NCBI GenBank assembly: GCA_029779435.1
Contig: JAKPAM010000069.1
Location: 1-64,000 of the forward strand
DNA length: 64,000 bases
Source of the DNA: Pseudomonadota bacterium
GTDB taxonomy: Bacteria > Pseudomonadota > Gammaproteobacteria > Burkholderiales > Burkholderiaceae_E
Reading direction: 5' to 3'
Both the position numbers and the translations under genes were made by a program. This document shows, in pieces, positions 1-64,000 of this stretch. Position 1 is the first letter of the stretch. Each line of letters opens with the position of its first letter. The notes below the pieces were generated by a model that saw nothing but the letters and a program-made list of their open reading frames with translations, had not been told where the DNA came from and did not search any database.

Positions 1-2269
1 TGATCGGAGAGCTGTCGGAATACGAGTAGGCGGTCGTGGAGTTGACCTTGACGGTGAGGTTCGATCCGACCTTTCGGAATTCGAACACGGCAGCCGTGGT
101 GGACAGGTTGATGCCGTGATTGAACTGATGCAGGTATACGCCCTGGCGGCGTATCTGAACGGTTGTCGAGGTGATCAAGCACCAATAGCCGGCCGGTGAG
201 CTTTGGTGATTCAGATAGAGATCGATCTGGCCACCGTTGGTCAATCCGCCCGCTGCCACACGAGTCTTGCTGCATTGATCGGCGCCCTGACCGTTCTTGT
301 AGACGTAGATGCGGCCGTTGACGACAGTACCCGTCTTGCAGCGGAGCTGGTTACCCTGGCATTCGAGATCGAAGGAGGTGGTGCCGGCAACATCTTCCCA
401 TTTGCTGTTGACGGCTTGCAGGCTGGTGCCGTTGGCGTGATCCCAGGTGAAGACGCCCTGGCTGTCTGGTCCGAGTGCGCCGCTTGGGCTGCCGGTCACA
501 CTTAGTCCGGCCGATGTTGCGGCAGTTGAGCCGATGCTGTTGATGGCCGTGACCGTGCAGGAGATCGTGGTGCCTGCGTCAGCCGATTGAAGGACGTAAG
601 AGCTATCGATCGCTCCGCTTATCGCACTGCCATTCCGATTCCAGCGATAGGTGAACGTCAGGGGTGCGCCAGTCCAGGTACCAACATTGACGGTAATCAA
701 TGATCCAACGGTTGTCGATCCGGACAACGCGGGTGGATTGATGTTGAATGGCGCCGTCGAGCTTGTGCCACCGCCTATGCCGTACTCCAGACTACCCAGA
801 TCCAACGCTGTGCCTTGAACACTGCGCGTGAATGTCCCGTTCATCGCGGTCCGTGGCTGATTTTGTACCGGATGGTGGGTGCCGATGCTCGATGGCAATC
901 CTGGTGGTACTGCTCCAGCTTGGTCGATGGCGGGGGAAGTGCTAGCCAGACTAACGTCTCTGGCGGCCGGGTTGATGAACTGCGGTTCCGTAGAAATGAT
1001 CGTGCCCAAACGATTGACGACAGATCTCCCGGGTTGCGCGGTTTCGACATGATCCGCATTCGAACCTGATATGAGATTCGTGCCTCGCAGGTTCAGGATA
1101 CCCGCGTTGGCGAGGAGGGCTGTTATCTGACTGGTCCCCGCGAAACGGATGATATTGTTCCAAGCATCGCAGACGGTCGAGGTCAGCGAGAGTTGAACGA
1201 ACGTCACTCGCCAAGTCGACGTGTTCTGATAGACGGTGTTGTTCCAGAAGTACAGATGACTCCGATACTGGCTGGTGTTGGAAGGAAGTGTCGGACTCGT
1301 ACTGCCGTCCTCTTCTCCAAGATTGTCACCGCCATAATGAATCGGATTGAAAGCAGTCCCGTCGTTGATGATCACGTTGCCATAGCAGTAGTCGGTTCCA
1401 TAGTCCGGTTGCGTTGCGATTCCGTCAGTGGACTGTTCCTCGCTATGAACGAAATCGATAGCGCGCGCGCTGGCTTCAACAAAGTTATAGCGGAATACTT
1501 CGCCGCTCGACCGAGACTTGTATGATGACCCTTCCGATCCAGGTCGAACCTTACCGATGTAGTTGCCCTCTACAAGAGGGTTGGTCGACTGCATATAGAC
1601 GTTATGTTCGTAGTAGCTTCCCGAAACACCGTTGCCGAAAATGCGACTGTTCCGTAGCGCTATTCGCTCGCACGCTTGGCTAAGGATTTCGTCTTTTGCC
1701 ATCGTGAATAGACCGAATGCGCAATCGGTCAGGACGCAGTTATCAACCGTTACGTCGGCGCTCGGTGCTAAGTAGATTGCTGCCGCGCCTGAGTACGATG
1801 CCGACGACCCGGTCAACGTGGTATAGGAAGTTCCGTTCGACGCGCCCCGTACTTCGAGATTTCGGATATCGATGTATTTCGGCTTGTAAGTGAAATAGGA
1901 GTCGTTCACACCGCGCTTGACCACGATCACCCCCAGGCTCTCGCCGTAGGCGGGCGTATCCGAGAAGACGTCGTTGGCGTTACCGGGATTACATCCTGCT
2001 GCGGTGCGTGTTTGGCCGCCAATGATGGGACGATTACCGTTGCTGTCGGTGACGCCATTGATGATGACGTGATTTCCGCTCGTACCTTGCGCGCGAATGC
2101 CGAATTTTTGGTAAGGCGCTGCCCGATGGTGGATGTTGATGACATCGCCGGCAGTGAGCGTCGCCCAAGGAACTGTATCGGTTTCCGTATGCGGCCATCC
2201 GGGGCCGACGTCAAAGGTGCGTGTTCCGGTCAGGCGGGTGGTGACGGGATTCGAGGTGACGTCGGGCAA
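1..2269 (-). CDS. Partial secreted right-handed beta-helix protein with Ig-like region (runs off left edge)
   Basis: The minus strand is open in one frame from about 2269 to base 1, so this gene is missing from the complete-ORF track. The N-terminal part contains GTRTFDVGPG and AGDVINIHHRAAPY, then many short strand-turn repeats such as GVIVVKRGVNDSYF and VDNCVLTDCAFGLF. These are typical of parallel beta-helix proteins that bind or cleave polysaccharide. After about residue 480 a threonine/serine-rich Ig-like stretch follows (FTYRWNRNGSAISGA). The sequence ends inside another beta-rich domain. No ATG lies in frame upstream of the conserved part. A TTG at 2269 preceded by GGAGA is the best start, but no signal peptide follows it, so the true N-terminus may differ. 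Substrate and catalytic residues cannot be named. Its place beside glycosyltransferases suggests action on the locus's own glycan. Confidence 0.7.
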   Translation of the reverse strand, partial: MPDVTSNPVTTRLTGTRTFDVGPGWPHTETDTVPWATLTAGDVINIHHRAAPYQKFGIRAQGTSGNHVIINGVTDSNGNRPIIGGQTRTAAGCNPGNANDVFSDTPAYGESLGVIVVKRGVNDSYFTYKPKYIDIRNLEVRGASNGTSYTTLTGSSASYSGAAAIYLAPSADVTVDNCVLTDCAFGLFTMAKDEILSQACERIALRNSRIFGNGVSGSYYEHNVYMQSTNPLVEGNYIGKVRPGSEGSSYKSRSSGEVFRYNFVEASARAIDFVHSEEQSTDGIATQPDYGTDYCYGNVIINDGTAFNPIHYGGDNLGEEDGSTSPTLPSNTSQYRSHLYFWNNTVYQNTSTWRVTFVQLSLTSTVCDAWNNIIRFAGTSQITALLANAGILNLRGTNLISGSNADHVETAQPGRSVVNRLGTIISTEPQFINPAARDVSLASTSPAIDQAGAVPPGLPSSIGTHHPVQNQPRTAMNGTFTRSVQGTALDLGSLEYGIGGGTSSTAPFNINPPALSGSTTVGSLITVNVGTWTGAPLTFTYRWNRNGSAISGAIDSSYVLQSADAGTTISCTVTAINSIGSTAATSAGLSVTGSPSGALGPDSQGVFTWDHANGTSLQAVNSKWEDVAGTTSFDLECQGNQLRCKTGTVVNGRIYVYKNGQGADQCSKTRVAAGGLTNGGQIDLYLNHQSSPAGYWCLITSTTVQIRRQGVYLHQFNHGINLSTTAAVFEFRKVGSNLTVKVNSTTAYSYSDSSPI

Positions 2270-2574
2270 GGTATGTCTCCGCGTGCTTGTTGGATGGCTT
2301 ATCGCTTCATCGATCGGCCGATCGAATGTTGTCGAGAAGTTTGACGCTCACTCCTTTTATTGTCAATAAATCAAATCCAATCACTCAAATGAGTGATTAT
2401 TTGTTTCTTTTTGTTAGACAAATCGGCTAGAGGATTGAGGCGCGGTAGTACGTCGTCCAAGAGGCTGAGCGGGCGACGAGTGTCGAGCGAGTCGACGGCC
2501 GTACGCGCCACGCGAAGCGCGTCACGGATCGTCGGACGGAAGGTTTCGTCGCGACGGTGTCGCCGCGATCCGGA
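2270..2574. other. Non-coding gap between the beta-helix gene and the GT operon end
   Basis: About 305 bases without a convincing gene. It holds two perfect palindromes (2310-2325 and 2379-2398) and AT-rich sequence around 2350-2420. It probably carries the promoter of the leftward beta-helix gene. The short ORFs called here lack family features. Confidence 0.5.
2379..2398. promoter_or_regulatory. Perfect 20-base palindrome, operator-like
   Basis: AATCACTCA-AA-TGAGTGATT has 9-base arms that match perfectly around a 2-base centre. It lies about 110 bases upstream of the proposed start of the beta-helix gene, in AT-rich DNA. A dimeric regulator site is the simplest reading. It has no T-run to make it a terminator. 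Neither use is proven. Confidence 0.4.
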
Positions 2575-3624
2575 TCAGTTCATTTGCACGACGGTCGATG
2601 GATCACGAACGCCTTTCGATTGAGTGGGTGCGAATCCGATCGCACTGCGATTTACGTCCGCGATCGAAGGCGCTGCGATCGCCAGGTAGGCCAGACGCTT
2701 GAACTCGCGGCGAGAGTGCGTGACCGTGTCCAGAATGAGTCCGCAGGTCAATGACAGGAACCCCAGCAACATGATCGAGGCCGCCAGGATCGCGCTGGGG
2801 AATCTGGGTACCAGGCCCGTCTCGAAGTAATCGATGAACACCGGCGTTGCGATGCCCAGCGACAGCGCCGCGAGGATCAGCCCCAGCAGCGCGAAGAACC
2901 GAAGCGGCCGTTCCTCTTTTACCAGCAGCCCGATCGTACGCAGGATGCGTACGCCATCCCGGATAGTGTGCAGCTTCGACGCCGAGCCTTCCGGGCGGTC
3001 CTTGTACTGGGTAGCCACCTCCGCCGTTTTCATGCGCAATTCCAGCGCGTGCACGGTCAGTTCGGTCTCGATCTCGAAGCCCGACGACAACGCCGGAAAC
3101 GACTTGACGAAGCGTCGCGAGAACACCCGGAATCCGGAGAGCATGTCGACGAACTGCCGCCCGAAGATCGACATGACCAGACCGGTTAGCAAGCGGTTGC
3201 CGAGCCGGTGCCCGGGCCGGTAGGCCTCCTTGATGTCGGAGACACGCGCGCCGTTGACCATGTCCAGTTGCGATGCCATCAACATGTCGACCATCAACGG
3301 CGCGGCCGACGCGTCATACGTGGCATCGCCATCGACCAGCACATAGACGTCGGCATCGATGTCGCTGAACATCCGCCGCATGACGTTTCCCTTACCCGGA
3401 AACGGCTCGAAGCGCACGACCGCGCCCGCGGCGGAGGCGACCTCGGCGGTACCGTCCGTCGAATTGTTGTCGTACACGTAGACCGTGGCGCCGGGCAGGT
3501 ACCGGCGGAAATCGCCGACCACCGACGCGATCGTTACCGCTTCGTTGTGGCACGGCACCAGTACGGCGATCGAGGGAGGCTGTGCGGGCGTGGGCATGGG
3601 GAGGTTCCGATCAGCGATCATCAC
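2575..3624 (-). CDS. Family 2 glycosyltransferase, GtrB/DPM1-like
   Basis: 349 residues. The N-terminal GT-A domain has IAVLVPCHNEAVTIASVV, the nucleotide-contact DNNSTDGT and the metal-binding DGDATYD. Two hydrophobic helices follow near residues 240-305 (FFALLGLILAALSLG and ILAASIMLLGFLSLTCGLI). This layout fits enzymes that move a sugar from a nucleotide donor to polyprenyl phosphate on the inner face of the cytoplasmic membrane. Its start overlaps the end of the GtrA gene by 14 bases. Translation could instead begin at the ATG at 3597. Together with the next two genes it resembles the three-part Gtr glycan-modification system; the sugar is unknown. Confidence 0.85.
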   Translation of the reverse strand: MMIADRNLPMPTPAQPPSIAVLVPCHNEAVTIASVVGDFRRYLPGATVYVYDNNSTDGTAEVASAAGAVVRFEPFPGKGNVMRRMFSDIDADVYVLVDGDATYDASAAPLMVDMLMASQLDMVNGARVSDIKEAYRPGHRLGNRLLTGLVMSIFGRQFVDMLSGFRVFSRRFVKSFPALSSGFEIETELTVHALELRMKTAEVATQYKDRPEGSASKLHTIRDGVRILRTIGLLVKEERPLRFFALLGLILAALSLGIATPVFIDYFETGLVPRFPSAILAASIMLLGFLSLTCGLILDTVTHSRREFKRLAYLAIAAPSIADVNRSAIGFAPTQSKGVRDPSTVVQMN

Positions 3625-3994
3625 GATAGACCCAGAAATTGGCGGCTGCGAAGTTGACGGTAAGCCCGGCCAGTGAACCGATGCCGACCGCCAGGGCAGG
3701 CGTCAGCCAGCTTTTCGACAACAGCATCATCGCGACGCTGTAAGCGATGAAGTTGACGATCGCTCCGCCCGACATCGCGACCAGGTAGCGACCGAACTCG
3801 GTCAGCGCGGATTGATCGCGGGGCTCGAACGTGTAACGGCGATTGATCCGCCAGGTCGTCAAGACCGCGAACAGGAACGAGACCAGCCGTCCGGCAAAAT
3901 GATTGACGGACAGCGCCAGCATGGCGTAAAGCACCGCCGCATCGATGATGAAGCCGATGACGCCGACGACGATGAAGCGTGAGAGGCGTTGCAT
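3611..3994 (-). CDS. GtrA-like membrane protein
   Basis: 127 residues with four predicted membrane helices, starting MQRLSRFIVVGVIGFIIDAA. It also has the family-typical NRRYTF just before the second pair of helices. GtrA proteins are thought to flip, or help present, lipid-linked sugars across the inner membrane. The gene is 3 bases downstream of the GT-C gene and overlaps the GT2 gene, so the three are very likely one operon. A GtrA relative also accompanies the decaprenyl-phosphate-arabinose genes of mycobacteria, which matters for the UbiA gene in this window. Confidence 0.88.
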   Translation of the reverse strand: MQRLSRFIVVGVIGFIIDAAVLYAMLALSVNHFAGRLVSFLFAVLTTWRINRRYTFEPRDQSALTEFGRYLVAMSGGAIVNFIAYSVAMMLLSKSWLTPALAVGIGSLAGLTVNFAAANFWVYRDDR

Positions 3995-3997
3995 CGG

Positions 3998-5449
3998 TCA
4001 GAACAGCAGTGCCGGGTCGTCGGACAAACGCGCGATGATGGCAACCACCGCGCACCCGACGATCGATGCGATCCAGAGCCGGAGCGATCGGTCGCCGTGT
4101 ACCAGGAGTGTTCGCAGTTGCGGTGCCAGCATGATCGAAGCGATCGCCGCGGCCGTGATCGGCCACATGTGGTAACGCATGTCGGTCGCCACGCCAACGC
4201 CCAGAAACGCCAAGGCATAAAGGCCCGCCGAGACCAGAAGGGACTGCTCGGCCCCGCCGAACGTCGAGTGCAGGCGCCCCTGCGCGAACAGCGTCAACAG
4301 CGCGGCTACGATCATCAACCAGAGGATCGGCAGCGTCGGCAACCGCTTCAGCGTGTCCTTGATGATCCACGTCATCGACGGGGCCTGGGCCTCCGGCGAT
4401 TGACGGCGCAGGTCATCGGGATCCGCGAAGCGGTACGGATCGGCGGGGACGATGAAGTACAGCATCGAATTGAAGTACTTCAACCGGTGCGTCAGATAAG
4501 CGAGCGGGTGATCGATCATGCTGTCGATCCACGCGTGGGTGACGAGTCCCGGGCTGGCGGCTTCGGCCTGCTTCACGTCCTCCCAGACCGGGCTGCATGT
4601 TCCCCACGATGCATAGCGATCCCAGTAATAGGCCGTGTGGCAGCCGCGTAAATAGGCCGGGTCGCGTGGTGTCAACCGGTTGGCGATCCCGTAGTCGTCG
4701 GACTGGCGTGCCGTGCCCATGATGTCGAAGAGCTGCAGCGACCGTTGGACGCCCGAAGGAGAGGGCGAGAACAGGACGCGATTGATACCCATCGATACGG
4801 GGATCGCGACGAGCGCGAGCACGACGGATGCGATGGCCAGCCGGAACAGCGACAACCTGGGCCGGAAAAGAAAGAGCAGGATCGCGCCATAAGCGAAGGC
4901 TGCGTTGGCACGCACGAGGGTTGCGTAGAGCAGGAAGACCAGCGCGAGCCCGATACACCAGCGCGCCCGCCGCGGCTGGCCATAGCGCCCCCAGTATCCC
5001 AGGCCGAACGCCATCAGCATGGCCGCCGTCAACTGCGAGTCGGACCAAGGCGTGTCCATGAAGCGCAGCATGTGGGGAGACAAGCCGCATAGCAGGACCG
5101 CCCAGGCTGATCGTGGGCGACCGCGTCTGGCCAGGGTCGAGGCGATCAGCCCCAGCCCGATCCATGTGCCGACCGTCTGCGCCAGCACGGGCGGCAGCAC
5201 CCCTTGCGAACCCGGTGGAACTACGTTGAGAAGCGCCGCCCACAGCGCGGCCATGATCGGGGGATGCCAGTCGTCATAGTGGCTGGCGCCGATCTGCTCC
5301 AACTGAGTCAGTGCATCGGCATTGATGCGTCCGGGATACTGGATCGCGAGGCACACCAGTAACAGGACCAATGCCACGAATGCCGGCCATCGGGCGGAAG
5401 CGGCGACGGACGCCGGCGAGTTCGAGAGATTCAAGGACCGGCGAGCCAT
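3998..5449 (-). CDS. Multi-spanning GT-C-like glycosyltransferase (GtrC-type partner)
   Basis: 483 residues with about ten hydrophobic helices. The first periplasmic loop carries acidic residues near its start (YPGRINADALTQL) followed by DWHPPIMAALWAALL. That arrangement is common in GT-C enzymes, which take sugar from polyprenyl phosphate on the outer face of the membrane. A large soluble loop lies around residues 225-345. As the first gene of the operon with gtrA-like and gtrB-like genes, it is the best candidate for the step that transfers the sugar to the final acceptor. Specificity of such enzymes cannot be read from sequence. Confidence 0.72.
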   Translation of the reverse strand: MARRSLNLSNSPASVAASARWPAFVALVLLLVCLAIQYPGRINADALTQLEQIGASHYDDWHPPIMAALWAALLNVVPPGSQGVLPPVLAQTVGTWIGLGLIASTLARRGRPRSAWAVLLCGLSPHMLRFMDTPWSDSQLTAAMLMAFGLGYWGRYGQPRRARWCIGLALVFLLYATLVRANAAFAYGAILLFLFRPRLSLFRLAIASVVLALVAIPVSMGINRVLFSPSPSGVQRSLQLFDIMGTARQSDDYGIANRLTPRDPAYLRGCHTAYYWDRYASWGTCSPVWEDVKQAEAASPGLVTHAWIDSMIDHPLAYLTHRLKYFNSMLYFIVPADPYRFADPDDLRRQSPEAQAPSMTWIIKDTLKRLPTLPILWLMIVAALLTLFAQGRLHSTFGGAEQSLLVSAGLYALAFLGVGVATDMRYHMWPITAAAIASIMLAPQLRTLLVHGDRSLRLWIASIVGCAVVAIIARLSDDPALLF

Positions 5450-5478
5450 GAGGGAGGTTCCGGGGAGACCGGATTATT

Positions 5479-5493
5479 GTGATTGTCGATCAC
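5479..5493. promoter_or_regulatory. Inverted repeat GTGAT-N5-ATCAC upstream of the GT-C operon
   Basis: Five-base arms 30-44 bases upstream of the operon's first ATG. The outline resembles a CRP half-site pair, but the spacing is one base longer than the usual TGTGA-N6-TCACA. It is listed only as a possible operator. Confidence 0.25.
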
Positions 5494-6147
5494 TAAAACA
5501 ATGCTCTGCTACACACCGTGACAATGTTCGGGTGGCACGGCCCATTTGGGGTAGGGATTCCAGTGCGATGCCCATTTTTCGGGATGAGTCGGCACCATGG
5601 TTTATCCAACTCGCCATCGCTTCTCTGCGAGATAAGTGGACGGGCGATGTCACGAGGTAGCGACTATTGTCGAGCGGCGGAGATTCGAATCCATCCGGAG
5701 ATGTTCGTGGGGTCGTGCATGGTGGCGATGGAATAGTTGGACGGTAACCCGGTAGGTGCGACGACGGTCTTTGCTAATGGGTCGATCTCGCGTGAGGCTA
5801 TTGGATCGGGCGAGTCTCTATTCGGACCGCCATTAAGAGGATTAGAAACGCCGCTGCTTTTCGCTTTGGCCGAGTTCCCTGTCGTGTCGTCGGCTGCAGT
5901 GTCCGGTTGCGATGGCGCATGTGGCCTTCGACGAAAGTGGAACCGCCGCGACGCGTCGGGCCGGCGTTGAGCTCGAGACAGTGGTTACGTCCCGGCACGT
6001 CGTTGTCTGGCGAGTGGACGTTTCGAGGCTCGGGGTTCGATGGTTTGTCGCATCGCCGTGGCCTCGTCGGCAATGGCCGAGTGTCGGTGCGATGCTTGTT
6101 AGAAAATGTGAAAAGTAAAACTTTCTTGCCAACAAAGATGTAAAGAA

Positions 6148-6172
6148 TTCCGTGATTTAGCGATCGTTAACC
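6148..6172 (+). repeat. Copy 1 of a 25-base intergenic repeat with a near-palindromic core
   Basis: The core ATTTAGCGATCGTTAACC (6155-6172) is identical to 9848-9865, and the match extends to 25 bases with two differences. The centre TTAGCGATCGTTAA is a palindrome apart from one pair. This copy is about 58 bases upstream of the acyltransferase start. It is most likely a shared regulator site. Confidence 0.55.
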
Positions 6173-6229
6173 GAAGTTGTCTGGTGAATCGGTGCATGGG
6201 CGAAAGTGGCCGGTAGGATCGGGTTGGAT

Positions 6230-7399
6230 ATGAGCGACTCCCGCATCGAAGAATCACGATCCATGGCTTCTCCCTCAGAAAAAATCTCCGGCTCGGCGGC
6301 GCGATCCCGCCGTCTTCCTTTCATCGATGGTTTGCGTGGCCTGGCGGCGCTGGCGATCGTGCTGTACCACACGGTCGAAGGACATCACGTCGAGACGCTG
6401 CGGGCGGCGTTGCCTGATTGGGTCTTCGCGCCGTTGCAGCAGGGCGCGCTGCGCGTCGCGGTGTTCTTCGTCATCGCCGGATTCGTGCTGGCCAAGTCGT
6501 TGGACGGCAAGCCGCGCGACGGGCAGGCCGGCTTGATGCTGACGCTTCGCCGCCTGGTGCGGCTCGGCCTGCCTTATTGGGTCGCCATCGCGGTGGTGAT
6601 CGCGTTCGCCGTATTGGCGTCAGCGGTCGTCAAGGGGCGCACGCCGGAGCATTACACGGCCGCGCAGATCGTCGCGCACATGTTCTTTCTGCAGGATCTG
6701 CTTCATTTCAAGCCGGTGAACCCCGCGTTCTGGACGCTCGGCATCGAGATGCAGTTGTTCTTCGTCTACCTGCTGTTCCATTTGCTCGGCGGTCCGCGTG
6801 CCCTCGTGATCCTCGCCGCTGTCCTCAGCTTGTGGTGGCCGTTGGCGGGGGATGCCGCGCCGCCGGTGAATGGCTGGTTCTTTCCGTACTGGCACGGTTT
6901 CCTGCTGGGCGCGGGGGCGTATCAGGCGCTGCGAGGCAGGTTGCCTTGGCCGCTCTTTCTCGTTTATACGGCGCTGGTGTTCGTCGGTGGTTATGTCCAC
7001 GACAGCGGCTTCTCGGTCGTATGCGTCGTTACCGCGATGGCGTTGGCCGTGGGCGGATTGACCGGAGGTCTGCGGACCTGGCTCGATTGGCGCTGGCTGC
7101 AATGGATCGGTCGGGTCTCGTTCTCGCTATACCTGATCCACAACCCGATCACCGGCGCGGTGTTTCGGGTGGGGCAGCCGATCGCAGCCGGATCCGCATC
7201 GGGTCAGGCGATCGTCTGGGTCATGGCGATCGCGGCCTGCCTCGTCGCTTCGGAGATCATGTGGCGCGTGGTCGAGAAACCCACGATGCGGCTCGCCCAG
7301 CGGATCAAGCCGGCGCAACGGCTTGCCGCTCCGAAGCGACCGGAGCGGCGGCGCGTCGGGGATCTCGGGGCGGCAACGACGGTGATACGGCCGGCTTGA
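6230..7399 (+). CDS. Membrane acyltransferase (acyltransferase 3 family)
   Basis: About 389 residues. The family's first helix has LPFIDGLRGLAALAIVLYH, in which the histidine is the presumed catalytic residue. The following helices contain VAVFFVIAGFVLAK and FWTLGIEMQLFF. Around ten membrane helices end in a basic tail. These enzymes carry acetyl or other acyl groups across the inner membrane onto surface polysaccharide. The track's start is a GTG at 6206. The ATG at 6230 is preferred here, and ATG 6263 is also possible. Its neighbours make it a likely glycan-decorating enzyme. Confidence 0.85.
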   Translation: MSDSRIEESRSMASPSEKISGSAARSRRLPFIDGLRGLAALAIVLYHTVEGHHVETLRAALPDWVFAPLQQGALRVAVFFVIAGFVLAKSLDGKPRDGQAGLMLTLRRLVRLGLPYWVAIAVVIAFAVLASAVVKGRTPEHYTAAQIVAHMFFLQDLLHFKPVNPAFWTLGIEMQLFFVYLLFHLLGGPRALVILAAVLSLWWPLAGDAAPPVNGWFFPYWHGFLLGAGAYQALRGRLPWPLFLVYTALVFVGGYVHDSGFSVVCVVTAMALAVGGLTGGLRTWLDWRWLQWIGRVSFSLYLIHNPITGAVFRVGQPIAAGSASGQAIVWVMAIAACLVASEIMWRVVEKPTMRLAQRIKPAQRLAAPKRPERRRVGDLGAATTVIRPA

Positions 7400-7427
7400 C
7401 CGGAGCGAGTCGCGCGCGCCATTCATC

Positions 7428-7455
7428 ATCGGGCGAGCATCGGGCTCGCCCCGAT
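7428..7455. terminator. GC-rich hairpin between convergent genes
   Basis: GGGCGAGC and GCTCGCCC form an 8-base stem around a short loop, extended by ATC/GAT pairs with one bulge. It sits exactly between the stops of the acyltransferase and the SDR gene. No T-run follows, so it may only weakly terminate or may block exonucleases. Confidence 0.4.
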
Positions 7456-7458
7456 CGT

Positions 7459-8214
7459 TCAGGGGCGACTTTTCCTGGCCAGCAGGCGCGATAAGGGCAT
7501 CCACAGGCGGGGCGTGGCCAACGCCAGCACCTTGGCGACCTTGTCGGGGCGGATCACGCCGGTCTTCCCTTGTTCGATTGCCTTCAGGAGTATTCCCGCA
7601 GCCTGCGCGGCGCTCATGGCCTGGCCGGCGCGCACGTGAGACGTCGCGCCCCCTTTGGATTGGAAGTTCGTGCTGATCGAGCCGGGACAGAAATCGAGGA
7701 TCTTCACGTCTCTCGAGGAGCCCTCGATTCGGGCGAGCTGCGTCACGGCGATCATCGCGGCCTTGCAGGCGGAATAGAGCCCATTGAACGGCATCGGCAC
7801 CTGGCCGGTGATCGAGCTGACGTTGACGACCATCGCATTCGATGGCGCCATTCTCAGAAACCGATTCATCAGCACCAATGGCGTGACGAAATTGAGCTGA
7901 GACAGCTGCTGTATCTGCTCGCTCGTCAAGCTCTCGAAGCTTCCGAACGTCGAGGCGCCGGCATTGTTCACCAGCACGTCATAGCAACACAGTTCCTGGT
8001 CGGAAATGAACGCCTGGGATGCCTGCGAGAGATCCGCTTGATAGAGCGCCGCCCCGGCCAAGCCGCCGCTGAGGGCTTTGTCCCGGCTGCGCACGACGAT
8101 GCCCACGGTCCAGCCCTTGGCCAGCATCTGTCGTGCGAGTTCCAATCCCAGGCCGTCACTGGCGCCGGTGATCAGCGCGCTATTGCGGACGCTAAGGTTT
8201 CGCGTGGACGGCAT
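7459..8214 (-). CDS. Short-chain dehydrogenase/reductase, possible DprE2-like partner
   Basis: 251 residues. The classical SDR cofactor motif ITGASDGLG is at residues 15-23, NNAG follows, the active-site serine is in VNVSSITG, and Y147-x3-K151 lies in YSACK. The C-terminal 60 residues are basic and may touch the membrane, as in SDRs acting on lipid substrates. The start codon lies inside the end of the oxidoreductase gene (23-base overlap), so the two enzymes are made together and probably catalyse successive oxidation and reduction. An oxidoreductase/SDR pair epimerises decaprenyl-phospho-ribose to arabinose in mycobacteria (DprE1/DprE2). Assigning that reaction here is inference. Confidence 0.85.
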   Translation of the reverse strand: MPSTRNLSVRNSALITGASDGLGLELARQMLAKGWTVGIVVRSRDKALSGGLAGAALYQADLSQASQAFISDQELCCYDVLVNNAGASTFGSFESLTSEQIQQLSQLNFVTPLVLMNRFLRMAPSNAMVVNVSSITGQVPMPFNGLYSACKAAMIAVTQLARIEGSSRDVKILDFCPGSISTNFQSKGGATSHVRAGQAMSAAQAAGILLKAIEQGKTGVIRPDKVAKVLALATPRLWMPLSRLLARKSRP

Positions 8215-9757
8215 GGACGATCCTGTCGGCGTGGGCCATCAATGACAGCGCGTACGTGGTGGCGGGAATGGACGTGAAGGAGGCGGCATCCACTAGATGA
8301 ACGTTAGTCGTCCCCATCGGCTGCCCCTTGGCGTCGGAGTAGAAGCCGGTCGCCTCGGGCTTCATCGGAAAGCTGGAGCCGATGTGAAAACTACGCCCCG
8401 GCGCCACCATCTTCAACGCGGGGATGAGCGCGATGGCATGCCATTTCAGGATCCTTTGGATGTTCAAGGCGGCCCAGAACGCGGTTTTCCTGGATTTCTT
8501 GTTCGGGATCCCTTCGATGCGGATCTGGTCGTCGGCTGCGGTCAAGGACAGGCCTGGAGACAGATCCGAATGCAGGAAGCCCTGGAACAGGACGAACCTG
8601 CCGGCAAAGAAATCGAGCAGGGGCTTCAGACGTCCCAACGGTCCCAATTGATTCTTCAGCGTCGCGCCGAAGATGCGGTTGTGCGGATAGACCTGGAAAT
8701 GCACCCAGCGGCCCTCGGATGCGGGCCCCTTCATTTCGACGAAGTGCTCGGCCAGCGTGAATCGATCGGCGCGAGGGATGCGTGCCTTTCTTCTCAAGAG
8801 CGCCGGAAAAAAGAAATACTGCGCATCCTTCAGAGGGATGCGCTGGTTGGTCAGGCCCAGCGATCTGGCCGTGATCGCCGTCGAATTCACGGCCCCCGCG
8901 GCCAGGAACAGACGGTTCGCGCGAAACGCGATCGGCTCGCCCGTTTCGGCATCCTTCGCTTCGACGATGACGGCGTCACCGTCCTTCCTGAACGAGCGCA
9001 CGAGGACGTTCGGGCGATAGTTGCCGCCCTGCGGGTCGAGATGATGCCAGTATGCGCGGGGATTGAAGATGGAGCCGTAGACGCAGCCGTCCAGGCAGTA
9101 CCCGCAGAGCCGGCATTGCTGGTTTTCGGAAAAGGCGTTCACCGCGAGCCGTGCGCGCCCGACCAGGATCTCGATGGATCGCTTCTTCCTGGCTGACAGG
9201 ATGGTCTTGAGTTGCTTGCCGATCGGGCTCAGCGGCAGGATGCCGACCTTCTTGGCCCATAGCGGAAAGCTCCTCTGCAGGGAGTCCGGGCCGCCGCAGA
9301 GCGGCACGTATCGCAGGACGCGCTTGTAAGCGTCCTGCATCTTGCCGACGTCGATCGGCCAGTCGGCGAGTTCGGTGCTCGAGAACGGCAGCGCGGCCGC
9401 CCCCCATACGTTGCCGAACCCGCCCCTGGCGAAGGACACGTCGACGATGCAGTTCGAGCAAACGATCCGTTCGCCCTCCGGTACGTCGTAGACGAAGCCG
9501 GATCCGAACGCATGGCGCTTGTCCACGCCTTCGGCGGATGTCCTGGGTAGCGGAAACAGCTCATCGCGGACACTGGGTGGCCACTCGGAGGGATCGATCC
9601 GGCTCAGTTCGCTGATCTCGTCCTGCAGTGGACGGCTCGGTTCGTTTCCCACATCCAGTACCAGGTAAGGCTGGCCGAGGTTCTTCAGCGCGAAAGCGGC
9701 GGCGAAAGCGGAAGGCCCCGAACCGACGACGATATTTTCAAAGACTTGTTCTGACAT
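8192..9757 (-). CDS. GMC-like FAD oxidoreductase with a four-cysteine cluster motif
   Basis: 521 residues. The N-terminal FAD fold has IVVGSGPSAFAAAFAL. The C-terminal HLVDAASFTSIPATTYALSL matches the end of GMC oxidoreductases. In the middle, C215-x2-C218-x2-C221-x3-C225 (CRLCGYCLDGC) looks like a ligand set for an iron-sulfur cluster, which ordinary GMC enzymes lack. No signal peptide is seen, so it should act in the cytoplasm or at the inner membrane face. It is coupled to the SDR gene and lies in a glycan locus, so an alcohol of a sugar or lipid-linked sugar is a likely substrate. It is not the family of mycobacterial DprE1, though it could play a similar part. Confidence 0.78.
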   Translation of the reverse strand: MSEQVFENIVVGSGPSAFAAAFALKNLGQPYLVLDVGNEPSRPLQDEISELSRIDPSEWPPSVRDELFPLPRTSAEGVDKRHAFGSGFVYDVPEGERIVCSNCIVDVSFARGGFGNVWGAAALPFSSTELADWPIDVGKMQDAYKRVLRYVPLCGGPDSLQRSFPLWAKKVGILPLSPIGKQLKTILSARKKRSIEILVGRARLAVNAFSENQQCRLCGYCLDGCVYGSIFNPRAYWHHLDPQGGNYRPNVLVRSFRKDGDAVIVEAKDAETGEPIAFRANRLFLAAGAVNSTAITARSLGLTNQRIPLKDAQYFFFPALLRRKARIPRADRFTLAEHFVEMKGPASEGRWVHFQVYPHNRIFGATLKNQLGPLGRLKPLLDFFAGRFVLFQGFLHSDLSPGLSLTAADDQIRIEGIPNKKSRKTAFWAALNIQRILKWHAIALIPALKMVAPGRSFHIGSSFPMKPEATGFYSDAKGQPMGTTNVHLVDAASFTSIPATTYALSLMAHADRIVHAVHAKP

Positions 9758-9840
9758 GCGGCAGGATCATCCGGGCGGCGTCATTCGATCGGCAATGCCG
9801 CGCGACTCAGCGGCGATGGTATGACGGGAGGGGAAGAAAT

Positions 9841-9865
9841 TTCCGGCATTTAGCGATCGTTAACC
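9841..9865 (-). repeat. Copy 2 of the 25-base intergenic repeat
   Basis: Same core as at 6155-6172, here 84-108 bases upstream of the leftward oxidoreductase gene. Relative to its target gene it has the opposite orientation to copy 1, which is acceptable for a near-palindromic protein-binding site. The two copies link the acyltransferase and the oxidoreductase/SDR pair in one possible regulon. Confidence 0.55.
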
Positions 9866-9883
9866 TGCAGTTCGCCAGCCGGA

Positions 9884-11599
9884 TCATTTCAATGTGAAGG
9901 TCAGCAGCGCGATGCCCGCGGGGTCGATCCGCAGGTCGGCACGGCGGCCGTCGTACCGCAGATCGACGTGGGGCGTCGTCATGCGCGGCCCGTTCCGGCT
10001 CGTCCAAGGCGCGAACACTCCGTTCGCGCCAAGCTGCTCGATTCGCGCGTCCGATGCGCGGCAGTCGGTCAGGTCCACGGTGATACGGGCGGGGCGGGCC
10101 GGATCCTTGTTGAGCAGCATCAGGTTCAGCCGCCTGCCCTGGCGCGTCGCCATCGTGGCGAGCAACGGCATGTCGGGGTAAGGCTCGGCGAGGCCGATGC
10201 GCGAGTCGGGCGCACGTCGCCGGGGGCTCGTCGTTCGATGCGCGACGTGATACCCGCCGTTGGCCAACGCGGATCGCGCCATCCGCATCACGTGGAAAGC
10301 GGGCCTGACGCGCGCCGGCGAGTGGCCCGGCTCGGAATCGATCGCGCCGAACTCGCCATTGCCGCTAAGTGACCACAGCATCGCGGCTTGCACGGCAGGG
10401 GCTTGCGCCATCACCCGGATCAGGTCGGCAACGAAAAGCGCACCCGCTTGCGTCGAGATGTAGCGGTTCTGATCGAGCGGGCGCTCATGGCCGCCGGCGC
10501 TGGCCAGATGCGCGTTCGTGAAGAACGCGTTGTACTCGGTGACCATCAGCCTGGGCATCGGGCGCGATGCTGTTTGCGCTTGTGCCGACCAGAAGCGCGC
10601 GACCGCGTCCAGATGCAGGCGCAGGGTCTCGCTGCCGGCGACGGCGGCCCAGTACAAGCCGTCATCGTCGGGAACGGCCGCGAGGGACAGCGGGGACGCC
10701 AGGCCCACGAGCGGCATGTACAGATGCAGCGCCAGGCCGTACAGGCGCTCGGGCACTGACAGCGCATCGAGCAGGCCGCGCGCATAGCCCAACTGCTCGC
10801 CGACCACGGTCGCCTGCTCGCCGCCTGGATGCCAGGGACGTCCCGACAGCGTGTCCAACGCGAAAGGCACGACGATGCGCAGGCTCGGGTCGACGGCGAG
10901 CATCGCCGACATCGCGGCGTCGACGCGCCGCGCGAAGACGGCGGGGGTGAAGAACTCCCGATTGGCGCGGCCGTCGGCGGTGCGCGAGTCGCGGACATAC
11001 GGCTCGTTGCCCAGCTCCCAGTATGGGACCTTGGGTAGCGGCTTGCCCGTGAGCCGCGAGCGCAGGCGGTCGACGTTGATGGTTCGGACCCAGTCGGACA
11101 CCTGCGAAGCCAGCGCCTTTTCATTGCCTTCGAACAGGTTCACCTGGATCAGCGGCTGCGCGCCCTGCGACTCGCACAGTTCGAGGAATTCCTGCGTGCC
11201 CAACAGGATGCGCTGCGGCGCTTGCCATCGGTCAGGCTGAACCAATGGCCTCGTGCCCATCGGCCCCAGGCCCTGGCGCCAATGGAATCCGATCGCCGGT
11301 TCTCCCGCCATGTAGCGCAGGATCGGCGGCGACCATTCCCGCACGCGCGCCAGCATCTCGGGCCGGGGCAGCCCCTCCGCGCTAAGCAGGCCTTCGCCCG
11401 CATGGATCCACGGCACGTTGCTGCCGATCAGCAGCGGATTCGTGGGCCCCAGCCGGCGTTCGCCATCGATCTCGATCCGAACGTCGAAGGGGCCGCTGGC
11501 CGTGCGTAGTCCTTCGTTCGCGGCATGCACGGTACGCATTGCGGTCGATGCGGTCGCCAGCGTGGCGATCGTCCTGCGGCGGGCGGGGGAAATGGTCAT
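9884..11599 (-). CDS. Clan GH-A-like glycoside hydrolase, paralogue of the next gene
   Basis: 571 residues. The catalytic barrel shows YWELGNEPY with the presumed acid/base E199, and VTEYNAFF with the presumed nucleophile E355. This pattern belongs to retaining clan-A enzymes such as arabinofuranosidases and glucuronidases (GH39/51/79-like). The family cannot be fixed by eye. A beta-sandwich probably follows from about residue 470. The start MTISPARRRTIATLATAST is arginine-rich then moderately hydrophobic, a weak signal-peptide candidate. The gene is divergent from a clear paralogue with the same motif order. A role in trimming or turning over the locus's glycan is likely. Confidence 0.75.
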   Translation of the reverse strand: MTISPARRRTIATLATASTAMRTVHAANEGLRTASGPFDVRIEIDGERRLGPTNPLLIGSNVPWIHAGEGLLSAEGLPRPEMLARVREWSPPILRYMAGEPAIGFHWRQGLGPMGTRPLVQPDRWQAPQRILLGTQEFLELCESQGAQPLIQVNLFEGNEKALASQVSDWVRTINVDRLRSRLTGKPLPKVPYWELGNEPYVRDSRTADGRANREFFTPAVFARRVDAAMSAMLAVDPSLRIVVPFALDTLSGRPWHPGGEQATVVGEQLGYARGLLDALSVPERLYGLALHLYMPLVGLASPLSLAAVPDDDGLYWAAVAGSETLRLHLDAVARFWSAQAQTASRPMPRLMVTEYNAFFTNAHLASAGGHERPLDQNRYISTQAGALFVADLIRVMAQAPAVQAAMLWSLSGNGEFGAIDSEPGHSPARVRPAFHVMRMARSALANGGYHVAHRTTSPRRRAPDSRIGLAEPYPDMPLLATMATRQGRRLNLMLLNKDPARPARITVDLTDCRASDARIEQLGANGVFAPWTSRNGPRMTTPHVDLRYDGRRADLRIDPAGIALLTFTLK

Positions 11600-11755
11600 C
11601 GGAGAGGGGCCAGGATCGGGAATGGTGCTGTCGGGGGGCGACAGCTTCTGTGTAGCCGGCCGTTTCCGCTTGTTTGCAACAGATTTGGCTGAATTAAGTG
11701 AATTTTTGTTAAAAAGTAGTTAGATGATAAATGCGCAACTCATAATTCCATGAGG

Positions 11756-11773
11756 TATTTATTTAAATAAATA
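11756..11773. promoter_or_regulatory. 18-base AT-only palindrome in the divergent promoter region
   Basis: TATTTATTTAAATAAATA is a perfect palindrome 14 bases before the ATG at 11787, inside a strongly AT-rich 130-base stretch shared by two divergent hydrolase genes. Such DNA is a typical target for silencing by H-NS/MvaT-like proteins or for promoter melting. No specific regulator is recognised. Confidence 0.35.
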
Positions 11774-11786
11774 TAAATTAAAGATC

Positions 11787-13508
11787 ATGAAAATAATTGT
11801 AGCGCTTGTGCTGTTTTCTGGTGTTTTGCCTGTCTGGGCGCAGGCAACATATCCGGCGTCGATCAGTGTCAATGTCTCCGCCGCGGCAATATCGGCGGCT
11901 CCGAAGCTGTATTCAACGACGCTCAGCGGAGCAAACACTCCGTGGCCAGGCCAAGGAGAAGCTATTTACGCGAATGGTGCGGTAGAGCCGCGGCTATTTG
12001 CGTTGGCGCAGGGCCTGGGTAATCAGGTATTGAGATATCCTGGAGGCGAGTTTTCTGATTCGTATATATGGACAAAAGGCATAGGACCAAGAGCGCAACG
12101 CCAAAATCTGACTTACTACCCATCGGCGAGCAGCAATCAAACAGTGAGTGAGAGGGTCGACTTCGGTACGGATGAGTTTCTGGATTACTGTTTCTCCTTG
12201 GGTTGCACGCCGATATTTCAAATAAACATGCATTCGACGGCAAGCGCCGTTGGCGTCGCTGCGACAGCGAATGAAATCGCAACGAATGCCGCGAACTGGC
12301 AAGCGTATGTGCTCGACTATGCGGCGTCGAAGGGCCGCTCCAATCAGGCGATTTACTGGGAATTGGGAAATGAGCCATATTTGAAGAATATGTATCATGA
12401 GGGCGGGGTTTCTAATCATCTTTTTATTTCGGATGCCGAATTCGTCAGTAGAGTGAATAAGGTCATTGAGAGGATGGCTCCTCAAACGAAATTCATTCTT
12501 CCGTTCGCACTGGATACATGGAATGGGAATACGTACAGCCAAGCATCTGCGTCTGCCAATCCGGCCACGGTGGTAGGGGATCACATCTCGATCCCCTCTA
12601 CCGGGAAAGTGGGATATTGGAAGACGGTTCTCGACGGTATTTCCTATGCGAATCGCTCCAAAATACACGCGTTGGGACTTCACTACTACATGCCGAATAT
12701 AGGCGTGGTGGCAAGCGAGTCCGCGGCGCCTCCGGACGACAAGCTGTTTTGGGCAACCATGGCTGGAGCTAAGTCGATCTCAACGATTAATATTCCGGCG
12801 ATTCGTGCACAATGGAATGCTCATTCGATCGCAAAGAACTTTCCACTACGGTTGGCGGTAACGGAATTCAATTCTATGTATACCCTCAATTACCCAGGGG
12901 TAAGGCAGAATGCTTTCGTGGCGTCGCAGACCGGAGCTGTTTTTATTTCGGATCTCCTGACCGAACTTGCCAAACAACCTGATGTGACGCTCGGCGCGAT
13001 TTGGAGTATGTCTACCAATGGGTATTTTGGAGCGATCAGCTTTGCTGATTTGCCTCCAAGTTATCCAACGTTCGTCAGGCCCAGTTATTTCTCCTTGACA
13101 TGGGTCAGGGATCTTCTATCGGATGCCGCGTCGAAGTTGATAGTTCCCACTGTTTCCGTGCAATCATATGGTGGATATACCTCTCCGGTGGGGTTTTCGA
13201 TGCCATCGTCGATTTCGCTGATGAACGCAGTGGCGAGTGTGTCTCCAGGCAAGATTCTTCGAGTTCTTATTACAAATCGAGAAATTTCCGTGCCGGGCAA
13301 TGTGACACTTTTTTTGTCTGGTGGAAACGCTGCTTCCGCCAGCTTGAAGAAAATGCAGGTCGCGGCCAATGGCCAATTCTTGACCAGCGAAATTAGTGCG
13401 GTAACGACTTCGCCCCCTGCACAGCCCATTTCGACCACGAACCCTCAACAACTGAGCTTCACTGTTCCTGCGTATAGCACTGCATTGTTGACGATTCAAC
13501 TCCAATAA
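11787..13508 (+). CDS. Secreted clan GH-A-like glycoside hydrolase of atypical base composition
   Basis: 573 residues with a clear signal peptide, MKIIVALVLFSGVLPVWAQA. The barrel repeats the motifs of the neighbouring gene: IYWELGNEPY with E196 and VTEFNSMY with E360. It also shares ILPFALDTWNG (VVPFALDTLSG in the paralogue) and a tryptophan-serine motif near residue 410. The C-terminal 100 residues are beta-rich. The coding sequence is visibly AT-richer than its neighbours, which suggests later acquisition or different selection. The substrate is probably the surface polysaccharide or a related plant or soil glycan. An arabinofuranosidase-like activity is one option. Confidence 0.8.
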   Translation: MKIIVALVLFSGVLPVWAQATYPASISVNVSAAAISAAPKLYSTTLSGANTPWPGQGEAIYANGAVEPRLFALAQGLGNQVLRYPGGEFSDSYIWTKGIGPRAQRQNLTYYPSASSNQTVSERVDFGTDEFLDYCFSLGCTPIFQINMHSTASAVGVAATANEIATNAANWQAYVLDYAASKGRSNQAIYWELGNEPYLKNMYHEGGVSNHLFISDAEFVSRVNKVIERMAPQTKFILPFALDTWNGNTYSQASASANPATVVGDHISIPSTGKVGYWKTVLDGISYANRSKIHALGLHYYMPNIGVVASESAAPPDDKLFWATMAGAKSISTINIPAIRAQWNAHSIAKNFPLRLAVTEFNSMYTLNYPGVRQNAFVASQTGAVFISDLLTELAKQPDVTLGAIWSMSTNGYFGAISFADLPPSYPTFVRPSYFSLTWVRDLLSDAASKLIVPTVSVQSYGGYTSPVGFSMPSSISLMNAVASVSPGKILRVLITNREISVPGNVTLFLSGGNAASASLKKMQVAANGQFLTSEISAVTTSPPAQPISTTNPQQLSFTVPAYSTALLTIQLQ

Positions 13509-13685
13509 CCGCCTAGTTGTCGGGTTTGAAGGAGTTTTTGCCACTATTCCTGATATTTCGAGAGGTCGTATCGAAGCAGTTCAGGCTTGATACACAGTTT
13601 CTAAAGCTCATCGAGACGTTGATCCCCTAGCATCGTCGGCAACAGCAGCCTTCTGGGCGCGGCAATCGCGTCCGCGTTGTCCTCG

Positions 13686-15296
13686 ATGAATACCGTAACG
13701 ATGAATCGAGCCGCCTCCGTACGCCTTCCACCGAGATGGGGGGCGGTACCTTGGGGTGGCCTCGTGTTGGCGCTGGTCGTAGGTCTCGTGGCCGTCAGTG
13801 ACCAGAGTCTCTGGATCGATGAACTCGGCACCTGGCGCCTGACCCGTGCGGACGACCTGTCCGCATGGCTCACGCAGTTGCTGAGATGGCCCAACTCCGA
13901 CGCGCAGCTTCCGGTCTATCACGGCTGGATCAAGTTATGGGCGTCGTGCTTCGGGACGAACGAGTGGGCGCTTAGGGCCTCCAACCTGCCGTGGCTTCTG
14001 CTGATCGGGTGGGCCTTCTGGGTGGCGCCCGTCGAGCGGGAGGATCGCGTGCTGGCGCGGCTGGCCGGCGTGGTCTGCCTGCTGCATCCGCTGACTTGGT
14101 ACTACACGAACGAACTGCGGCCGTACGTGATGTTGCTGGCGGCTTCGGCGCTGGCCGGGGTCGGGTTGCTGGGGATCGCTTGGCCCGCGCGCCCGAACGG
14201 TGCGCGTGCGGCCTGGCATCTGCTTATCGTCGGCTGTGCGCTGCTGTCGGTCACCAGCGCGATCGGTGCGATCTGGGTGCTGGCCTTCCTGCCGGCCAGC
14301 CTGTGGCTGGCCAGACGGGATCCGGGCGGCACGTTGGGGTTGGGGCGCTCGCACATCTGGACATTCGCCGTCTGCGCGGTGTGCGTCCTGCCGGTCCTGA
14401 TCCAGTACCTGCATTCATTCGTTGCCGGTGTCGGTGCCACGACCCTGCATGAGCACAAGCTGGTCAACTTCGCGTTCGCGTTCTACGAACTGACAGGCTT
14501 GAGTGGACTGGGCCCGGGCCGCGAGATCTTGCGCGTCGATGCGATCGGCGCGATGCGCGAGCAGGCCGCCTGGGTGGCGGCCGGGGCGTTGCCGATCTTC
14601 TGCGTGGCGGTGATCGGTTTGCGCGCCCTGTGGAAGCGCCAGGGAAGCGATCTGCTGATCGTGCTGGGCTGGGCGCTCGTGCCCGTGCTGATCCTGCTCG
14701 GACTTGCCGAGTTGAAGCACTGGCGAGTCGTGGGCCGGCATCTGCTGCCGTTGCTGTTCTTCGTCTGCCTGGTGCTGGCCGCGGGTGCTCATTGGGCGTT
14801 CACGCAGACGTCGTCGCGATGGTCGAGGGTGTTGGCGGTCGGGATGTTCGCCGCCTTGCTCGTGTCGTCGCTATCGATCCGCTTCGCGCATCGTCATGAA
14901 CGCGAGGAATACCGGGATGCCGCAGCGGCGGCCGCTCAGTCGGTGTTGCGGGGTCAGATCGTCTGGTGGTTTGCCGACGCGCCAGGCCCCGAGTACTACG
15001 GGTTGGGCGCGCGGGTTCAGAAGCTGGTACCGATCGAGTTGTACGAAATCGCTTACCGGCATCTGTACGACGGGATGCTGAGCCGGATCGTCACCGACTG
15101 CAGCGATGTCGGGCCCGGCACCGTGCTGATTCTGGAGAGCCCCAACGCCGAGATGCTGGCCGGCTGTCCGCCCGCCGACCGCGTCATCTATTCGCGGCAG
15201 GACACCTTCGATACGACTGGCGCCGGCATGGCGTGGATGCGTGCCAGGGGTATGCACCGGCAGAGCCGATTCACGGGATTCGAGATATGGCAATGA
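13686..15296 (+). CDS. GT-C/GT39-like membrane glycosyltransferase
   Basis: About 536 residues with roughly eleven membrane helices. After the first helix comes DQSLWIDELGTWRL, where the acidic pair in the first periplasmic loop matches the metal/phosphate site of ArnT- and PMT-like GT-C enzymes. A C-terminal periplasmic domain of about 110 residues begins near residue 420. Such proteins use polyprenyl-phosphate sugars. The next gene, predicted to make a polyprenyl-phosphate pentose, overlaps its stop as ATGA, so this could be the transferase using that donor. TTG 13677, ATG 13686 and ATG 13701 are all possible starts; none has a clear ribosome-binding site. Confidence 0.75.
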   Translation: MNTVTMNRAASVRLPPRWGAVPWGGLVLALVVGLVAVSDQSLWIDELGTWRLTRADDLSAWLTQLLRWPNSDAQLPVYHGWIKLWASCFGTNEWALRASNLPWLLLIGWAFWVAPVEREDRVLARLAGVVCLLHPLTWYYTNELRPYVMLLAASALAGVGLLGIAWPARPNGARAAWHLLIVGCALLSVTSAIGAIWVLAFLPASLWLARRDPGGTLGLGRSHIWTFAVCAVCVLPVLIQYLHSFVAGVGATTLHEHKLVNFAFAFYELTGLSGLGPGREILRVDAIGAMREQAAWVAAGALPIFCVAVIGLRALWKRQGSDLLIVLGWALVPVLILLGLAELKHWRVVGRHLLPLLFFVCLVLAAGAHWAFTQTSSRWSRVLAVGMFAALLVSSLSIRFAHRHEREEYRDAAAAAAQSVLRGQIVWWFADAPGPEYYGLGARVQKLVPIELYEIAYRHLYDGMLSRIVTDCSDVGPGTVLILESPNAEMLAGCPPADRVIYSRQDTFDTTGAGMAWMRARGMHRQSRFTGFEIWQ

Positions 15297-16909
15297 GAGA
15301 CGACGTCGGCGATCGACATCCCACGGTTCCCGGACCCGGAGCAACGGGCGGTCGCGTCAGCGGTAGCGCCGCGCGGCGTGGAACGGTCGGCGCGGCAACG
15401 ATCGCGGACAGATCCGCGATGCCGTTGTTCGTCGATCTGGATGGCACGCTGATCCGCACCGATCTGTTGTACGAGTCGTTCCTGGACCGGCTCAAACACG
15501 ATTGGATATTGCCCGGGCGGGTGTTGTCGTGGCTGACTCGCGGCAAGGCCTACATGAAGGCGCAGCTTGCCCGGGGTTACCGGGTGCCGACCGAAAGCCT
15601 GCCGTACAACGAGGCCGTCATCGATCGCGTGCAGGCGGCCAGGAAGCAGGGGCGCCGCGTCTACCTGGCGACGGCGAGCCACGTCAGCCTCGCCGAGGCG
15701 ATCGGCGCGCATCTGGGCATGTTCGACGGAGTGATCGCATCGGACCAGCGCGTCAACGTCAGCGGAAGCGAGAAACTCGAACGCCTGCGCGAGGTCACGG
15801 GCTCCGACCGCTTCGAGTACATGGGCAACAGCGGATCCGACATTCCGATCTGGGAGGCGTGCGCGATCGCCGACGTGGTCGAGCCCGACCGCGCGGCGCG
15901 TCGATGGGTCGCGGATCACGCGCACAAGGCTCGTGTGCTGGCCGGGACGGCGAATCGTGCGGAGGCGGTGGGCACGGGGACCGGCGCGCCGTCGGCGCCG
16001 CGGTCGACCGCGCGATCAACGGCCTGGCGTGATCGGCTGAGGATCCTGCGGCCGCATCAATGGTTGAAGAACCTGCTGCTGTTCGTGCCGCTGGTCACCG
16101 CGCACCTGGCGCTGGATCCGCGCAGCGTGCTGCTGACGCTGATGGCCTTCGTCGCGTTCAGCCTGTGCGCTTCGGCCGTCTATGTCATCAATGACATGCT
16201 CGACCTGAACGCCGATCGCGTCCATCCGAGAAAGCGTCACCGTCCCTTCGCCAGCGGTGCGGTCCCGTTGTCTTTCGGATTCAAGGCGGCACCCTTGCTC
16301 ATGCTGGGCGCGGGTCTGGTCGCCGCGCTGGTTTCACCGTTGTTCGTCGGGGCACTCGGGTTGTATCTGGTGATGACCTTCGCTTATTCGTTCAGCCTGA
16401 AGCGGAAGATGGCGATCGACGTCCTGATGCTGGCGGGCCTGTATACGATGCGCATCATCGCCGGCACGGCGGCGATCGGCGTCGCGCCATCGAACTGGCT
16501 GATGGGATTCTCGACGTTCCTGTTCTTCGGGCTGGCGCTCGTCAAGCGCAGCAGCGAACTGATGGTCGCCGCCGATTCGGGCAAGTCCGGTGCCTCGGGA
16601 CGAAATTACCTGGTAGCCGATCTGTTGATGGTCAACTCGATGGGCATCGCCAGTTCGTATCTGAGCGTGCTGGTGCTGGCGCTGTACATCAACAGCGCCG
16701 AAGTCCGAACCTTGTATGCGCACCCTTATGGGTTATGGCTGCTGTGTCCGCTGCTGCTGTACTGGCTGACTCGCCTGTGGCTGATCACGCAGCGAGGCGG
16801 CATGCACGATGATCCGGTGATCTACGCGGCGCGTGATCGCGTCAGCCAGCTCGTCGCCTTGTGCGGGCTTGGCGTGGTGCTCGCCAGTTCGCTGCCGTGG
16901 GTGTCATGA
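15293..16909 (+). CDS. HAD phosphatase-UbiA prenyltransferase fusion, polyprenyl-phosphate phosphoribosyltransferase-like
   Basis: About 538 residues. After a low-complexity leader, a HAD domain carries DLDGTL (D48, D50), TASH and GNSGSDIPIWE. From about residue 245 a UbiA domain follows with RPHQWLKN, then NDMLDLNADRVHP (N300, D301) and YSFSLKRKMAIDVLMLAG, with eight or nine helices. These UbiA motifs match decaprenyl-phosphate 5-phosphoribosyltransferase, the first committed step to lipid-linked arabinofuranose. The fused HAD domain could remove the 5-phosphate. ATG 15293 overlaps the previous stop (ATGA). ATG 15287 or 15419 would also work, and 15419 would remove the leader. Reaction assignment comes from family resemblance only. 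Confidence 0.8.
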   Translation: MRDDVGDRHPTVPGPGATGGRVSGSAARRGTVGAATIADRSAMPLFVDLDGTLIRTDLLYESFLDRLKHDWILPGRVLSWLTRGKAYMKAQLARGYRVPTESLPYNEAVIDRVQAARKQGRRVYLATASHVSLAEAIGAHLGMFDGVIASDQRVNVSGSEKLERLREVTGSDRFEYMGNSGSDIPIWEACAIADVVEPDRAARRWVADHAHKARVLAGTANRAEAVGTGTGAPSAPRSTARSTAWRDRLRILRPHQWLKNLLLFVPLVTAHLALDPRSVLLTLMAFVAFSLCASAVYVINDMLDLNADRVHPRKRHRPFASGAVPLSFGFKAAPLLMLGAGLVAALVSPLFVGALGLYLVMTFAYSFSLKRKMAIDVLMLAGLYTMRIIAGTAAIGVAPSNWLMGFSTFLFFGLALVKRSSELMVAADSGKSGASGRNYLVADLLMVNSMGIASSYLSVLVLALYINSAEVRTLYAHPYGLWLLCPLLLYWLTRLWLITQRGGMHDDPVIYAARDRVSQLVALCGLGVVLASSLPWVS

Positions 16910-18004
16910 GAGCCGTGATCGCCGCCCCAGCAGCGGTGTCAATCTGGCGGCCAGATCGTGCCTGCGCGCCAGCGCGGGCTCTTCGACAAAGTGCCAGGAA
17001 AGCCATGCGAGAACGCCAACGATCGGCGTGGCGCTGAGCGTCAACGCCCAGATCGACAGGCCGGGCTTTGTCGCCATGATCATTTGTTGAATCGGGCATG
17101 CGTAGATGTAGATGCCGTATGAGTAGTCACCGAACTTGTTGAAACTCAGCAGGTTCTTGTTGATCGGCCAGTAAGCAATGAAAAGAACGAGATAGGGCAG
17201 GCAAAGCAGGTAGATCACACTGAATGCGCTGAGGGAATGAATGACCCCCGCAACCAGAGCGAGCGATGCCAGGATGAACGTGACAGGGGAGAGCCGCACT
17301 TTCTTGCGAAAGAACTGATATGCGTTTCCACTGAAAAACATCGCTACCAGCCTCGAAACCACGGGCAGCTTTCCGTGATCGGAAAAATATACACAGAAAA
17401 CGACCAATGCAATCGCGCTGATCAGGCTTGCTCGTTTCAATCGAAGATGGCGATCCTGATGTGACGTAAAGAGTGCGATAACAAAAAATACGAGCGCAAG
17501 CACGGCATACAGGCGTAGTTCGTAGCGCAGCGTCCACAGTGACCCATTCACTACGGAAGGCAGGATGTTTGCTGCAAATGCCCCGGGCAGATCCGCTTCC
17601 GCCCCGGTAATCATCACTGCATTCTTCAGCAGGTACTTCCAGGTTTGAATGCCGCCGAAGTAGGCTGGAATCGATTCGGCGCTGAACCAGATGCCAACCG
17701 TGCCCGCCGTCCATGACAGCGCAACCCAAAGGCCGGGGTAGATTCGCAGAGCCCGTGCAATCGAGAACTCCAGCAAAGTCTTGCTGCGGAGCAGGCTGCC
17801 GGTGACAAGAAAGCCGCTGACGACGAAGAAGACATCGACTGCGACGCCTCCCGGGGTCGTGCCTATGATTTCTTGCCAAGGTTCGGCATGCATGTCGCCC
17901 GTGGCAAACACATAGCTATGGCTGGCCAGGACGGCCCACGCCGCAATCAACCGGATCAAATTGAGGTTGTTGTCTCGTCCAACCGCTCGCTCGTCGAGCG
18001 TCAT
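16904..18004 (-). CDS. Membrane acyltransferase (acyltransferase 3 family)
   Basis: About 366 residues. The family signature is NLNLIRLIAAWAVLASHSYVF with the catalytic histidine, followed by VDVFFVVSGFLVTGSLL and a clear glutamate-containing LWTLRYELRLY. About ten helices follow. The ATG at 18004 is preferred over the track start at 18055 because GAGGTGGAGAT lies just ahead of it. The gene converges on the UbiA gene and overlaps its end by 6 bases. Its composition is AT-richer than the flanking genes, so it may have been acquired separately. A glycan O-acylation role is expected. Confidence 0.86.
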   Translation of the reverse strand: MTLDERAVGRDNNLNLIRLIAAWAVLASHSYVFATGDMHAEPWQEIIGTTPGGVAVDVFFVVSGFLVTGSLLRSKTLLEFSIARALRIYPGLWVALSWTAGTVGIWFSAESIPAYFGGIQTWKYLLKNAVMITGAEADLPGAFAANILPSVVNGSLWTLRYELRLYAVLALVFFVIALFTSHQDRHLRLKRASLISAIALVVFCVYFSDHGKLPVVSRLVAMFFSGNAYQFFRKKVRLSPVTFILASLALVAGVIHSLSAFSVIYLLCLPYLVLFIAYWPINKNLLSFNKFGDYSYGIYIYACPIQQMIMATKPGLSIWALTLSATPIVGVLAWLSWHFVEEPALARRHDLAARLTPLLGRRSRLS

Positions 18005-18460
18005 ATTGAAATCTCCACCTCGAAATGAAACGATTTTGGCTTGAAGTCGGCGCACCGGTCATTGCACGATTCCGCCATGGCTGCTTCCCGCCGCGGCGCG
18101 CGAGTGCATCGGTGTTCTGCGCACTACAGTACACCGCGCTTGGGCGATTCCAGCGCCCGTCAGAAGCGAATTAAAAAACCCTCACAAATTTCCGGAATCA
18201 GGTATTCGTGTTGAGAAATTCATTGGATCATCGACACCAAATACTGCATTCTCGTGAATGCTTTGAAAGGACGCCGTAAGCCTACTAGGGACGCGCTGAT
18301 CAATTCCACCCGGCCGTCGCATCCGCCCCTCGGGCGGTCCGCCGCGTTGCCCTTTGCGGCTAATAGCACCGCTATTGACCACGAATGGCGCCATGCGTCC
18401 CATCCCGACGGACGGCGCGAGCGGCTCGGGCGAATTGATCAGCGCGTCCCTAGGCGCGGG
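18005..18460. other. Intergenic region carrying a small transposon-like element
   Basis: About 456 bases without a credible gene. The left half should contain the promoter of the leftward acyltransferase. The right half is the inverted-repeat element described separately, which ends 7 bases beyond the stop of the agarase-like gene. Confidence 0.5.
18285..18453. mobile_element. MITE-like element with 18-base inverted ends and CTAG flanks
   Basis: The left end GGACGCGCTGATCAATTC (18289-18306) is repeated exactly in inverted form at 18432-18449, and weaker inverted similarity continues inward. CTAG lies immediately outside both ends (18285-18288 and 18450-18453). That fits the 4-base YTAR target duplication of IS5-group transposons. 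The element is about 161 bases, too short for a transposase, and has a small internal hairpin (AATAGC-ACC-GCTATT). It is best read as a non-autonomous IS5-like element or remnant. Because CTAG is itself a palindrome, the duplication is not proven. Confidence 0.55.
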
Positions 18461-20842
18461 TCATTTCGGCTTGCCGCTCATCCGCGCCCGGAGCGCCGCG
18501 ATGTTGGCTTCGCCCACCGCCTGCGTGAACGACTGCCACGGTACGTCGGTGATGCCGACCAGGCCGAAGTGGGCGTTCTCGCCGTCCAGCAGGCGGCCCG
18601 ATGCGGGCTGGTCGACGTACTGGAACCAGTGCACGCCGACGATCTGCGGATCGGCCGCCGCCGCGCCGACATACTCGGCATAAGCGCGGCCGCGCGCCGC
18701 CTCGCTGCCGACGTCGACCAGGCCGGGCCAGAACGGGCCGCGGTCGGTGGAGCTGAAGTTGAACTCGCCGACCAGCGCGGGCTTGACCAGTTCGCGAAAC
18801 CTGTCCTGCCGCGCCGGCGCGAACTGGCGATGATAGATGTTGAAGCTCACCACGTCGCAATAGCGATCGCAGGCGCCGACGGCTTCGTCGGTCTGCGCGG
18901 CGAAACGCGATCCCAGATACAGGTGATTGGGATCGTGGCGCTTCAGCGCTTCGGCCACGGTGCGGTAATACGCGTCGGCGAACGCGCGCGTGAATGCCGA
19001 CAGGTCGGCTGCCGCGGCATCGTGCAGCATCGCCGGCAGGCGCACCGGGGCGCGCAGCGCGGCGTCCCAATCGCCGGGCCACGCAGGCGGGGTGGACGGA
19101 GGTGCGTCCGGCGCGCCGTCCAGCTTCCACGCCTGCGCCCAGTCGGCGGGGCTCGGGTAGTGCTGGCGCAGCATCGCGATGAACGCCTGCTTGGCCGGGC
19201 TCGAGGCGGTCAACGCCAGCGTGTGCACGGCCAGCGCATAGCGCTGCGCCAATGCGGGCGCGCGTCCATTACCCCAGGACAGTTCGTTGTCGACGAAATA
19301 GCCGAGCAGCATCGGGTCGTCGCGCCGCGGCGCTGCCTGCTCGTGCATCAAGTGATCGACCGCCTGCGCGAAGCGCGGATCGAACGGGTCGGGCATCTTG
19401 CCCCAGTAGTCGGTGCCGTCGCTGACGCGCGCGAATTCGCCCTCGATCGACAGCGGCACCGTGTAAGGCAGCCGTTCGGCCAGTTCGGGGCGCCACAGGT
19501 CCGGGTGGCTCCAGTTGCCCAGCGTGTTGAAGCCCCAGTCACGCAGCCGCTGCAGCGTCATGCGCTGCCAGGTCTGCGCGAAGTCGGGGCCATGGCGCCG
19601 TTGCAGGTTGGCCGTGTAGAAATTGACGTAGCGGCCGTGGTTGAAGCGCTGGCCCGCCTGCGCGCCCATGTCGCGGCGCAGGTCGGATTCGCCCAGATGA
19701 GCGGCCAGCGGTCCGTCCGGGCTCGGCAGGTCGACGAACATCGATTCGCGGCCCTGGACATAAGTGCCCATGTCGGGCCACGTGACCGTGTCGACGCCGA
19801 TCGAGAAGAAGCCCTCGCCCTTCGGCGTCACCAGCCACCAGCGCCCGTCGTCGGCGCGCTGCGTGCGGAAGAATCCGCTGGCCGCGAAGCGCGGCGGCTG
19901 CGCGCCGGGTACCGTGGGCACGCCGGTGGCGGGCGCGCGCGGCGACGCGCCGTCGCGCGGAGCGTCGGACAGCCGTTGCGCGATTTCTTCGTCGGCGCGC
20001 GCCTTCAGGTCCGCTTCGTCCTTGATCTTCTCGGGCCACTGGCCGATCGTCGTCTGTCCGAACGTATCGAACAGGCCGTCATAAGCGGCCGCACCCTGCG
20101 GGACCGCCACGGCCTGCAGGTCGCCGAGGATCAGTTGGTGCGTGCCGGTCCGCCCGTCGACGACGATGAACACGCTGGCCACGCGGCGCGGATCGACGCG
20201 GCCGTCCAGCGACAGCGGCGTCAGGCCGCGCATCAGCGTCGGGTTCAGCGCCTGGGAGGGGCGCACGGGCGGGCCGGCGCGCATGCCCATCGCGCGCGGG
20301 TCGACCGCGCACAGCGGCAGCAGCACGTTGCGCCGCTCGAACGGCGCCAGCGTGATCCGGGTCGCGCCGGCATGGTCGGGCCATGTGGCGCCATCGTCGT
20401 CGCCGACGCGCAGGTTGATGATGACGTCCTGCGCGCCGACGTTGGTGATCGGCAACACCAGCGCGCCATGGCGCGAGAGATCCCACGGGCCGCGCGTCGG
20501 CCGCAAGATCACGTGCGGCCATTCGACGCCGCCCTGGAAGGCGACCCGCCAGCGCGTATTCGGCTGCGGTGAAGGGCCGGCGCGCATCGCGAAGCCATCG
20601 GTGATCGTCGTCAACGTTTGCGGCGCCGGGGCGGCCGCGGGTGCGGCGCAGCCGGCGGGCGCGCGTGCCGGCGTCTGCTGCGCGAGGCCGGGCGCCGCGA
20701 GCGCGAACAGCGTGGCTGCCAGCAGGCCACGGGATCCGAGCGCCGCCGGCCGCCGCGCGCGTACCGCCCGGGTACTGCGGGGGAAATTCCTCAGGCCGCT
20801 ATCGTCGGTCCGGATGGTGGCGTCGGTCGGGTGGAACGGCAT
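18461..20842 (-). CDS. Agarase-like glycoside hydrolase (GH50-like), exported
   Basis: About 793 residues from ATG 20842, which has GAGAGG upstream; the track start is 20884. A basic region then GLLAATLFALAAPGLAQQ forms the signal peptide. Residues 60-300 look like a beta-sandwich. The catalytic part has FFSIGVDTVTW, the acid/base candidate E520 in FVDNELSWG and the nucleophile candidate E693 in VGEFNFSS. This resembles GH50 and related beta-agarases. Few terrestrial polysaccharides contain agarose, so a galactan or the cell's own exopolysaccharide may be the real substrate. Its place at the end of the glycan locus supports a polymer-cutting role. Confidence 0.75.
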   Translation of the reverse strand: MPFHPTDATIRTDDSGLRNFPRSTRAVRARRPAALGSRGLLAATLFALAAPGLAQQTPARAPAGCAAPAAAPAPQTLTTITDGFAMRAGPSPQPNTRWRVAFQGGVEWPHVILRPTRGPWDLSRHGALVLPITNVGAQDVIINLRVGDDDGATWPDHAGATRITLAPFERRNVLLPLCAVDPRAMGMRAGPPVRPSQALNPTLMRGLTPLSLDGRVDPRRVASVFIVVDGRTGTHQLILGDLQAVAVPQGAAAYDGLFDTFGQTTIGQWPEKIKDEADLKARADEEIAQRLSDAPRDGASPRAPATGVPTVPGAQPPRFAASGFFRTQRADDGRWWLVTPKGEGFFSIGVDTVTWPDMGTYVQGRESMFVDLPSPDGPLAAHLGESDLRRDMGAQAGQRFNHGRYVNFYTANLQRRHGPDFAQTWQRMTLQRLRDWGFNTLGNWSHPDLWRPELAERLPYTVPLSIEGEFARVSDGTDYWGKMPDPFDPRFAQAVDHLMHEQAAPRRDDPMLLGYFVDNELSWGNGRAPALAQRYALAVHTLALTASSPAKQAFIAMLRQHYPSPADWAQAWKLDGAPDAPPSTPPAWPGDWDAALRAPVRLPAMLHDAAAADLSAFTRAFADAYYRTVAEALKRHDPNHLYLGSRFAAQTDEAVGACDRYCDVVSFNIYHRQFAPARQDRFRELVKPALVGEFNFSSTDRGPFWPGLVDVGSEAARGRAYAEYVGAAAADPQIVGVHWFQYVDQPASGRLLDGENAHFGLVGITDVPWQSFTQAVGEANIAALRARMSGKPK

Positions 20843-20972
20843 CGGCCTCTCTCGTCGCGAATCGATGTCGGACGATGGTAGCACTGGCCTTCCGGGCGTC
20901 CGCCGAGCGCCGTGGCGTGACGGTCAATCGGACGCGACTGATTGACCGCTTGCGCTTAGTGTGCGCCGGCGC

Positions 20973-21902
20973 CTAGTAGCCCCGTGTCCGATCGACGAGG
21001 TTCAGCAGCGGCTCGCCGGCCCGTACGCGGCGTACGTTGTCGGCGATCTGGCGCACCATGTCCGATGCGTGCACCGTCGACGCCATGTGCGGCGTGATGA
21101 CGATGCGGGGCTCCTGCCATAGCGGCGAATCCTCGGGCAGCGGTTCGACGTCGAACACGTCGAGGATCGCGCCGCGCAGGTGTCCGTCGCGCACCGATCG
21201 CAGCAGCGCGTCGGCGTCGACGTGCGGGCCGCGTCCGCAATTGATGATCGCCGCGCCCGGCTTCATCATCGCGAACGTGCGCGTGCCCAGGATGCGCGTG
21301 GTCTGCGGCGTCAGCGGCAGCAGGCAGACGCAGATGTCGAGTTCGGCCAGGAAGCCGGGCAGGCCGTCCTCGCCGGCGAACATCGTCACGCCGTCGATCT
21401 CGTGCGCGCCGCGCGACCATCCGCTGACCGTGAAGCCGAGCTTGACCAGTTCGCGCGCCACGTGCCCGCCGATCGCGCCGATCCCCATGATGCCGACCTT
21501 CGTCCTGCCGGCCGGGCGTTGGCCGGGATCGTTCCATTCGCGTCGCGGGCGTCCGTTCAGGATCGCGTCGAATCGCCGGTGGAAATGCAGCACGCCCCAG
21601 ATCACGTACTCGGCCATGCCGTGCGCGAGGTACGGATCGACGATGCGGGTCAGCGGCACGCCGGGCGGCAGCGTGGGGTCGGCCAGGATGTTGTCGACGC
21701 CGGCGGCGGTGCCGCTGATCAGCTTCAGGTTGGGCAGGCCGGCCAGCACGCCCGGCGCCGGATGCCAGCAGGCGACGACGTCGACGTCGGCCGGGTCGAC
21801 GTCGGGCCATACCGCGCAACGGACATCGGGAGCGTACTTGTCGAACAGGCGCTTCAGGCCCGTCATGTCCTGGGTGGCGCTATGGAACAGCAGCGTGGGC
21901 AT
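20973..21902 (-). CDS. D-2-hydroxyacid dehydrogenase, glyoxylate/hydroxypyruvate reductase A-like
   Basis: 309 residues. The Rossmann core has VGIMGIGAIGGHVA. The catalytic set follows: arginine in NCGRGPHVD, glutamate in FDVEPLPEDSPLW and histidine in ITPHMAS. Length and the short N-terminal domain fit the GhrA branch, which reduces glyoxylate or hydroxypyruvate with NADPH in the cytoplasm. It starts one base beyond the stop of the upstream peptidase gene, so they are co-transcribed. A different 2-keto acid could be the true substrate. Confidence 0.88.
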   Translation of the reverse strand: MPTLLFHSATQDMTGLKRLFDKYAPDVRCAVWPDVDPADVDVVACWHPAPGVLAGLPNLKLISGTAAGVDNILADPTLPPGVPLTRIVDPYLAHGMAEYVIWGVLHFHRRFDAILNGRPRREWNDPGQRPAGRTKVGIMGIGAIGGHVARELVKLGFTVSGWSRGAHEIDGVTMFAGEDGLPGFLAELDICVCLLPLTPQTTRILGTRTFAMMKPGAAIINCGRGPHVDADALLRSVRDGHLRGAILDVFDVEPLPEDSPLWQEPRIVITPHMASTVHASDMVRQIADNVRRVRAGEPLLNLVDRTRGY

Positions 21903-21903
21903 C

Positions 21904-23211
21904 TCAACGGGTCTCCATGCGGTTCAGGCCGCACCAGCGGGCGATGAACACGGTCAGGACGGCGGTGCAGTCCATCATGCTGTCGAGCGATACCCACTCG
22001 TCGATGCCGTGGTAGCTGGCGCCGTCGGGCCCGTAGCAGGTGGCCGGCGTGTCGCCGTACAGGTTGAAGAACTTGGCATCGGTCGTGCCGGTGAACGACG
22101 ACGGCGGCAGTTCTCTGCCGATCACGTCGCGATAAGTGCCGGACAGCGCCTGCATCACCGGCTCGTTGATGTCGATGACGCAACCGTCGGACTGGAAGCC
22201 TTCGTAAACGAGGCGATAGGACAGGCTGTCGCGTCCCGGGTGCCGCGCGTGCGCATCGGCCAGCACGCGCTCGATCTCGGCCTTGGCGTTGGCGACCGGC
22301 ATGTCCGGGTAGAAGCCGACGCGGATGTCGCTGCGGCAGTACGTGGGCACCGACGACGCCCATTCGCCGCCCTGGATCTTGCCGAGGTTGAAGTTGACCG
22401 GATGGTCGTGCTTGAGGAAATAGCCGTGGCGCGACTTGGGCGCGTTCCACTGCGCTTCGAGCGCCTTGAGCGCGCCGAACAGGTGGAACGAGAACTCGAT
22501 CGCGCCGACGCCGGTGTGCGCGACCGACGCATGCACCGGCTTGCCCAGCACTTCGATCGCGAACCACATGACGCCCATCTGGCAGGTCATGATGCCGGGC
22601 AGGGGTTCGGGGATCACCGCCGCGTCGGCCGTATAGCCTTCGAGCAGGCAGGCGAGCGCGCCGTTGCCCGTGCATTCCTCCTCGACCACCGATTGCAGGA
22701 AGACCTTGGCGGCCGGCTCGTAGCCGAGCTGGCGCAGCGCCTTGAACGCCATCGTGAAGGCGACGATGCCGGCCTTCATGTCGCTGGCGCCGCGTCCGTA
22801 CAGGCGATCGCCGTCGATCTCGGCGCCGAACGGATCGTGCCGCCACAGTTCGCGCGCGCCGATCGGCACGACGTCGATGTGGCCGTTCAGGATCAGCGAC
22901 TTGCCGCGCACCGGGCCGGCGGGCTCGTGGATGCCGACGACGTTGCGGCGCCCGGCATACGGCAGGATCGACGGCGAATACGCCGGATGCGAGCGCAGCT
23001 TGGCGTCGTCGATCTCGAACTCGTGGATGCGCGTGCCCAGCGCCTCGAACGCCTGGCGGATCACGCGTTGCGCGCCGGCCTCGTCGCCCAGCAGAGACGG
23101 TTCGCGCACCAGCGCGGTGAGCAGCGTGATCGACTCGTCGCGCAGGCCGCGTGCCGTTTCGATCATCGTGCGTTCGGACAGCGCGGGGGCCGCGGACAGA
23201 CTCGATTCCAT
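21904..23211 (-). CDS. M20 family peptidase / ArgE-DapE-type deacylase
   Basis: About 435 residues. The zinc ligands appear in NGHIDVVP and GRGASDMKAG, the general-base glutamate pair in VVEEECTGNGA, and a late histidine near SYHGIDEW. The lid domain spans roughly residues 210-330. Such enzymes cleave N-acyl amino acids or small peptides in the cytoplasm. ATG 23211 is preferred over 23241 because GAGG lies ten bases ahead of it. It forms a two-gene operon with the GhrA-like reductase. The acyl amino acid substrate cannot be deduced. Confidence 0.88.
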   Translation of the reverse strand: MESSLSAAPALSERTMIETARGLRDESITLLTALVREPSLLGDEAGAQRVIRQAFEALGTRIHEFEIDDAKLRSHPAYSPSILPYAGRRNVVGIHEPAGPVRGKSLILNGHIDVVPIGARELWRHDPFGAEIDGDRLYGRGASDMKAGIVAFTMAFKALRQLGYEPAAKVFLQSVVEEECTGNGALACLLEGYTADAAVIPEPLPGIMTCQMGVMWFAIEVLGKPVHASVAHTGVGAIEFSFHLFGALKALEAQWNAPKSRHGYFLKHDHPVNFNLGKIQGGEWASSVPTYCRSDIRVGFYPDMPVANAKAEIERVLADAHARHPGRDSLSYRLVYEGFQSDGCVIDINEPVMQALSGTYRDVIGRELPPSSFTGTTDAKFFNLYGDTPATCYGPDGASYHGIDEWVSLDSMMDCTAVLTVFIARWCGLNRMETR

Positions 23212-23398
23212 GATGGCCTCGCTGGTCGGGGAAATGCGCATGCTAGCCCGGTTGCGCGGTCAGCGGGGCGGCGATGGGGCGCATTCGGAGCACACCGGTG
23301 GGGGCATCGGTGTCGTGGCCATTGTGCGCGAGCACCCGTAGGCGCGGCGGCACTGGTGTTGGCGCGGGGGGGCGTGCGCAGGACCTGTGAGCAGGACC

Positions 23399-24154
23399 TT
23401 ACTGCGGTTCGCTCCCCAGGGTTCCGCGGAAATCCGTCGGCTCGGGCTGCCCTTTTCGGGCGGCTTTCTCCCGGGCGATCCTGTGATTCATCTCTGCCGC
23501 CACGAACTCGGTGCGCTTGCCGAGCCGGCGTGTAGCCAGGTACTCATCGCGCGCGATGTCTCCGCCACCGATCGCGAAGAGCGCGGTGCTCACGTCCACG
23601 ATCGTCTGCGACGTCGGCGACAGTCGGCCGCTACCGGGCACGATGCCGCCCCATTGCGTGTCCTGGACATAGAAGACGAGATCGACGCAGTCGGAAATCT
23701 CCACGCCTTCGTCGCGCGCCAGGCTCGACACGATGCCGGACGTGCGGAATCCCATTTTTTTTGCCAGCTCGTAGACAGCGCCGATACCCGATTTCGTCGC
23801 ACCGATGTTCACGACGGTGTCATCCCGGGAAAACGGCTGAAGAAGGTGCTCCGCGTGAGCCAGCATCTGCTGGGGGTGCTCGTACTCCGCGCCCGAATAG
23901 CCGACGAAGGTGATCACATGCCATTTCCTGGCGGCGAAGTACGCTGAAATGTCGGCATGCGTCGATTCGGCCCGTATCTCGGGGGTGCGGCAGGACGAGG
24001 CCGCGGCCCCGGAGTACCCGAGCGCTGCAATGACACAGGCGGCGGCCGATACGGCACGCATCAGTCTGGATGCCAGGTATCGACCCTGGGCGCCGGAGGA
24101 ACAGACCCGGGGTGGAAATTCCGGCATCTCGAGCGTTGATCCAGGAATCGGCAT
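23399..24154 (-). CDS. Exported Rossmann-like protein of unknown function
   Basis: About 251 residues from ATG 24154, which has GGAG eight bases ahead. A hydrophobic export or anchor segment follows (LMRAVSAAACVIAALGYSGAA), ending near a cysteine that could be lipidated. The soluble part alternates strands and glycine turns: HVITFVGYSG, TVVNIGATKSGIGAVYELAKKMGF and ALFAIGGGDIARDEYLA. This suggests a nucleotide-binding Rossmann or SLOG-like fold. ATG 24061 would place the hydrophobic segment at the very N-terminus. No family is recognised. It borders the TIR/protease genes and reads in the same direction, but with a 235-base gap, so membership of that group is uncertain. Confidence 0.6.
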   Translation of the reverse strand: MPIPGSTLEMPEFPPRVCSSGAQGRYLASRLMRAVSAAACVIAALGYSGAAASSCRTPEIRAESTHADISAYFAARKWHVITFVGYSGAEYEHPQQMLAHAEHLLQPFSRDDTVVNIGATKSGIGAVYELAKKMGFRTSGIVSSLARDEGVEISDCVDLVFYVQDTQWGGIVPGSGRLSPTSQTIVDVSTALFAIGGGDIARDEYLATRRLGKRTEFVAAEMNHRIAREKAARKGQPEPTDFRGTLGSEPQ

Positions 24155-24389
24155 GTCATGAACTCCGTTGTCGTATTGCGGCACCGCCATGCCCGGCGCC
24201 TCATCGGGAAAGGCTACCAGGGTGGCGCCTTCTTGCCACCCTTGCGCGTCGCGGCGAACGTCACCCGTGGCAAGTCGTCGACGCTCGGTCGACCGCGGCA
24301 CTACGTGCTCATTTCTGCGGCGTGTCGCCGCTCGACTCGTATGGCGGTCCGGACGGAAGCCCGTTCACTCGAGGATCGCGCCGACGTCG

Positions 24390-26048
24390 TCAATGACGAG
24401 TCGTCTCCGCCATCCCGCGACGAATCGCCCGCAGCGTGATGCCTTCATTCGCCTCATAAGTGCCTTGGCCGACGAAGCGCGGGCAAGCTCGCGACCCGGC
24501 GTGATGCAGTGCGACGACCTCCCAGTCCCGATTGAACACCGGGCTGCCGGAACTGCCCGGATCGGTCGGCGTCCGGTAATGCATCAATCGTTCCTGCGGG
24601 CAGACATCGAGCAGCGTGCTGTCCTGAAGCGAGAATTGCAACTCGCCCGTCCGCGGGTGGCCGACGACGAACACCTTGGTCTTCGCGGATGGCCAGGGCG
24701 TGGCGTTCGATACCGCCAGGCCGGTCGAGCCGGCGGGCGTGCTTCCGAGCAGGCAAACGGTGACGTCGAGATTGCGGGGCTCTTGCTCGACCTTGCCCAG
24801 TTCACCTGGCTGGGAAGTGAACAGCACCTGGCTGATCGCGTGCGAAGAAGGCCTGCCTGCGGCGAGTTCCGTCTGGAAGGTCACGCGCGCCTTGCCGGGG
24901 GATACCGCATTCGTCACGTCATCGCTGATGACATGCGCGTTGGTGACGAACAGCAGTGGATGAGAAATCGAGAAGACATCTCCTTTGACCAGAAAACCGG
25001 TGCCTTGCCGCACGCCGTTGTCGTCCACGACACAGCCGACGTTCGGGCAGACGTCGAGCATCTTGCGGATGTCGCCGACGGTGAACATCTTCTCCCCGGA
25101 GAAGTTCTTCTCCAGTTGATCCGGATGGTCCCGCAACCGCTGCAACTGCCAGGCGTTGGCCGACCATCGTCGCTGCGTACGCAAGACATGCTGGTCGAAG
25201 ATGCGGGCCAGGCGGCCCGAACAGGTGTCCGCCAGCGGATTGCCCTTCCAGATCTCCCGCACCTGCCGGTAGTAGCTTTCGACCTCGAACGGGCCGCAGC
25301 GTGGGTGCAGGAGGAAGCGGTACAACCACAGCTCGGCCTGATCGCACCACGCGTTGCCTGGTTCCAGGCGATTCAGCGCGAGCGATGCCTCCGAGGCGGT
25401 GGACCGTGCCCAAGGGTCGTCGGCATCGGCCGCAGCCTTCGTCTTTGCCTGCTCGAGGACCGACCGGGCGAATTCGCGCAGCGGAGGGTCGTACGGATCG
25501 GCGCCAATTTCATCGAGCAGCCGCGTGCGCAGCGCCAGCACGTTGACGTCGAGGAAGAAGCTCGGGCTGGCATCGGATTGCTTGCGATAGCAGTCGACGG
25601 CCGCGCGCAACTCGTTCACGTCCTGGGTCCGCACGTATCGCTGCTTGCGGATGCGGCCGCGCAACCCGTGGTAATCGGCGCCCTGCCTGACGTACTCGAG
25701 GTCGGCCGGATCGGCTTCGGCGCCTCGCTGCACCTCGTTGAGCAATATCTGAGCCTGATCGAGCCCGCCGAGTTCCACCGTCGCCTGGGCCAACAGGCGC
25801 TGGATGACCGGGTCGCAGCCTCGCGCGTCATGCCAGGCCTGGCCAACCGATTGCACGAGATCGAAATGACGATGGCGCCGGAAGGTGTCGACGATCGTGC
25901 GAACGACGTGCTTGTCCAGCGTGGAAGTGGCCGAGGCGATCTCGACCGCGATCGCCTGAGCGGCCTCGGCGAGATCCGGGGCGGGCACGTCGGGATAGTC
26001 GCCGCGCGCGAGCGCGTCGACGATGTCCTGCGTTTCGGACGGCGTCAC
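24390..26048 (-). CDS. TRAF-binding-like helical repeat plus trypsin-like serine protease
   Basis: About 552 residues. Residues 1-330 are helical and contain GLRGRIRKQ, close to the signature of the MAP3K TRAF-binding (DUF4071-like) repeat. The rest is a trypsin fold with H372 in NAHVI, D428 in LDVTV and S500 in GSSGSP, so the triad is complete. No signal peptide is present; the enzyme should be cytoplasmic. The GTG at 26048 overlaps the stop of the hydrolase gene as GTGA, which decides the start over ATG 26129. Proteases with this helical module recur in bacterial conflict systems as effectors. The target protein is unknown. Confidence 0.8.
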   Translation of the reverse strand: MTPSETQDIVDALARGDYPDVPAPDLAEAAQAIAVEIASATSTLDKHVVRTIVDTFRRHRHFDLVQSVGQAWHDARGCDPVIQRLLAQATVELGGLDQAQILLNEVQRGAEADPADLEYVRQGADYHGLRGRIRKQRYVRTQDVNELRAAVDCYRKQSDASPSFFLDVNVLALRTRLLDEIGADPYDPPLREFARSVLEQAKTKAAADADDPWARSTASEASLALNRLEPGNAWCDQAELWLYRFLLHPRCGPFEVESYYRQVREIWKGNPLADTCSGRLARIFDQHVLRTQRRWSANAWQLQRLRDHPDQLEKNFSGEKMFTVGDIRKMLDVCPNVGCVVDDNGVRQGTGFLVKGDVFSISHPLLFVTNAHVISDDVTNAVSPGKARVTFQTELAAGRPSSHAISQVLFTSQPGELGKVEQEPRNLDVTVCLLGSTPAGSTGLAVSNATPWPSAKTKVFVVGHPRTGELQFSLQDSTLLDVCPQERLMHYRTPTDPGSSGSPVFNRDWEVVALHHAGSRACPRFVGQGTYEANEGITLRAIRRGMAETTRH

Positions 26049-27049
26049 GGCAAGTCCGCGCCGATCGCCTCGGCGAAGAGCCCGCGGAATCGCTTGCCGG
26101 CGAAATAGTGGGTGATCGTATGCCGCCAACTCCCCCAGTTGCTCTCCCTGACATCCTCGACCGAGCGGCCTTCGGTCGGTGAGTAGTCATTGCTCAACTT
26201 CGGATCGAGGCCACAGACCGGATCCAGCGGATCGTAGACATTGATCCAGCGCCGCAGCCGGGCAGGAAAGTCGATCGTCTTCGTGGCGGGCGCGCGCAGT
26301 TGTTCCTGGACTTCCGTGATGCCCAGCGGCGAGCCGAGCGTGAACAGCACGTCCACCGGCGGGCAATCGGGGTGGTTTCGAAGGACGTCATAAGCGACCA
26401 TCGTCCCCATGCTGTGCGTGACCAGCACCAGCTTCTCGGCGTTGCCCAGCGCCTGCGTCATGTCGGCGAGCAGGCGGTTGCGCAGTTCTTCCCGTACCTG
26501 GTATTCCTTCCCGCCGCCGGGGCTGGCGTAGCGCTTGTCGAACAGGAAGTAATAGGCCTCCATGGCGGCCTTCTTGATGATGAAGGCCTTGGCCGGTGTC
26601 GGCAGCCAGGAGGCGATCTCGAGTTCACCCGGTTGCCGGGCGATCGGGGCGTCCGCGGCGATTCCCGGATCCGGCGGAGAGGCCGCTGCGGCCGCCTGCA
26701 TTTCGGCTTCCATGCCGACGAGGAATGCCCGCTCTTCCTCGGTGATCGGCTGAGGCTCGGCCAGATCTCCGGCCACCTCGTCGAGATTTTCCGTCCCGAT
26801 GACGACCTGACGCTCGGCTTCGTAGTACGAATCGAACTCGGCTTCGTAGTCTTCGCCGTAGAAGACGTCGGCGTAATAGTTGAACACCCCCGGCACGCCC
26901 TTGGTGTCGAGATCGATGCCCGGATTGATGCCGTCGAACGGCGGCGGCGCGTCGGTACGTTCCAACCCCCAGCGCCAGATCTCCTCGAGCTTGTCCGGAG
27001 GGGGCTTCTTCGCGAGCCCATGAACGAATACGACGGCGTACTTTCTCAT
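26045..27049 (-). CDS. Alpha/beta hydrolase, lipase/esterase-like
   Basis: About 334 residues starting MRKYAVVFVHGLAKK; the track start at 27103 adds an unlikely extension. VHG is the oxyanion region and THSMGTMVAYDVL holds the nucleophilic serine. VYDPLDPVCGLDP and WGSWRHTITHYF may supply the acid and histidine. A long acidic insertion lies between residues 60 and 150. No export signal is seen. The stop overlaps the protease gene by four bases, so the two proteins are made together. In conflict systems such hydrolases often act as membrane-damaging effectors; that role is inference here. Confidence 0.78.
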   Translation of the reverse strand: MRKYAVVFVHGLAKKPPPDKLEEIWRWGLERTDAPPPFDGINPGIDLDTKGVPGVFNYYADVFYGEDYEAEFDSYYEAERQVVIGTENLDEVAGDLAEPQPITEEERAFLVGMEAEMQAAAAASPPDPGIAADAPIARQPGELEIASWLPTPAKAFIIKKAAMEAYYFLFDKRYASPGGGKEYQVREELRNRLLADMTQALGNAEKLVLVTHSMGTMVAYDVLRNHPDCPPVDVLFTLGSPLGITEVQEQLRAPATKTIDFPARLRRWINVYDPLDPVCGLDPKLSNDYSPTEGRSVEDVRESNWGSWRHTITHYFAGKRFRGLFAEAIGADLP

Positions 27050-27285
27050 GATTCTTTCGGCTCCGATGGCCCGGCATCGCGCGTGACGGGCGTACACGGG
27101 CATCGCGATGGCCGATTCAGGCTACATCAATTCCCGGTTCCGCTCCTCCCTAATTCTGATGAGTTTTCTGGATGCGGTCGGAGCGGTCGGAGCGGTTGGG
27201 GCCCGATATCGCTAGGGATGCGCGCGCGAGCAGTGGTAGCCTTGACGCCTGCGGCACCGTTGCGTTGACTTCGGTGCGGCAGTGA

Positions 27286-28932
27286 GTGCATCGACAATAT
27301 GCAGGTGCGTTCCGCCAGTTCGACTGGTGGCCCGAGCTTCAACGCAAAGGGCCCCGATCCGACACCATCGTGCTGATCCTCGTTCAGTTTCCGCTGATCG
27401 ATCTGCGGTCGTTCATCGCCGCGGACACGGGCCGTCTGGCGACGCCGGTATTCCCGGTGCTCGATCCGCCGACGGGCCGTGGCCGGGACTGGTTCGTGCG
27501 CGGATCCGGCGCGATCCGCAAGCGCTACTCGCGCGACGAAGATCAGCTCGGCAGCGAAGACTACTTCTGTGATGCCTCCGGCCTCGTCCGTTTCCAATCG
27601 CGCCCGCTGGCCGGCCACCCGCTGCGCGAGCGCGCGCAGCCGTATCTCGCGTTCCGCCGGCTGTTCTGGGATGGCCGCCTCGACCACGCGCAGCCGGCGT
27701 CGGTCGTCGGCCGCGTCGACGTCGGCATCGGTTTCAAGCCGCAAGACCGGGGATCGGATCTCGCGCTCGACGGCCGCGACATCGACGCATTGCTGCACGC
27801 GGTGCTCGCGCAGAGGATTCGCGGCACGTGGAAGCCGCCCGCCGTGGCGGCTGCCGAGCCGCTGGCCTACGTGGGCCGTGACTTGGCCGCGACGCTGTTG
27901 CGGGCCACGACCCGCGCCGACCGGCGCGCGGACGCGCTCGCCAGTGCCTGGTGGCTGCAGGTCGGCCGGCCCACCCTCATCGTCGAGTTCGATCGCAACG
28001 AGGACGCGGCGGCGCTACCCGCACGCGCCAGGGCGCTCGACCTGCCGCAGTTGTGGGAGGACAGCGCGATTCGCGTCCACTTCTACACCTTCACGCACGA
28101 GGGGATGCCGGTGCCCGTGTGGTTCATCGGCCATTCGTTCCCGCATCACCGCCGTGACGTCCGTGCGCGGCTGCGCCGCTGCCTGACCCGCATGAGCGCG
28201 GAGATCGCCGCCTTGCAGGTGCTGGGGCGGATGACGACGGATCCGCGCTTCCGTGTCGAGATCGAGCGCCCCGATGCCGCTTATTTCGATCACTTCGTCA
28301 CGTCGTCGATGCAGCAGGTCCTGGCGGCCCGCCGCGCCGGCGTGACGCAGGTGGTGATGACCGACCTGGTGCTGGCCGCGCTGGAGGCCGCCGAGCCGGG
28401 GGCTTTCGCCAATCTGCGGAACCTGTACGGTGCGCTCGGCGCGCGTGGGCGGCATTTTGCCGATCGGCTGCTCAATCGCGTCGAGGCCGTCAAGACGACG
28501 GCACCGCTCACTTATCGGTACGACTTCTTCCTCGCGCATTCGAGCGCGGATGCCGCTGCGACGAAAGCGGTCTTCGACGGACTGACCGCGCGCGGCGCGA
28601 AGGTGTTCCTCGACAACAGAATGCTCGAGCCCGGCGACTTCTGGACCGATCAGCTCCAGGCGGCACAGAAGGCGAGCCGCGTCACGATCGCGCTGGTGTC
28701 GGCCACGGCGGTGAAGTCGCTGTGGTTCAAATCGGAGTGCACCGAGGCCTTGAACCTGATGAACGCCGGACTGTCTCATCAGCTCGTGGCACTGTTCTCC
28801 GATCCCGACCTGCTGCTCTACGGCATGAACGTCGTCCAGGGCATCAAGCTCACCGATGGGATTACCGATGTCGTCCTCGATGCGTTGATGCAGTCGCTGG
28901 CACGGGTCGCCGAACGCGCCGCCGCGCCATGA
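27286..28932 (+). CDS. Protein with uncharacterised N-terminus and C-terminal TIR domain
   Basis: About 548 residues from GTG 27286. The TIR domain begins near residue 412 (YDFFLAHSSADAA). It has KVFLDNRMLEPGDFW at the loop region and E484 in WFKSECTEAL, the position of the catalytic glutamate of NAD-consuming TIR enzymes. The first 400 residues match no family I recognise; they include a hydrophobic strand TIVLILVQFPLIDL and a basic middle. It is transcribed away from the hydrolase/protease operon, sharing a promoter region of about 240 bases. NAD cleavage or cyclic-ADP-ribose-like signalling is likely. The N-terminus may be the sensor. Confidence 0.8.
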   Translation: MHRQYAGAFRQFDWWPELQRKGPRSDTIVLILVQFPLIDLRSFIAADTGRLATPVFPVLDPPTGRGRDWFVRGSGAIRKRYSRDEDQLGSEDYFCDASGLVRFQSRPLAGHPLRERAQPYLAFRRLFWDGRLDHAQPASVVGRVDVGIGFKPQDRGSDLALDGRDIDALLHAVLAQRIRGTWKPPAVAAAEPLAYVGRDLAATLLRATTRADRRADALASAWWLQVGRPTLIVEFDRNEDAAALPARARALDLPQLWEDSAIRVHFYTFTHEGMPVPVWFIGHSFPHHRRDVRARLRRCLTRMSAEIAALQVLGRMTTDPRFRVEIERPDAAYFDHFVTSSMQQVLAARRAGVTQVVMTDLVLAALEAAEPGAFANLRNLYGALGARGRHFADRLLNRVEAVKTTAPLTYRYDFFLAHSSADAAATKAVFDGLTARGAKVFLDNRMLEPGDFWTDQLQAAQKASRVTIALVSATAVKSLWFKSECTEALNLMNAGLSHQLVALFSDPDLLLYGMNVVQGIKLTDGITDVVLDALMQSLARVAERAAAP

Positions 28933-28990
28933 GCGTCGAGTGAATCGGGTTGGCGCCGGCCGCGCGCGGTGCGCATGATCGACGATTCCG

Positions 28991-30115
28991 TCATTGCTGG
29001 CCCGGCATCGCCGAGTGTTCGAGCAGTTCGTCGAGCAGCCGCTGCAAGCGCTCGTTGATGACGGCGATGCTGGCCTCGACCACGTCGATCAGCGCATCGC
29101 GCGCGGCCAGGTCGTCGACCGTGTAGTAGCCGCCGGGGCCGAACAGCAAGATCAACTGCCGTTCGGAGACCGGCGAGACGGTCTTGCCCTCCTGGGTGCC
29201 CGCACGCTCGCGCCAGCGCGTCAGCAGCGCCTCGCGCCGGGTCTGGCCGCCGCCGGCTTGCGCCGGCTGGTTCAGGTAGCGCCAGATCGAGGCCGGGAAT
29301 AGCCGCGCGCGCGGCGGGCCTTCCCACAGTTCGCGCAGCGCGTTGGGCTCGGTGTCCAGGTGCCCGCGCGCCGTGCCCGATTGGCTGATCAGCGCGGTGC
29401 CCGATTCGGCGGTACCGCCGACGATGCCGGTCACGGCGCCGGTGGCCGCGGCCGGTGACACCAGGCCCACGACACCGGAGACAAAGGCCGTCATGCCGCC
29501 GACGATGGCGCTGGCCTGGCTCATGCGCCGGCTCCATTGATCCTCGAGCTTGCGCAACTGGTCGCGTAGCTGGTCGCCGCGCTCGTTCTCGCAGTCCAGG
29601 TGCGCGGTCACCGCGTGCACGTCGAGCATCGTGCGCAGCACCCGCTGCGTGACCTGCTGCTCCAGGCGCAGTACGGCGATCGCGTCGGCTGCGGCGCCCG
29701 TGCGCCGGGCCTGCGCGTCGAGGACGGCCATCCGCGCGAGCAGCGTATCGGCGCCGATGATCGTGGCGATCTCGGCCGCTGCCGGAGACAGACCGGTCGA
29801 CGCGGTCATGGCGTCTGGGGCGCCGGTCGCTCCGGCTGGTGCCGAAGCGATCGCCGTTTCGATCGAGGTTGTCACCGGTGCCGGTGCCAGCACGGCGCCG
29901 GCCGCGTCATCGGGCGCCGTGGCGCCAGTCCCGGCACGGGCGCCGAGGTTCACGCACTGGCCGCCCGTGGTCGTCTGCAGCAGCGACGAGCGGCGGGGGG
30001 CCGTGATCTCGCAGCCTTGCAGCAGCAGCGCCAGCGCCAGCAAGGCGGTGATGCCGCGCGGCGGCATGCGGCGGGCTGATCGGGCTTGGTCGTCGGTTGC
30101 AGAGGCGGTGGTCAT
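28991..30115 (-). CDS. Predicted lipoprotein with a glycine-rich hydrophobic segment
   Basis: 374 residues or fewer. ITALLALALLLQGC is a lipoprotein signal with a good lipobox, which favours ATG 30067 as an alternative start. Residues 100-190 are helical (VLRLEQQVTQRVLRTMLDV). A small-residue membrane-like segment follows (SAIVGGMTAFVSGVVG), then a C-terminal helical region with RQLILLFGPGGYYTVDDL. No family is recognised. It converges on the TIR gene and sits within the conflict-like cluster, where it could be an envelope component. The neighbouring TauE gene could equally be its partner. Confidence 0.7.
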   Translation of the reverse strand: MTTASATDDQARSARRMPPRGITALLALALLLQGCEITAPRRSSLLQTTTGGQCVNLGARAGTGATAPDDAAGAVLAPAPVTTSIETAIASAPAGATGAPDAMTASTGLSPAAAEIATIIGADTLLARMAVLDAQARRTGAAADAIAVLRLEQQVTQRVLRTMLDVHAVTAHLDCENERGDQLRDQLRKLEDQWSRRMSQASAIVGGMTAFVSGVVGLVSPAAATGAVTGIVGGTAESGTALISQSGTARGHLDTEPNALRELWEGPPRARLFPASIWRYLNQPAQAGGGQTRREALLTRWRERAGTQEGKTVSPVSERQLILLFGPGGYYTVDDLAARDALIDVVEASIAVINERLQRLLDELLEHSAMPGQQ

Positions 30116-30140
30116 GGTCGAGTCGTGGCGGAGGTCCGAT

Positions 30141-31013
30141 TCACCAGTAGGTCACCACCATTTTCGTCGCCAGCGCATAGAGCAGGCAGGCGAACACCCG
30201 CTTCAGCGTCAGCACCGGCAGTCGGTGCGCCGCGCGAGCGCCGAGCGGCGCGGTCAGCACGCTGGCGACGACCAGCGAGAGCAGCGCGGGCAGATAGATG
30301 AAGCCGAGGCTGTACGGAGGAAGCCCCTCGATCTGCGAGCCGCTAAGAAGGTAGCCGAGGGTGCCGACCACGGCGATCGGCACGCCGATCGCGGCACCGG
30401 TGCCGATCGCGACGTGCATCGTCACGCCGCAGAACAGCATGAACGGCACGGTGAGAAAGGTACCGCCTGCCGATACCAGTCCGCAGATCACGCCGAACAG
30501 CGTGCCGATCGCCATGAGCCCGATCGGCCCGGGCAGGTGCCGTCCGGCGGAAGGCTTCCTGCCGAGAAGGATCTGGGTGGCGCCGCCGTAGACGATCACG
30601 GTGAAGGACAGCGCCAGCGCTCGCTGCGAGATCCAGCCCGATGCGAGCGTGGACAGCAGGCTGCCGGTGAGCATGCCGGGCGCCATGCGCCGGACGATGT
30701 TCCAATCCACCGCGCCGTGGCGATGATGTTCGCGCACGCTCGCGCTCGACGTGAAGATGATCGACGCCATGCCGGTGCCGAGCGCGAGGTGCACCGCATG
30801 CTCCGGCGCGAATTGCTGGGCGGTGAACATGGCCGCCAGGATCGGCACCAGCGTCATCCCGCCGCCGATGCCCAGAAGGCCGGCGAGGAATCCGACGCCG
30901 GCACCGGTGGCGAGGTAGGCGAGGATCCAGGTCAAGGGGCGGGAGCAAGCTGGGGCATGGGCATGGCGGAGCCGCACGGCGGAGCGGCGTCGCGGCGTAT
31001 CGCCGCCGGGCAT
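30141..31013 (-). CDS. TauE/SafE-family membrane permease
   Basis: 290 residues at most. GVGFLAGLLGIGGGMTLVPIL and the second half's GLVSAGGTFLTVPFML are the paired signature of the family, with eight predicted helices. The first 26 residues look uncharacteristic, so a TTG at 30935 is a likelier start. TauE proteins export or import small organic sulfur or sulfite-like anions. The gene may be an ordinary resident of the cluster, since nothing ties it to the signalling genes except direction. Confidence 0.87.
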   Translation of the reverse strand: MPGGDTPRRRSAVRLRHAHAPACSRPLTWILAYLATGAGVGFLAGLLGIGGGMTLVPILAAMFTAQQFAPEHAVHLALGTGMASIIFTSSASVREHHRHGAVDWNIVRRMAPGMLTGSLLSTLASGWISQRALALSFTVIVYGGATQILLGRKPSAGRHLPGPIGLMAIGTLFGVICGLVSAGGTFLTVPFMLFCGVTMHVAIGTGAAIGVPIAVVGTLGYLLSGSQIEGLPPYSLGFIYLPALLSLVVASVLTAPLGARAAHRLPVLTLKRVFACLLYALATKMVVTYW

Positions 31014-31251
31014 GCGGCCGTTGCCATGCGGGTGTGCCGCCGGCCCATGCGAGGAACCTGTTCACATCGTGCCTGCCCGGCCCGCGCCACTGCCTGCAAT
31101 GTCGTCTCCCATTGCCGGATCTCCGGCACGGCACCCTCGAAGGCGCCCGGGGCCGATCTTACTACCGTCGGGTTGCGATCCCGCAGCAATGCGCACCCTC
31201 CCGCACAGCGGAACTTCGATCTCGTTCATCGACATCTCTCCCGCGGGACGA

Positions 31252-33675
31252 TCACAATCGCGTGATGTCGATCACCTCGACTTCGTATCCCTCATCGCGC
31301 CAGAGCGCCACGGTCTCGGCCGTTCCGCCCGCGCCATCCCCTGGCCGGCCGTCCCACACCGCGATGACGACCGGCTGTTCGTCGAGCCGCTCGGCGTATT
31401 CGATCGCGCGGCGCAGGATCTCCCGGTTGGCGGTGCCGAAGGCTCGTGGCAGGTCGGCGGCCGGCGGGCATGCCGGCTGCAGTGGGGGAAGGAGTTCGAC
31501 GTTCTTGGCATTCCGGACCTTTGTCCAGCGGTCAGCCCAATCGGGGCCGATCGAGAGGGAGGCGAAGTCCGCTTCCGGGAAGGGCAGCACGACCGTTGCG
31601 GTGCGTTCGAGTTTGGTCAGCTCTTCGAGGAACAGCAAGTCGGTTCCGCATGCGGCGGAGCCGAAGCCATGCAATGTGCCATGTTGCGTGAGCCGTTCGC
31701 GGATCGCTTTCCGGACGGCACCGACCTTCTCGCATGGAAAACGTGGTGCCGCGCGCCCGGCCGCATCGACCATGTGCCCGCAGTAGGCGAGCACGCGGGG
31801 TACCGGCAACGTGTCGTCGAGGCGGTTCTCCGGCTGTTTCAGAGCGCGCAGGTTCCGGCGCGCCTGACGGCGCATGATCGCGATGTTCTGATGCCTGCCT
31901 GCCGCTTTGGCGACGGCGCGGCCATACCAGTCGCGCGCGTCGTCGAAACGCTGCTGCAGCAGGTAACCCTCGCCGAGGGTCGCGAGGTCCCATTCGTCCA
32001 GCTCCGCGATCGCCCGCTTTCGTAGTGCCTCGACCACTGTGCCGGCCAGTCTGTACATCGTTGCCGGGTCCCCGCGTTGCAATGCGATCGATGCGGCGTT
32101 GATGCCGTTGAACGCATCGCCCGTGCGCTCGTAGGCTTCCAGATAGAGCTCGTACGCACGCTCCCGGTAGCCTTGGTCGCCGGTCTTGAGCCAGTGTGCC
32201 TTGTATCGGCCAGCCAGCAGGCCGGCGCTCTCGGCGTCGAGATGGCCTTCGCGCTGCAATGCTTCGAGTATCTCGACCGCGCCATGGTTGTCGCCATTCT
32301 TGCTCATCGCCAGCGCTCTTAGCTGCCTTACCCGTAACAGCGCTGGCGGCGCACTGTCGAGCACGTCCAGCGCGGGGCCGAAGGCGCCCAGGCCGATCAG
32401 CGTGACGGCGGCGGCAATCAAGGGCGCTTCGTCGGTCGATGCGGTCTTGCGCCATTCGGCGACCACGTCGAGGACGCGGCGTGCATCGGTCATCGCCGCG
32501 CCGCGCAAGCGTGCGACGAACTCGTCGGTGACCTTGCGATCGGCCGTTTCCGCGCGTGCCGACGCCGATCCGGCCGGCGGGGCCCGGCGCGCGATCAAGG
32601 TGTTCAGCAATCGCTGGACCGGCTCGCCTTCCGCGCGTTTCGTGCCGTTGAAGTCCAGCCAGACGCGGCTGTCGAGAAGCGGTGGCATCACGCTGTCGTC
32701 CAGTCGCAACGGCAGCAAGCGGAAGTGCGTGTCCTCGACCGCCCGCTTGACGAGGATATTGGCCTCTTGCTGGCACCAGGGCGATTCGATCCAGCCGCGG
32801 CTGACGAGCAGCACCGCGGCTCGGCTGCGCTGCAGCGCGGACTGCAACTGGCCGGCAAGGTACTCGCCGAGCTCCAACTCGCGCTGATCGATGAACACCC
32901 GCAGCCCGGCGCCTTCGAGCCGCGCGACGAGGCTGAGCGCCCAGGCGCGGTCGGTCGATCGGTAGCTGACGAACACGTGGTACTCGTCGGCGCCGATCTC
33001 GGGAATGGCTTCGGTAATCGTCCGGATCGGAGCCGGCTCGATGGCGCGCCGCTGCGGCTCGATGTCGAGCAGTGCGAGGACCGCGTCGATCGGGCAGGCG
33101 TACACGTAGCCGTACGCGGCGCGGCGGCGGTCGTCGACGTCCCCCACATGCCGGATCAGATGGCCGATCAGCGCCCCGTCGACGAGTACCGGGCTGCCGG
33201 AAAACCCGTGGAGCGGGGAGGCGTTGCCGGCCGCGATCTGCTCGGAGTACAGCAGCACCGCCGGCTGATCGCCGTCGGTCGACGTCGCCGGATCCTGCAC
33301 GTGTCCGTCGATCGGCAGTCCGGACGCATTGCCGCCGTTGTTCGCGAGCGCCGGAAATCCGTACGCGTCCCAGGACGATTTGCGGTCGAGACGTTCCGCC
33401 ACCGGCAGCGGCGTAGCCGGCAACGCCTCGTCGAGCATCAGCACCGCGGCGTCGCGTGCCGGATCGCTCTTCAACAGCCGCGCCTTGCAGGTTCGACGGC
33501 CCGAGCCCGTGCCGACCAGCACGTCGTAGCTCTGGTCCGGTTGCCATGAGCGCACGACGTGCTCCGCAGTGCCGACTCGCTGCGGCGCGATCAGGTAACC
33601 GCTGCCGCTGCTGCCGTCGGGGCTGCGGATGTAGACGCAGGCCTGCTTCAGCGTGTCGAGCGTGTCGTCAGGCAT
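31252..33675 (-). CDS. Four-part protein: trypsin-like protease, TIR, helical repeats, SLOG-like domain
   Basis: 807 residues. The trypsin fold has H39 (GTAEHV), D75 (PARDAAVLML) and S159 (HGFSGSP). The TIR domain starts near residue 231 (YHVFVSYRSTDRAW) with the catalytic-type E304 in WCQQEANIL. Residues 380-600 are TPR/TRAF-binding-like helices. From about 625 a Rossmann domain (VLAYCGHMVDAAGR, GFGSAACGTDLLFLEEL, VVIAVWDG) resembles SLOG nucleotide sensors. TIR-made nucleotides are sensed by SLOG in Thoeris, so signal production, sensing and proteolysis may be joined in one chain. Its ATG overlaps the phosphoesterase stop by eight bases. No export signal is seen. Domain order is seen; the mechanism is inferred. 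Confidence 0.82.
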   Translation of the reverse strand: MPDDTLDTLKQACVYIRSPDGSSGSGYLIAPQRVGTAEHVVRSWQPDQSYDVLVGTGSGRRTCKARLLKSDPARDAAVLMLDEALPATPLPVAERLDRKSSWDAYGFPALANNGGNASGLPIDGHVQDPATSTDGDQPAVLLYSEQIAAGNASPLHGFSGSPVLVDGALIGHLIRHVGDVDDRRRAAYGYVYACPIDAVLALLDIEPQRRAIEPAPIRTITEAIPEIGADEYHVFVSYRSTDRAWALSLVARLEGAGLRVFIDQRELELGEYLAGQLQSALQRSRAAVLLVSRGWIESPWCQQEANILVKRAVEDTHFRLLPLRLDDSVMPPLLDSRVWLDFNGTKRAEGEPVQRLLNTLIARRAPPAGSASARAETADRKVTDEFVARLRGAAMTDARRVLDVVAEWRKTASTDEAPLIAAAVTLIGLGAFGPALDVLDSAPPALLRVRQLRALAMSKNGDNHGAVEILEALQREGHLDAESAGLLAGRYKAHWLKTGDQGYRERAYELYLEAYERTGDAFNGINAASIALQRGDPATMYRLAGTVVEALRKRAIAELDEWDLATLGEGYLLQQRFDDARDWYGRAVAKAAGRHQNIAIMRRQARRNLRALKQPENRLDDTLPVPRVLAYCGHMVDAAGRAAPRFPCEKVGAVRKAIRERLTQHGTLHGFGSAACGTDLLFLEELTKLERTATVVLPFPEADFASLSIGPDWADRWTKVRNAKNVELLPPLQPACPPAADLPRAFGTANREILRRAIEYAERLDEQPVVIAVWDGRPGDGAGGTAETVALWRDEGYEVEVIDITRL

Positions 33676-35071
33676 GGCTGCTCTCCGCGGACAGGTGGCG
33701 CATCAGACCTTCGGTGCTGATCGGCGCATCGTCGGCGGCGAAATGGACGTCCGCGGCGAGCACCGCGTCGCCGTCGAGGTCGATACGCGCATAGGTCGGC
33801 ACCGCGCGTCGCCAGCGATCGAGCTTGCTGCGTTCCAGGTCGTCGACGAAGCGTTCCAGCGCATCGCGGCCGATCGCTTCGTCCGGCTCCCATACCTCGT
33901 CGGGAACGCGCATCAGATCGGCCCAGGTGCCCGTGTTCAGGTAGACCGGCAGCGGGGTGTCGCCATCGCCCAGTCCGACGCGTTTGGCCAGGTGGGTATG
34001 GCCATAGACGATCACTTCGAAGCCCGCCGCGGCCGACCGGCGAGCGGGCACGAGGTAGGTGCCTTGCTCCTTGTCGATCGCGAACGCATTCCGATGCACG
34101 GACAACTGGCCGCGCAGTGCCTTGTACAGCGCCGCGCGGCGCGCTGCGCGCACGTGCTCCTGCACCGCGTTGGCAGCGCCTTTCAGCGCATCGCCAAGGG
34201 CGCTTACCTGTCCGGCCGCGCCGCCGGCGGCGAGGTCTTCGGCCAGGTCGAACATCCGTTGGTCGATATCGCTGCCGGCCGAGATGAGCGTCTGGTCGGC
34301 CGGCTCTCCGGTTGCCTCGTCGTAGTCCACCGCCCATTGCCGGCGAAACTGTCCGAAGAACTGCCAGACGTCCCGCACACCGACCGCACCGAGGGCGGCG
34401 GCGATCGGCAGGGCCCCGGCATCCTCGGGCTTGAGCAGGTCGATGAACGGGTAGTCGGCTTTCAGGGGATTCATCACGTCGACGACGAGCCGGCTCCCGG
34501 GCAGCGCCGGGAAGGCGGGGGCCACCGGGAGCCGGCGCGACAGCTGCGAGCGAACGCGGCGCAATGCCCCGTGGGGCACCGCATTCCACGCATCGAACCG
34601 GTTGCCATGCTCGATGAGCACGCGGCCGTAGGCGCAGGCCTCGTTGTCGTAGATGAAGTCGATCCGTCCGGGGCCAAGGCGATCGAGCAGGCATTGCCGG
34701 GGGCCCGGCAGCGAAAGCTCGATGTCGTGGTTGCCGAGCATCAAGGTCAGCGCGCCGCCGCGATCCTTCACGAAACGCCGCAACGCGTCCCAGACGGGCG
34801 CCGTGTGCGCGAAGATGCTCTGCAACTTCTGCCTGGCTACCGCGGGATCGGCGCTGAACGCTTCAAAAGGCGGTTCGGCGAGAAAGTCGACGATGTCGCC
34901 GGCGATCACGAGCCGGCAGTCGTGGTCGACCGACGGCGTTGGCAGGCGGTCGATGAAAGCCGCCAGCATCCCCTGAGTCTTTGCCGGAAAGATCTGGAAA
35001 CCGCGAGAGCCATCCGCCGCTGGCGCGCCGCCCAGGTGGAGATCGGAGATTACGTAGATCGTCGTATGCAC
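33668..35071 (-). CDS. Calcineurin-like metallophosphoesterase
   Basis: About 467 residues. The metal-binding set is complete: DLHLGG (D10, H12), GDIVDF, GNHDIE, an internal histidine in EHGNRFD and YGHTHLA. A long insertion around residues 190-330 separates the last two motifs and is larger than in small phosphodiesterases. GTG 35071 is chosen because GGAGGTGCC directly precedes it and the protein then begins at the first strand. It is the upstream partner of the protease-TIR gene and overlaps it. It might degrade a nucleotide signal or cut nucleic acid; the substrate is unknown. Confidence 0.82.
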   Translation of the reverse strand: MHTTIYVISDLHLGGAPAADGSRGFQIFPAKTQGMLAAFIDRLPTPSVDHDCRLVIAGDIVDFLAEPPFEAFSADPAVARQKLQSIFAHTAPVWDALRRFVKDRGGALTLMLGNHDIELSLPGPRQCLLDRLGPGRIDFIYDNEACAYGRVLIEHGNRFDAWNAVPHGALRRVRSQLSRRLPVAPAFPALPGSRLVVDVMNPLKADYPFIDLLKPEDAGALPIAAALGAVGVRDVWQFFGQFRRQWAVDYDEATGEPADQTLISAGSDIDQRMFDLAEDLAAGGAAGQVSALGDALKGAANAVQEHVRAARRAALYKALRGQLSVHRNAFAIDKEQGTYLVPARRSAAAGFEVIVYGHTHLAKRVGLGDGDTPLPVYLNTGTWADLMRVPDEVWEPDEAIGRDALERFVDDLERSKLDRWRRAVPTYARIDLDGDAVLAADVHFAADDAPISTEGLMRHLSAESSHA

Positions 35072-35100
35072 GGCACCTCCATTCCCACGAGGGCAGCACG

Positions 35101-35127
35101 CCAGTGTCCTGCGGGACAGGACACTGG
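35101..35127. repeat. Perfect 11-base hairpin between the phosphoesterase and DLH genes
   Basis: CCAGTGTCCTG and CAGGACACTGG pair around a 5-base loop, 30 bases upstream of the phosphoesterase start. It may end transcription from the dienelactone hydrolase gene, or it may be an operator or mRNA structure of the next gene. No T-run follows. Confidence 0.45.
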
Positions 35128-35317
35128 CCAGCGCTTGGTGACTCGCCATTGAAGCGCCAGCACACGTCTGCTGGCAATCCTCAACGTTGTCGATGCGAGC
35201 CGCGGGCGTACTGTTGTTGGACTCTCTCTTCCGAACGCAAAGGTCCTACCGGGGCCGAGGCGTGGCGTGCGGCACCTCGGTTGCCAAGGGGCTCCAGGTT
35301 CGTCGAACCCGGGTGGC

Positions 35318-35983
35318 TCAGCCCAGGTGGCGCTGCAGGAACGCCTGCATCCGTTGCCAGGCCTGATCGGCGAGGCTGGCGTTGTAGACGTCGCCGCGGC
35401 GCTCGTTGAAGAAGCCGTGAGCGGCGTCGTAGCGGTGGATATCGGGCGCGAGGCCGGCACCTTTCATCGCCTTTTCCAGGGCGTCGACCGCCGCAGGCGT
35501 GCACCAATCGTCCTGGTTGGCGAAGTGTCCCTGGAACGGAATCTTGATGTTCACCGGATCGGCGAGCTCGGCGGGTGGGATGCCATAGAAGGAGACCGCT
35601 GCCGAGACCTCGGGCACGTGGACCGCGGCGGCGATCGTCAGCGCGCCGCCCATGCAAAAGCCCATCACGCCCACCTTCGAGCCCGAGGCGGCCAGATGCA
35701 TCGCCGCGCCGCGGACGTCCTGATGGGTGGCGCCGGGGAAGTCGAGGCCGCTCATCAGGTGGTTGGCCTCGTCGGGCTCACCGGTGACGCGGCCCTTGTA
35801 CAGATCGGGTGCCAGCGCGTTGTAGCCGGCGCGCGCGAAGCGGTCGGCCACGCCGCAGATCTGGTCGTTCAGGCCCCACCATTCCTGGATCACGATCACC
35901 GACGGACGCCCTTTGCCGGCCTCGGCGTAGTAGCCGCCGCAACGGCCGCCGTCGGGCCGGTTGAATTCGATCTTCTGTCCCAT
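35318..35983 (-). CDS. Dienelactone hydrolase family protein
   Basis: 221 residues. The nucleophilic cysteine sits in GVMGFCMGGAL, the acid in GHFANQDDWC and the histidine in YDAAHGFFNE, giving the usual Cys-Asp-His triad. QEWWGLN near residue 35 is also typical. AAGGAGACATCCC before the ATG gives a strong start. These cytoplasmic hydrolases open lactones in aromatic degradation, but many members act on unrelated esters. It is a single gene between a non-coding gap and the phosphoesterase operon, so the physiological substrate is not indicated. Confidence 0.9.
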   Translation of the reverse strand: MGQKIEFNRPDGGRCGGYYAEAGKGRPSVIVIQEWWGLNDQICGVADRFARAGYNALAPDLYKGRVTGEPDEANHLMSGLDFPGATHQDVRGAAMHLAASGSKVGVMGFCMGGALTIAAAVHVPEVSAAVSFYGIPPAELADPVNIKIPFQGHFANQDDWCTPAAVDALEKAMKGAGLAPDIHRYDAAHGFFNERRGDVYNASLADQAWQRMQAFLQRHLG

Positions 35984-36249
35984 GGGATGTCTCCTTGTGA
36001 TGATGGCCGTTCACGTACGGCGTAGGGGTTGCAGACAAACCGCCATTCTTGCTCAGAAGACGTCCGAGGCGGAAGACGAAAGCGTCGTGCGAGCGGTCGA
36101 TGGCCACTTCATCGCGGGCCTGGGCATGTCGAAGTTCTTAGGGCCGAACGCGACGGTCAAGCCGCGCCCCGAAGGCAACGTCGATCCGTTTGGCATGACC
36201 AGGCGCTGCCGCGAGCCGATGGGTGTCCACCGGGCGCTGAACGCAGCCC

Positions 36250-36837
36250 TTAGTCGGCGGCGTTTCGTGCGTCCGTCGCCGTGGGCATCGCCAGCAGGTG
36301 CTCGCGCGCGGCGCGCAGCATCGCGTCCGAGCGCTTGGGGTCGGTCATCACGCGCGACAGCGCGAGCGCGCCCACCACGGTGCTGACGGCCGCCATTGCG
36401 GCGGCCTCGTCGCGCGTGCCCAGCGACTCGGCCATGCGCGCGATGTACTGGTCGACATGGCGGCTCATCACGTCGCGCGTCGACGCGTCGGCACGCCCCA
36501 CGTCGCTGACCAGCGCGGCGATCGCACAGCCGGTCCGCGGCGAATCGCGGTGGGAACGGCTCAGATAGCTGCGGATCATCGCCGCGAAGCCACGCGGCTT
36601 GCCGCCGCCGGCGACGATGGCGTGCGCTTCGCCGGCCTGCAGCGCATGTTCGAGAGCCTCGTCGATCAGCGCCGCGCGCGACGCGAAGTGCGCATAGAAG
36701 CCGCCGTGCGTCAGGCCGGCGCGCTTCATCAGCGCGGCCACGCCCAGCGAGTCGAGGCCGTCGCGCCGGATCTGCTCGGCGGCTTCGTCCAGGATGCGTT
36801 GGTGGCTGCGGGCCTTGTCGGCTTGCGAATGTCCCAT
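36250..36837 (-). CDS. TetR-family transcriptional regulator
   Basis: About 195 residues from ATG 36837, slightly inside the track ORF. The helix-turn-helix is RILDEAAEQIRRDGL followed by LGVAALMKRAGLTHGGFYAHF, which is typical of TetR proteins of the AcrR/YcdC group. The C-terminal ligand domain has GCAIAALVSDVGRAD and MAAVSTVVGALALS. It is divergent from the thiolase-like gene with about 150 bases between, so it probably represses that gene and itself. The ligand is not deducible; an acyl-CoA or fatty acid would fit the neighbour. Confidence 0.9.
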   Translation of the reverse strand: MGHSQADKARSHQRILDEAAEQIRRDGLDSLGVAALMKRAGLTHGGFYAHFASRAALIDEALEHALQAGEAHAIVAGGGKPRGFAAMIRSYLSRSHRDSPRTGCAIAALVSDVGRADASTRDVMSRHVDQYIARMAESLGTRDEAAAMAAVSTVVGALALSRVMTDPKRSDAMLRAAREHLLAMPTATDARNAAD

Positions 36838-36987
36838 GGTGGCGGCGGTATGCGCTGGCGGTCCGTACACTGGTAGACCATTATTACACCGGCGAGCATC
36901 TGCGCCGGCGCCTCGGCGTGCGGGAAGGCAGGCTGTCCGTGCGCGACCCCGGTCGTTTCAACCATTCATCGAATATCGGAGACCAGT

Positions 36988-38175
36988 ATGAGCGAGAAAG
37001 TCATCGTCGGCGGTGTCGGCATGATCCCGTTTTCCAAGCCGGGCGCCAGCCCCAGCTACACCGACATGGGCGCGGATGCGGTGCGTCGTGCGCTGGCCGA
37101 TGCCGGCGTCGGCTACGAGCAGGTGCAGCAGGCCTATGTCGGCTATGTATACGGCGACTCCACCAGCGGACAGACCGCGCTGTACGAGGTCGGCCTGACC
37201 GGGATTCCGATCGTCAACGTCAACAACAACTGCTCCACCGGTTCGACCGCGCTGTACCTGGCGCGCCAGGCGGTTGCGCTGGGTGACGCCGATTGCGTGC
37301 TGGCGCTGGGCTTCGAGCAGATGCAGGCCGGTGCGCTGAAGTCGCACTGGGACGACCGCCCGCGCACCCGCGCCCGCTTCCAGCCGATCATGCTCGAGCT
37401 GACCGCCGACGTTCCGGATCTGCCGCAGGCGCTGCGCACCTTCGGCGGCGCCGGGCGCGAGCACATGCAGAAGTACGGCACCAGGATGGAGACCTTCGCC
37501 GCGATCCGGGCCAAGGCCAGCCGCCATGCCGCGAACAATCCGCTGGCGATCTTCAAGAGCGTGGTCACGACCGAGGACGTGATGAACGACAAGGTGATGT
37601 GGCCGGGCGTGATGACGCGCCTGATGGCCTGCCCGCCGACCTGCGGCGCGGCCGCGGCGATCATCGTCTCGGAACGCTTCGCGAAGAAGCACGGGCTGCG
37701 CACCGACGTGCAGATCCTGGCCCAGGCGATGACCACCGATCCGGTCGAATCCTTCGATCCGCCTTCGCTGATCAGCTATGCGGGATTTCCGATGGCACGG
37801 GCGGCCGCGCAGAAGGTCTACGAGAAGTCCGGCGTCGATCCGAAGGACATCCGCGTGTGCGAGCTGCATGATTGCTTCGCCCAGAACGAGTTGCTCAGCT
37901 ACGAGGCGCTGGGCCTTTGCCCGGAGGGCGAGGGCGAGAAGTTCGTGATGGACGGCGACAACACCTACGGCGGACGGGTGGTCACGAACCCGTCGGGCGG
38001 GCTGCTGTCCAAGGGCCATCCGCTGGGCGCCACCGGACTGGCGCAGTGCTACGAGCTGACCAACCAGCTGCGCGGCACCGCCGACAAACGCCAGGTCGAG
38101 GATGTGCAACTGGCGCTGCAGCACAACCTGGGGCTGGGCGGCGCTTGCGTCGTGACGCTGTACGGCCGCGGCTGA
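36988..38175 (+). CDS. Thiolase-fold lipid-transfer protein (SCP-x type)
   Basis: 395 residues. The reactive cysteine region is NVNNNCSTGSTALYLARQAV. The second half has CELHDCFAQNELLSYEALG and SGGLLSKGHPLGATG, both conserved in sterol-carrier-type thiolases. GGAGACCAGT precedes the ATG. Such enzymes cleave or condense acyl-CoA in side-chain breakdown of branched lipids, although many members lack a proven reaction. The TetR gene upstream and an acyl-CoA ligase-like gene downstream suggest a catabolic unit for a carboxylic acid. Confidence 0.87.
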   Translation: MSEKVIVGGVGMIPFSKPGASPSYTDMGADAVRRALADAGVGYEQVQQAYVGYVYGDSTSGQTALYEVGLTGIPIVNVNNNCSTGSTALYLARQAVALGDADCVLALGFEQMQAGALKSHWDDRPRTRARFQPIMLELTADVPDLPQALRTFGGAGREHMQKYGTRMETFAAIRAKASRHAANNPLAIFKSVVTTEDVMNDKVMWPGVMTRLMACPPTCGAAAAIIVSERFAKKHGLRTDVQILAQAMTTDPVESFDPPSLISYAGFPMARAAAQKVYEKSGVDPKDIRVCELHDCFAQNELLSYEALGLCPEGEGEKFVMDGDNTYGGRVVTNPSGGLLSKGHPLGATGLAQCYELTNQLRGTADKRQVEDVQLALQHNLGLGGACVVTLYGRG

Positions 38176-38342
38176 GGCCGCCCGCATGTAGGCCCGTATA
38201 CAGTCGCGCCGATCGGATTCGGATCCGCGGCTTGCAGGCCGCAGGTCCGGGATCCCATGGGCGCGCACCCGGAGGAGGAGGCCTGGCACGCTACCGTACC
38301 AGCGTGCGGCCTCGACATGACGACAACAAGAGGAGACGATCG

Positions 38343-39329
38343 ATGGCGAGCTTCATTTTGCGGGGCGCCAGGCGCCTGACGATGTTCGCGGGGCTGTGCG
38401 CGGGCCTGCTGGCCGCAGCGCCGACGATGGCGCAAGGCTATCCGGAACGGCCGGTACGCCTGGTTTCCGTGACCAGCGCGGGCACCGGCGTCGACGACTA
38501 CAGCCGCCGGCTCGCGACTTACCTGAGCCAGAAGCTCGGCCAGAGCTTCGTCGTGGAGAACCGGCCGGGCGCCAATACGATCGTCGCTGCCGACCACGTG
38601 GCGAAGTCCGCGCCGGACGGCTATACGATCCTGTACGGCGTGTCCAGCACGATGGCGGCCAATCCGGCGCTGTACAAGAACCTGCCATACGTGCCGGAGC
38701 GGGATTTCGTGCCGGTGGCCCGCCTGAACGCGATTCCGAACGTGCTGGTCGTTTCGGCGACCTCGCCGCATCGCAGCCTGGACGAGCTGATGGCCGCCGC
38801 ACGTGCGAAGCCGGGCACGCTCAATGTGGGTTACGGAACCTCCGGCTACCGGCTGTTCCTTGCCGCGGTCCACGAGGCCGCCAAGGTCAAGGCCCTGGAC
38901 GTGCCTTACAAGGCCACCGCCAGCGTGCTGCAGGACCTGTTCGGCGGTGTGCTCGACTACACCGTGCTCGAGGTCTCGACGGCGACGCCGCTGATCCAGT
39001 CCGGTCGGGCGCGGGGACTGGCGGTCGTCGGGCCGACGAGGGTCCAGGCGATTCCCGACGTGCCCACGTTGGCCGAGGCCGGCGTGCCGGGCGTCACGCT
39101 GATGAGCTGGACCGGATTGTTCGCGCCTGCCGGTACGCCCGCGGAGATCGTCGAGAAGCTCTCGCGCGCGGCGCTGGAGTTCGTGGAATCGCCACTGGCG
39201 ATGGAGCACTACGCAAGCCGGGGCACGATCGCCTATCCGGCCGCGGGGCCGGAACTGGCCAGGACGATCGCCGAGGACCAGAAGGAGTGGAAGCGCCTGG
39301 CCGACGTCGCAGGGATCGAGCCGCAATAG
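38343..39329 (+). CDS. Bug/TctC-family periplasmic binding protein
   Basis: 328 residues from ATG 38343 with AGGAGACGATCG in front; the track ORF starts too early. The signal peptide ends at APTMAQG. The mature part starts YPERPVRLV and carries the family's VVENRPGANTIVAADHVAKSAPDGYT pattern in pieces, then GYGTSGYR and a C-terminal SWTGLFAPAGTP. These proteins capture carboxylates for tripartite tricarboxylate-type importers or act as orphan sensors. No permease genes follow, so it is an orphan here. The ligand is unknown. Confidence 0.9.
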   Translation: MASFILRGARRLTMFAGLCAGLLAAAPTMAQGYPERPVRLVSVTSAGTGVDDYSRRLATYLSQKLGQSFVVENRPGANTIVAADHVAKSAPDGYTILYGVSSTMAANPALYKNLPYVPERDFVPVARLNAIPNVLVVSATSPHRSLDELMAAARAKPGTLNVGYGTSGYRLFLAAVHEAAKVKALDVPYKATASVLQDLFGGVLDYTVLEVSTATPLIQSGRARGLAVVGPTRVQAIPDVPTLAEAGVPGVTLMSWTGLFAPAGTPAEIVEKLSRAALEFVESPLAMEHYASRGTIAYPAAGPELARTIAEDQKEWKRLADVAGIEPQ

Positions 39330-39466
39330 CGCCGTGTCGCAGTATCCGGTTTCGGGCCCGGCGTCACACGGTAGTCGCGCGCCGCGAAGTCGCACGAGTG
39401 AAGCGGTCGACCCGGAAGTCCTGTCGGTTCGTGAACACGCTAGACTCGCCTGCTGAAGGAGACGCC

Positions 39467-40771
39467 ATGAACCCAATTGCCGGACACACCGCTTCCACGA
39501 AACGCACGAAACCCCGCAGCGCGAGCGCCGTCGCGCGGCCTCGCCGGCTTGCAGGCCTGCCTGCGCTGGCGCTGGCCGCGGCGCTGACCTGGATGGCGCC
39601 CGGCCAGGCGGCAGCGCAGGCGAATGCGACCAAGTCTGCCGCGCCGTTCAAGATCGGTCTTCTGCTCGATATGTCGGGTCCTTATGCCGACATCACGGGA
39701 CCGGGCAGCGTGGCGGCGGCGCGCATGGCGGTCGAGGATTTCGGCGGCAAGGTGCTGGGCCGGCCGATCGAGGTGCTGGCCGTCGATCATCAGAACAAGG
39801 CCGACATCGCCGCGGCCACCGCGCGCGAATGGTTCGACAACCAGGGGGTCGTCGCCATCGTGGACGTGGCCGCCTCGGCCACCGCGCTGGCTGCCAACGA
39901 CATCGCCAAGGCGCGCAACAAGATCATCTTCTTCAACGGCCCGGGCACCACGCGCCTGACCAACGAGGCCTGCGGACCCTATTCGGTGCACTACACCTAT
40001 GACAACTATGCGCTGGCCAAGGGCACTGCCGCGGGTATCGTCAAGCGGGGCGGCGACACCTGGTTCTTCCTGACCGCGGACTACGCGTTCGGACAGGACA
40101 TGGAACGCGAAGCCACCACCTTCATCAAGGCCGGCGGCGGCAAGGTGCTGGGATCGGTGCGCCACCCGCTCAATACGTCGGACTTCTCGTCCTTCGTGCT
40201 GCAGGCCCAGGCTTCCAAGGCCAAGGTCGTCGGCCTGGCCAACGGGGGGGCCGATTTCGTCAACAGCATGAAGCAGATGGCCGAGTTCGGGCTCGCGCAG
40301 CGGGGACAGCAGCCGGCCGCCTTGCTGACCTTTCTGACCGACATCGACAGCCTGGGACTGCCGGCGGCCCAGGGCCTGCTGCTGACCGAGAGCTTCCTGT
40401 GGGACCTCGACGACGATACGCGCGCGTTCAGCAAGCGTTTCAATGCGCAGATGAAGCGCATGCCGACCAGCGCCCAGGCCGGCGTCCATTCGTCGACGCT
40501 GCACTACCTGAAGGCCGTGGCCAAGGCCGGCACCGACGACCCGGCAGCCGTCATGAAGATCATGAAGGACACGCCGATCAACGACTTCTTCGCGAAGAAC
40601 GGCCGGATCCGCGAGGACGGGCGCATGGTGCACGACATGTACCTGGTCGAGGTCAAGAAGCCCTCGGAATCGGCCGGCCGTTTCGACTACTACAAGCTGG
40701 TCTCGGTGATCCCCGGCAACGAGGCGTTCCAGCCGCTGGCGGAATCGCGCTGTCCGCTCGTCAAGAAATGA
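39467..40771 (+). CDS. Branched-chain-amino-acid-type ABC substrate-binding protein
   Basis: 434 residues from ATG 39467 (GAAGGAGACGCC ahead). A long basic leader and RRLAGLPALALAAALTW precede the cleavage site near QAAAQA. The mature domain begins PFKIGLLLDMSGPYADITG, the start of type-1 periplasmic binding proteins, and continues with FFLTADYAFGQDME. The family usually feeds LIV-like ABC importers with amino acids or aromatic and amide compounds. No membrane or ATPase components are nearby. The stop overlaps the ligase start as ATGA, linking ligand capture to CoA activation. Confidence 0.9.
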   Translation: MNPIAGHTASTKRTKPRSASAVARPRRLAGLPALALAAALTWMAPGQAAAQANATKSAAPFKIGLLLDMSGPYADITGPGSVAAARMAVEDFGGKVLGRPIEVLAVDHQNKADIAAATAREWFDNQGVVAIVDVAASATALAANDIAKARNKIIFFNGPGTTRLTNEACGPYSVHYTYDNYALAKGTAAGIVKRGGDTWFFLTADYAFGQDMEREATTFIKAGGGKVLGSVRHPLNTSDFSSFVLQAQASKAKVVGLANGGADFVNSMKQMAEFGLAQRGQQPAALLTFLTDIDSLGLPAAQGLLLTESFLWDLDDDTRAFSKRFNAQMKRMPTSAQAGVHSSTLHYLKAVAKAGTDDPAAVMKIMKDTPINDFFAKNGRIREDGRMVHDMYLVEVKKPSESAGRFDYYKLVSVIPGNEAFQPLAESRCPLVKK

Positions 40772-42441
40772 CCCAGACCCTGCCCGCGCTGCTCGAGCAC
40801 CGGATCCGTGAGCATCCCGATGCCTGTGCACTGATCGATGGCCCGCCGGAGCGGCCCAGGCGCTACAGCTATCACGAGTTCGGCCGGCTCGGCGAGCGGG
40901 CCGCGGCCTGGTTCGCCGCGCGCGGGATCGTCGCAGGCGATCGGGTCGCGTTGTGGATGGTCAATCGCGCCGAGTGGCTGGCCGTCTATTTCGGCTTGCT
41001 GCGGCTCGGCGCCGCCGTGGTCGCCGTCAACACCCGCTACCGAGCCCCTGAACTGCAGCATCTGCTGGCCCTGTCGCGCGCGCGCATGCTGGTTACCGAG
41101 CCCGGATTCCGAGGCATCGATTTTCCGGCGCTGATCGATGAACTCGACGGCGCGCGCCTGCCGGATTTCGAATCCGTGGCGATTCTGCGGGAGCCGCAAG
41201 CCGGTGCGTCCGCCTCGTCGGCTTCATCGGTCTCATCGGCGGCTCGCTTGCCGCAACGGTTGGCTGGCCGGCCGGTCTTCCTTATCGATGCAGCGGGCAG
41301 CGCGGATACCGGTGACAGCGGTGACAGCGGCGAGAGCGCCCCGCCGGACCGCTCCGAGGCCGATGCGCCGGCCACGTTCTACACCACATCGGGCACGACC
41401 AAGGGCCCCAAGCTGGTCACGCATCTGCAGCGCACGATGGCCGGCCACGCGCTCGACGTCGCGCAGCGGCTGGGGTTCGATCGCGGCGATGCGCGCCTGG
41501 CGGCGATGATGCCCTTGTGCGGCACCTTCGGCCTGACCGCCGTGCTCGGTGCGCTGGTCGGCGGCACCCCGACGGTGCTGGTCGACGCCTTCGATCCGGT
41601 GCAGACGACGCGGCTGCTGCGCGACCACCGCATCACCCACGCGTTCTGGACCGATGACATGCTGCGGCGGCTGGCCGCGCAGGCCGACGGCGACCGGCCT
41701 TTTCCCGATGCGCGCCTGTTCGGCTTCGCGGCCTTCGGGCCGGGCGCCGGCGAGCTGGCCGAGACGCTGTGGGCACGCGGCATCCCCGCCCACGGCTTGT
41801 ACGGTTCGAGCGAGGTGCACGCGCTGTTCGCGATCCAGCCCACTGCGCTGCCGATCGCCGAGCGCGTCCGTGGCGGTGGCCGGCCGATGTCCGTCGCGAC
41901 CCGCGTGCGCGTGCGCGATGTCGAGAGCGGCGAGCTGTTGCCGGCCGGCCGGAGCGGCGAACTCGAGTTCGCCTCGCCGAACAATTTCGCCGGCTATTTC
42001 GACAACCCCGCGGCGACCGCGCAGGCGATCACCGAGGACGGTTTCTTCCGGACCGGTGACGTCGGCCAGTTGCGTGCCGATGGCACGTTCGTCTACCAGA
42101 ACCGGGGCGACGACTCGATCCGGCTGTCCGGTTTTCTCGTCGATCCGGCAGAGATCGAGGATCCGATCAAGACGCTGCCCGGCGTCGCAGACGTGCAGGT
42201 CGTGGCGATCGAGATCGCCGGGCGCCAGCGCGCAGTGGCCTTTGTGATTCCGGCCGATGGCCAGGCTCCCGATCCCGAGGCCTTGATCGCGGCCGCAGCC
42301 GGCCTGATGGCCCCTTACCGGACGCCGGCCCGCGTCTGGCTGGTCGATGCGTTTCCGACCACGGCCGGCCCGAACGGCACCAAGATCCAGCGCGGCCGCC
42401 TGCGTGAGATGGCCCGGGCGCGCATCGCCGCCGAAGGCTAG
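40768..42441 (+). CDS. AMP-forming acyl-CoA synthetase-like enzyme with a serine/aspartate-rich insertion
   Basis: 557 residues. The P-loop-like core is TFYTTSGTTKGPKLVTH. GLYGSSEVH, FRTGDVGQL and a late lysine in GTKIQRGRLREMA complete the adenylation motifs. Before the P-loop lies an unusual low-complexity stretch (SASSASSVSSAARL, GSADTGDSGDSGES) encoded by 9-base tandem repeats. The enzyme probably activates a carboxylic acid with CoA in the cytoplasm, supplying the thiolase-like enzyme two genes upstream. ATGA coupling to the binding-protein gene fixes the start. The substrate cannot be inferred. Confidence 0.85.
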   Translation: MTQTLPALLEHRIREHPDACALIDGPPERPRRYSYHEFGRLGERAAAWFAARGIVAGDRVALWMVNRAEWLAVYFGLLRLGAAVVAVNTRYRAPELQHLLALSRARMLVTEPGFRGIDFPALIDELDGARLPDFESVAILREPQAGASASSASSVSSAARLPQRLAGRPVFLIDAAGSADTGDSGDSGESAPPDRSEADAPATFYTTSGTTKGPKLVTHLQRTMAGHALDVAQRLGFDRGDARLAAMMPLCGTFGLTAVLGALVGGTPTVLVDAFDPVQTTRLLRDHRITHAFWTDDMLRRLAAQADGDRPFPDARLFGFAAFGPGAGELAETLWARGIPAHGLYGSSEVHALFAIQPTALPIAERVRGGGRPMSVATRVRVRDVESGELLPAGRSGELEFASPNNFAGYFDNPAATAQAITEDGFFRTGDVGQLRADGTFVYQNRGDDSIRLSGFLVDPAEIEDPIKTLPGVADVQVVAIEIAGRQRAVAFVIPADGQAPDPEALIAAAAGLMAPYRTPARVWLVDAFPTTAGPNGTKIQRGRLREMARARIAAEG

Positions 42442-42510
42442 CGGGCTGTGCGGGAACTTCTGGCCATGAAACGGTGCATTCGGCACAGAAGTTACCGCAC
42501 AGCCCGCTAG
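42438..42510. terminator. 25-base inverted repeat between convergent genes
   Basis: The arms 42438-42462 and 42486-42510 match at 24 of 25 positions (CTAGCGGGCTGTGCGG forms the outer part), with a 23-base loop. It begins at the ligase stop codon and ends two bases before the stop of the opposing aminotransferase gene. A bidirectional terminator or a REP-like intergenic repeat fits best. It lacks T-runs. Confidence 0.6.
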
Positions 42511-42512
42511 GG

Positions 42513-43823
42513 TCAGAGCGCCTGGCTCACGAGGCTCAGTACCTCGTCGTAGATGCCGATCGCCTGGGCGATCTCGTCGGAGGTGACCACGCAGGGCGGG
42601 ACGACGTGGATGCGGTTGTCCTGCACCATCGAGACGAGGTTGCGGGCGAGCAGCTCGGTCTTGATCCGGCCCATGGCGGCTGCCGGCAGCGGTGCCTTGG
42701 TGCCACGGTCGGCGACCAGCTCGATGGCCCAAAAGACCCCGAGACCCCGGACGTCGCCGATGATCGTGTGTTTGTCGGCGAGCTTGGCGAGGGCGGGCCC
42801 GAGGTGGTCGGTGCCGATCATCGCGGCATGCTCGACGATGCGCTCCTCCTTCATGGTGTCGATCGCCGCGACGATCGAAGCCATGGCCAACGGGTGGCCG
42901 CTGTAGGTGAGCCCGCCCGGAAAAACCCGCTCGTCGAAGGCGTGCGCGATCGGGTCGCTGATGATCACGCCGCCCGTGGGGACATACCCGGAGTTCACGC
43001 CTTTCGCGAAAGTGATCAGGTCGGGCACGACGCCATGCTGCCCGAACGCGAACCACGCACCGGTGCGGCCGAACCCGGCCATCACCTCGTCGGCGATATA
43101 GACGATCCCGAACTCGTCGGCCAGCGCACGCACGCCCTGCAGGTAGCCGGGCGGCGGCGGGAAGATGCCGGCGGTGCCCGGCACCGACTCCAGCAGGATC
43201 GCTGCGATCGACGCCGGCCCCTCGGATTCGATGATCCGGCGCAGGTGGGTAAGCGCGCGCTCGGTCTCCTGCTCGGGAGAGGTCGACCAGAACTCGCTGC
43301 GATAGGTGTGCGGCCCGAAGAAATGGACATGCCCACGGGCGTATTCGTTGGGGACGCGGCGCCAGTCACCGGTACTGACGATCGCGGCGCCGGTGTTGCC
43401 GTGGTAGCTGCGATACGTGGATAGCACCTTGTCGCGGCCCGTGAACAGCCGCGCCATGCGGATCGCGTTCTCGTTGGCGTCGGCGCCGCCGTTGGTGAAG
43501 AAGACCTTGCCAAGTCCCGGGGGAGCCAGCTCGGCGATCCGCTTGGCGGCCTCTCCACGGGCGAGGTTCGCGGTTGCCGGGGCGGCGGTGGCCAGCGTTT
43601 GCGCCTGTTTCGCGATGGCCGCGACGACCTTCGGGTGCTGGTGCCCGATGTTGGTGTAGACGAGCTGGCTGGAGAAATCCAGATAGGTGCGGCCGCTGTG
43701 ATCCCAGACCTTCGTGCCGAGACCGCCGGCAATGACCAGCGGCTTCAGCGCAGCCTGGGCCGACCAGGAGTGAAAGACGTAGGAGCGGTCCAGCTCGTAG
43801 GTGAGGGCGTCGAGATCAGTCAT
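42513..43823 (-). CDS. Class III (pyridoxal-phosphate) aminotransferase
   Basis: About 436 residues from ATG 43823, 78 bases inside the track ORF. FFTNGGADANENAIRMAR, STYRSYHGNTGAA, IADEVMAGFGRTG and the Schiff-base lysine in TFAKGVNSGYVPTGG are all family marks. Members use omega-amino acids or taurine-like amines, with pyruvate or 2-oxoglutarate as acceptor. The gene stands alone, converging on the ligase gene and divergent from the toxin-antitoxin pair. Length and motifs are complete; the amine donor is unknown. Confidence 0.9.
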   Translation of the reverse strand: MTDLDALTYELDRSYVFHSWSAQAALKPLVIAGGLGTKVWDHSGRTYLDFSSQLVYTNIGHQHPKVVAAIAKQAQTLATAAPATANLARGEAAKRIAELAPPGLGKVFFTNGGADANENAIRMARLFTGRDKVLSTYRSYHGNTGAAIVSTGDWRRVPNEYARGHVHFFGPHTYRSEFWSTSPEQETERALTHLRRIIESEGPASIAAILLESVPGTAGIFPPPPGYLQGVRALADEFGIVYIADEVMAGFGRTGAWFAFGQHGVVPDLITFAKGVNSGYVPTGGVIISDPIAHAFDERVFPGGLTYSGHPLAMASIVAAIDTMKEERIVEHAAMIGTDHLGPALAKLADKHTIIGDVRGLGVFWAIELVADRGTKAPLPAAAMGRIKTELLARNLVSMVQDNRIHVVPPCVVTSDEIAQAIGIYDEVLSLVSQAL

Positions 43824-43902
43824 CGTGGGGCCTCGTTTCGGCGGCAAGGTGCCGGGATCGGTGCGCCACCCTGGCCGTGGTCGTGGCAGGCACGTTATCA
43901 TA

Positions 43903-43920
43903 TTGGTGTTTAATCACCAA
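43903..43920. promoter_or_regulatory. Operator-like palindrome ahead of the toxin-antitoxin genes
   Basis: TTGGTGTTTAATCACCAA is an 18-base palindrome with one mismatched pair, ending 12 bases before the antitoxin start and overlapping its likely promoter. Ribbon-helix-helix antitoxins usually repress their own operon through such a site. Confidence 0.5.
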
Positions 43921-43932
43921 GGTGAGATCGTC

Positions 43933-44172
43933 ATGAGCCGCCTGACCATTACCCTGTCCGAAGCCCGGTATCGAGCGCTGAAGGAAGCTGCCGTGCAGCG
44001 CGACAAGACGATCGGTCAGTTGATCGACGAAAGCCTGGACTTCTACGGCATCAAATCGCGCGAAGACGCCCGCGATCTGGTGCGCCGCGCTCGGGAACGG
44101 AGTCGGTTGCCGGACGATCAGGCGCTCGCCATGGCTCAGGAGCATGTTCGGGCGGTACGGCGCAAAGCATGA
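43933..44172 (+). CDS. Ribbon-helix-helix antitoxin
   Basis: 79 residues from ATG 43933, which has AAGGTGAGA in front. MSRLTITLSEARYRALKEAA is the strand-helix start of a MetJ/Arc/CopG-type DNA-binding domain. The basic C-terminal half (LVRRARERSRLPDD) would wrap the toxin. Its stop overlaps the toxin ATG (ATGA), the normal order of an antitoxin-first operon. It is expected to neutralise the PIN toxin and bind the palindrome at 43903. Confidence 0.85.
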   Translation: MSRLTITLSEARYRALKEAAVQRDKTIGQLIDESLDFYGIKSREDARDLVRRARERSRLPDDQALAMAQEHVRAVRRKA

Positions 44173-44585
44173 GCCGTCGACCGGTCATCGTCGACACGAA
44201 CGTCGTGGTGGCGGGGCTGTTGACCGCCAACGCCGTGTCTCCGGTGGCACGCATCCTCGACGGCATGCTTGCCGCGGCCTTCCCCTTCGTGCTGTCGGAG
44301 CCGTTGCTGGCGGAGTACCGCAAGGTTCTCGTACGCCCCACTTTGCGCAAACAGCATGGTTTGACGGTACCGGAAGTCGATATCCTGCTGACCGATATGG
44401 TCCAGCAAGCCATCGTGCTGGTCCCGGGCGTGGGCCTGCCCGCACCTGACGTCGGCGATCAACTGCTTTGGGACCTGCTCGCCGCCCGGACGGATCTGGT
44501 CCTCGTCACGGGCGACCAGGCGCTGCTCGACGACATCGCGATGCAACCGCGTGTCCTGTCCCCACGCGCGTTCATCGAAGGGTGA
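44169..44585 (+). CDS. PIN-domain toxin (ribonuclease-like)
   Basis: 138 residues. VIVDTNVVVAG gives the first acidic metal ligand, SEPLLAEY the second, and LLWDLLAARTDLVLVTGDQALL the remaining aspartates. This fits the COG1569-type PIN toxins. PIN toxins cleave RNA using magnesium. The catalytic acids are all present, so it looks active. It is paired with the antitoxin immediately upstream. Its lone position between metabolic genes is usual for chromosomal toxin-antitoxin modules. Confidence 0.87.
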   Translation: MSRRPVIVDTNVVVAGLLTANAVSPVARILDGMLAAAFPFVLSEPLLAEYRKVLVRPTLRKQHGLTVPEVDILLTDMVQQAIVLVPGVGLPAPDVGDQLLWDLLAARTDLVLVTGDQALLDDIAMQPRVLSPRAFIEG

Positions 44586-44630
44586 TCGCCTGACCGCTGC
44601 GGCCGCATCGCGGGCGAGCTTGGCCGGTAC

Positions 44631-45599
44631 TCAGTCCACCGACAGATTGGCGGCCTCCACGATCTGCTTCCAGTCGGCCTGCTGCTGTTTGACGAACGCG
44701 CCGAACTCCGCCGAGCTGTTGCCGCCCGCCTGGCCGCCCATCTCGGCGAAGCGCTTGCGGATCTCAGGGGTCGCCAGGATCGTGCTGGTCGCCTGCTGAA
44801 GCCGCTCGAGCACCGGCTGCGGCGTGCCGGCGGGCGCGAACAGGCCGAACCACGCGATGACCACCATGTTGGGCACGCCGGCCTCCGCCATCGTCGGCAC
44901 GTCGGGCAGTTCCGGTGCCCGCTGGGCGCTGGTCACCGCGAGCGCACGGAACTTGCCTGAACGGATGTGCGGAATCGAACTGGGCAGGTTGTCCGTCATG
45001 AACGTGAACTCCTTGCCCATCAGCGCCGTCACCGCCGGCGCCGCGCCCTTGTACGGAATGTGCGGCAGCTTGATGCCGGCACGCTGGACGAACATCTCGG
45101 CCGTCATGTGCGGCGACTGCCCGGGTCCGGATGATCCGAACGAAAAATTGCCGCCCGGGTCCTTGCGGATCGCCGCGATCAGATCGGCGACCGACTGGTA
45201 CGGCGAATCCGCATTGACGACCAGCACGTTCGGATTGGAGATCACCATCGTGATCGGCGCGAAATCCTCGGGCTTGTACGGCAGCTTCTTCGACAGGCTG
45301 TAGAGGATCGCGTTCGGCCCGATGTTGCCCATCATCAGCGTGTAGCCGTCCGGCGCCGAACGCACCAGCGCCTCGGCCCCGATGATGCCGCCGGCGCCGG
45401 CCTTGTTCTCGACCACCACGTTGGTGCCGAGCACCGGTCCCATCTTCTCCGCCAGCACCCGCGCGGCGATGTCGGTGGTGCCGCCGGGGGCCGCCGGCAC
45501 GATGATGCGGATCGGCTTGTCCGGCCATGCGGCTGATGCGCCATTGACGGTCATCAGGCAGCACACGGCGGACAACGCGAGAATCGACAGTTTTTTCAA
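44631..45599 (-). CDS. Bug/TctC-family periplasmic binding protein
   Basis: About 322 residues. A TTG at 45599 is preferred because AAGGAG lies eight bases ahead and the product then starts with a textbook signal peptide, KKLSILALSAVCCLMTVNGASA. The mature part shows WPDKPIRIIVPAAPGGTTD and VVENKAGAGGIIGAEALVRSAPDG in segments. FGLFAPAGTP appears near the end. It is an orphan, with no TctA/TctB genes alongside. It shares its family with the gene at 38343 but is not a close duplicate. A carboxylate ligand is expected. Confidence 0.9.
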   Translation of the reverse strand: MKKLSILALSAVCCLMTVNGASAAWPDKPIRIIVPAAPGGTTDIAARVLAEKMGPVLGTNVVVENKAGAGGIIGAEALVRSAPDGYTLMMGNIGPNAILYSLSKKLPYKPEDFAPITMVISNPNVLVVNADSPYQSVADLIAAIRKDPGGNFSFGSSGPGQSPHMTAEMFVQRAGIKLPHIPYKGAAPAVTALMGKEFTFMTDNLPSSIPHIRSGKFRALAVTSAQRAPELPDVPTMAEAGVPNMVVIAWFGLFAPAGTPQPVLERLQQATSTILATPEIRKRFAEMGGQAGGNSSAEFGAFVKQQQADWKQIVEAANLSVD

Positions 45600-45710
45600 G
45601 ATGCTCACTCCTTGCGATGGTGATTGCGATCGTGGCGGACTTGGCATCGTCGGCCTGCGAATGTCCGATGGCGGCGCCGGCTCGGTGCGCGGTCGATTGC
45701 GGCCGCGGCA

Positions 45711-46031
45711 CTATTCCGGCGATGCCAGCTTCATCAGCACCAAGCCGCTGACGATGAGGATCGCGGCGATTATGCGCATCGGCGACGCCTGCTCGCCGAG
45801 CACGAGGATGCCGACGACGAATGCGCCGATCGCGCCGATGCCGGTCCAGATCGTATAGGCGGTGCCCAACGGCAGCGTGCGCATCGAGATCGACAGCAGC
45901 ACGACGCTGCCGATCATCGTGACCAGCGTGATGATGCTGGGCACGAGCCGCGTGAACCCGGCCGACTGTTTCATGGTGAACGCCCAGACGACTTCGAGCG
46001 CCCCGGCGATGAGCAACGTGATCCAGGCCAT
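45711..46031 (-). CDS. Small multidrug resistance family exporter, SugE/Gdx-like
   Basis: About 106 residues from ATG 46031, the normal SMR length; the track start at 46115 adds a non-membrane leader. [18 protein letters not shown] holds the essential membrane glutamate, in the AxExxW context typical of the guanidinium-exporting branch. The third and fourth helices are [18 protein letters not shown] and [18 protein letters not shown]. It should work as an antiparallel dimer exchanging guanidinium or a quaternary amine for protons. The leader carries possible riboswitch hairpins. Confidence 0.88.
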
Positions 46032-46088
46032 GTCCGGCCCTCCTGCTTCAAAGGGCCGGGCCGTCCCGGCGGTGTTTCCCGATGCGGG

Positions 46089-46138
46089 GGAGGTCGTGGC
46101 CTCCTGCCGGGGCACTATACCCGACCGTCGTCATCGGG
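46089..46138 (-). promoter_or_regulatory. Two ACGA-loop hairpins, possible guanidine-II riboswitch
   Basis: In the leader of the SMR gene, CCCGATG-ACGA-CGGTCGGG (46120-46138, minus strand) and GGAGG-CCACGA-CCTCC (46089-46104) form two hairpins with ACGA in the loop, 15 bases apart. Paired ACGR loops are the mark of guanidine-II (mini-ykkC) riboswitches that control this exporter family. The second loop is six bases and its closing pairs deviate, so the call is tentative. Confidence 0.3.
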
Positions 46139-46197
46139 CGTCATTTCGTTATTGACGCTTGCATTTCGATAGAAATCGGCCGATTGACGGAAAAACG

Positions 46198-47028
46198 TTA
46201 TTTTCTTGCCCCGTCGGCGATCCACACGTCGGTCGGTGCGCTGGCGAGCACCAACGAGATCGGGCGATCGGGATCGGGTCCGCCGCGGGCCTGCGCGTAG
46301 ACGGCCAGCTTGTCGGCGCCGCTCAGTTGCAGCGCCCGGTGGCGGGCTTCCCGGAGCGCGCGCAACGTCAGCGTGATCCGTGGGTGGGGGGCGTCGCGCG
46401 GCGTGGCTGCGGCGTACAGCGCGTCGTTGTCGGGGGCGGTCAGCGCGTCGAATCCGCCGACGCCCGGAAAGATCGACGCGGTGTGGCCATCCGCTCCCAT
46501 CCCCAGCACGACGACGTCCGCCGGCCACGACGGCCGCACGCGCGCGGCAGCCCGTGCGGCTTGTGCTTCGGCGTTCATCCTCGTGCCGGCATCGGCATCG
46601 GCATCGGCATCGGCATCGGCATCGGCATCGGCATCGGCATCGGCATCGGCATCGGTGCTCGTCCGAGTCTCCGCCCCAGCGGCCGAGCGCGCCGGATCGT
46701 CCCCATCCCCCGCCTCGTCGACCAGGTCGATCCACGCCGCGGCGGCGGCCGGTCCGGTCAGCAGGTGCCGGTGCACGAGCCCCGCATTGCTGTCCGGGTG
46801 CGTACGCGGCACGCAGCGTTCGTCGACCAGCGTCACCGTGACGCGCGACCAGTCCAGCGCGCGATCGCGCAGCGCCTCGAAGAACGGCACCGGCGAGCGC
46901 CCGCCCGACACGCACAGCAGCGCACGGCCGCGGGCGCTTATCACGTCGCGCAGCCGGCGCGCGACGTCGTCGGCCAGCGCGTGCGCCAGCGCCGTCTCAT
47001 CGGGCAGGTGGTGTTCGACGATGCTCAA
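46198..47028 (-). CDS. pgl: 6-phosphogluconolactonase with an Asp-Ala repeat insertion
   Basis: About 276 residues. LLCVSGGRSPVPFFEAL and the signature VVLGMGADGHTASIFPG identify the enzyme, which hydrolyses 6-phosphogluconolactone in the oxidative pentose phosphate or Entner-Doudoroff route. A TTG start at 47028 overlaps the zwf stop (TTGA), so the two steps are translationally coupled. Between residues 120 and 155 lies an unusual insertion of eleven Asp-Ala pairs encoded by a perfect hexanucleotide repeat. It should form a flexible loop rather than disrupt the active site. The long ORF 46198-47895 in the track is only a readthrough of zwf. Confidence 0.9.
   Translation of the reverse strand: MSIVEHHLPDETALAHALADDVARRLRDVISARGRALLCVSGGRSPVPFFEALRDRALDWSRVTVTLVDERCVPRTHPDSNAGLVHRHLLTGPAAAAAWIDLVDEAGDGDDPARSAAGAETRTSTDADADADADADADADADADADAGTRMNAEAQAARAAARVRPSWPADVVVLGMGADGHTASIFPGVGGFDALTAPDNDALYAAATPRDAPHPRITLTLRALREARHRALQLSGADKLAVYAQARGGPDPDRPISLVLASAPTDVWIADGARK
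46588..46653. repeat. (GGCATC)11 hexanucleotide tandem repeat inside pgl
   Basis: Eleven perfect copies, 66 bases, read on the minus strand as alternating Asp-Ala codons. Changes in copy number by slippage would keep the reading frame. It is a candidate variable-number marker. Confidence 0.95.
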
Positions 47029-48482
47029 TCGATCTGGTCCTCTGACCACGCATGGTCGTCGCGCGTCAACAGCGTTGACGACGGATTGGGCCCCCAGGTA
47101 CCGGCGAAATAAGGGGCCGGCCGGCTGCCATGGCCGTTCCAGCAGTGCAGGATCGGTTCGATCCACGCCCACGCGGCTTCGAGTTCGTCGTTGCGCATGA
47201 AGTGCGTCAGGCGCCCCTTGATGACGTCGACCAGCAGCCGTTCGTACGCTTCGGCGCGGCGTTCGGTGAAGGCCGCGTGCAGGTCCAGGTCCAGGCTGAC
47301 CGGCCGGCGCTCCATGCCGCTGCCCGGCTCCTTGGCCAGGATCTGCAACTGCACGAGTTCCTCGGGCTGCAACTGGATCATCAGGCGGTTGGCGCCGCGC
47401 GGTTGCTCGTCCGGAAAGATCGAGAACGGCGGATCCGTGAAGTGGATGACGATCTCGGAGCGGCGCTTGTTCAGGCGCTTGCCGGTGCGCAGGAAGAACG
47501 GCACGTTGGCCCAGCGCCAGTTGTCGACGTACGCGCGCAGCGCGACGAAGGTCTCGGTCGTCGAAGCGGGGTCGACGCCGGGTTCCTGCCGGTAACCGGC
47601 GACGGCCTGGCCATCGATCGCGCCGTCGATGTACTGGCCGCGAACGACGTCGCGGCGCACGTCGGCCGGCGTCATCGGCCTTAGCGACTTGAGCACCTTG
47701 AGCTTCTCGTCGCGCACCGCGTCCGGGTCCAGCGAGACCGGCGGCTCCATCGCGACGATGCACAGCAACTGCAGCAGGTGGTTCTGCACCATGTCGCGCA
47801 GCGCGCCGGTGTGGTCGTAGAAGCCCGCGCGACTGCCGACGCCGACGGTCTCGGCCACGGTGATCTGCACGCTGCGGATGTGCGGCGCCCGCCACAGCGG
47901 TTCGAACAGCGCATTGCCGAAGCGCAGCACCATCAGGTTCTGCACCGTCTCCTTACCGAGATAATGATCGATGCGGAAGATCTGCGATTCGTTGAAGTAG
48001 CGGCCCACCTGGCGATTGATCTCGCGCGCCGAGGCCAGGTCGTGGCCCAGCGGCTTTTCGAGCACGATGCGCGAGCGCGCATCGAGCAGCCGGGCATGAG
48101 CGAGCTGTTCGCAGATGCCGACGAACAGGTCCGGCGCGGTCGCCAGGTAATACACCTGGCGCGCACGACCGGTGCGCAGCGCATGCCCCAGTCGGAGGTA
48201 ATCTGCCGTTTGGCCGGCATCCAGCGGCACGTAATCGATCAACGCGGTGAAGCGTTGCCATGCGGCGTCGTCCAGGGATGCAGGGCTGATGAATGCGCGT
48301 GCCTGGCCGAGCACCTGGTCGACGTACGTCGCGGTATCGAGCGGCCGCCGGCCGATCGCGATGATCCGCACGTCGGCGGGCAGGCCCCCATGGACGAACG
48401 CCATGTACAACGCCGGCTGCAGCTTGCGGATCGACAGGTCGCCGGTGCCGCCGAAGATGACGAGGTCCAGTGCGTCGGTCAT
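47025..48482 (-). CDS. zwf: Glucose-6-phosphate 1-dehydrogenase
   Basis: 485 residues from ATG 48482, which overlaps the thioesterase stop (ATGA). IFGGTGDLSIRKLQPAL is the NADP-binding start. EKPLGHDLASA and the active-site RIDHYLGKETVQNL follow, and the C-terminal domain shows RTGKRLNKRRSEIVIHF. It catalyses NADP-dependent oxidation of glucose 6-phosphate, the entry to the pentose phosphate and Entner-Doudoroff pathways. The next gene completes the following step. The protein looks intact and of normal length. Confidence 0.97.
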   Translation of the reverse strand: MTDALDLVIFGGTGDLSIRKLQPALYMAFVHGGLPADVRIIAIGRRPLDTATYVDQVLGQARAFISPASLDDAAWQRFTALIDYVPLDAGQTADYLRLGHALRTGRARQVYYLATAPDLFVGICEQLAHARLLDARSRIVLEKPLGHDLASAREINRQVGRYFNESQIFRIDHYLGKETVQNLMVLRFGNALFEPLWRAPHIRSVQITVAETVGVGSRAGFYDHTGALRDMVQNHLLQLLCIVAMEPPVSLDPDAVRDEKLKVLKSLRPMTPADVRRDVVRGQYIDGAIDGQAVAGYRQEPGVDPASTTETFVALRAYVDNWRWANVPFFLRTGKRLNKRRSEIVIHFTDPPFSIFPDEQPRGANRLMIQLQPEELVQLQILAKEPGSGMERRPVSLDLDLHAAFTERRAEAYERLLVDVIKGRLTHFMRNDELEAAWAWIEPILHCWNGHGSRPAPYFAGTWGPNPSSTLLTRDDHAWSEDQID

Positions 48483-48892
48483 CGCAGGCAGGCCCGCATC
48501 GCTTCGGGCATCGGCACGGTGGTCAGGCGGACCGGCGCATCGCTGACCTGCCGCGCCAGAAAGCGCACCTCGAAGCCGTCGACCGCCAGCTCGCCGTCGC
48601 GGCGGATCTCGTGATGCAGGCGAAACGTCTTGTCGTTGATGTCGGTCACCGTCGAATGGATCTCGATCTCGTCGCCGGCCGTCACGGGCAGCCGGAACCG
48701 GGCGCCGGTGTCGGCCAGCGGCCACGCGATCAGGCCCAGGTCCTGCCGCACCTGGCGGAACGTGTAGCCGCAGGCGGCGAACAGGTGGTGCGTGGCGCGA
48801 TCGAACCAGCGATAGAAGTTCGGATAGAAGACGATTCCGGCCGGATCGCAGTCGCCGAAATCCACGCGTTGTTTCAGGATGAAGGTTCGCAT
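48479..48892 (-). CDS. 4-hydroxybenzoyl-CoA thioesterase-like acyl-CoA thioesterase
   Basis: 137 residues from ATG 48892. FGDCDPAGIVFYPNFYRWFD is the hot-dog-fold signature with the catalytic aspartate of the 4HBT family, and the rest has the usual single long helix and sheet. It hydrolyses acyl- or aryl-CoA thioesters in the cytoplasm. It is first in an overlapping run with zwf and pgl, an odd pairing that may simply reflect compact packing. The longer track ORF 48479-49144 reads into the Ldh gene on the same strand and is not real. Confidence 0.88.
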   Translation of the reverse strand: MRTFILKQRVDFGDCDPAGIVFYPNFYRWFDRATHHLFAACGYTFRQVRQDLGLIAWPLADTGARFRLPVTAGDEIEIHSTVTDINDKTFRLHHEIRRDGELAVDGFEVRFLARQVSDAPVRLTTVPMPEAMRACLR

Positions 48893-48986
48893 GCGCCGTT
48901 CCGCTCCGTTCAGTTCCGCTCCGCTTGGTTCGCTCCGTTCCTGCCGTTCTTTCCGTTCGCGCTGCCCGCGCCGTGCCGGATCGGGC

Positions 48987-50111
48987 TCAGGCCTGCGCGC
49001 CGGCGGGCCGGCAGCGCGCCGACAGCGGGCCGGGCGGCGGCGCGTGGCGGTCGCCCATCCGTTCGGCGATCGCCTGGGCCGCGGCGTCGAGCTGCGCCAT
49101 CGTGCCGTCGTCGATCGGGATCCATGCGGCGCGCTCGCGGGCACTGGCCCGCTCCGGATCGCCGGGCATCAGGATCGCGTCGAAACCGTCGCGCGTGCGG
49201 GCCGACTGCACCCATTCGACGAACTTGCGCGCCTCCTGCTCGAACGCCTGGTTCGAACCGATCCGGGCCGGGTCGAACACGATCGCCAGCATGTTGTTCC
49301 ACACGCCATAAGTCATCGTTAGGTTGTCGGGCTGGCACGTCGTGCCGCCGGTCAGCGCCGCGGCAAGCAGTTCGCAGACGACCGCCAGCGCATACCCCTT
49401 ATGGCCGGCGAACGGCAGCAGCGCGCCGGTCTTGCCGGTGGCCGGCGCGAAGATGGCGCCCGGGTCGCGCGTGACCTGCCCATTGGAATCGAGCAGCGAT
49501 TCGGGCGGCACCTGCGTCTTCTTGTTGAACGCCACGCGCACCTTGCCCATCGCGATCGAGCTGGTCGCGAAATCGAGCAGGATCGGCGGCGCCTCGCCGC
49601 GCGGAATGCCCACGGTGAACGGGTTGGTGATGAAGCGGGCTTCGGCTCCGCCATGCGGCGCGACGGAGACGGGCTTGCTGGCCACGTTGGTGAAGTGGAT
49701 CGACACGAGTCCGGCATCGATCGCCTGCTGGGCCCAGTGGCCGACGCGGCCCAGGTGATGCGAGTTGCGCAGCCCCATCACGCAGACGCCATGCTCGCGC
49801 GCGCGCTCGATCGCGATCGCCATCGCCTGGTGCGTCACCGCCTGGCCCATGCCGCGCCGTCCGTCGACGGTCAGCATCGTGCCGTTGTCCAGCACGACGT
49901 CGACGTGCTGGTTCAGTTGCAACTCGCCGTTGAGGAACGACTGCACGTAGCGCGGCACCATGCCGACGCCGTGCGAGTCGTGGCCGCTCAGGTTGGCGCC
50001 GACGAGGTGGTCGGCGGTCTGGCGCGCCTCGTCCTCGCTGGAGCCCGCGCAGCGCCACAGCGCCACCGTCCAGTCGTGCAGCGCGCCGGGGGCGATCGAT
50101 CGTTCGGCCAT
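48987..50111 (-). CDS. Malate/L-lactate dehydrogenase family oxidoreductase (Ldh type)
   Basis: 374 residues. ANLSGHDSHGVGMVPRYV holds the catalytic histidine. GLRNSHHLGRVGHWAQQA and FAGHKGYALAVVCELLA are further fingerprints of this NAD(P)-dependent family, distinct from Rossmann-type lactate dehydrogenases. AAGGAGACGG precedes the ATG. Members reduce or oxidise lactate, malate, ureidoglycolate or sulfolactate. The gene precedes the thioesterase gene, with the NMT1-type transporter genes upstream, so the imported compound may be its substrate, but that is only positional. Confidence 0.9.
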   Translation of the reverse strand: MAERSIAPGALHDWTVALWRCAGSSEDEARQTADHLVGANLSGHDSHGVGMVPRYVQSFLNGELQLNQHVDVVLDNGTMLTVDGRRGMGQAVTHQAMAIAIERAREHGVCVMGLRNSHHLGRVGHWAQQAIDAGLVSIHFTNVASKPVSVAPHGGAEARFITNPFTVGIPRGEAPPILLDFATSSIAMGKVRVAFNKKTQVPPESLLDSNGQVTRDPGAIFAPATGKTGALLPFAGHKGYALAVVCELLAAALTGGTTCQPDNLTMTYGVWNNMLAIVFDPARIGSNQAFEQEARKFVEWVQSARTRDGFDAILMPGDPERASARERAAWIPIDDGTMAQLDAAAQAIAERMGDRHAPPPGPLSARCRPAGAQA

Positions 50112-50145
50112 TGTCTTTCCGTCTCCTTGGTTGTCGGGTAAGGAA

Positions 50146-51351
50146 TCAGCGTGTCAGCGTCTTGCGCAGGTCCACGCCGATGCCCTTGTTGACGAAGCGG
50201 TCGGTGACCGCCTTGTCGATGTCGACATCGCCGGGTTTGTACAACCCGGCCTTGATCATCTTGTCGTGGAAGCCGCGCACGCGCGCCATGTCGATCGCGC
50301 CGATGCCGCGCGTCAGCGAATCGCCCGAATCGGCGATGCCGCGTTCGCGGAACACCTTCAGCTCGTAGTCGAGCAGCGCGTCGGTCATCTCGGGGTTGGC
50401 CTGGCGGATCGACTGATAGGCCGGCCGGTGATCGCCGTAGAGGAAGTTGACCCAGCCGATGATCGATGCATCGACGAAGCGCTGCACGAGGTCGGGCTTC
50501 GTGCGGATCAGTTCGGCGCGGGTCTCGACGGTGGTGCTGTACGTGCTCCAGCCGTGGTCGGCCAGCAGGAACACTTGCGGCCGCGCTCCTTGCGACAGCG
50601 CGGTGTAAGGCTCGGAACTCGCATAGCCCTGCTGCACGAGCTTGTCGTCCTTCAGGAACGGCCCGAGGTTGAACGCATAAGGGCGAAGCTGCTCGTCGCG
50701 AAAGCCGTGCTCGCTCTTGAGCCACTGCCAGAAGCTGAACTGTCCGTCCTTGCCGATCAGGATCGTGCGCGCGTTGCGCAGCGCCGCGAAATCGGCGTAG
50801 ACGCCCTCGTGCGCCATCAGGATCTGCGGATCGCGTTGGAAGAACGCGGCCACCGCGATCGTCGGAATGTCGTTGCGGGCGTTGTCGAACGAATGCAGCA
50901 GGTTGCCGGCCATCAGGAAGTCGAGCTTGCCGGCGGCCAGCAGCGGCCGGTTGTTGACCTGCGGGCCTCCCTGCACGATCGTCACGTCCAGCCCGTACCG
51001 CTCGTACGTGCCATCGGCCTGCGCCTGGTAGAAGCCGCCATGGCCGCCTTGCGCCCGCCAGTTGGTGCCGAACGAGACCTTGTCCCGCGCCTTGCCCCGT
51101 GCGCTGTCTTGCGCTCGCTCTTGCGCGAGCGATGGGGTAGCGGACGTCGACGCGATCAGCAGCGCCATGACGGCCAGCGCGGCCAGCCGCCTGATCTTGC
51201 CGCGGGCACGCGGCGCGCGGTTCGGCGCACGGGAGGCGGTGGGATGCGGGAGGGGCGAGCGCGAATGCGCGGGGACGGGCGGCATCATCGGCGACGGGGC
51301 GGCGTGGTCGGCCGGCATGGATTGGCAGCGTGGGTCGATCGATTGTGCCAC
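50146..51351 (-). CDS. NMT1/SsuA-like ABC transporter substrate-binding protein
   Basis: Up to 401 residues; the start is uncertain because a long non-conserved leader precedes KIRRLAALAVMALLIAST and the cleavage site at SLAQE. The mature part has VSFGTNWRAQGGHGGFYQAQ and GLDVTIVQGGPQVNNRPLL, the ligand-binding fold of the ABC importers for taurine, nitrate, aliphatic sulfonates or pyrimidines. Permease and ATPase genes follow upstream on the same strand, so the importer is complete. The ligand is unknown; the neighbouring Ldh-type enzyme might process it. Confidence 0.88.
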   Translation of the reverse strand: MAQSIDPRCQSMPADHAAPSPMMPPVPAHSRSPLPHPTASRAPNRAPRARGKIRRLAALAVMALLIASTSATPSLAQERAQDSARGKARDKVSFGTNWRAQGGHGGFYQAQADGTYERYGLDVTIVQGGPQVNNRPLLAAGKLDFLMAGNLLHSFDNARNDIPTIAVAAFFQRDPQILMAHEGVYADFAALRNARTILIGKDGQFSFWQWLKSEHGFRDEQLRPYAFNLGPFLKDDKLVQQGYASSEPYTALSQGARPQVFLLADHGWSTYSTTVETRAELIRTKPDLVQRFVDASIIGWVNFLYGDHRPAYQSIRQANPEMTDALLDYELKVFRERGIADSGDSLTRGIGAIDMARVRGFHDKMIKAGLYKPGDVDIDKAVTDRFVNKGIGVDLRKTLTR

Positions 51352-51418
51352 GCATCGGCTCGGGATCGGTCCCGGCCCGAGCGGGTCCCACGGGCTGGCG
51401 CCATCGGGCGCCGAAGGC

Positions 51419-52219
51419 TCAGCCCTGCAACTCGCTCTCGTGCCAGCGCCCGAGCAGCCAGCGCGACAAGCCGCTGAACAGCGCGAAGATCAGGATGCCG
51501 CTGACCGAGATCAGGAACAGCGCGGCGAACATGCGCGGCACCTCGCTGCGGAAACTCGCTTCGAGCACGCGCGACGCCAGGCCCGTTTCCTTGCCCGCCG
51601 ACCCGGCGACGAACTCGGCGGCGACCGAGCCGATCAGTGACAGGCCGCCGGCGATCTTCAAGCCGGCCAGGAAATAAGGCAGCGCGCTGGGCGCCAGCAA
51701 CAGGCGCAGCCGCTGCCAGCGCGTGGCGCGGTACAGGTGGAACAGGTCGCGCAGGTTCGGATCGATCGCGCGCAGGCCGATGACGGTGTTCGACAGGATC
51801 GGAAAGAACGCGACGATCCATGCGCAGATCAGCAAGGCGGCGAACGTACTGTCGACGTAGATCAGGATCAGCGGGGCGATCGCGATGATCGGCGTCACCT
51901 GCAGGATCACCGCGAACGGGAACAGTGCCGCCTCCACCCATCGCGAGCTGGCGAATACGACGGCCAGCAGTACACCGCCGGCCGCGGCCAACCCCAGCGC
52001 ACTGAAGCTCAGCAGCAGCGTGAACCGCCAGGCCGGTGCCAGCGTCGTCCAGTCCTCGACCAGCGTGCGCGCGACGCGGCTGGGCGCGGGCAGCAGGTAG
52101 GGCGGGATCGCCAGCCCGCGCACCAGCGCCTCCCAGCCCAGCAGCACGGCGGCGATGACGGCGAGCGCCAGCGCGATGCGTGCGGCCGGGCCCGGTCCCG
52201 AGGTGCGTACGGCCGTCAT
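51419..52219 (-). CDS. ABC transporter permease, SsuC/TauC-like
   Basis: 266 residues. LAIPPYLLPAPSRVARTL opens the family's first loop. About six helices follow, with ILQVTPIIAIAPLILIYVD and the ATPase-contact loop IGLRAIDPNLRDLFHLYRAT. It sits in the inner membrane between the binding protein and ATPase genes. ATG 52219 overlaps the ATPase stop, and the longer track ORF is a readthrough of the ATPase gene in another frame. Confidence 0.9.
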   Translation of the reverse strand: MTAVRTSGPGPAARIALALAVIAAVLLGWEALVRGLAIPPYLLPAPSRVARTLVEDWTTLAPAWRFTLLLSFSALGLAAAGGVLLAVVFASSRWVEAALFPFAVILQVTPIIAIAPLILIYVDSTFAALLICAWIVAFFPILSNTVIGLRAIDPNLRDLFHLYRATRWQRLRLLLAPSALPYFLAGLKIAGGLSLIGSVAAEFVAGSAGKETGLASRVLEASFRSEVPRMFAALFLISVSGILIFALFSGLSRWLLGRWHESELQG

Positions 52220-53034
52220 GCGCGCGCCGGATCCGGCTGCGCGTGCTGCGCGTCGCGCAGCGCCTGCGAGACCTGCCGGCACGATCGGCCGTACTCGGCC
52301 GAGGTGCGGTAGTACTCGGTGCGTGGGATCGGCGCGTCGATCCGCAGGTCGGCCTGGACGCGTCCCGGCCGGCCCGACATCACGACGATGCGATTCGACA
52401 GGTAGACCGATTCGTAGACGCTGTGCGTGACGAACACGACGGTCAATCCGTGCGATGCCCACAGCGCGAGCAGATCGTCGTTGAGCCGGGCGCGCGTGAT
52501 CTCGTCGAGCGCGGCGAACGGCTCGTCGAGCAGCAGCAGCCGCGGCCGCGTGATCATCGCCCGTGCCAGCGACACGCGCATGCGCATGCCGCCGGACAAC
52601 TCGCGCGGATACGCGTGCGCGAAGCTCGACAACCCGACGAGCGCCAGTGCCTCGTCGACGCGCTCGCGCGTCGGCACTCGCGCGAGCCGCTGCAGCCTGA
52701 GCGGCAGCGCGACGTTGTCGGCCACGCTCGCCCATGGCATCAGCGTGGGCTCCTGGAACACGAAGCCGATGCGTTCGACCTCGGCACCGGCCGCATCGGC
52801 CGAATCGACCGGTGAGGCCGTCACGGCGCCCGCCGACGGCGGTGTCAGGCCGGCGATCAGGCGCAGCACCGTGCTCTTGCCGCAGCCGGACGGGCCCAGC
52901 AGCGTGACGAACTCGGTCCGCCGGATCGCCAGCGACAGGCCCGACAGCGCGAGCGTGCCGCGCGCATAGCGCTTGTCCACGCCATCCAGCCGCACGACGA
53001 CGGGATCCGGCCGCGCATCCTCGTTAGGGTCCAT
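52216..53034 (-). CDS. ABC transporter ATP-binding protein, SsuB/TauB-like
   Basis: About 272 residues from ATG 53034. Walker A is LLGPSGCGKSTVLRLIAGL, the signature is ELSGGMRMRVSLARAM and Walker B is LLLLDEPFAALDE, with an H-loop in VTHSVYESVYL. It powers the importer made by the two genes that follow. It is divergent from the antiporter gene, with a gap of under 150 bases that must hold both promoters. Confidence 0.95.
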   Translation of the reverse strand: MDPNEDARPDPVVVRLDGVDKRYARGTLALSGLSLAIRRTEFVTLLGPSGCGKSTVLRLIAGLTPPSAGAVTASPVDSADAAGAEVERIGFVFQEPTLMPWASVADNVALPLRLQRLARVPTRERVDEALALVGLSSFAHAYPRELSGGMRMRVSLARAMITRPRLLLLDEPFAALDEITRARLNDDLLALWASHGLTVVFVTHSVYESVYLSNRIVVMSGRPGRVQADLRIDAPIPRTEYYRTSAEYGRSCRQVSQALRDAQHAQPDPARA

Positions 53035-53179
53035 GGAGTGCAATGGTATCCTGCCCCCCGGTCGCGCGCCCCGCTCCGCCCGGCATGACGGGCGGCGTAA
53101 CGGATGGCGATCCACGGCGACAGACCGCTCGGGAGCGGGTGGGACGAACTTCGAAACAACACTTACTTTGGAATCTCAC

Positions 53180-54385
53180 GTGGAGACATTCCAGGTCTTC
53201 GATATTCACTGGCCTCCGGCGTCGGGTCCGGTTTTCTGGGTGTCCGTCTGCCTGGTGCTCGCCGGCGTGATCGGCGAGATCGGCCTGCGCTATCTGCACG
53301 TACCGCGGGTGGCCGGCTATGTGGCGACCGGTCTGGTGGCGGGTTCGTTCGGCGTGGGACTGGTCGACGACCAGTTGCCCGCCGCCGCGCAGGTCGTGCT
53401 CGATCTGGCACTGGCGGTGCTGTTGTTCGAGGCGGGCTCGCGCATCAGCCTGCGCTGGCTGCGCAGCAATCCGTGGCTGCTCGGTTATTGCCTGCTCGAA
53501 TCGCTGCTGACGTTCGTCGCGGTACTGAGCGTGCTGCTGTGGCTGGGGGCACCCGGCTACGTGTCGGTGTCGCTGGCCGCGATCACGATGGCGACGTCGC
53601 CGGCCGTCCTGATGCGCGTCGCCTCCGAATACGGGGCGGCCGGGCAGGTCACCGAGCGGATGATCGTGATGTCCGGCGTCAATACCTGCCTGGCGGTGCT
53701 GCTGTCGCGTTTCGTCGGCGGCTGGCTGATGCACGAGGCCGGTGGCGATCCGTGGAGCGCGCTCGCGCTGCCGTTCTACCAGCTCGCCGGTTCGCTGGTG
53801 GTGGCGGCGCTGCTGGCCGGCGCGGTCATCGTGCTGGCGCGGCGCGTCGACCTGCGCAACGACCACGCGAAGGTGCTGGTGATCGGGCTGGTGCTGCTGG
53901 CGTTGTCGTTCGCGTCGATCGTGCAGGCGTCGACGCTGCTGGTGCCGCTGCTGGCCGGCATCCTGCTCAAGAACCTCGGCAAGCGCGCCGGCAGTTGGCC
54001 GGGGCCGTCGGGCACGGCCGGCGTCCTGCTGGTGCTGATGCTGTTCGTGACGACCGGCGCGGCCTGGTCGCCCGAGCTGATCGCGGCCGGCGGCGGGCTC
54101 GCGCTGGCGCTGATCGTCGCGCGCCAGCTCGCCAAGATGATCGCGGCCATCGCACTCGCGCGGCCCAGCGGCCTGTCGCTGCGCCAGGGTACGGCGCTGG
54201 GCCTGACCGGGTTGCCGTTGTCGGCGCCGGCGCTGGTGATGTACGCGAACCTGCGCGCGTTCGCGCCCGCTTATGCCGATCAGATCGCGCCGGTGCTGGT
54301 CAGCGCCGTCGCGTTCGTCGAACTGGCCGGTCCGATCGTCGTGCGCGCCGCCTTGCATTGGGTACGCGAAGGAGACGTCCGATGA
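53180..54385 (+). CDS. Kef-type monovalent cation/proton antiporter
   Basis: About 401 residues with twelve to thirteen helices. [23 protein letters not shown] is the start of the CPA2 exchanger fold. [20 protein letters not shown] marks the fourth and fifth helices. No C-terminal nucleotide-binding (TrkA) domain is present, so it is a membrane-only form. A GTG at 53180 is chosen because GGAA lies ten bases ahead and the hydrophobic region starts soon after. The stop overlaps the next gene's ATG, so potassium or sodium efflux and the ligase are co-expressed. Confidence 0.85.
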
Positions 54386-55593
54386 CGGGAATGCCGGCAG
54401 GAACTTCGACGGAAGTCGCGGCGGGGATCGCGACGGAGAGCGCTGCGGACGCCCCGATGGCCGCCCCCGAGACGCCCGCGCGGCTCGAATCGTTCCGTTC
54501 GTCCGATCCGCTGACGATCGGCGTCGAGCTGGAACTGCAGATCATCGAGCCGCATCACTATGACTTGACCCCTGGCTCGGCCGACCTGCTGCGGTTGATG
54601 AAACCGCGCACGATCCCCGGCGAGGTCAAGCCCGAGATCACCAACAGCATGATCGAGCTGTCGACCGGCATCTGCCGCGGTTATCGCGACGCGCTCGGGC
54701 AACTGCGCGAGATCCGCGATGCGCTCGTCGACTGCGGCCGGCGGTTGAACCTCGGCCTGTGCGGCGGCGGCACGCACGCGTTCCAGGACTGGAGCGAGCG
54801 GCGCATCTACGACGAGCCGCGCTTCATCGAGCTGTCCGAGCTGTACGGCTACCTGTCCAAGCAGTTCACGGTCTTCGGCCAGCACGTGCATATCGGCTGC
54901 GCGAGCCCGGGCGCCGCGTTGACGCTGCTGCACCAGTTGTCGCGCTTCATTCCGCAGTTCATCGCGCTGTCGGCGTCGTCGCCGTTCGTGCAGGGGCACG
55001 ATACCGGCTACCACTCGGCGCGGTTGAACTCGGTGTCGGCGTTTCCGCTGTCGGGACGGGCGCCGCTGATCACCGACTGGGAGTCGTTCGGCGCCTACTT
55101 CGACAAGATGACGGGCACCGGCGTCGTGCGCAGCATGAAGGATTTCTACTGGGACATCCGCCCCAAGCCCGAGTTCGGCACGATCGAGGTGCGCGTGCTC
55201 GATACGCCGCTGACGATCGAGAAGGCCGCGGCGATCGCCGCGTACATCCAGTGCGTGGCCGCGTGGCTGCAGGCCGAAACGCCGTTCTCGCCGGCCGAGG
55301 ACGATTACCTCGTCTATTCGTTCAATCGCTTCCAGGCCTGCCGCTATGGGTTCGATGCACGCTTCGTCGATCCGCAGACGCACGAGCACCGCACGCTGCG
55401 CGAGGACATCCTGGCCACGCTGGCGCGCATCGAGCCGCACGCGATCCGCCTGGGGGCCGAGGATGCGTGCCGGCTGGTGCGCGATGACGTCACGTCGCGC
55501 GGCAACGATGCGAGCTGGATCCGTGCCACTTATGAAAGCGAGCAGCAGCTCGGCGAAGTCGTGCGCCAGCAGTGCCTGCGCTGGGGGCGGTGA
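54382..55593 (+). CDS. YbdK-type carboxylate-amine ligase (glutamate-cysteine ligase 2 family)
   Basis: 403 residues. The conserved fold begins [19 protein letters not shown], then [38 protein letters not shown] and a C-terminal [14 protein letters not shown]. An alanine-rich leader of about 40 residues precedes it. These ATP-grasp-related enzymes have weak glutamate-cysteine ligase activity, and their natural substrates are mostly unknown. Coupling to a Kef-type antiporter by ATGA is notable, since classical Kef systems are controlled by glutathione. The link is suggestive only. Confidence 0.9.
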
Positions 55594-55648
55594 GCATCGC
55601 CGTATGAACGCCGGCGCAGGGCGCTCGGCGGCGATGGCGCGTGGCCGG

Positions 55649-56020
55649 CTAGCGGCTGTTGTCGTCCGCGGCCCACGCGACGATCGCTTCGCGGATGGCC
55701 GCTACCTCGGTCAGCGTCGTGCCGCTGTCGATCCGCAGGTTCGGCCAGCGCGCGCGTGCCGCGGCGATCAGCGCCGGCAGATCCTGCCGGGTGTGCGCGC
55801 CGGGGGCCAGGAACAGCGGCAATACGCGGATCGCATGCACGCCGGCACCGGCCATCTCGTCGATCACCGCATCGAGGCCGGGCGACATCAGTTCGAGAAA
55901 CGCCAGTCGGACCGGCGTGGCCGGATAGCGGTCGGCGAACGCGCGTACGATCGCGTCGAATGGTTCGCGCCAGCGAGCATCGCGCGAGCCATGGCAAAAG
56001 AAGATCACCGCATCGTCCAT
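55649..56020 (-). CDS. CbiX/SirB-type sirohydrochlorin chelatase-like protein
   Basis: 123 residues, the size of the small single-domain chelatases. FFCHGSRDARW supplies the first metal-binding histidine and LPLFLAPGAHTRQDLP the second. It should insert cobalt or iron into sirohydrochlorin in the cytoplasm, supporting cobalamin or siroheme synthesis. Cobalamin would serve MetH, encoded a few kilobases away, although no other corrin genes are in view. It converges with the antiporter/ligase pair and is divergent from the YbiB gene. Confidence 0.86.
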   Translation of the reverse strand: MDDAVIFFCHGSRDARWREPFDAIVRAFADRYPATPVRLAFLELMSPGLDAVIDEMAGAGVHAIRVLPLFLAPGAHTRQDLPALIAAARARWPNLRIDSGTTLTEVAAIREAIVAWAADDNSR

Positions 56021-56148
56021 GGCGAGACGCTACCGCCTGGCGCCGGCGCCGGCAAGCGTACGGGCCCGCTTCTTGCACAGCGTATCCTGCATGGCCGCTG
56101 CATGCACGAGCCGGGTGGACCGGAGGAACGGTACGGTGGGAGAACGCG

Positions 56149-57129
56149 ATGACCGATATCGAGGTGGAGACCATGGCCGAGCAGGCCGGACAGCACGACA
56201 CGTTTTCGATCGCCGGCGCGATCCGCGAGATCGGCCGTGGGCGGCATGGCGCGCGCGGGCTGTCGTTCGAGCATGCGCGGGCGCTGTTCGAGCGGCTGCT
56301 GGCCGATGAACTGAGCGACCTGGCCGTCGGCGCCGTGCTGTTGGCCTGGCGGATGAAGGGCGAGTCGGTGGACGAGGTGGCCGCCGGGCTGGATGCGCTC
56401 GCATCGTGGGTCCACCACGTCCCCGTCGACCCGGAGCGGCCGGTGGTATCGATCCCCAGCTACAACGGCTCCCGCAAGATCGCCAATCTGACGCCGCTGC
56501 TGGCCTGCCTGCTGGCCGACAGCGGCATCCAGGTGATCGTGCATGGCGTGCGGCACGATCCGGGCCGCGTCACGACGTACGAATCGATGCGGGCGATGGG
56601 GCTCGACGTCGCGTCGTCGATCGGCGACGTGCCGGCCTTGTTGGCGCGCAACCTGCCGGCGTTCGTGCCGATCGACGTGCTCAGTCCCCGTCTGTCGCGG
56701 CTGCTGGACCTGCGCTGGCAACTGGGCGTGCGCAACGTCGGCCATACGCTGGCCAAGCTGCTCGATCCGGTCGGCGATCGGCGCTGCCTGTTGCTGGCCT
56801 CGTACACGCATCCGGAGTTCGAGCAGTTGCAGCACGAGTTGCTGGCGCGGCTGGGCGCGCATGCGCTGGTCAGCCGGGGCACCGAGGGCGAGGTGTTCGC
56901 CAATCCGCGGCGCCACGCGCGGATCGATCGGTTGCACGAGGGACGGTCGACGACCGTGCTAGACGCGCAGGCGCTGCCGATCGCCCAGGTCATGCCGCTG
57001 CCGGCCGGCGACGACGTGGCGGCCTGCGCCGCGTGGATGCAGTCGGTGCTGTCCGGCGAACGCGAGGCGCCGCCCGCGCTGCAGGCGCAGATCGCGTGCG
57101 TGCGCGAGGCGCTGAGCGAGACGGCCTGA
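56149..57129 (+). CDS. ybiB: YbiB-like protein of the anthranilate phosphoribosyltransferase family (TrpD2)
   Basis: 326 residues from ATG 56149 (GGGAG ahead); the track ORF starts too early. The TrpD-like fold shows LLADELSDLAVGAVLLAWRMKG, VSIPSYNGSRKIANLTPLL, GIQVIVHGVRHDPGRVTTYE and VRNVGHTLAKLLDP. The canonical glycine-rich PRPP loop is altered, as in YbiB, which binds nucleic acid rather than making tryptophan. A metabolic phosphoribosyl transfer is therefore unlikely. It stands a short distance ahead of the HI0933-type flavoprotein. Confidence 0.85.
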   Translation: MTDIEVETMAEQAGQHDTFSIAGAIREIGRGRHGARGLSFEHARALFERLLADELSDLAVGAVLLAWRMKGESVDEVAAGLDALASWVHHVPVDPERPVVSIPSYNGSRKIANLTPLLACLLADSGIQVIVHGVRHDPGRVTTYESMRAMGLDVASSIGDVPALLARNLPAFVPIDVLSPRLSRLLDLRWQLGVRNVGHTLAKLLDPVGDRRCLLLASYTHPEFEQLQHELLARLGAHALVSRGTEGEVFANPRRHARIDRLHEGRSTTVLDAQALPIAQVMPLPAGDDVAACAAWMQSVLSGEREAPPALQAQIACVREALSETA

Positions 57130-57161
57130 GTGACCGCATTCGCGCCGTCCGGGGAGCGTGC

Positions 57162-58412
57162 TTGAAGCGATTCGATGTGGTGGTGATCGGCGCGGGGGCG
57201 GCCGGCATGATGTGCGCCGGCGTGGCGGGCCAGCGCGGCGCGCGCGTGTTGGTCATCGACCATGCGCGGCGCCTGGCCGAGAAGATCCGCATCTCGGGCG
57301 GCGGGCGCTGCAACTTCACCAACGTGCACGCGGACCGGCCCGAGCGCTTCCTGAGCGAGGATCCGCGCTTCGTGCGGAGCGTGCTGCGGGGCTTCGCGCC
57401 GTCGCGGTTCATCTCGCTCGTGCGCCGCTACGGCATCGCTTATCACGAGAAGCATCGCGGCCAGCTGTTCTGCGATGATTCGAGCGAGCGGATCATCGCG
57501 ATGCTTCGCGACGAGATGACCCACGGTGGTGTCCAGTTGTGGCAGGACTGCGCACCGTCGGCCGTGCGGGCGCGCACCGAACCGGACGATGGCGGCGGCA
57601 ACGGCGAAGGGCGCGGCGCGCGATACGAGATCGATACGCCGGGCGGCACGGTGCTCGCGCGGCATCTGGTCATCGCCACGGGCGGCCTGTCGATCCCGGC
57701 GATCGGCGCCAGCGATGCCGGTTTCCGGATCGCGCGGCAGTTCGGCCTGCGCGTCGTCGAGCCTCGCCCGGGCCTCGTGCCGCTGCGTTTCGATCCGCAG
57801 GCGTGGGCGCCGTTCGCGGCGTTGTCCGGCCTGTCTCTGGAGGTCGATATCGCGGTCGCGGCCGAAGGGCGCCGTCCGACCTTCCGCGAGGACCTGTTGC
57901 TCACGCATCGCGGCTTGTCGGGTCCGGCCATCCTGCAGATCTCCAGCTATTGGCGGTCCGGCCAGGCGCTGTCGATCGACCTGGCCGCCGGACAGGACGT
58001 GACCGCCGGATTGCACGAGGCCAAGCGGGAGGGCCGGGCGTTCGTCGAGACCGTGCTGGCGCAGTGGCTGCCCAAGCGGCTGGCGGCCGGATGGCTCGGG
58101 CAGTCGGCGTTCGCGGACCTGGCCGGCGAGCGCATTCCACAGGTCGCCAACCGCCGGCTCGACGCGCTGGCGCAGGCCGTGCGCGCGTGGTCGCTGACGC
58201 CGGTGGGCTCCGAAGGGTTTCGCAAGGCCGAGGTCACCGTCGGCGGCGTGGCCACCGACGAACTCGATCCGCGCACGATGGGCGCGCATCGTTCGCCGGG
58301 GCTGGTGTTCATCGGCGAGGTCGTCGACGTGACGGGCTGGCTCGGCGGCTACAACTTCCAATGGGCGTGGGCTTCGGCGGTGCGCGCGGCGGAGGCGATG
58401 ACGCCGGGCTGA
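57162..58412 (+). CDS. HI0933/YhiN-family NAD(P)/FAD-dependent oxidoreductase
   Basis: About 416 residues from TTG 57162, directly preceded by GGGGAGCGTGC. VVVIGAGAAGMMCAGVAGQ is the FAD-binding start, ISGGGRCNFTN the family hallmark, and GWLGGYNFQWAWASA closes the FAD site. A beta-rich substrate domain lies between residues 190 and 340. The family is widespread but its reaction is unknown. The track ORF 56406-58412 includes antiparallel-frame sequence of ybiB and is too long. Confidence 0.9.
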   Translation: MKRFDVVVIGAGAAGMMCAGVAGQRGARVLVIDHARRLAEKIRISGGGRCNFTNVHADRPERFLSEDPRFVRSVLRGFAPSRFISLVRRYGIAYHEKHRGQLFCDDSSERIIAMLRDEMTHGGVQLWQDCAPSAVRARTEPDDGGGNGEGRGARYEIDTPGGTVLARHLVIATGGLSIPAIGASDAGFRIARQFGLRVVEPRPGLVPLRFDPQAWAPFAALSGLSLEVDIAVAAEGRRPTFREDLLLTHRGLSGPAILQISSYWRSGQALSIDLAAGQDVTAGLHEAKREGRAFVETVLAQWLPKRLAAGWLGQSAFADLAGERIPQVANRRLDALAQAVRAWSLTPVGSEGFRKAEVTVGGVATDELDPRTMGAHRSPGLVFIGEVVDVTGWLGGYNFQWAWASAVRAAEAMTPG

Positions 58413-58487
58413 TCGGCTATGCTCGGCGGTACCTATCGCGAGAACGGCCGGCGAGAACGACTTGCAAGAATGACAACGGAGACAACG

Positions 58488-59540
58488 ATGAGCACATCCC
58501 CGCGCTGGAAGCAGCGTCCGCCCGGATCGAACTGGGGCGATTTCGGACCCGACGACCAGGCCGGCCGCATGAACCTGCTGACGCCGGCCAAGGTGCTGCA
58601 AGGCATCGCCGAAGTCCGCGAAGGCCGGACGTTCTGCCTGAGCCTGCCGCTCGATTACCCGGGCGGCAACGTGCTCAACCCGCGCCGGCTGCCGCCGGTG
58701 CTGCGCCCGACGCTGCGCGACGGCCGCCCGAACATGAACTACCGCTTGTTCAAGGACAACGACCAGCAGACCGACGTGATCAGCGACGACCTGGTCGTCA
58801 TGCACCTGCAGTACTCGACGCAGTGGGACAGCCTGGCCCACGTCGGCTCGATGTTCGACGCCAACGGCGACGGCCTTCCCGAGGCGGTCTACTACAATGG
58901 CTATCGCGCCGACGAACACGTGATCGGCCCGGCGTCGGGTGACGACGCGGGCGCGCAGAGCCAGTCCAAGGTGTCGACGTCCAACGCCGTCGCGCTGGGC
59001 ATCCAGAACATGGCCGAGCGCTGCGTGCAGGGGCGTGCCGTGATGATCGACCTGCATGCCCACCACGGCGACGCGCGAGCCATCATCGGTCATGACGAAC
59101 TGCGCCGGATCATGGATGCCGACGGCGTCATCGTCGAGCCCGGTGACATGGTGTGCCTGCACACCGGATTCGCGCAGAGGCTGCTCGACATGAATCGCCA
59201 GCCCGATGCGCACGTGCTGGAGACGAGTTGCGCGGTGCTCGACGGCCGCGACGAGAAGCTGCTGCAGTGGATTACCGATTCGGGCCTGATCGCGCTGATC
59301 GCCGACAACTACGCGGTCGAGGCGCACCCGGCGACGCGTCACGTCGGCTGCTGTGCCGCGCTGCCGCTGCACGAGCATTGCCTGTTCAAGCTCGGCGTGC
59401 ACCTGGGCGAGATCTGGCATCTGACGCCGCTGGCCCGGTGGCTGCGCGAGCACCGGCGCAGCCGCTTCCTGCTGACCGCGCCGCCGCTGCGCCTGCCCGG
59501 GGCCGTCGGCTCGCCGGCCACGCCGATCGCGACCGTGTAG
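58488..59540 (+). CDS. Cyclase / kynurenine-formamidase-like hydrolase
   Basis: 350 residues from ATG 58488, preceded by ACGGAGACAACG. WGDFGPDDQAGRMNLLTPAKV and the metal-site variant WDSLAHVGSMFD place it in the larger subgroup of the cyclase family. Further marks are VMIDLHAHHGDARA, CLHTGFAQRLLD and ALIADNYAVEA. Related enzymes hydrolyse cyclic amides or esters in aromatic or tryptophan breakdown with a divalent metal. No pathway partner is adjacent, so the substrate is open. Confidence 0.87.
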   Translation: MSTSPRWKQRPPGSNWGDFGPDDQAGRMNLLTPAKVLQGIAEVREGRTFCLSLPLDYPGGNVLNPRRLPPVLRPTLRDGRPNMNYRLFKDNDQQTDVISDDLVVMHLQYSTQWDSLAHVGSMFDANGDGLPEAVYYNGYRADEHVIGPASGDDAGAQSQSKVSTSNAVALGIQNMAERCVQGRAVMIDLHAHHGDARAIIGHDELRRIMDADGVIVEPGDMVCLHTGFAQRLLDMNRQPDAHVLETSCAVLDGRDEKLLQWITDSGLIALIADNYAVEAHPATRHVGCCAALPLHEHCLFKLGVHLGEIWHLTPLARWLREHRRSRFLLTAPPLRLPGAVGSPATPIATV

Positions 59541-59806
59541 ACGATTCGTCAGAAGGGGGAGCCGCCCGGGGCTGAAGCGAAAGGCCGCGGTGAAAGACGG
59601 CTGCCCGGCTGGCAGGGTTGGCGGGTTTGACGTTCCCGCCGTACCCGATCGGATTGTCAGCCTGCCGTCATGCGCGCTTTGCGCCGCGGCCTTAGTCTGT
59701 GCGATATCGCAGCGGCGTGGCCGAAACGGCCCGTCCAGTCGAAACTCCCCCTGGATACAGCCGGCGTTCACGCCGACCCGAAACCTCTGTTACCTCTGTT
59801 TTCGAC

Positions 59807-59896
59807 ATGACCATGACCGCGATCTCGTTGAGCACGATGGTGGCAGCAGGCTGCTTTTCGATGTTCATGCTTTGGCTGGCCGACGACGACGAGTGA
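59807..59896 (+). CDS. Possible 29-residue single-pass membrane peptide
   Basis: [19 protein letters not shown] followed by [10 protein letters not shown] gives one hydrophobic helix and an acidic tail. It looks like a small membrane protein, but it lacks a good ribosome-binding site. The track's 65-residue version adds a non-conserved leader. It could be chance coding. Confidence 0.3.
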
Positions 59897-59982
59897 CGCG
59901 CGACCCCGGCCGCCGCCGCGCAGGGATTCATTCGCGGACGCGCGTGCCGGGGCGCTCTTCGGCCGGTTTTTCGGCTGGTTGA

Positions 59983-59988
59983 TACAAT
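59983..59988 (+). promoter_or_regulatory. Candidate -10 box for metH
   Basis: TACAAT differs from the sigma-70 consensus at one base and is followed by AT-rich sequence. The -35 region is poor. If used, transcription would begin near 59995, which supports the GTG at 60024 rather than the TTG at 59979 as the metH start. Confidence 0.35.
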
Positions 59989-60023
59989 TTTCGGTTTTCC
60001 GCCCTCTGGACTCGGACCGAATC

Positions 60024-63959
<3,936 letters not shown>

Positions 63960-64000
63960 GCTGACGGGTACCGCCCGCCGGCAGCCGTCGATGTCGATAC

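Follow-up and report, generated by a model that had tools for sequence, protein, structure and literature searches.

A GMC-fold flavoprotein and its SDR partner in a predicted lipid-linked pentofuranose locus

Gene content and layout

We analyzed a 64,000-nucleotide stretch of DNA (hereafter the window), which starts at a contig end, so that the locus may reach beyond its left edge. ORF, Pfam, and profile searches of region 2575-18055 recovered every gene named by an earlier note on this DNA, together with two acyltransferases and a separate GT2-GtrA-GT-C1 operon, both of which the note had overlooked. The genes of the region are as follows:

2575-3624, minus strand: GT2, predicted AglJ/DPM-like polyprenyl-phosphate hexose synthase (TIGR04182, 213 bits, cut-off 325)
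3611-3994, minus strand: GtrA-type small membrane protein, candidate flippase (PF04138, 66.5 bits)
3998-5449, minus strand: GT-C1, polytopic transferase of the gtr cassette, adjoining GtrA (7 hydrophobic segments, no family match)
6206-7399, plus strand: acyltransferase 3, predicted glycan O-acylation (PF01757, 91 bits)
7459-8214, minus strand: classical SDR, predicted keto-sugar reductase (PF00106, E 1e-31)
8192-9757, minus strand: GMC-fold flavoprotein (FAD protein) with a CxxCxxCxxxC motif, predicted oxidase of lipid-linked pentofuranose
9884-11599, minus strand: GHa, hydrolase paralogous to GHb, upstream of the FAD-SDR pair and divergent from GHb
11787-13508, plus strand: GHb, exported hydrolase, partially GH51-like, upstream of GT-C2 and HAD-UbiA
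13677-15296, plus strand: GT-C2, predicted polytopic transferase using lipid-linked pentofuranose (8 hydrophobic segments, no Pfam or profile family match)
15293-16909, plus strand: HAD-UbiA fusion, predicted polyprenyl-phosphate phosphoribosyltransferase and 5'-phosphatase (PPPRS-PRP)
16904-18055, minus strand: acyltransferase 3, predicted glycan O-acylation (PF01757, 78 bits)

Two units diverge outward from 11600-11786: GHa, the FAD protein, and the SDR on the minus strand, and GHb, GT-C2, and HAD-UbiA on the plus strand, with the paralogous hydrolase pair as the point from which the FAD-SDR and HAD-UbiA operons depart. GT2, GtrA, and GT-C1 form a tight minus-strand operon of their own (2575-5449) with the layout of a gtr cassette, and an acyltransferase sits between this operon and the FAD-SDR pair. 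These three genes look like a separate hexose-type cassette outside the pentose route. The earlier note had assigned GtrA and both GT-C proteins to a pentose pathway; the genes are indeed present, but GtrA and GT-C1 fit the GT2 hexose cassette better (GT-C1 and GT-C2 are called GT-C solely from their many hydrophobic segments in hydropathy plots).

The HAD-UbiA fusion and the lipid-linked pentose step

The preferred start of the HAD-UbiA fusion is the ATG at 15293 (538 aa), which overlaps the GT-C2 stop codon as ATGA, an arrangement of translational coupling. The protein scores 597 bits against NF006088/PRK08238 (cut-off 351), and its UbiA part aligns with the M. tuberculosis phosphoribosyltransferase whose structure is solved (8j8j, E 8e-30). 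The HAD nucleophile D48 is kept, as are N300, D301, D304, and D308 of the NDxxDxxxD motif, R419, and E422. Kelly et al. 2024 showed that the Citrobacter HAD-UbiA fusion ORF15, whose family layout the window protein shares, makes polyprenyl-phosphate-ribofuranose from PRPP; a GT-C enzyme then uses this lipid outside the cytoplasm, and accessory epimerases alter the sugar, with arabinofuranose assigned to DprE1/E2 homologs and xylofuranose to a GalE-like SDR (PMC11127046). With the family score above cut-off, the catalytic residues intact, and the family function shown, this is probably a PRPP-type enzyme, as the earlier note proposed, and there is good support for its wider proposal, a pathway for lipid-linked pentofuranose. 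As the general pathway in Gram-negative bacteria has been in the literature since 2024 (PMC11127046), its class is known and lipid-linked pentose loading is not new.

In the window's order, 82 of 399 genomes match HAD-UbiA, many in the UbiA or the HAD part only. Among 40 fusion loci taken from that order, 16 carry a DprE1-like gene, nearly always adjacent to the fusion, and none carries an FAD gene of the window type.

A GMC-fold flavoprotein, probably in place of a DprE1-type oxidase

The FAD protein has no Pfam match at 1e-3, only a weak GMC_oxred_C hit, and the Pfam search of 8192-9757 returned neither of the FAD_binding_4 and ALO domains of DprE1-type enzymes. Its AF2 model (pLDDT 93) has a clear GMC fold, for which the best Foldseek matches were FAD-GDH 6a2u (E 1e-23) and fructose dehydrogenase, with pyranose and C-glycoside oxidases also among them. 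The oxidase is thus GMC-like and unrelated to DprE1, as the earlier note had read it, and is a new oxidase type in a lipid-linked pentose setting.

To compare residues, a profile of 50 homologs of the FAD protein was aligned to B. cepacia glucose dehydrogenase. C215, C221, and C225 of the window protein align with the 3Fe-4S ligands C212, C218, and C222 of FAD-GDH and are each present in 49/50 homologs, and the active-site H458, invariant in 50/50 sequences, aligns with H476. At the second GMC catalytic position (Asn/His) the window has Thr501 (T in 37, S in 7, and N in 2 of the 50), and the chemistry of the FAD protein could therefore differ. The GMC fold, the three cysteine positions, and the active-site His are shared with FAD-GDH 6a2u and with membrane fructose dehydrogenase; by contrast, identity to FAD-GDH is only ~17%, the catalytic Asn is replaced by Thr, the window protein has an extra cysteine of its own (C218), and no small-subunit or cytochrome-subunit gene adjoins the FAD gene, whose neighbors are the SDR and a hydrolase. 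Pyranose 2-oxidase and the C-glycoside oxidases, which resemble the FAD protein in oxidizing sugar ring hydroxyls with a GMC fold, act on free sugars or glycosides, not on lipid-linked sugars, and we know of no counterpart in them of the window-type cysteine motif.

The SDR and FAD genes share 23 bp, in agreement with the coupled FAD/SDR pair that had been proposed, and the SDR has both a cofactor motif (TGASDGLG, for TGxxxGxG) and a YxxxK motif (YSACK). By these general SDR features it would be a partner reductase, as in DprE1/DprE2.

The draft genome yielded no DprE1 ortholog, but as it is 84% complete this absence is not final. The sole PF04030-like candidate, an 819-aa FAD_binding_4 protein on another contig (L004, contig C96), is distantly DprE1-like; it was rejected as an ortholog, being a methyltransferase-like fusion to which the DprE1 probe is 22% identical, whereas a genuine DprE1 locus reaches 34% (the probe, an approximate DprE1 sequence, served for searching only).

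The hydrolases do not identify the sugar

GHa and GHb are 31% identical and have two candidate catalytic Glu in common (E196/E360 in GHb). Both match GH51 arabinofuranosidases weakly and over part of their length: GHa matches 3s2c at E 9e-13 over ~130 aa, and GHb matches 2vrk at E 2e-9 over ~145 aa and NF051901 at E 2e-11, far under the cut-off. GHb has a hydrophobic segment at its N-terminus, and its predicted structure, built from two sequences, has a pLDDT of 43, too low for use. The two hydrolases had been placed in a clan that includes arabinofuranosidases; because their matches to GH51 L-arabinofuranosidases are weak and partial, they do not identify the sugar.

Distribution and partners of the FAD family

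Scanning 85,462 species, we kept 80 loci of 140 FAD-family relatives, which span many phyla. In 61/80 an NAD-dependent epimerase/reductase lies no more than 400 bp from the FAD gene, a recurrence that argues for oxidation followed by reduction. Across 74 genomes of the window's own family no FAD homolog rose above background, only distant members were found in its order, and none was found in phage and viral collections.

The clade that holds the window protein (SH-aLRT 99) has eight members, the other seven being L090 (Oleiphilus), L091 (Verrucomicrobia), L092 and L189 (Gemmatimonadota), L093 (Microbulbifer), L094 (Henriciella), and L212; the clade is small and was sampled by peptide patterns and then by homology searches. 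A HAD-UbiA gene lies within 10 kb of the FAD gene in L090, L092, L094, and L189, four loci in three lineages; among scanned loci, this is the case for 3/5 clade members vs. 0/75 others (Fisher p = 1.2e-4). Any UbiA or HAD match was seen in 18/39 genomes of the FAD co-occurrence check, but many of these matches were partial and the count was set aside as evidence. All four HAD-UbiA-linked loci also contain a class-III aminotransferase, 57-85% identical among the four; the other genomes checked, the window's included, have generic aminotransferases only (~30-38% identity). L092 and L189 have the gene order aminotransferase, HAD-UbiA, FAD, and in L090 and L094 the aminotransferase directly precedes FAD (cassettes at L092:7138-11554, L189:6965-11491, L094:3351-11602, and L090:8542-18311); some of these cassettes include an SMR gene as well as GT-C-like genes. 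No locus besides the window combines FAD, SDR, and HAD-UbiA.

Some loci stand out in other ways. In L092 the HAD part of the fusion (8566-9969) reads VELDRT, not VDLDGT, with Glu at the nucleophile position, and from its sequence this phosphatase may be inactive. On the Rhizobium plasmids of L087 and L088 an FAD-family gene and an epimerase lie beside SIS-domain, HAD, and GHMP-kinase genes, a set reminiscent of nucleotide sugar routes of the heptose type.

A proposed pathway and its alternatives

We favor, with a probability of roughly 55%, the reading that the locus is an extracytoplasmic pentofuranosylation system in which the FAD-SDR pair is an analogue of DprE1/DprE2 built on an unrelated oxidase. 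By likeness to its Citrobacter relative, HAD-UbiA would use PRPP to load phosphoribose onto polyprenyl phosphate and would remove the 5'-phosphate. The cytoplasmic GMC-fold FAD/Fe-S protein would then oxidize the lipid-linked ribofuranose at a ring hydroxyl, most likely that of C2, the electrons leaving via the Fe-S cluster, and the overlapping SDR would reduce the ketone from the opposite face to give the epimer, most likely polyprenyl-phospho-D-arabinofuranose. A flippase, possibly the GtrA protein, would export the lipid-linked sugar, GT-C2 would move the pentofuranose onto a surface glycan, and the exported hydrolases and the acyltransferases would respectively trim and decorate that glycan.

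The oxidase is common to SDR- and aminotransferase-partnered loci, so the simplest account is that a keto sugar is made on the lipid; the most likely product of the flavoenzyme is a keto-pentofuranosyl lipid, to be reduced by the SDR or aminated by the aminotransferase. Preferring C2 over C3 as the site of oxidation is a guess by analogy with DprE1/E2. GMC enzymes often oxidize primary alcohols, and oxidation at C5 is possible in the aminotransferase loci but would not account for an SDR partner. As for the product, D-arabinofuranose, which the earlier note had put forward, is plausible, while ribofuranose, xylofuranose, or a keto sugar would also fit.

If HAD-UbiA and GT-C2 simply added plain ribofuranose, the FAD-SDR pair could instead remodel a polyprenyl-phosphate hexose made by the GT2 (2575-3624). 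The window GT2 is 39-42% identical to the GT2s of FAD-family loci L103, L105, and L111, a resemblance by which the FAD protein could act on a lipid-linked hexose; FAD genes elsewhere are usually partnered by an epimerase, a GT2 occurs somewhere in 38/80 loci, and HAD-UbiA loci such as L045 and L047 have no epimerase (L047 carries an SMR-like gene). However, the window FAD protein belongs to the HAD-UbiA-linked clade and not to the GT2-linked groups, and it is with HAD-UbiA that the FAD-SDR pair diverges from the paralogous hydrolases, the GT2 operon being set apart by an acyltransferase; we consider a hexose substrate unlikely.

A pentofuranose substrate would also allow epimerization at C3, giving xylofuranose, or a product that remains a keto sugar. 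C-glycoside and pyranose oxidases rank high among the fold matches and xylofuranose side chains are known from a sister system, but that system uses a single GalE-like SDR, whereas a flavin enzyme with a reductase is the arabinofuranose layout (PMC11127046), which makes such an outcome rather improbable. That the FAD-SDR pair lies near glycan genes by chance and acts on something other than a lipid-linked sugar, e.g. a free sugar or a lipid, we regard as highly improbable: the draft genome is fragmented and some family members (L093) have no adjoining glycan genes, but epimerase pairing recurs across phyla, and the HAD-UbiA link recurs in one clade across three lineages.

Beyond the window, we tentatively suggest, at somewhat less than even odds, that the FAD family comprises widespread, undescribed Fe-S GMC oxidases of polyprenyl-phosphate-linked sugars, the product being set by the partner: an epimer with an SDR or epimerase, and a lipid-linked amino-deoxy-pentofuranose with the class-III aminotransferase (Gemmatimonadota, Henriciella, and Oleiphilus). 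The literature searched held no report of such an amino-deoxy-pentofuranose donor, and a search that covered few subscription journals found no paper that connects lipid-linked pentofuranose to GMC oxidoreductases or to aminotransferases.

Relation to known systems

The mycobacterial DPA pathway (Rv3806c, Rv3807c, DprE1/DprE2, Emb/Aft) resembles the route predicted for the window in passing from PRPP to polyprenyl-phosphate-ribose, in pairing a flavin oxidase with an SDR, and in its GT-C enzymes. It differs in its phosphatase, which in the window is a HAD domain, and in DprE1 itself, a tuberculosis drug target with an FAD_binding_4/ALO fold to which the GMC fold is unrelated. Closer in layout is the three-component system of Citrobacter youngae O1/O2 (ORF12-ORF15), which likewise has a HAD and UbiA-type fusion; it also has a GT-C alongside and an accessory remodeling enzyme (PMC11127046), whose predicted counterparts in the window are GT-C2 and the FAD-SDR pair. 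Its flippase, however, is MATE; the window has the GtrA protein and, by phmmer, no SMR homolog. For remodeling, three-component systems rely on one GalE-like SDR or, where the sugar is Araf, on DprE1/E2 homologs, whereas the window has a GMC-fold oxidase with an Fe-S motif.

Remodeling of lipid-linked ribofuranose is known for DprE1/DprE2 or a single GalE-like SDR; if the favored reading is true, a non-homologous oxidase in the same role would mean convergent evolution of this step, and an Fe-S sugar dehydrogenase would be at work on membrane lipids. From the aminotransferase cassettes a lipid-linked amino-pentofuranose is to be expected, and, with the FAD family in many phyla, the glycan structures of many unstudied bacteria would become predictable.

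Other genes of the window

Between the contig end, which truncates it, and the GT2 lies a beta-helix protein (3-2269, minus strand). Beyond the second acyltransferase is an 807-aa protein that is glycoside hydrolase-like by eye, with no Pfam match (18461-20884, minus strand). Further along the minus strand, a trypsin-like peptidase + TPR-S protein (24390-26129) and a TIR + TPR-S + trypsin-like protein (31252-33675) form a candidate cluster for defense or signaling.
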